IMG/VR virus record: IMGVR_UViG_3300025879_000118
Span: 1-22,942 of that record
DNA: 22,942 nucleotides
Source: a virus
Reading direction: 5' to 3' (one strand)
This document shows, in pieces, positions 1 to 22,942 of the stretch. The notes under the pieces were generated by a model. That model was given only the letters and a program-made list of their open reading frames with translations, ran no database searches and was not told the DNA's origin. How positions within the stretch are numbered: position 1 is the stretch's first letter; every line of letters begins with the position of its first letter. The position numbers were made by a program, and so were the translations under genes.

Positions 1-9
1 GTTACAATA

Positions 10-327
10 ATGCAATACTACGATAGATATCAGAATTTTTTATTGAACGGACAACAAACTATTGTTCCAAATGTCAAATTGCCTTCAAAAACCACAGATA
101 AGAGGTATGTTTATAGGGCAGGAATGAGTAGATTAGATAAGATTAGTTTTGAATTTTACAATACCCCATACTTTGGGTGGTTAATTCAAATAGCTAATCC
201 ACAATACGGCTCACTTGAAAAGGATATTCCTGATGGGTCGGTATTGATGATTCCTTTCCCATTGACACAGTCCTTACAAGATTATAAAAATGCTTTAGAT
301 ACACACTTCTATTACTATGGCCGCTAA
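10..327 (+). CDS. gp53-like baseplate wedge protein
   Basis: This 105-residue protein resembles the short gp53 family of T4-like baseplate wedges, which has a LysM-like fold. In T4, gp53 helps join neighbouring wedges around the hub. The recognisable core is residues 36-85: a Y-R-A-G-x-S-R-L-D-K-I-S start, then Y-N-T-P-Y-F-G-W-L-I, then A-N-P-Q-Y-G and I-P-D-G-S-V-L-M-I-P-F-P. This is the usual LysM-like pattern of 'low-complexity start, GW, ANP, DGS, IP'. The ATG is preceded by an A/T-rich stretch with no Shine-Dalgarno sequence. Its stop codon overlaps the start of the giant downstream gene by 11 bases, which suggests translational coupling. In T4 gene 53 also sits next to a hub gene (gene 5), so the order supports the call. 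Confidence 0.85.
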   Translation: MQYYDRYQNFLLNGQQTIVPNVKLPSKTTDKRYVYRAGMSRLDKISFEFYNTPYFGWLIQIANPQYGSLEKDIPDGSVLMIPFPLTQSLQDYKNALDTHFYYYGR

Positions 328-3300
328 TTCAAACTTCAGAAAATATTATGGTGGTGAGAAGATTGCGTTTGAACAGGAAGACAATATTGTTTTAGTCGAC
401 CCAAACAAAATTATTAACTCTGATGGTCAACTTCAAGAAAGATTGGTTGAACATGAGAATTTGATAATGTATGCCAATTTGGAGGCAAATATCATTCCAA
501 GAACCAAACTTGCTTTAGGTGAAAACACAGACCAAATGTCGTCAAGATTAACGATTGCAAATTTTGGTCAAACTCAAGACGGTAAGATTAACTTCTTAAA
601 ACCTCAAGGGAAAGATTATTTTGATTCTTCTTATACTGACCAATTAACAGGTCAGAACGCACGTGGAGGTGAAGGTATCAATCAGACGCAGATTACGGAT
701 ACGGGAAATAGAAATGTAAGGAATGTTCAGGATACTCAGATGTTGGGTATAACATCTATTAATATTAAAAACAATTCATCCTTTATTCCTCAGGTAGATA
801 TTGAGATGGTTGACGTTCAGGGTAGAACATTATTTGAATTGGGTGAGAACTCTCCTTATTCTGCGTTTTTCCAATTACCATATCCACTATTTTATTTAAC
901 AGTAAAAGGTTTTTACGGTAAGGCTGTTAAGTATGAGTTGATGATGAAGAGTTTCAATGCAAGATTTGACCCAACAGATGGTAACTATAAAATTAGTATT
1001 TCATTCATTGGTAGAACCGCGGCGTTGTTGTCTGATTTGTCATTAGGTGCATTATACGCTTTACCACATATGTATGAAACTAATGTGTTGGTTCAAGAAA
1101 ATTCAGATGGTGTTGCTGAGACACCTGAACAAGCTCAAAGTATTAATCAATCATTAACCACAAAAATACAAAGTGGTATTGAAACTGAAGCGATTATTCC
1201 GAAAGTTAGAACAAGAGGTGATGATGTTTTAAATAAGGTATATCAGACATATATTAGTAAGGGTCTAATTGATGAGACACTTCCTAGACTTAGTCTAGCT
1301 CAATTAGAACTTAGGTTACAAAACCTTGAAGAATTTGTTAGACAACAATTCAATAAAGAGGATTTATCAGTTTTAAATGATATTGAACTTTATAAAAAAA
1401 CAATATCGATATATCGAGAAGACATTACACTTTTAAGACCAAACAGATGGGCTGGTGAAAATTTAGATTCAGGAAAGCGATATGTTGATAAAGAAGGTAA
1501 CATTTATTATTTAACAAAAAAATCATTGAATGGTGACCTACAAAAACAAGAGGATACACAAGAATCTCTCAGAGCAAAAATCAATGATTATAATAATAGA
1601 TTAAATACTAACGCTACTTTTGGTCAAGATGGTGAATATACTATTTTAGGTAAAACAAAACAATCTGCAATACCTATCGACATTTCTTCCAATGATATTA
1701 TAACGTCCTTATCTTATGATGATTTAGATTTGTTGAAAACATATATGGTTCAACTAAACGCCACACCTAATGATGCTGAATTGGCGGCATTTTCAGCTTC
1801 TACATTTGTAGACTTTAATCTGATTAAAAAATATTACAATAAAGATTTGACGGTAGATGAGGACTTAAGTAATGTGTTCTATACCTTCGGTGAAATTAGT
1901 GATAGTAGTAAGTTTAAAATTGGTAGTTTTTTCAATAAGTTAAACTTAATTGAAAAACAATTTACAGATACCTCTGAAATAATACAGAAAGAGTTATCGG
2001 CCGCCTTAGCTCAGAAAATTGAAAGTCCTGATGGTGGTTTAGGTTTTAGACCAACAATTAAAAATGTGATGGCGATGTTGATTGCCAATGTAGACGCTTT
2101 TTATAGGTTAATGGATGAGGTCCACAGAGAGGCGTGGAATTTAAAAGATGACCCAATTAGAAAGAGTGTGATAATTTCACCAGAAACTGCAAATGGTGTT
2201 GACTCAAAGGATTCTGTTTTAGGTTCTACTGGTGAAGAAAACTTTATTTATCCTTGGCCTCAATATTTTGAAAGAGAGGTTGACGGTAAGAATGTTAGGG
2301 ACGTTGTTAAATATCTTGGTGACCCGAGTTGTGAGGGTAGGACAAGGGCGTATCTTTATGATAAGTGGCCTGAGGTTGAATTTGTTGAACAATTTATTCG
2401 AGGAGACCTCCAAAGACGTGAAGAACAAAAGACTTTGAATTATAGAAATAGTAGAGAAACTATTCCTTCTATTTCTGTAAATGCGGTAGAATATCCTTAT
2501 AATATTGTTCCTTATACAAATTTATCTGAAGTTAATTTCTTATATGAATTGTGGGAAAGAACTTATTTAGCTTCAAACTATACAAAATTATTTAGAAGAC
2601 CAAAGAGTAGTTTGAATATGTCTCAAGTTGTGGGTGAATTTGAAGCAACTACAATTATTGAGGCTATTAAAGGAGACCCGTTCTTAAGTAAAAAATTAAA
2701 AAATTACGGTTTAAACGCCTCTAATTTTGAGTCAGTATTAAGGAGTATATCGAATGAAGGTCAAGGGCCTAGTTGGGGTAAGTTTGTCTCAGATGTTTTT
2801 GTTACTCCATATATTCAAGAATACGAAAATAACTTCCAAAAGATTTATTCTTTAGAAACGTATTACGCGGATTCTCCTAAGGCAACGATTGCCGCAGAGA
2901 TTCAAAAAAATCTTAGAGAGTATTTGAAAAGTACTACTAATAATCCGTTAACCTTTACTGATGTTTATCCACTGACCAATTTAAGTTGGTTAAGGGCGAA
3001 TATTCAAAAAGGTGCGGGTATTGCGTCAGCAAATAAAGCTAATGAAACGACTAAGACATATTTCTTTGTTGATTATAAAAAGGCGTTGGCTTCGTTTGAC
3101 CCGGCAACTGTGGAGAGTAAAGATTTTTCTTATACTCCAACAATGTTAACTAAGTGGTATAATTACGATTCTCCACCAATACAATTACCTTCCAAAGAAA
3201 CTATTAAACAAAGATATTTGGACAAGGTCGATAAGAATGAATTTTTTGTTTCTGAAGGTGTTATTGATTATACTGGTAATTACTCAGGTTATGTTGATAA

Positions 3301-6300
3301 TCCTGTTCAAACAACATCGTTATTAAACACACCATTCTTTATTAATGCTATTGATGACTCGGTAACAAAGAGAAAAAATGGTATTGAAAATCCATATGTT
3401 TCGTTAGGTTACATGTTTATCAACTCACTTCCACTACAAACGTTAAGGGAGAAGATGAATAGTGGTAAGAAAGATGAACCCTTTAGTGATTACAACTTCG
3501 CCGTTTATAATAAGTTTGCCGCCTTACATAAATTACCTTATGCGTGGGTGGTTAAGTATGGTTCGATATGGCATAGATATAAAAAATATGTTCAGACTCA
3601 GACAGATATATTAGATGGTGTTTGGGAGTCGATTGATGAGGATAATTTATTTGACCCTGTAACTTCACAGAAAACAACATCATATAAGATACCTGCAGGA
3701 ACTGGATTCACCAATGTATCGTTAGACAATACAAATACAAATGCCTTTGGTAATGTAATTCAAAGAGTGAATGTAGGGTTCTATCCGAAGTTGGTTAATG
3801 ACGTTAATTATTTATTTTCATATCAAGAAATAATTACAGGATATACTCAATCTGATTTTACAAATTATAGTCAGGGTAACACTGCATTGGGTGGTAATGG
3901 ATTGAAAGTTTATACGAATAGTCTTTCGAATTTTAATTTTATACCTGGTACTATTGTAGGTGACCCATCAAAGAGTGTTAGTGTTGTTAACAACTATACT
4001 TTCTATGATTCACCATTATTGAATGAAACTGAGTCAGTAGATAAAGTAATTTGTTATCCGTCAGCTGGTGGTGGGGATTTCAATCAATATAGATTTGAAG
4101 TGACGGACGCTAATAATAATGTTAAAACACCATTAAGACAAAGTCTGTATGACGGTTCGGTAAAAACATTATGGGGTGTATCTCATTATGGATACTTTGA
4201 TGCATCAGCGATAGGTAGACCTGATTATTACGAATATGTAAAAGCCATAGACACTAATAAAGAAGAACAACATAGTTTTGATTTATTATCCACATTTGAA
4301 TATTCTTCAATAGAGGAAATATTTGCAGTCTTCAGTGAGGAAGTCTTAGATATGTTTGAAAGTGAATTCTTAACTTTCTGTAAGGACCCTAATAGAGACC
4401 GTGTGGAGAGTGAATATCCTTTCTTATTAGATGTTTTAAAAACACTATTTTTTGTTGACCGACCTACATTGGTTGGTAATGGTGAATTGGACGGTAAATC
4501 AATTGCCCTTTCACAAAAGGAAAGTTTTAAAAGGGGTGTTCAAAAGTTATTTGACTCTAAAGTAATATATAAACAAGGTAACCCTTCTTATTATGATAGA
4601 AGAGTATGGAACTCATTTAGTGATGACACCACATACCAACCAAATCAAAAAATAGATTTTGGTAGTTATATCCCTAATACCTTACCTACTTCAGGTGGAA
4701 CTATCTCTTTAGCTGCGAGTCAGGCGAATAATCTTCAGGCGTGGGAAGCGTTACAACTATCTGTTGGTAGATATTTGGCCACGGGTTATGACTATTCAAG
4801 TAATGGGTCTGTAATAACAGATTTCTTTGTTGATATGGATATTGAGTTTAATGAGAGTAACGTGAGACAACTTAGTCATATCATTAAGATTTATGCCTCA
4901 CAAAAATTTGAGAATCCATCGATGACGGCTTCTCAGTTTATGAATAATTTTAATGATTATCTATCACTACTGAATACATCACAACAGGACATTCAAAATG
5001 TTTTATTTAGACAGTTGAATCAGGATTTGCCGAGTATTATACAAGATGAAGATAAAATAGAATCTTCGATGAAGGGAGATGTGGTTAAACTTGAACTTTA
5101 TGAATTCTTCAAAACACTAAATGATAAATGGATTGCCGGTGGAGACTTCCAAGAAAGAACAATATTTGAAGACTTCTTATTCTTAGATAGAGCGAATAGA
5201 AACATCGGTGATAAATTGATTGTTAATGTTGATGGATTAAGAAAATTCTTAAGCGCTAGAAATGGTAGAAACTCAGTTTATACTTTGATTGGTCACCTGA
5301 TTAAGGATAATAATATGTTGTTCATGGCGTTACCAAGTTATACTAATTTTTATGGTGTAAGTGAACCTTCACCAGGTGCTACACCAAGAGAGGGTATCGA
5401 AGATTCTGCATCGAGTGTGTTTGGGACATTTGCTGAAGTCGACTATTTGGATAATAGACCGAAGTTTGTGTGTCTATATACTGATAGGGTTTCTGAACAC
5501 TTAAATATGGAGAGTAATATAGACTACCGTTATGGTAATGACGGAGTAGACTTCTTCAAAGACCCTGCACTAAAGGAAGAACAAACGGACAAAGATGATT
5601 ATGCTTTTTCGAATAAGGTTGTGGCATTTAATGTGGACTTTGGTGTGAGAAACCAAGGTATATTCCAATCAGTTAGTTTGGACCAATCACAATTCAAAGA
5701 TACATCAGAATCTTTCTTGATTACAACAGATATGGCTAATCAGGCCAAAGGTTCAAAAACTTTCCAACAATCTACTTCATTATATAATATTTACAAAAAC
5801 AGAAGTTATAACTGCCAAGTATTATCGATGGGTAATGTGATGATACAACCAACGATGTATTTTAATTTGAGATATGTCCCAATGTTTAGTGGTCCATATT
5901 GGATTTTAGATGTTAACCATTCAATCACACCAGGTAATTTCACAACAACCTTTAGTGGTGTAAGAATGTCAAAATATTCATTTCCTGATGTTAAAGATTT
6001 GGTAATGAGTGTGAATTTAGATATTCTAAAACAATTAAATGACACATATAGAAGGGAACAACAAGCGACTGAAAGTAGTCAAAATGAAAGTGAAGTTAAT
6101 ACTAATACGGGTCAAACAAGTAATGGTATTAGTGGTCAACAAACGGAAGTTAGTCAAACATTCTGCACACCGTTACAACAATATGAAAACTTACCTTATG
6201 TTTCTCTAAGGACAGAAACACTGGCGTATTCAGAAATTAAGTCATATGCGGATGCCCTGTCACTATCAAATCTTAATGTACGAAGGTTAATAGGTTTAAT

Positions 6301-6748
6301 TCCGTGGGTTGAAAATACAATTAACAATGGACAGATAACCTTTAATAATGGTAATCTTGGTAATTTAATAACTGAAAAAATATTAAGAGGAATTACTAAT
6401 AACGATATTGAAGGTCAAGTTTGTGTTAATGTAGATAATCAAAATAAACCTTTGGCATCTTTTGCAGATTGGAAAACTAGTATGGAAGTAATTAAAACAA
6501 TATTGACAACATCATCAGTTTATAATGATATGACTCAGATAGGTAGTTCTGAGTATGAAAATGAATCAGAGAAACTGTACGCTAAAATTTATATCAAGTA
6601 TTATTACTCACAAATTGGTAGTGATGCTGATTTTAACCGTATAATAACTAATCCATCAAACGATGATGAGAGACAAATACAATCAAGATATAATCAAGTT
6701 GTACCTTTATTTAAGAAAGGTATTAATTGGTATATAGGGTCAATATAA
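317..6748 (+). CDS. Giant hub-like tail/baseplate protein (2143 aa)
   Basis: A very large structural protein, several times the size of T4 gp27 (about 390 residues). Residues 44-65 hold a conserved-looking entry motif (E-H-E-N-L-I-M-Y-A-N-L, then I-I-P-R-T-K-L). Residues 143-254 look like a first tube-type beta domain: S-F-I-P-Q-V-D-I-E, G-R-T-L-F-E, S-A-F-F-Q-L-P-Y-P and L-T-V-K-G-F-Y-G-K. Residues about 1790-1905 look like a second hub domain: S-M-G-N-V-M-I-Q-P-T-M-Y-F-N-L, V-P-M-F-S-G-P-Y-W-I, H-S-I-T-P-G-N-F-T-T-T-F-S-G. That pattern is familiar from gp27/VgrG/GPD-like hubs. About 1,500 residues of unrecognised sequence lie between them. A polar Q/N/S/T-rich linker follows (about 1915-1955), then a compact C-terminal domain (1957-2143). 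No signal peptide or membrane segment is seen. The hub call is inference from motif pattern and from the adjacent gp53. A tube-initiator (gp48/gp54-like) role is an alternative. Confidence 0.65.
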   Translation: MAANSNFRKYYGGEKIAFEQEDNIVLVDPNKIINSDGQLQERLVEHENLIMYANLEANIIPRTKLALGENTDQMSSRLTIANFGQTQDGKINFLKPQGKDYFDSSYTDQLTGQNARGGEGINQTQITDTGNRNVRNVQDTQMLGITSINIKNNSSFIPQVDIEMVDVQGRTLFELGENSPYSAFFQLPYPLFYLTVKGFYGKAVKYELMMKSFNARFDPTDGNYKISISFIGRTAALLSDLSLGALYALPHMYETNVLVQENSDGVAETPEQAQSINQSLTTKIQSGIETEAIIPKVRTRGDDVLNKVYQTYISKGLIDETLPRLSLAQLELRLQNLEEFVRQQFNKEDLSVLNDIELYKKTISIYREDITLLRPNRWAGENLDSGKRYVDKEGNIYYLTKKSLNGDLQKQEDTQESLRAKINDYNNRLNTNATFGQDGEYTILGKTKQSAIPIDISSNDIITSLSYDDLDLLKTYMVQLNATPNDAELAAFSASTFVDFNLIKKYYNKDLTVDEDLSNVFYTFGEISDSSKFKIGSFFNKLNLIEKQFTDTSEIIQKELSAALAQKIESPDGGLGFRPTIKNVMAMLIANVDAFYRLMDEVHREAWNLKDDPIRKSVIISPETANGVDSKDSVLGSTGEENFIYPWPQYFEREVDGKNVRDVVKYLGDPSCEGRTRAYLYDKWPEVEFVEQFIRGDLQRREEQKTLNYRNSRETIPSISVNAVEYPYNIVPYTNLSEVNFLYELWERTYLASNYTKLFRRPKSSLNMSQVVGEFEATTIIEAIKGDPFLSKKLKNYGLNASNFESVLRSISNEGQGPSWGKFVSDVFVTPYIQEYENNFQKIYSLETYYADSPKATIAAEIQKNLREYLKSTTNNPLTFTDVYPLTNLSWLRANIQKGAGIASANKANETTKTYFFVDYKKALASFDPATVESKDFSYTPTMLTKWYNYDSPPIQLPSKETIKQRYLDKVDKNEFFVSEGVIDYTGNYSGYVDNPVQTTSLLNTPFFINAIDDSVTKRKNGIENPYVSLGYMFINSLPLQTLREKMNSGKKDEPFSDYNFAVYNKFAALHKLPYAWVVKYGSIWHRYKKYVQTQTDILDGVWESIDEDNLFDPVTSQKTTSYKIPAGTGFTNVSLDNTNTNAFGNVIQRVNVGFYPKLVNDVNYLFSYQEIITGYTQSDFTNYSQGNTALGGNGLKVYTNSLSNFNFIPGTIVGDPSKSVSVVNNYTFYDSPLLNETESVDKVICYPSAGGGDFNQYRFEVTDANNNVKTPLRQSLYDGSVKTLWGVSHYGYFDASAIGRPDYYEYVKAIDTNKEEQHSFDLLSTFEYSSIEEIFAVFSEEVLDMFESEFLTFCKDPNRDRVESEYPFLLDVLKTLFFVDRPTLVGNGELDGKSIALSQKESFKRGVQKLFDSKVIYKQGNPSYYDRRVWNSFSDDTTYQPNQKIDFGSYIPNTLPTSGGTISLAASQANNLQAWEALQLSVGRYLATGYDYSSNGSVITDFFVDMDIEFNESNVRQLSHIIKIYASQKFENPSMTASQFMNNFNDYLSLLNTSQQDIQNVLFRQLNQDLPSIIQDEDKIESSMKGDVVKLELYEFFKTLNDKWIAGGDFQERTIFEDFLFLDRANRNIGDKLIVNVDGLRKFLSARNGRNSVYTLIGHLIKDNNMLFMALPSYTNFYGVSEPSPGATPREGIEDSASSVFGTFAEVDYLDNRPKFVCLYTDRVSEHLNMESNIDYRYGNDGVDFFKDPALKEEQTDKDDYAFSNKVVAFNVDFGVRNQGIFQSVSLDQSQFKDTSESFLITTDMANQAKGSKTFQQSTSLYNIYKNRSYNCQVLSMGNVMIQPTMYFNLRYVPMFSGPYWILDVNHSITPGNFTTTFSGVRMSKYSFPDVKDLVMSVNLDILKQLNDTYRREQQATESSQNESEVNTNTGQTSNGISGQQTEVSQTFCTPLQQYENLPYVSLRTETLAYSEIKSYADALSLSNLNVRRLIGLIPWVENTINNGQITFNNGNLGNLITEKILRGITNNDIEGQVCVNVDNQNKPLASFADWKTSMEVIKTILTTSSVYNDMTQIGSSEYENESEKLYAKIYIKYYYSQIGSDADFNRIITNPSNDDERQIQSRYNQVVPLFKKGINWYIGSI

Positions 6749-6768
6749 GAAAATTAACTATTTTGATA

Positions 6769-6776
6769 TATTTATA
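6769..6776 (+). promoter_or_regulatory. Candidate phage promoter element TATTTATA
   Basis: TATTTATA lies 15 bases before the ATG of the 74-residue gene. Near-identical octamers sit before the gp25-like gene and the post-gp6 giant gene. It resembles a single-element, T4-late-type promoter, but AT-rich DNA makes chance matches common. There is no obvious -35 partner. Confidence 0.3.
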
Positions 6777-6791
6777 TAGAAAAGTAATATT

Positions 6792-7016
6792 ATGAACGTA
6801 AAATCATTATTAGACCAGTATTTGTCGAAAGACACTAGAATTACTGAAAGAGATGCCGGAAATGGTTACAAAGAGGTTTGTGACTTAGACACAGGAGACT
6901 GTTATACCGTTAGTATGAGAGACGGACTTATTGAGCGAGTTGACAATACAAGACAAGTAAACAGAACCCTTAAAGTTGAAACACCTCACGGTGTGAAGAC
7001 ACTATTGAATGGTTAA
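6792..7016 (+). CDS. Small protein of unknown function (74 aa)
   Basis: I do not recognise this protein. It is a small, soluble, charged protein with no signal peptide or membrane segment. The middle has a short beta-like section: G-Y-K-E-V-C-D-L-D-T-G-D-C-Y-T-V, with two cysteines (Cys29 and Cys37) eight residues apart, followed by M-R-D-G-L-I-E-R-V-D. The C-terminus carries K-V-E-T-P-H-G-V-K-T. The start is well supported: a 15-base block ending in the ATG (AAAAGTAATATTATG) recurs with one mismatch at the start of the next gene. It sits between the giant hub-like gene and the acidic coiled-coil gene, so a virion or morphogenesis role is possible, but nothing in the sequence proves it. Confidence 0.65.
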   Translation: MNVKSLLDQYLSKDTRITERDAGNGYKEVCDLDTGDCYTVSMRDGLIERVDNTRQVNRTLKVETPHGVKTLLNG

Positions 7017-7026
7017 AAGTAATACT

Positions 7027-7647
7027 ATGGCAATCGATAATAAAATATTAGAAGAATTAAAAAGACACAACTCTATTAATTCTTATTTGGTAGAACAAGA
7101 AGAACCTGTAGACTTAGGTGATGAAACACCTGATGCGGGTGACGAATTAGATTTAGAGGTGGGTGCTGAAGAAATTCCTGAACCTGTTGATATTGAAACT
7201 GACCCTGATGTTGAGAAATTAGACGACGAGGGTAATGTTGAAGGTGAAGATATGAGTGGTGACACTGAAGAGTTAGAGATTACAGATTTAGTAAACAAGC
7301 AAAACGAAATCTCAGATAAACAAGACGAGTATATGGACTCAATGTTTGATAAGTTGAACGACTTAGAAAGCAAGTTGTCACAGATGGACCAAATCTTAAC
7401 AAAGATTAATGACATCGAAGCTAAGGTTGAGAAATATCGTGAGAAGTCACCAGAGGAGAAATTACAATTGAGAAGTTTGGATAGTTATCCGTACAATCAG
7501 AAGTTGACAGACTTCTTCGCTGACAAAGAAGTTGAGATGCAACAAACAGGTAAGAACGAATACGTTTTGACCTCTGATGAAGTAGAAAACTATTCAGATG
7601 CAGATATCAAAAAGTCATTCGATACACCTATCAATGACGAAGAATAA
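7027..7647 (+). CDS. Acidic coiled-coil protein of unknown function (206 aa)
   Basis: No family is recognised. The protein has three parts. Residues 1-22 form a short basic/amphipathic start. Residues 23-85 are extremely rich in Asp and Glu and probably disordered. Residues 86-140 are a heptad-like coiled coil (repeats around M-F-D-K-L-N-D-L-E-S-K-L). A C-terminal part (141-206) includes L-D-S-Y-P-Y-N-Q-K-L and ends acidic. An in-frame ATG at 7009 would overlap the previous gene. I prefer 7027 because the 15 bases ending there (AAAAGTAATACTATG) match the previous gene's start context at 14 of 15 positions. Highly acidic coiled-coil proteins are often scaffold or core proteins in phages, but here that is only a guess. 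A terminator follows directly. Confidence 0.7.
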   Translation: MAIDNKILEELKRHNSINSYLVEQEEPVDLGDETPDAGDELDLEVGAEEIPEPVDIETDPDVEKLDDEGNVEGEDMSGDTEELEITDLVNKQNEISDKQDEYMDSMFDKLNDLESKLSQMDQILTKINDIEAKVEKYREKSPEEKLQLRSLDSYPYNQKLTDFFADKEVEMQQTGKNEYVLTSDEVENYSDADIKKSFDTPINDEE

Positions 7648-7650
7648 CAC

Positions 7651-7679
7651 TTGACAATACACATAATTTTATATATTAT
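7651..7679 (+). promoter_or_regulatory. Sigma70-like promoter motif just before a terminator
   Basis: TTGACA (7651-7656), a 17-base spacer, then TATTAT (7674-7679): one mismatch from the full sigma70 consensus. The predicted start (about 7686) falls inside the terminator hairpin, so any transcript would lose most of the 5' arm and might escape termination. It could help drive the SSB gene, or be chance in AT-rich DNA. Confidence 0.35.
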
Positions 7680-7712
7680 AAGGCCACTCAAATGAGTGGT
7701 CTTTTTCTTTTT
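7680..7712 (+). terminator. Rho-independent terminator
   Basis: A 10-base-pair stem AAGGCCACTC / GAGTGGTCTT (one G-U pair) with an AAAT loop, followed by a T-rich tract (CTTTTTCTTTTT). It closes the 6792-7647 transcript and insulates the SSB gene from tail-gene read-through. Confidence 0.9.
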
Positions 7713-7718
7713 AGTCAG

Positions 7719-7746
7719 TTGACTTTTAAGGTTTGAAGACTATACT
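7719..7746 (+). promoter_or_regulatory. Sigma70-like promoter for the SSB gene
   Basis: TTGACT (7719-7724), a 16-base spacer and TATACT (7741-7746) lie after the terminator and about 50 bases before the SSB start. With a terminator on both sides, this gene appears to have its own transcript, as T4 gene 32 does. The Bacteroidota-type -7 element (TAnnTTTG) was looked for and not clearly found. Confidence 0.5.
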
Positions 7747-7795
7747 TATTATTGAGTTTTAAGAGAAACAATTAACAGAGTAAAAAGAAAAAATT

Positions 7796-8656
7796 ATGGG
7801 AAATGCACTCGACGCTGTGTTAGCACAGTATGAAAAAAACACCCAACGTTCAAGTAACAGTGGGAGTAACACAATGTCTCAAGAAGACAGACTAAAAAGA
7901 TACTTTACAACGTATCTTCCTAAAGGGACCAAATCTGGTCAAAAAGTAATCCGTATCCTTCCAACACCTGATGGTTCTTCACCATTTAAAGAGGTGTGGT
8001 ACCACGAAGTACAGATTGATGGTAAATGGACTAAATTGTACGACCCGGGTAAGAATGACGGTGAGCGTTCACCACTTACTGAGGTATATGAAGAATTGAT
8101 GTCTACAGGTAAAGAGGCTGACAAAGAATTGGCTCGTCAGTACCGTCCACGTAAATTCTACATCGTTAAGGTAATTGACCGTGAGAATGAAGACCACGGA
8201 CCTAAGTTTTGGAGATTTAAGGATAACTACAAACAAGAAGGTATCTTGGATAAAATCATTCCAATTTGGAAACAAAAAGGTGACGTGACTGATGCTAACG
8301 AAGGTCGTGACTTGATTGTTGATTTATCTAAATCAAAGACACCTTCAGGTATTGAATACACAGTAGTGAAAACTATTATGTATGACGACCCAGCATCAAT
8401 TCATGCAAACAAAGATTTGATGAAGGAATGGGTTGAAGACGAGTTGACTTGGAAGGATGTTTATTCACAAAAACCTGTTGAGTATTTGGAAGCTATCGCA
8501 AGAGGTGAGACACCTGTTTGGGATACAGAATTGAAAAAATACGTTTATGGTGACGACACAGAAGTGACTTTGGGAGGTTCAGTAGCCTCTGACTCAAACA
8601 CTACAGTGAAAGACCCACAAGCGGGAATGCAAGTTGATACGGACTTACCGTTCTAA
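7796..8656 (+). CDS. gp32-like single-stranded DNA-binding protein
   Basis: This 286-residue protein matches the T4 gp32 type of ssDNA-binding protein, which coats ssDNA during replication and recombination and works with UvsX and gp41. The core (about 28-215) shows Y-L-P-K-G-T-K-S-G-Q-K-V-I-R-I-L-P, then W-Y-H-E-V-Q-I-D-G-K-W, then R-P-R-K-F-Y-I-V-K-V-I-D and K-F-W-R-F-K-D. T4 gp32 has a zinc finger in this region. Here there is no cysteine anywhere in the protein, so that site is lost. The tail is acidic and low-complexity and ends D-T-D-L-P-F, like the protein-binding tip of bacterial SSB. Arg codons are mostly CGT (8 of 12), unlike the AGA/AGG-rich tail genes, fitting high expression. It has its own promoter and terminator, and UvsX follows. 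Confidence 0.88.
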   Translation: MGNALDAVLAQYEKNTQRSSNSGSNTMSQEDRLKRYFTTYLPKGTKSGQKVIRILPTPDGSSPFKEVWYHEVQIDGKWTKLYDPGKNDGERSPLTEVYEELMSTGKEADKELARQYRPRKFYIVKVIDRENEDHGPKFWRFKDNYKQEGILDKIIPIWKQKGDVTDANEGRDLIVDLSKSKTPSGIEYTVVKTIMYDDPASIHANKDLMKEWVEDELTWKDVYSQKPVEYLEAIARGETPVWDTELKKYVYGDDTEVTLGGSVASDSNTTVKDPQAGMQVDTDLPF

Positions 8657-8669
8657 AAAACACTAATAT

Positions 8670-8705
8670 GATGGTAGGGGCTTCTGTCCTTACCATCTTT
8701 ATTTA
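8670..8705 (+). terminator. Rho-independent terminator after the SSB gene
   Basis: A 12-base-pair stem GATGGTAGGGGC / GTCCTTACCATC (two G-U pairs) with a TTCT loop, followed by TTTATTTA. It lies between the SSB stop and the UvsX start. The broken T-tract suggests it may only partly stop transcription, letting some continue into the recombinase gene. Confidence 0.85.
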
Positions 8706-8715
8706 CTAAAAAAAT

Positions 8716-9717
8716 ATGGCAATAAAGAAAAAAGATTTCAAATCGTTGAAGCAGAAATATTCTACTTCGGCAAAGTATAAACCTCAAAGGTTTTTAGATT
8801 TGGGTGAAGCATTTTTGGATGCGGTAGGCTTACCTGGTCCTGCAATTGGTCACCTAAATATGTTCTTGGGTCATAGTGATACTGGTAAAACAACTGCATT
8901 GGTTAAAACTGCGGTAGACGCACAAAAGAAGGGTATCCTTCCTGTCTTTATCATCACTGAACAGAAATGGTCTTTTGACCACGCATTAACAATGGGTTTC
9001 GAATGTGAAGAAGTTGTTGATGAGGAAACAGGTGAGTTGGATTGGGACGGATTTTTCTTATTTAACAACAACTTTGATTATATTGAACAAATCACAGACT
9101 ACATCAACGAATTGTTGGATGCGCAAGAGAAAGGTGAGTTGGAATACGACTTACTATTCTTATGGGATTCTGTTGGTTCTGTTCCTTGTAAAATGACCTT
9201 TGACGGTAAGGGTGGTAAACAACACAATGCCGCAACGTTAGCCGACAAAATCGGTATGGGTATTAACCAAAGAATTGCTGGTTCAAGAAAGGCAACATCA
9301 AACTATGAAAATACATTGGTGATTGTTAACCAACCATGGGTAGAATTACCCGACAATCCTTTTGGTCAACCTAAGATTAAAGCTAAAGGTGGTGAGGCTA
9401 TTTGGTTGAACTCATCATTGGTATTCTTATTTGGTAATCAGAAAAATGCTGGTACCAATAAGATTGCTGCGGTCAAAGACAAAAGAAAAGTTAAGTTTGC
9501 GGTTAGAACAAAGGTATCGGTTATGAAGAACCACATCAATGGATTAGGATATGAGGACGGTAAGATTATCGTAACACCTCATGGTTTCTTGGCAGGAAAA
9601 GAATCTACCGAAGAAAAGAAATCTATTGAACAGTATAAGTCTGAACAATCAGAATATTGGAAAAGAGTAATCGGAACAGATGGTGATTACAAATTGGAAG
9701 AAGTAAAAGAAGTCTAA
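8716..9717 (+). CDS. uvsX: UvsX-type RecA-like recombinase
   Basis: A 333-residue RecA/UvsX-family ATPase that forms filaments on ssDNA and catalyses strand exchange, feeding recombination-dependent replication in T4-like phages. The Walker A loop is G-H-S-D-T-G-K-T-T (about 52-60), followed by an A-V-D-A-Q-K-K-G helix and the I-I-T-E-Q-K-W strand, with Glu82 in the position of the usual catalytic glutamate. Walker B is L-L-F-L-W-D-S (146-152), and a DNA-binding-loop region (about 155-185) has G-G-K-Q-H-N-A-A-T-L. The section around 211-235 (Q-P, G-G-E-A-I-W) is typical of UvsX. The gene lies just after the SSB terminator and before the 5' nuclease, matching a recombination/replication cassette. 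The start is an ATG in an A-run context with no Shine-Dalgarno sequence. Confidence 0.93.
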   Translation: MAIKKKDFKSLKQKYSTSAKYKPQRFLDLGEAFLDAVGLPGPAIGHLNMFLGHSDTGKTTALVKTAVDAQKKGILPVFIITEQKWSFDHALTMGFECEEVVDEETGELDWDGFFLFNNNFDYIEQITDYINELLDAQEKGELEYDLLFLWDSVGSVPCKMTFDGKGGKQHNAATLADKIGMGINQRIAGSRKATSNYENTLVIVNQPWVELPDNPFGQPKIKAKGGEAIWLNSSLVFLFGNQKNAGTNKIAAVKDKRKVKFAVRTKVSVMKNHINGLGYEDGKIIVTPHGFLAGKESTEEKKSIEQYKSEQSEYWKRVIGTDGDYKLEEVKEV

Positions 9718-9735
9718 CCTTTAATTAAGGGTATT

Positions 9736-10743
9736 TTGACAAAGACACTATTAGTTGACGGAAATAATTTATTTAAAATAGGATTTCACGGAGTGAGAGA
9801 TTTGTACCATGAGGGTAACCACATTGGTGCAATCTTCCATTTCGTTAATACCCTCAAAAAGTTCTTGGTGGAACACAATTACGATAAGGTAATCGTATTT
9901 TGGGATGCTGAGGATAATTCACAGTCGAGAAGAGACTTACTCGAACAATACAAAAGAAATAGAAAGAGAACTCTTAACGAGGCGCAACAGATGTCATTTG
10001 AATGGCAGTTGTCACGAACTAAGAAGTACCTTGAAGAAATGTTTATCCGTCAGGTATGTATTGATGGTTGCGAATCGGACGACGCGATTGCGCACTATTG
10101 TAACATATCTGAGGATGAATACAAAACTATATTTTCATCAGATAAGGACCTTACACAACTTATCTCAGATAAAGTAGAGGTCTACTCACCTAACCACCGA
10201 AAAGTCTATAAGAACGGAGATATAATACCTCTGAAAGACATTTCAATACCACACTACAATGTAACGACATTTAAGATATTATCGGGGGATAAATCTGATA
10301 ACATTGATGGTATTCACTTATTAGGTGAGAAAACTTTTGCTAAGTTATTTCCTGAGATATTGGACAAAGCAGTTTCTGTTGACGATATTATACAACATGC
10401 CGAAGAATTACAATCTGAAGGTGACAAACGCAAGATTTTAACGAGTATCATTGAAGGGAATACTAAAAGGGGGGTTTTAGGAAAAGAATTCTTTGATATT
10501 AACAAAAAGGTTGTAGATTTGTCAGACCCAATGATAAGTGATGAAGGTAAGGAGGAAGTTGAACTCTACTATACAGAAGAGTTGGACCCTGAAGGAAGAG
10601 GATATCAGAATCTCATGAGAATGATGATGAAGGATGGAATCTTCAAATACTTACCCAAACAAGATGATGGTTGGGTGGATTTTTTAACACCGTTTATGAA
10701 ACTTACACGTAAAGAAAAAAAACGTTACAAAAACAAAAATTAA
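9736..10743 (+). CDS. rnh: RNase H / FEN-type 5'-3' nuclease (T4 Rnh-like), TTG start
   Basis: A 335-residue 5' nuclease of the FEN/T4 RNase H family, which removes RNA primers and 5' flaps from lagging-strand fragments. The acidic metal-binding residues are all visible: Asp8 (L-L-V-D-G-N-N), Asp57 (V-F-W-D-A), Glu113/Asp115/Asp116 (C-E-S-D-D-A-I-A), Asp136/Asp138 (S-S-D-K-D-L) and Asp185/Asp188 (S-G-D-K-S-D-N-I), followed by the helix-hairpin-helix-like G-I-H-L-L-G-E-K-T. A basic arch stretch (R-R-D-L-L-E-Q-Y-K-R-N-R-K-R) lies at 65-78. No in-frame ATG exists upstream of the Asp8 motif, so the TTG at 9736 is the most likely start. T4 RNase H is about 305 residues, so the length fits. The next gene begins 3 bases after the stop. 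Confidence 0.9.
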   Translation: MTKTLLVDGNNLFKIGFHGVRDLYHEGNHIGAIFHFVNTLKKFLVEHNYDKVIVFWDAEDNSQSRRDLLEQYKRNRKRTLNEAQQMSFEWQLSRTKKYLEEMFIRQVCIDGCESDDAIAHYCNISEDEYKTIFSSDKDLTQLISDKVEVYSPNHRKVYKNGDIIPLKDISIPHYNVTTFKILSGDKSDNIDGIHLLGEKTFAKLFPEILDKAVSVDDIIQHAEELQSEGDKRKILTSIIEGNTKRGVLGKEFFDINKKVVDLSDPMISDEGKEEVELYYTEELDPEGRGYQNLMRMMMKDGIFKYLPKQDDGWVDFLTPFMKLTRKEKKRYKNKN

Positions 10744-10746
10744 GTT

Positions 10747-11199
10747 ATGAAAGAAAAAAATGACGTAACAAAAATGGAATTCCTTTTGATGTTGAACGAC
10801 AACATCGTAGTACAGCGTTACTTCAACGTTAGAGGGTATAATCCGAAAGCAAGAAGGAGTATTGATGTCATTGAATTTATTAATGATTTCACTAACACAT
10901 TAATGAGAGATTTGAAAGCGAGAACTAACATGTATATGTTGGACCACTACAATCAAATTGAATTGGACCCAAGTATTTTGGATACATCAAATACTGATGG
11001 TCCTGAGATTTTTAACATCAAAATTCGTATTGGTGATGAGACAATTTGTCATAAAATTATCGATGCAAAATTGTATCCACCAAAAATAAGATATACCGTA
11101 GACATACGCCCGCAGTTAAAAAGTTTACTTCGAGGTCTGACAGAGATTTTCTCGAGTGAAGATTTATCGTATGAATACATGGAATATCAGTTAGGTTAA
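10747..11199 (+). CDS. Unknown protein in the replication cassette (150 aa)
   Basis: I do not recognise this protein. It is 150 residues, soluble, mixed-charge, with no signal peptide. Visible stretches are Q-R-Y-F-N-V-R-G-Y-N-P-K-A-R-R-S near residue 25, a predicted helix with I-E-F-I-N-D-F-T-N-T-L-M-R-D-L-K, and a beta-rich section around 85-125 (I-F-N-I-K-I-R-I-G-D-E-T-I). It starts 3 bases after the 5' nuclease stop and precedes the helicase, so it is almost certainly co-transcribed with replication genes. In T4 the region after rnh holds small DNA-binding and loader genes (dsbA, 33, 59), but no sequence similarity to them is visible. An accessory replication or transcription role is an inference from position only. 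Confidence 0.7.
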   Translation: MKEKNDVTKMEFLLMLNDNIVVQRYFNVRGYNPKARRSIDVIEFINDFTNTLMRDLKARTNMYMLDHYNQIELDPSILDTSNTDGPEIFNIKIRIGDETICHKIIDAKLYPPKIRYTVDIRPQLKSLLRGLTEIFSSEDLSYEYMEYQLG

Positions 11200-11237
11200 C
11201 CATATTTATTATTTACCCGAAAGAAAAAAACATTGAT

Positions 11238-12620
11238 ATGTCAAAAGATAAAAACTTCGGTTACCTCGGTAACTCATTCCAAATACAACTTCTAAACAAC
11301 ATCGTAATTGACAAAGACTTTGCCAATTCAATTGTTGATGTGTTGGACCCGAAGTATTTTGATAATCAATATTTCAAAATCATTATGCAGATGATTAAGG
11401 AGTACTACGTTAAGTACGAACATACTCCAACATTTGCAACATTGGAACAACTAACGAAGAGTGAAATTTCCTCTCCTATGGCTCAGAAAATGGTTTTTGA
11501 CATGTTAAAAGATGTCAAAGAAGCACCAATTGAAGGGTCAGACTTTGTTCAAGAGAAGTCACTTAAGTTCTGTAAACAACAAGAATTACAGAAGGTGATG
11601 AGTAAAGCTCAGAAAATCATTGATAAAGGTGATTTTGAGTCTTACGACCACTTGGAGGAGATGGTAAGAGAAGCTTTACAAGTTGGTGAAGTGGACACAG
11701 GTACCTCAGATGTATTCTCTAATTTGGATGTGGTATTGGACGACGACTACCGTCATCCAATTCCGATGGGGATACCAGGTATTGATAACCTTATGAAGGG
11801 TGGATTGGCTAAAGGTGAGATTGGAGTTATTTTGGCACCGACAGGTGTTGGTAAGACGACCCTCTTAACTAAGATTTCAAACCACGCATTCAATTTGGGT
11901 TATAATGTACTGCAGATTTTCTTTGAGGACAACCCAAAGATTATCCAACGTAAACACTTCACACTTTGGACAGGTATTTCTCCTGACAATTTATCTAATT
12001 ACAGAGATGATGTGATGGCTAAGGTTAGAGAAATCAAAGAGAACACAACGAACTCTTTGACACTTAAAAAACTTCCATCAGATACTCTGACTATGAATCA
12101 AATTAAGAATCAGGTTAGAAAGATGATTGCAGAAGGAAACAAAATTGATATGATTGTTGTTGATTACATTGATTGTATCACACCTGACAAAAACTTGGGT
12201 GATGAATGGAAGAGTGAAGGTTCTGTGATGAGAGCGTTCGAGGCGATGTGTCATGAGTTGGACATCGTTGGATGGACTGCAACACAGGGTAACCGTTCTT
12301 CAATTTCATCGGAAGTTGTGACAACAGACCAAATGGGTGGTTCTATTAAGAAGGCTCAGGTTGGTCACGTGATTATCTCTGTTGCTAAATCTCTACAACA
12401 AAAGGAGATGAACTTGGCGACCATTGCAATCACAAAGTCACGTATCGGAAAGGACGGGATTGTGTTTGAGAATTGTAAATATGACAATGAGATGTTGGTT
12501 ATTGATACTGAACAGAGTATGACTTTCTTAGGTTTGGAAGAACAAAAGGAAGAGAAACAGAGGGATAGAATTAAGGAACTCATGGAGAAGCGTAAGCAAC
12601 GTGAGGGACAACAAAACTAA
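11238..12620 (+). CDS. gp41/DnaB-type replicative DNA helicase
   Basis: A 460-residue hexameric replicative helicase of the DnaB/T4 gp41 superfamily, which unwinds DNA ahead of the lagging-strand machinery. The N-terminal helical region (about 1-150) resembles the DnaB N-domain. The RecA-type motor has Walker A P-T-G-V-G-K-T-T (201-208), the F-F-E-D-N motif with Glu230 (about 228-232), Walker B M-I-V-V-D-Y-I-D (305-312) and the T-Q-G-N-R sensor motif (349-353). A charged C-terminal tail rich in K, R, E and Q (about 430-460) follows, often used for partner contacts. No primase gene (gp61/DnaG-like) is present in the window. The gene is followed by NrdB after a 13-base gap. Confidence 0.92.
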   Translation: MSKDKNFGYLGNSFQIQLLNNIVIDKDFANSIVDVLDPKYFDNQYFKIIMQMIKEYYVKYEHTPTFATLEQLTKSEISSPMAQKMVFDMLKDVKEAPIEGSDFVQEKSLKFCKQQELQKVMSKAQKIIDKGDFESYDHLEEMVREALQVGEVDTGTSDVFSNLDVVLDDDYRHPIPMGIPGIDNLMKGGLAKGEIGVILAPTGVGKTTLLTKISNHAFNLGYNVLQIFFEDNPKIIQRKHFTLWTGISPDNLSNYRDDVMAKVREIKENTTNSLTLKKLPSDTLTMNQIKNQVRKMIAEGNKIDMIVVDYIDCITPDKNLGDEWKSEGSVMRAFEAMCHELDIVGWTATQGNRSSISSEVVTTDQMGGSIKKAQVGHVIISVAKSLQQKEMNLATIAITKSRIGKDGIVFENCKYDNEMLVIDTEQSMTFLGLEEQKEEKQRDRIKELMEKRKQREGQQN

Positions 12621-12633
12621 ACAATAATAAATT

Positions 12634-13914
12634 ATGGTAAATTTTAATACTATGAACAGTAAAGAAACTAGTTATGTAATTAAGAGAAGTGGTGAACAAG
12701 TAATGTTCGAGGCTGAGAAAATCAAGTATGCGGTCATGAAAGCTATGCAGGCGGTCGGTGATGTTGATGATGAAATGGCTGAGAAAATTGCTAGAATCAC
12801 TCGTAAAGGAATTTTCAGAGATGAAAAGGATAAAGTTCCTCATGTTGACGAAATTCATGAGATGGTTGAAAACAAATTGATGGATAACGGTTTAAATGAC
12901 GTTGCAAGAGAATACATCGTATATCGTGCGAAAAATAGACCAGACATCTTCACGAAGAGAACTAATCTTAAACCTTACGAATACCCAAATCTAAATGAGT
13001 ATGTAGATGCTATCAGACATTCATACTGGGTACATACTGAGTTTAACTTTACATCAGACATCCAAGATTTTAAAGTTCACTTGGATAAAAAAGAAAAAAC
13101 TGCAGTAAAAAGAGCGATGTTGGCAATCTCACAGATTGAAGTTGCGGTTAAATCATTCTGGGGAGACATCTACAAAAGGATGCCTAAACCAGAAATTGGT
13201 AATGTAGGTGCAACATTCGCAGAATCAGAAGTAAGACATGCAGATGCATATTCTCATTTGGTTCAGTTGTTAGGTCTTAACGCTGAGTTTGAAAACTTAA
13301 TGGATGTACCAGCAATTAGAAGAAGAATCAAATACTTAGAGAAATCTATTTCAAACTCAAAGTCAGTGGAAAACAAAGACTACTTTGAGTCTGTAGTATT
13401 ATTCTCTATGTTCGTAGAAAACGTATCGTTGTTCTCACAATTCTTAGTTATGTTATCATTCAACAAACACAAAAACATGTTGAAAGGTATTAGCAACGCG
13501 GTTGAAGCAACATCAAAAGAGGAAAATATCCACGCTGAGTTCGGTTTTGATTTGGTAAACCTTATTAAAAAAGAAAACCCATCGTGGTGGACGGAAAGTT
13601 TAAAAGAAGACCTTATTAATGCTACTATGGAGGCATTCGAGGCGGAAACAGAAATTATAGATTGGATTTTTGAAGAAGGTGACTTAGATTTCTTAACTAA
13701 AAGTCAAACAATGGAATTTATTAAACACAGATTTAACATATCTTTGAACTCTATTGGTATTGATAGTATTTTTGAAATTAACGAACCACTATTAGAAACA
13801 ACAGAATGGTTTGATGATGAAATTTTAACAACCAAACACACGGATTTTTTTAACAAAAGAAGTATTAACTACAGTAAGAAATCTAAATCAATCACGTCAA
13901 ACGATTTATTTTAA
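12634..13914 (+). CDS. nrdB: Class I ribonucleotide reductase radical subunit NrdB with N-terminal ATP-cone
   Basis: This 426-residue protein is the radical-generating (beta) subunit of class I RNR. It starts with an ATP-cone (about 14-100: Y-V-I-K-R-S-G-E, F-E-A-E-K-I, then V-A-R-E-Y-I-V-Y-R), a regulatory domain usually found on NrdA. The ferritin-like core keeps all six metal ligands: Glu136 (W-V-H-T-E), Glu199 and His202 (E-V-R-H), Glu262 (F-V-E-N-V), Glu297 and His300 (E-E-N-I-H). Tyr206, four residues after His202, is at the radical-tyrosine position of E. coli Tyr122. The C-terminus (S-N-D-L-F) fits the NrdA-binding tail. A cone-fused NrdB is known in Leeuwenhoekiella blandensis, whose relatives use a dimanganese centre. 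Whether this one does cannot be read from sequence. An alternative start at 12652 would trim six residues. Confidence 0.93.
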   Translation: MVNFNTMNSKETSYVIKRSGEQVMFEAEKIKYAVMKAMQAVGDVDDEMAEKIARITRKGIFRDEKDKVPHVDEIHEMVENKLMDNGLNDVAREYIVYRAKNRPDIFTKRTNLKPYEYPNLNEYVDAIRHSYWVHTEFNFTSDIQDFKVHLDKKEKTAVKRAMLAISQIEVAVKSFWGDIYKRMPKPEIGNVGATFAESEVRHADAYSHLVQLLGLNAEFENLMDVPAIRRRIKYLEKSISNSKSVENKDYFESVVLFSMFVENVSLFSQFLVMLSFNKHKNMLKGISNAVEATSKEENIHAEFGFDLVNLIKKENPSWWTESLKEDLINATMEAFEAETEIIDWIFEEGDLDFLTKSQTMEFIKHRFNISLNSIGIDSIFEINEPLLETTEWFDDEILTTKHTDFFNKRSINYSKKSKSITSNDLF

Positions 13915-13934
13915 TTAAAAACAAAAGAAAAAAA

Positions 13935-15641
13935 ATGAGCGATAGAAAACCATTTGAATGGATTAATGAAGAATCAATCACCTTCTTACAAAGAGGATAT
14001 CTTAGTGAGGGTGAAGAACCGTTACAGAGAATCAGAACAATTGCAGATTATGCTGAGAATCTGTTAGGTATTGAAGGGTTTGCAGATAAATTTTATGACT
14101 ATATGGGTAAAGGGTGGTATTCACTATCTTCACCTGTATGGGCTAACTTTGGTAAGAAGAGAGGTCTACCGGTAAGTTGTTTCGGTTCTAATATTGGTGA
14201 CAATATTGAGTCGATTCTTTACACACAAGCTGAAGTTGGTGAGATGAGTAAGATGGGTGGAGGTACCTCTGGTTACTTTGGTAACATTAGAGAAAGAGGT
14301 GCTGAGATTACTGACAATGGTCTCGCACCTGGTTCGGTTCACTTTATGAACTTATTCGAGAGTGTTGTAGATAACATATCTCAAGGGTCAACACGTCGTG
14401 GTCGTTTCTCACCATATTTACCAGTGGAGCACCCTGATATCATGGAGTTCTTAGAAATTGGTACGGAAGGTTTTCCAATTCAAGATTTAACTCACGCGGT
14501 TACTGTAACTGATGAGTTTATGAACGAGATGATTGCTGGTGATGAAAAAAAGAGAGCAATTTGGGCTAAAGTAATCCAAAGAAGAGGTGAAATTGGTTAC
14601 CCATACATCATGTTCCACGACACGATGAATAACAAGACAGTTGACGTATACAAAGATAAAGGTGCGAAGATTTACAACTCTAACCTTTGTTCAGAGATTG
14701 CACTTCACAACTCTGAAGAAGAGTCATTCGTTTGTGTATTGTCATCAATGAATGTTCTGCACTACGATGAGTGGAAAGACACTGACGCAGTTGAAACGAT
14801 GACTATGTTCTTAGACGCGGTTGTTACTGAATTCTTAACTAAGATTGAGGATATTAGAGATAACGGAACTATCGAAGGTAGGAGAGGTTTCTTCTATTTG
14901 GAGAAAGCTTATAACTTCGCTAAGAGACAAAGAGCGTTAGGTTTAGGTGTATTGGGATGGCACTCACTATTACAGTCAAAGGGTCTACCATTTGATACTA
15001 GAGAAACTGCGAGATTGAATGTTGAGGTATTCAAACTTATCAAAGATAAGTCATATGCCGCTTCAGAGAAGTTGGCTGAAATGTTTGGAGAACCAGAATA
15101 CTTAAAAGGTTATGGTAGAAGAAATGTTACGTTGAATGCAATTGCACCTACAACATCTTCAGCATTTATCTTAGGGCAGGTATCACAATCAATTGAACCG
15201 ATTTGGTCTAACTGTTATGTGAAGGATGTTGCTAAGATGAAAGTAACCATTAAAAATCCGGTATTGAAAAAAGTATTGGTTGAGTTAGGTAAGGATACTA
15301 AAGAGGTGTGGAACAGTATCAAACAAAATGATGGTTCAGTTCAACACTTAGACTTCTTAAGTGACGAACAAAAGGATATCTTCAGAACATTTGCTGAGAT
15401 TAATCAATCATCAATTATTAATCAAGCTGCGGTTCGTCAAGACTATATTGACCAATCACAATCACTAAACCTAATGATTTCACCTGACATGCCGACAAGG
15501 GATGTTAACAAACTTCTTATTGAAGCTTGGCAGTTGGGTGTGAAGACATTATATTACCAACACTCAATGAATTCGGCTCAAGCTTTCGCAAGAAAGAAAT
15601 TGAATTTGAATGACTTACAGTGTGTTGCTTGTGAAGGTTAA
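13935..15641 (+). CDS. nrdA: Class I ribonucleotide reductase catalytic subunit NrdA (short, no ATP-cone)
   Basis: A 568-residue catalytic (alpha) subunit that reduces ribonucleotides to deoxyribonucleotides for phage replication. Catalytic residues are complete: Cys82 (L-P-V-S-C-F) and Cys267 (F-V-C-V-L-S-S) form the active-site redox pair. Asn250, Cys252 and Glu254 (S-N-L-C-S-E) are the radical and proton-relay residues. Tyr540/Tyr541 (T-L-Y-Y-Q) are the radical-transfer tyrosines, and the C-terminal Cys563/Cys566 (Q-C-V-A-C-E-G) shuttle electrons. It is far shorter than E. coli NrdA (about 760 residues) because it has no N-terminal ATP-cone. Overall activity control has moved to the cone on NrdB just upstream. 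The gene order is nrdB then nrdA with a 20-base gap, and a strong terminator follows. Confidence 0.95.
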   Translation: MSDRKPFEWINEESITFLQRGYLSEGEEPLQRIRTIADYAENLLGIEGFADKFYDYMGKGWYSLSSPVWANFGKKRGLPVSCFGSNIGDNIESILYTQAEVGEMSKMGGGTSGYFGNIRERGAEITDNGLAPGSVHFMNLFESVVDNISQGSTRRGRFSPYLPVEHPDIMEFLEIGTEGFPIQDLTHAVTVTDEFMNEMIAGDEKKRAIWAKVIQRRGEIGYPYIMFHDTMNNKTVDVYKDKGAKIYNSNLCSEIALHNSEEESFVCVLSSMNVLHYDEWKDTDAVETMTMFLDAVVTEFLTKIEDIRDNGTIEGRRGFFYLEKAYNFAKRQRALGLGVLGWHSLLQSKGLPFDTRETARLNVEVFKLIKDKSYAASEKLAEMFGEPEYLKGYGRRNVTLNAIAPTTSSAFILGQVSQSIEPIWSNCYVKDVAKMKVTIKNPVLKKVLVELGKDTKEVWNSIKQNDGSVQHLDFLSDEQKDIFRTFAEINQSSIINQAAVRQDYIDQSQSLNLMISPDMPTRDVNKLLIEAWQLGVKTLYYQHSMNSAQAFARKKLNLNDLQCVACEG

Positions 15642-15666
15642 TTGTTATTTTTAACAAACAACAAAT

Positions 15667-15697
15667 ATAAAAGAGGACTTCGGTCCTCTTTTTTTTA
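15667..15697 (+). terminator. Rho-independent terminator with a UUCG tetraloop
   Basis: The stem AAAAGAGGAC / GTCCTCTTTT (10 pairs, 15669-15692) closes on a TTCG loop, giving the exceptionally stable C(UUCG)G arrangement, and a run of T follows. It ends the nrdB-nrdA transcript and separates the DNA-metabolism genes from the downstream baseplate genes. Confidence 0.95.
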
Positions 15698-15715
15698 TAA
15701 TTTATATTGTTAAAG

Positions 15716-15723
15716 TATTTATA
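15716..15723 (+). promoter_or_regulatory. Candidate phage promoter element TATTTATA
   Basis: An octamer identical to the one at 6769-6776, placed after the UUCG terminator and only 4 bases before the gp25-like ATG. If it acts like a T4 late -10 element, transcription would start at or in the ATG, giving a leaderless message. This unusual spacing lowers confidence. Confidence 0.3.
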
Positions 15724-15727
15724 GGTA

Positions 15728-16192
15728 ATGGCTAACGGTAAAACATACGGTATTAATTTTCCTTTTCAGGATAGTAAAGAAGGTAAGTATCTTTCTCTTT
15801 CACAAACAACGGATGAAGAGATTAGAACTGACTTACTTCATTTAATTCTAACTCGAAAGGGTAGTAGGTATTATTTACCTGACTTTGGAACAAGAATTTA
15901 TGAGTTTATTTTTGAACCGATGGATGGTACAAGTTTCGAAGCAATTAAAGAAGATGTAAAAAATTCAATAGAAAAGTATATTCCTAACCTAACTGTTAAT
16001 AATATTACATTGACACCATACCTTGAAGATTTAGAGGCCGAGGGAGAATTAAATCAGGAGAAATTAGGTATCGGTGGAATATATAGAATACCTGGTAGAG
16101 GTACTGAAGAGTATACTGCAAAACTAAGAATAGATTATTCAATAAATGACGGAACTTTTGATTCCAAAGATTTCGTAATCATAAATATTTAA
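15728..16192 (+). CDS. gp25-like baseplate wedge protein
   Basis: A 154-residue protein of the GPW/gp25 family, a lysozyme-fold wedge protein that nucleates the contractile sheath at the baseplate in T4-like phages and related injection machines. The family core lies at residues 10-85: N-F-P-F-Q-D, S-L-S-Q-T-T-D-E-E-I-R-T-D-L-L-H-L-I-L, T-R-K-G-S-R, then L-P-D-F-G-T-R-I-Y and F-E-P-M-D. The C-terminal half (about 90-154) includes an extra loop, E-L-N-Q-E-K-L-G-I-G-G-I, and ends in a beta strand. It is the first gene after the nrdA terminator, and the gp6-like gene begins 6 bases after its stop, the same 25-then-6 neighbourhood seen in many T4-like phages. Confidence 0.93.
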   Translation: MANGKTYGINFPFQDSKEGKYLSLSQTTDEEIRTDLLHLILTRKGSRYYLPDFGTRIYEFIFEPMDGTSFEAIKEDVKNSIEKYIPNLTVNNITLTPYLEDLEAEGELNQEKLGIGGIYRIPGRGTEEYTAKLRIDYSINDGTFDSKDFVIINI

Positions 16193-16198
16193 TAGTAT

Positions 16199-18037
16199 AT
16201 GGCGAATAGAAAAATATCATATACCGAAAGAGATTTCGAAGGGTTAAGACAGGACCTCGTAAATTATACAAGACAGTATTATCCTGAACTTATTGACAAC
16301 TTCAACGATGCCGCAGTTTATTCGGTATTGATGGATTTGAACGCAGCCATTGGTGATAACTTAAATTACCATATCGATAGAAGTATTCAAGAAACAGTAT
16401 TACAGTATGCACAACAACGTTCATCTATCTTTAATATTGCCAGAACTTATGGTTTAAAGATTCCAGGTAACAGACCTTCTGTTGCTTTGGTTGATTTTTC
16501 AATAACTGTTCCACCCGCTGGTGACCAAGAAGATACAAGATACTTAGGTATCCTAAGAGCGGGGTCTCAAGTTATCGGTGCGGGTCAAGTATTTGAGAAT
16601 GTTTACGACATTGATTTTGCTTCTCAATACAATAACGAAGGATACCCTAACAGAACTAAAATTCCTAACTTCGATTCTAATAATACACTTATTAATTACA
16701 CTATTACTAAGAGAGAGGTTGTCGTTAATGGTATTACTAAAGTTTATAAGAAAACAATAAACAACAATGATGTAAGACCTTTCTTTGAATTCTTCTTACC
16801 TGAGAAAAATGTTTTAAATGTTGTTGATATCATTCAAAAAGATGGGACATCATTCCAATCTACACCATCATATACAGAGTTTGTAAATGCACAGGTCAGA
16901 TGGTATGAGATGGATGCGTTAGCGGAAAGTACGGTTTTTGTTGAGGACTCAACAAAAGTATCCGATAATCCAGGTCTCAAGGTGGGTAAGTATATTGATA
17001 CGGATTTTAGGTTTATTACGGAATATACGCCTAATGGTTTCATGAAAGTTCAGTTTGGTGGAGGAACAACAACACCTGACGACCAGTTAGCCGAATTCGC
17101 AAGAAATGGGGTTTCATTGAGAATACAAGACTATCAAAACAATATTGGTTTAGGTAGGACAGTATCACCAAACACCACATTATTTGTAAAATATAGAATT
17201 GGTGGTGGAGATGCATCAAATGTAGGTGTAAATGTAATCAATCAATTGGGGACTATTAACTTTGCGGTTACGGGACCAAGTAACTCTATTAACCAACAAG
17301 TTGTTAATTCTTTATTTGTAAACAATGTTACTGCTGCTATCGGAGGTGCTAATCAGCCGTCTATTGAAGAGATGAGGAATATGGTGACCTTTAACTTTGC
17401 ATCACAGAACAGGGCTGTTACAGTAAACGACTATAATGCGTTGATTAAGAAAATGCCAGGAAAATACGGTGCACCTGCTAAAACCGCGATTACGGAAAAG
17501 GACAATAAGATTAATATTGAAGTTCTTTCATTTGATGCTAATGGTAGTTTAACTCAGACTGTTTCGAACACCTTGAAACAAAACATAGCCAACTATCTAT
17601 CTAAGTATAGGATGATAAATGATTATATATCTGTAAATGTGGCTCAAGTAATTGATTTAGAATTTGATATTTCAGTAGCTATTGATTCGGCACAAAATCA
17701 GGGTCAGGTGATTACAAAAATTATTGATGAGGTAAATCAGGTCATGGCTCCGATGGATAGAGACTTAGGTCAAAATGTATTCTTGTCCGATATTAGAAGA
17801 AGAATCCAAGATGTTGCGGGCGTTATTTCCGTTTCTGACTTATCAGTCTTCAATAAGACAGGTGGTCAATATTCATCATCTGAGACATCTCAAAGATATT
17901 CAGATGCGGAGACTAAAAAGATATTACCAGTTGATGATACAATCTTTGCTGAACCAACTCAAATCTATCAAGTAAGGTTTCCCGAAAAAGATATTAAGGT
18001 GAGAGTTAAGAACTTAAAGACGGTCGACTTTAAGTAA
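16199..18037 (+). CDS. gp6-like baseplate wedge protein (baseplate J-like)
   Basis: This 612-residue protein resembles T4 gp6 (660 residues), the clamp-like wedge protein whose dimers form the inner baseplate ring and hold it together during contraction. The N-terminal part has the family signature Y-T-E-R-D-F-E-G-L-R-Q-D-L and N-D-A-A-V-Y-S-V-L-M-D-L-N-A-A-I-G-D-N-L-N-Y-H (about residues 8-55), then I-A-R-T-Y-G-L-K-I-P-G-N-R-P-S. The central part includes F-G-G-G-T-T-T-P-D and K-Y-R-I-G-G-G-D-A-S-N. A baseplate-J-like part begins near I-E-E-M-R-N-M-V and N-R-A-V-T-V-N-D-Y. The C-terminus is about 48 residues shorter than T4's. It directly follows gp25, as expected for a wedge operon. Confidence 0.9.
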   Translation: MANRKISYTERDFEGLRQDLVNYTRQYYPELIDNFNDAAVYSVLMDLNAAIGDNLNYHIDRSIQETVLQYAQQRSSIFNIARTYGLKIPGNRPSVALVDFSITVPPAGDQEDTRYLGILRAGSQVIGAGQVFENVYDIDFASQYNNEGYPNRTKIPNFDSNNTLINYTITKREVVVNGITKVYKKTINNNDVRPFFEFFLPEKNVLNVVDIIQKDGTSFQSTPSYTEFVNAQVRWYEMDALAESTVFVEDSTKVSDNPGLKVGKYIDTDFRFITEYTPNGFMKVQFGGGTTTPDDQLAEFARNGVSLRIQDYQNNIGLGRTVSPNTTLFVKYRIGGGDASNVGVNVINQLGTINFAVTGPSNSINQQVVNSLFVNNVTAAIGGANQPSIEEMRNMVTFNFASQNRAVTVNDYNALIKKMPGKYGAPAKTAITEKDNKINIEVLSFDANGSLTQTVSNTLKQNIANYLSKYRMINDYISVNVAQVIDLEFDISVAIDSAQNQGQVITKIIDEVNQVMAPMDRDLGQNVFLSDIRRRIQDVAGVISVSDLSVFNKTGGQYSSSETSQRYSDAETKKILPVDDTIFAEPTQIYQVRFPEKDIKVRVKNLKTVDFK

Positions 18038-18082
18038 TAATAATTTACAAGAAAGACTTATGGGTTTATTATTGTAAAATGG

Positions 18083-18098
18083 ATAAATAAGTATTTAT
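18083..18098 (+). promoter_or_regulatory. Inverted repeat / candidate promoter element
   Basis: A perfect 7-base inverted repeat ATAAATA-AG-TATTTAT lies 14 bases before the start of the post-gp6 giant gene. Its right arm matches the TATTTATA elements at 6769 and 15716. Its left arm reads ATAAATA, close to the T4 late promoter TATAAATA. It could be a promoter, an operator, or a chance palindrome in AT-rich DNA. Confidence 0.3.
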
Positions 18099-18112
18099 CT
18101 AAAAACTACAAT

Positions 18113-21100
18113 ATGGCTAAGTCTTATAGGATTAGAACAAAATTAGGGACCGACCAAAACATCCGTGTTAATATTGAACAAGATTTTGATTTTCTCGAAA
18201 TTTTATCTCTCAAATTAAGACAAGAGGATGTTTACTCACAATTCTGTGCCGATTATGGTGTGGTTGTGGGTCGTGTTGTTGGTAATAGTGGTTTCGGTAT
18301 TGCTAATGCGAAGATATCTATATTCGTTCCTGTTGAGGAGATGGACTTAGAAGACCCTGTAATATCAGCCTTATACCCATACACGTCACCTGTCGATAAA
18401 AATGAAGATGGGTATCGTTACAATCTTTTACCTTATGAGAAACAGTATGGTGGACACACACCGACAGGAACATTCCCATCGAGAGGTGATGTTTTAACAA
18501 GGAATGAGGTATTAGAAATCTATGAAAAATACTACAAGTATGTTGTAAAGACCAATGACAGTGGTGACTTTATGATTACTGGTGTTCCATTAGGTAGTCA
18601 AAAGATTATGATGGATTTAGACTTATCAGATATGGGTTGTTTCTCTTTGAGACCTCAGGATTTGATAAGAATGAATATGGGTGTTGCCGAGCAGTTTGAC
18701 GGAACCAACTTCAAAGCTTCTGAAAATCTTAATGCTTTACCTCAGATTATTAATAGTGTTAAAGATATTGATGTAACACCATTTTGGGGTCAAGAAGACC
18801 TATGTAATATTGGTATCACAAGAACGGACTTTGATTTAAGGGACTTGGGTATTGAAATACAACCAACGTCGGTCTTTATGGGTTCAATTTTTTCTGATAA
18901 TGACAACAGACCAATCAAGAAAAATTGTAAACCGAGAACAGAACAAGGTGACTTATGTAATTTATCTACTGGTCCTGGTGAAATTTTAGCCGTTAGACAG
19001 ACCATTGATATCGATGAAAATGGTGACCCAATATTGGAACAATACCAACTGTTAAATGGTGGTAAAGTAATTGATGGAGACGGGACCTTTGTTGTGGATG
19101 TTCCGATGAACTTAGATTACGTTGTTACCAATGAGTATGGTGAGACAGTAATCTCTAATGACCCATCTATAGGTGTTCCGACTAAGGGTAAATACAGGTT
19201 TAAGGTAAAATATCAATCAGAGGAGAATGGTCCTGCAATCAATGGGGATGCGTTATTCCCAATTAGAGGGGAGATTCAAAGAGCCAATTTTATTGTTCCA
19301 CAAATCAGGGAACATGGATGGACAGGGACTACTGCAAATTCAGGAGTAGACCCTTCAACTAAGAGTTCATCAATTATTACTAACGTTGATTTCTTTGATA
19401 CTACTCAGGTTGTTGAGTCTAAGACTATTACGATTGGAGCTAATCAATCTATATATGTTAAACCAAACGGTGATACGGAAAAGATTGAAGTGTATGTTAA
19501 TAATATTTTACAAACACAAAAATGGATTGATTTCCCATCGGGTGGTAATGTAACGATAACTGTTACCAAAAAGACAACTACAAATGGTAATGTGGTCGTT
19601 GGTAATAATGCAACTATTGAAGTTGAGAAGTTTGACTATGACTACATCCAATTTCAAAAGTCATATGCGTTTTCTTTAGATTGGAATGACTATGCTGATA
19701 AGAACGCGGCAATAGCATGTGAGGATTCATTCTATATGATGAATTACAATAAGGTATATACTACATCACAATTGATTGATGAGTATAGAAAAGGTTATGG
19801 TCGTGCGAGGTTCTTAGGTATTAAAGAGGTGTTAGATAGAGGGTGTGAGGGTGATACTAATAAATTCCCTGTTAATGATGGTGTTAGGAACTTCAACTTG
19901 TTGTTCTTAATTATCAATTTATTACTGACAATTTTCACACCAGTACTTTTATCGTTGACGGTTATCGGTCACGTCATCTGTTTTTTATGGCCAATATTGA
20001 GATTATTGTTAGGTGTTATACTGTCCGTATTATTTGGGGTTATTATTATCATATGTAATATTTTTAAAGGGTTGGCGTGGTTAATAGGTCAGGGTAGTAA
20101 AATAAATTGTCCAACATATACGCCAATTACGTTACAAAAGAAATGTCCGTTATCCGCTATTCCTTTACCAAACTTATCATATCCTGAGTGTCAGGCTTGT
20201 GCATGTGAAGGACGTGACGCAGGTGAAAATGATTCAATAAATGAAGATGAAATTATAAATTCTAACATATCAAGTTTGGTGGACGTAAACTCTACTACAT
20301 TCTTTAATAGAATAAATGCGGTAGATAGAAATGATGAGGTTAGAGAAGGTTGGAGTAGTAAATATACAAGTGGGTTTCAATCTGTCATGGCTGGATTAGA
20401 AACTGATGAAGAAGAGGAATTTTCAAGAGCACCGTTTACTGATAAAGATTATAACGCATCAACCAGTAAAAAGTTTAGGTCGAGAGACTTACCATTGGCT
20501 GAAAAATTTAACTTATTTAATGCTAAAGCGAAATATCATGACCACGGTGGGTGGAACTCTATAAAGGTTAAAGTTAATAAGAATTTACCGATTAACTCAT
20601 CAAAATCACACACAGATAATGTTTTGATGATGATGGTAGACCCTAGTGAAATAGGTAATTATCCTGCGGGGCAGTTAATATCGTTTCAGAATCCTGATAA
20701 CTCTACTGACCCTAACGTAAATACTAATATAACAGGTAACACTACATTTAATTCAAATGGTATTGCGAATATTACGGTTCCATACATGTCGACAAATCAA
20801 GCGTCGACTTCCACTAATTATGAAATTACTGGTGGTTCTCAGAATATTACATATAAATTTGTATCTGATGTTGAATACTTCCAAGTAGTTACGGCAACCA
20901 CTGTAGGGGATTATCATAATATTTCTCAGAATTTACCTAATGGTGATATGGTTTCGGGGTATGGTTCGTCCTACAGTAATAGTTTTGCACAAAGATATTT
21001 GTTTGGTTGGCAGAAAGTCGAAAAAACAGGTGGAGATAACCCTGATGAATATCCTGATGATTCTACTGGTACTTTTGATAATGGTAAATTTGAAATAAAT

Positions 21101-22942
21101 GCCCCTAATATCCAACTGAATAATGGTTGGAAAGATTTGGTTATTGTATTCTTAGTAAGGGGTGTGGATGTTAATACCCCAAAACAAGATATTGAATATG
21201 AGTTAACTAAACTATATGGTGGGACATCATTCAACGGTTCGGTTAAGGTTAGAGGTAGGTATTATTTGAATTTACCGATTCAACCGTATTCGTCTTCTAA
21301 TAATAAAGCCGTTATTAGACATGATGAGTTAACAACAAATAACTCTACAGATAATAGTGGGTATAGAAGATTATACTTTAAGTCATTTACATATACTCCA
21401 TCACAGAGTGATTACCAAAGTTATACAACTAAATTACATCGTCATTATAATGCTTACTCTGTTAAAGATAAGGAACAGATTGGTATGTATGTTGGGTCCA
21501 CTAAGAGTTTAGGTAATTCAATCTCAACAACAGATAATGCAGTTAGAGTTTCTGATAGTGGTAGTTGGGACCGTATGATTAGTGGAAATAATTACGAGTG
21601 GGGTTATTATGATGAGGAAATTGTTGAAGGGGTAGGTGCAATATTCTGTAAAGATGGGACACCTAATGTGCCAACTGATTATGTATTCATGTCACCAACG
21701 TATTATAGATTATATCCTAATCATACTATTGCTATGTCTGATAATGAGTATATCTTAATGAGGTCAGATAGATTACCGACATCGGATAAACATAATTTTA
21801 GATTTGCCTTACATCAAAATTCTAAATTTATGGTTTACAAAGTATCTGAAGATGGTGAGGTTACAGGTATTAGTACTGGTGTTGAAAGTCTTGGTGGTGA
21901 AGGTGATGATTTCAATGAAGACGCAGGTGCAATTGCTACACAGATTAATCAAACCTTCTCATGTGAGGGAATGGTTCCGTTGGAGTGTTATTCGGGTTCA
22001 GGATACTCAATTGGTGTCCAACCATCCGATGATAGATGTTACTACGTTGATAATGCTAAGACCGTTAAGAAAATGTATGGTGGTTGTTATTATCTAATTA
22101 CTAAGAACTTCGCTATTGGTGAAGACTTCCAATCTATTGCTGAATGGAAGGCAAGATTTAGAATGATGTTTGCTCTTTGTAATAATGTGGTTTCTTTGAG
22201 TTTTGTTAACAACTGGGTTAATGGTTCATTATATATGTTTGCATTCCAAAAAGACGACATATATAGTAATGATATTAACAGTAGTAAGTTCTTAACGAAC
22301 CCTGAGTATCAATACTGTGAAGATACGATTGTGTATCAGACTCAAAACAATTCATTCTTCTACAGAGCGACACCATATAATAATGGGTTTATTGGTAGAG
22401 ATAACGAACCTCAGGATAATATTTTAGGACAAAGTAACGCTGCGAATAAAAAGTTCTTAGGTAATCCTACTACTATTATGGATTTAGGACCAAGAGATGA
22501 GTTTATCAAAGAGTTGTGTTATAACCCTGAATTCCAAGGATATATTGTGGATACGGTTAAAACTTCATCATACAACGACACGTCCGATATTATGCAATTA
22601 TTTGCGATATCAAGATTGACGAGTTCAGGTTTTTGGAATCAAATATTCGGATTAGGTGACGCATCAATTGCTCGTTTATTCTCAAGAGATAATAGTAGAT
22701 TAGATGGTGATATAGCACAACTTATTAGTATTAATTCTGAGTATGGTGTTATTCCGTATTTAGGTTCTAACTATACTGATGATGATGTATTATATTATGA
22801 GGTAAACGGAGACCCGACATTGGGTGTATTCTTCCAAGCGAATACTGTTAACCGAGATATGATTACACCGGGTAGATTTACCTTCCAAGATATTAATGGT
22901 AGTTTCCTATACGATTATTATGGACACAATGACCAAGAGGTT
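18113..22942 (+). CDS. Giant baseplate/tail structural protein with hydrophobic hairpin segment (partial, 3' end outside window)
   Basis: An open frame of 1610 codons with no stop before the window ends. Directly after gp6, this is the place of T4 gp7, so a wedge or peripheral baseplate role is likely, although no clear gp7 similarity is seen. Residues about 48-170 look like a carboxypeptidase-regulatory-like beta-sandwich: V-V-G-R-V-V, I-A-N-A-K-I-S-I, then T-N-D-S-G-D-F-M-I-T-G-V-P-L-G, with an insertion between. Residues 594-659 are strongly hydrophobic (F-N-L-L-F-L-I-I-N-L-L-L, then L-L-L-G-V-I-L-S-V-L-F-G-V-I-I-I-I), like two or three membrane helices. A cysteine cluster follows (Cys666, 678, 693, 696, 698). 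The rest is beta-rich and Asn/Ser-rich, as in fibre-like proteins, with Y-H-D-H-G-G-W-N-S near 810. The ATG at 18113 is the only sensible start. Confidence 0.75.
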   Translation, partial: MAKSYRIRTKLGTDQNIRVNIEQDFDFLEILSLKLRQEDVYSQFCADYGVVVGRVVGNSGFGIANAKISIFVPVEEMDLEDPVISALYPYTSPVDKNEDGYRYNLLPYEKQYGGHTPTGTFPSRGDVLTRNEVLEIYEKYYKYVVKTNDSGDFMITGVPLGSQKIMMDLDLSDMGCFSLRPQDLIRMNMGVAEQFDGTNFKASENLNALPQIINSVKDIDVTPFWGQEDLCNIGITRTDFDLRDLGIEIQPTSVFMGSIFSDNDNRPIKKNCKPRTEQGDLCNLSTGPGEILAVRQTIDIDENGDPILEQYQLLNGGKVIDGDGTFVVDVPMNLDYVVTNEYGETVISNDPSIGVPTKGKYRFKVKYQSEENGPAINGDALFPIRGEIQRANFIVPQIREHGWTGTTANSGVDPSTKSSSIITNVDFFDTTQVVESKTITIGANQSIYVKPNGDTEKIEVYVNNILQTQKWIDFPSGGNVTITVTKKTTTNGNVVVGNNATIEVEKFDYDYIQFQKSYAFSLDWNDYADKNAAIACEDSFYMMNYNKVYTTSQLIDEYRKGYGRARFLGIKEVLDRGCEGDTNKFPVNDGVRNFNLLFLIINLLLTIFTPVLLSLTVIGHVICFLWPILRLLLGVILSVLFGVIIIICNIFKGLAWLIGQGSKINCPTYTPITLQKKCPLSAIPLPNLSYPECQACACEGRDAGENDSINEDEIINSNISSLVDVNSTTFFNRINAVDRNDEVREGWSSKYTSGFQSVMAGLETDEEEEFSRAPFTDKDYNASTSKKFRSRDLPLAEKFNLFNAKAKYHDHGGWNSIKVKVNKNLPINSSKSHTDNVLMMMVDPSEIGNYPAGQLISFQNPDNSTDPNVNTNITGNTTFNSNGIANITVPYMSTNQASTSTNYEITGGSQNITYKFVSDVEYFQVVTATTVGDYHNISQNLPNGDMVSGYGSSYSNSFAQRYLFGWQKVEKTGGDNPDEYPDDSTGTFDNGKFEINAPNIQLNNGWKDLVIVFLVRGVDVNTPKQDIEYELTKLYGGTSFNGSVKVRGRYYLNLPIQPYSSSNNKAVIRHDELTTNNSTDNSGYRRLYFKSFTYTPSQSDYQSYTTKLHRHYNAYSVKDKEQIGMYVGSTKSLGNSISTTDNAVRVSDSGSWDRMISGNNYEWGYYDEEIVEGVGAIFCKDGTPNVPTDYVFMSPTYYRLYPNHTIAMSDNEYILMRSDRLPTSDKHNFRFALHQNSKFMVYKVSEDGEVTGISTGVESLGGEGDDFNEDAGAIATQINQTFSCEGMVPLECYSGSGYSIGVQPSDDRCYYVDNAKTVKKMYGGCYYLITKNFAIGEDFQSIAEWKARFRMMFALCNNVVSLSFVNNWVNGSLYMFAFQKDDIYSNDINSSKFLTNPEYQYCEDTIVYQTQNNSFFYRATPYNNGFIGRDNEPQDNILGQSNAANKKFLGNPTTIMDLGPRDEFIKELCYNPEFQGYIVDTVKTSSYNDTSDIMQLFAISRLTSSGFWNQIFGLGDASIARLFSRDNSRLDGDIAQLISINSEYGVIPYLGSNYTDDDVLYYEVNGDPTLGVFFQANTVNRDMITPGRFTFQDINGSFLYDYYGHNDQEV

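Follow-up and report, generated by a model that had tools for sequence, protein, structure and literature searches.

We describe here a genuine membrane-type helical segment, as judged by sequence and structure prediction, in residues 594-659 of the giant protein encoded immediately after gp6 in a contractile-tailed phage. The reading we favour, to which we give slightly better than an even chance, is that this is a baseplate (wedge-region) virion protein and that the segment, hereafter the block, consists of stored membrane-active helices that insert during infection. The block is a good candidate for the part inserting into the host membrane at DNA injection. We infer its location in the virion, its copy number, its storage, release and insertion into a membrane, and its role as a pore or an anchor; release on contraction to form a pore, as originally predicted, would be one such scenario. 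For T4, how the DNA of a contractile-tailed phage passes through the host membranes is openly described as unknown, including what happens at the inner membrane (PMC11054660). Podophages and siphophages offer published examples of membrane-active tail-tip segments, and no conserved case from a contractile baseplate region was found in the literature compared.

The baseplate module and the giant post-gp6 protein

The window, that is, the whole stretch of DNA analysed, is a 22,942-base virus record with a T4-like module. Its genes include a gp53-like gene, a gene for a 2,143-residue protein, replication-type genes, ribonucleotide reductase, gp25, gp6 and the giant post-gp6 protein, the last three placed as follows:

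15728..16192, + strand: gp25-type baseplate wedge gene (GPW_gp25), adjoining gp6
16199..18037, + strand: gp6-type baseplate wedge gene (Baseplate_J), immediately upstream of the giant protein gene
18113..22942, + strand: ORF of the giant post-gp6 protein, 1,610 residues in the window, ending at the contig end
18113..19312, + strand: conserved N-terminal region of the giant protein, residues 1-400, with Ig/pilin-like and CarboxypepD_reg-like strands

The adjacent gp25 and gp6 wedge genes are those of a T4-type contractile baseplate module, and a near-identical 50-kb contig adds a contractile sheath match (1.8e-58) and a tail tube match (1e-29). Two further contigs encode the giant protein at 100% identity, and its complete length, given by contigs L002 and L009, is 1,731 residues. 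The likeness to the T4 baseplate lies in the gp25 and gp6 homologues and their order; it does not extend to the giant protein, for which no sequence relation to T4 gp7, gp8 or gp10, or to any solved baseplate protein, was detectable in PDB, PHROGs, Pfam or NCBIfam. The window's protein has no match of any kind in the last three collections, a weak Pfam match to CarboxypepD_reg appeared in two of the 11 family members scanned, and hmmsearch of PDB sequences with the family profiles A2 and A3 gave nothing at E<=1. No cultured-phage relative was found by tblastn of the phage collection. Foldseek returned Ig/pilin-like matches for the N-terminal part, with TM-scores of just 0.05-0.13 over the query, and nothing for the C-terminal half. 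The one real relative in a viral structure library is an uncharacterised protein of Myoviridae sp. ctPuP5 (43%).

A membrane-type helical segment

The coordinates given in the original prediction were borne out, 19892-20089 being residues 594-659 of the ORF that starts at 18113. The block and its surroundings comprise the following features:

19730..19876, + strand: conserved anchor preceding the block, residues 540-588 (FYxxxYNKVYT...GIKE...C578....N.FPVN)
19844..19846, + strand: Cys578, first of four invariant bracketing cysteines (100% in 86 homologues; 66-sequence alignment)
19898..20011, + strand: family-wide amphipathic hydrophobic helix, residues 596-633 (predicted helix 596-624 and the start of the next)
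19988..20083, + strand: residues 626-657, forming the second hydrophobic helix usual in the window's clade (group A)
20189..20206, + strand: C693-x-x-C696-x-C698 motif after the block (IPLPNLSYPECQACAC), 100% in 86 homologues

On the Kyte-Doolittle scale residues 596-655 average 2.28; in 5,000 shuffled versions of the giant protein, the best 60-mer averaged 0.65 +/- 0.17 and reached 1.43 at most. Insertion energies of 19-mers were computed with values of the Hessa 2005 scale; on these values, 19-mers below 0 kcal/mol start only at positions 596-597 and 622-633, and the next best elsewhere in the protein stands at about +7 kcal/mol. The stretch had been called unbroken, which holds for 593-629 and 631-651, both free of charges, but R630 and K652 interrupt it. 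It had also been thought long enough for two to three transmembrane helices. AlphaFold2, run on the monomer with a 66-sequence alignment, gives two, 596-624 and 626-657, as a helical hairpin with a pLDDT of about 80 and a break at the W626-P627 already named; a third was not obtained, and the flanks of the block, at a pLDDT below 50, are unreliable. The view that the surroundings look soluble was upheld, the membrane-type segment being real and lying within an otherwise soluble-looking, baseplate-located protein.

Conservation in the family

Family loci were harvested from IMG/VR and GTDB contigs with an HMM on the N-terminal residues 1-400, the best 80 matches of each scan being taken. This gave at least 262 loci and 204 distinct proteins spanning the block site. 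A block, leniently defined by a single 19-mer scoring 1.6 or more on the Kyte-Doolittle scale anywhere from residue 400 to residue 800, is present in 201 of the 204 among these best matches: 80/80 in group A, the window's own, 74/74 in group B, 46/47 in group C and 1/3 in MAG contigs. The group C figure was not built in by the query, since that set was fetched with a block-less protein. With the stricter Hessa threshold (below 0 kcal/mol), 155 of the 204 pass inside the block and none outside it; group B blocks are marginally insertion-competent, 41 of 74 falling below 0 kcal/mol. The block is kept in relatives down to about 33% identity. In the window's group its identity ranks with the lowest in the protein (0.32-0.51 per column, against about 0.7 just before it), yet it stays hydrophobic.

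The gp25-gp6 synteny holds in groups A, B and C; of the 232 loci whose upstream DNA extends for at least 2.5 kb, 228 have gp6 before the gene of the block protein. The expectation that homologues after gp6 would carry the hydrophobic block has stood up, the three block-less exceptions (L105, L107 and L199) being short forms of about 730-770 residues (L199 is cut) with no gp6 found in the 2.8-8 kb examined upstream. One of them, L107 from a Bacteroidota MAG (3906-10187), lies beside sheath-like and tube-like genes, so the short forms also belong to contractile phages; used as a query, it found no viral relatives. The same MAG encodes a second relative (L275) of 810 residues, which adjoins gp6 and has a shorter block (Kyte-Doolittle 2.11). 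In the cultured phages with a related gp6, immuto and Mel-JY01, the neighbouring tail proteins checked have no equivalent segment, from which it follows that contractile tails can do without the block. An ordinary hydrophobic run in one poorly assembled contig would have explained the block by chance or artefact; we give this practically no credence, and it was ruled out by the identical sequence in the two further contigs, by retention in the 201 relatives and by a hydropathy far outside that of the shuffles.

An amphipathic helix common to all groups

Across residues 596-633, hydropathy averaged by alignment column has a period of 100-102 degrees in each of groups A, B and C, with p<=4e-4 when compared with shuffled columns. 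In group A the narrow polar stripe is made of N602, T606, T609, H620, W626, P627 and R630, and hydrophobic residues occupy about two thirds of the circumference of the helix. This periodicity and the stripe together mark what the groups share as a long amphipathic helix of some 38 residues, hydrophobic for the most part. A second hydrophobic segment is a usual feature of group A, in which the median hydrophobic extent is 74 residues against 44. A membrane hairpin had been proposed: its membrane-type helical character is conserved, but a simple two-transmembrane hairpin was ruled out as the common form, because groups B and C keep mainly the one amphipathic helix.

An amphipathic rather than uniformly hydrophobic block could also be the hydrophobic core of a helical oligomer, in the baseplate or around the tube, that never meets lipid. 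The marginal hydrophobicity of group B for a membrane fits such a bundle, and so does the helical pair folded by AlphaFold2. We nevertheless consider it unlikely, though still a serious rival. When 98 ORFs taken from the 50-kb contig and from 100 kb of sequence of a 290-kb relative are ranked by their most hydrophobic 38-residue stretch, the two giant-protein copies come first, with means of 2.2-2.5; the median is 0.49 and the 95th percentile 1.08. Moreover, the hydrophobic two thirds of the circumference speak against burial, and the length and number of the helices vary, the distance from C578 to C693 ranging from 72 to 158 residues, unlike a precisely packed core.

Cysteine bracket and small cysteine-rich protein

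In group A, C578 and C693xxC696xC698 bracket two hydrophobic segments. The cysteines invariant in this group are C45, 231, 272, 282, 536, 578, 693, 696 and 698 in the first 1,000 residues (86 homologues) and C1284, 1325, 1356 and 1402 in the C-terminal half (59 homologues); these thirteen may possibly provide a virion protein with two or three sites for metal. In iron-sulfur tail tips of the lambda gpL type, four conserved cysteines bind a metal cluster. The four invariant cysteines of group A might hold a metal; they bracket the block, in a different context, and the bracket is absent from group B and most of group C.

Groups B and C (loci L106 and L117-L274) instead have a small cysteine-rich ORF with one transmembrane segment between gp6 and the giant gene. 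It is present in every locus with a large enough gap (65/65 in B and 58/58 in C), with a median length of 81 residues in B and 135 in C. The protein starts with MGCxC (MGCNCK) or MGCxxC and contains a single, very hydrophobic segment; a basic tail is usual, and no convincing family match was obtained. A small protein of this type is also encoded in L275, at 3228. No such gene was found in the 110 loci of group A (1.47 Mb of sequence). Over 189 loci, 79 have the bracket only, 102 the small gene only, none both and eight neither. On an 83-row tree, however, the bracket needs one or two changes, so the complementarity amounts to essentially one evolutionary exchange and was ruled out as independent evidence, though it is suggestive.

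A small one-transmembrane protein encoded next to the block protein in groups B and C counts for a membrane-active block. The same neighbour is the type of partner expected at an assembly site, and the helices might anchor the assembling baseplate to the host membrane from inside, or to the small membrane protein, with no role in entry. A precedent for a contractile machine anchored to a membrane in the producing cell is the thylakoid-anchored contractile injection system (PMC8894136). We regard this assembly tether as rather improbable, though worth keeping in mind: the window's clade lacks the small gene in the 1.47 Mb covered, an amphipathic stripe conserved in three groups is more than a tether used only in assembly would require, and the virion would afterwards have to carry or shed a hydrophobic part.

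Comparison with known systems and proposed mechanism

The closest working model is phi29 gp9, six copies of which store hydrophobic loops as a helix bundle inside the tail knob; on leaving the knob, the loops form a helix barrel, hydrophobic on its outside, with a channel about 32 A wide (PMC6542822). Both proteins have a hydrophobic insertion with amphipathic helices in a tail-tip protein, a location that for the block is given by gene position only. The periodicity of the block with its narrow polar face is the pattern expected of a lipid-facing helix barrel, as in the gp9 loops. However, phi29 is a podophage with a short, non-contractile tail, and the behaviour of gp9 was solved whereas that of the block is deduced; no homology of the giant protein to gp9 was found by tblastn of the phage collection or in PDB sequences. 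In T5, 46 hydrophobic residues of the tape measure pb2 have been proposed to form two transmembrane helices (PMC10038345). These, and the hairpins of the hub protein pb3 (PMC10038345), belong to a siphophage, pb2 being its tape measure, whereas the block is in a contractile phage and its gene follows gp6 instead of lying between tube and hub genes.

The megatron of R4C and RcGTA resembles the block protein as a baseplate protein with hydrophobic helices. Those of its iris/penetration domain are believed to move out of a closed gate and make a pore in the outer membrane, and the hub protein has a four-cysteine iron-sulfur cluster (PMC10276861). There, N-terminal helices of three megatron copies take part in a siphophage; here, the block is internal, cysteine-bracketed and within one polypeptide. 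Finally, a transmembrane helix in the baseplate-attached protein Cis13 was shown to anchor the thylakoid-bound contractile injection system (PMC8894136). This is a short segment in a tail-fibre-like protein directed to the producer's own thylakoid, and the two proteins have no demonstrated homology. The giant protein would thus be like known tail-tip membrane elements in its working, but it lies outside those families.

We favour stored membrane-active helices on the precedent of phi29 gp9 and of the tail-tip membrane segments of T5 pb2 and the R4C megatron, and because no other protein among the sheath-to-fibre tail genes sampled, candidate tape measures included, has such a segment. Retention of the block in nearly all relatives, its lasting hydrophobicity despite sequence drift, its insertion energies, its amphipathic periodicity and the constant gp25-gp6 setting also speak for this reading. 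Against it we count the marginal blocks of group B, the three short block-less relatives and the absence of such a segment from the neighbouring tail proteins checked in immuto and Mel-JY01. Before infection the baseplate would keep the helices shielded from water, probably by contact with other subunits. Its opening on the cell would free them to swing outwards and enter a host membrane, at the cell surface or deeper, with their hydrophobic faces towards lipid and the narrow polar stripe towards a neighbouring helix or a lumen. Several copies could then anchor the baseplate, line an opening for the tail tube or the DNA, or both. Baseplate anchoring in the outer membrane, or membrane-linked assembly, would fit the same data.

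More tentatively, and with considerable doubt on our part, we speculate that this uncultured contractile lineage carries a penetrating helix barrel in a baseplate-ring protein, not in the tape measure. With an in-chain four-cysteine (possibly metal) site in one clade and a separate small cysteine-rich membrane protein in the others, this would be a two-part membrane-opening device and, if true, would explain how certain contractile phages get through the inner or outer membrane. The block occurs in hundreds of phages and is absent from a few natural short forms, and its 66 residues are few enough to be expressed or deleted. It is also a sequence marker for a large, so far uncultured contractile-tailed lineage.

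Host and other observations

The phage had been taken for one of Bacteroidota. In support, no Shine-Dalgarno motif precedes the 12 genes examined, and two distant relatives lie in Bacteroidota/Cytophagales MAGs; however, one relative each lies in Wolfebacteria and Mycoplasmatota MAGs, and we consider the assignment plausible but not proven. The 2,143-residue protein (317-6748), beside the gp53-like gene, has no Pfam or PHROGs match, and a 2,135-residue protein occupies the equivalent place in the 290-kb relative. The large subunit of ribonucleotide reductase (13935-15641) shares about 65% identity with the enzymes of staphylococcal and Sporosarcina phages, in contrast with the otherwise Bacteroidota-like look of the phage.
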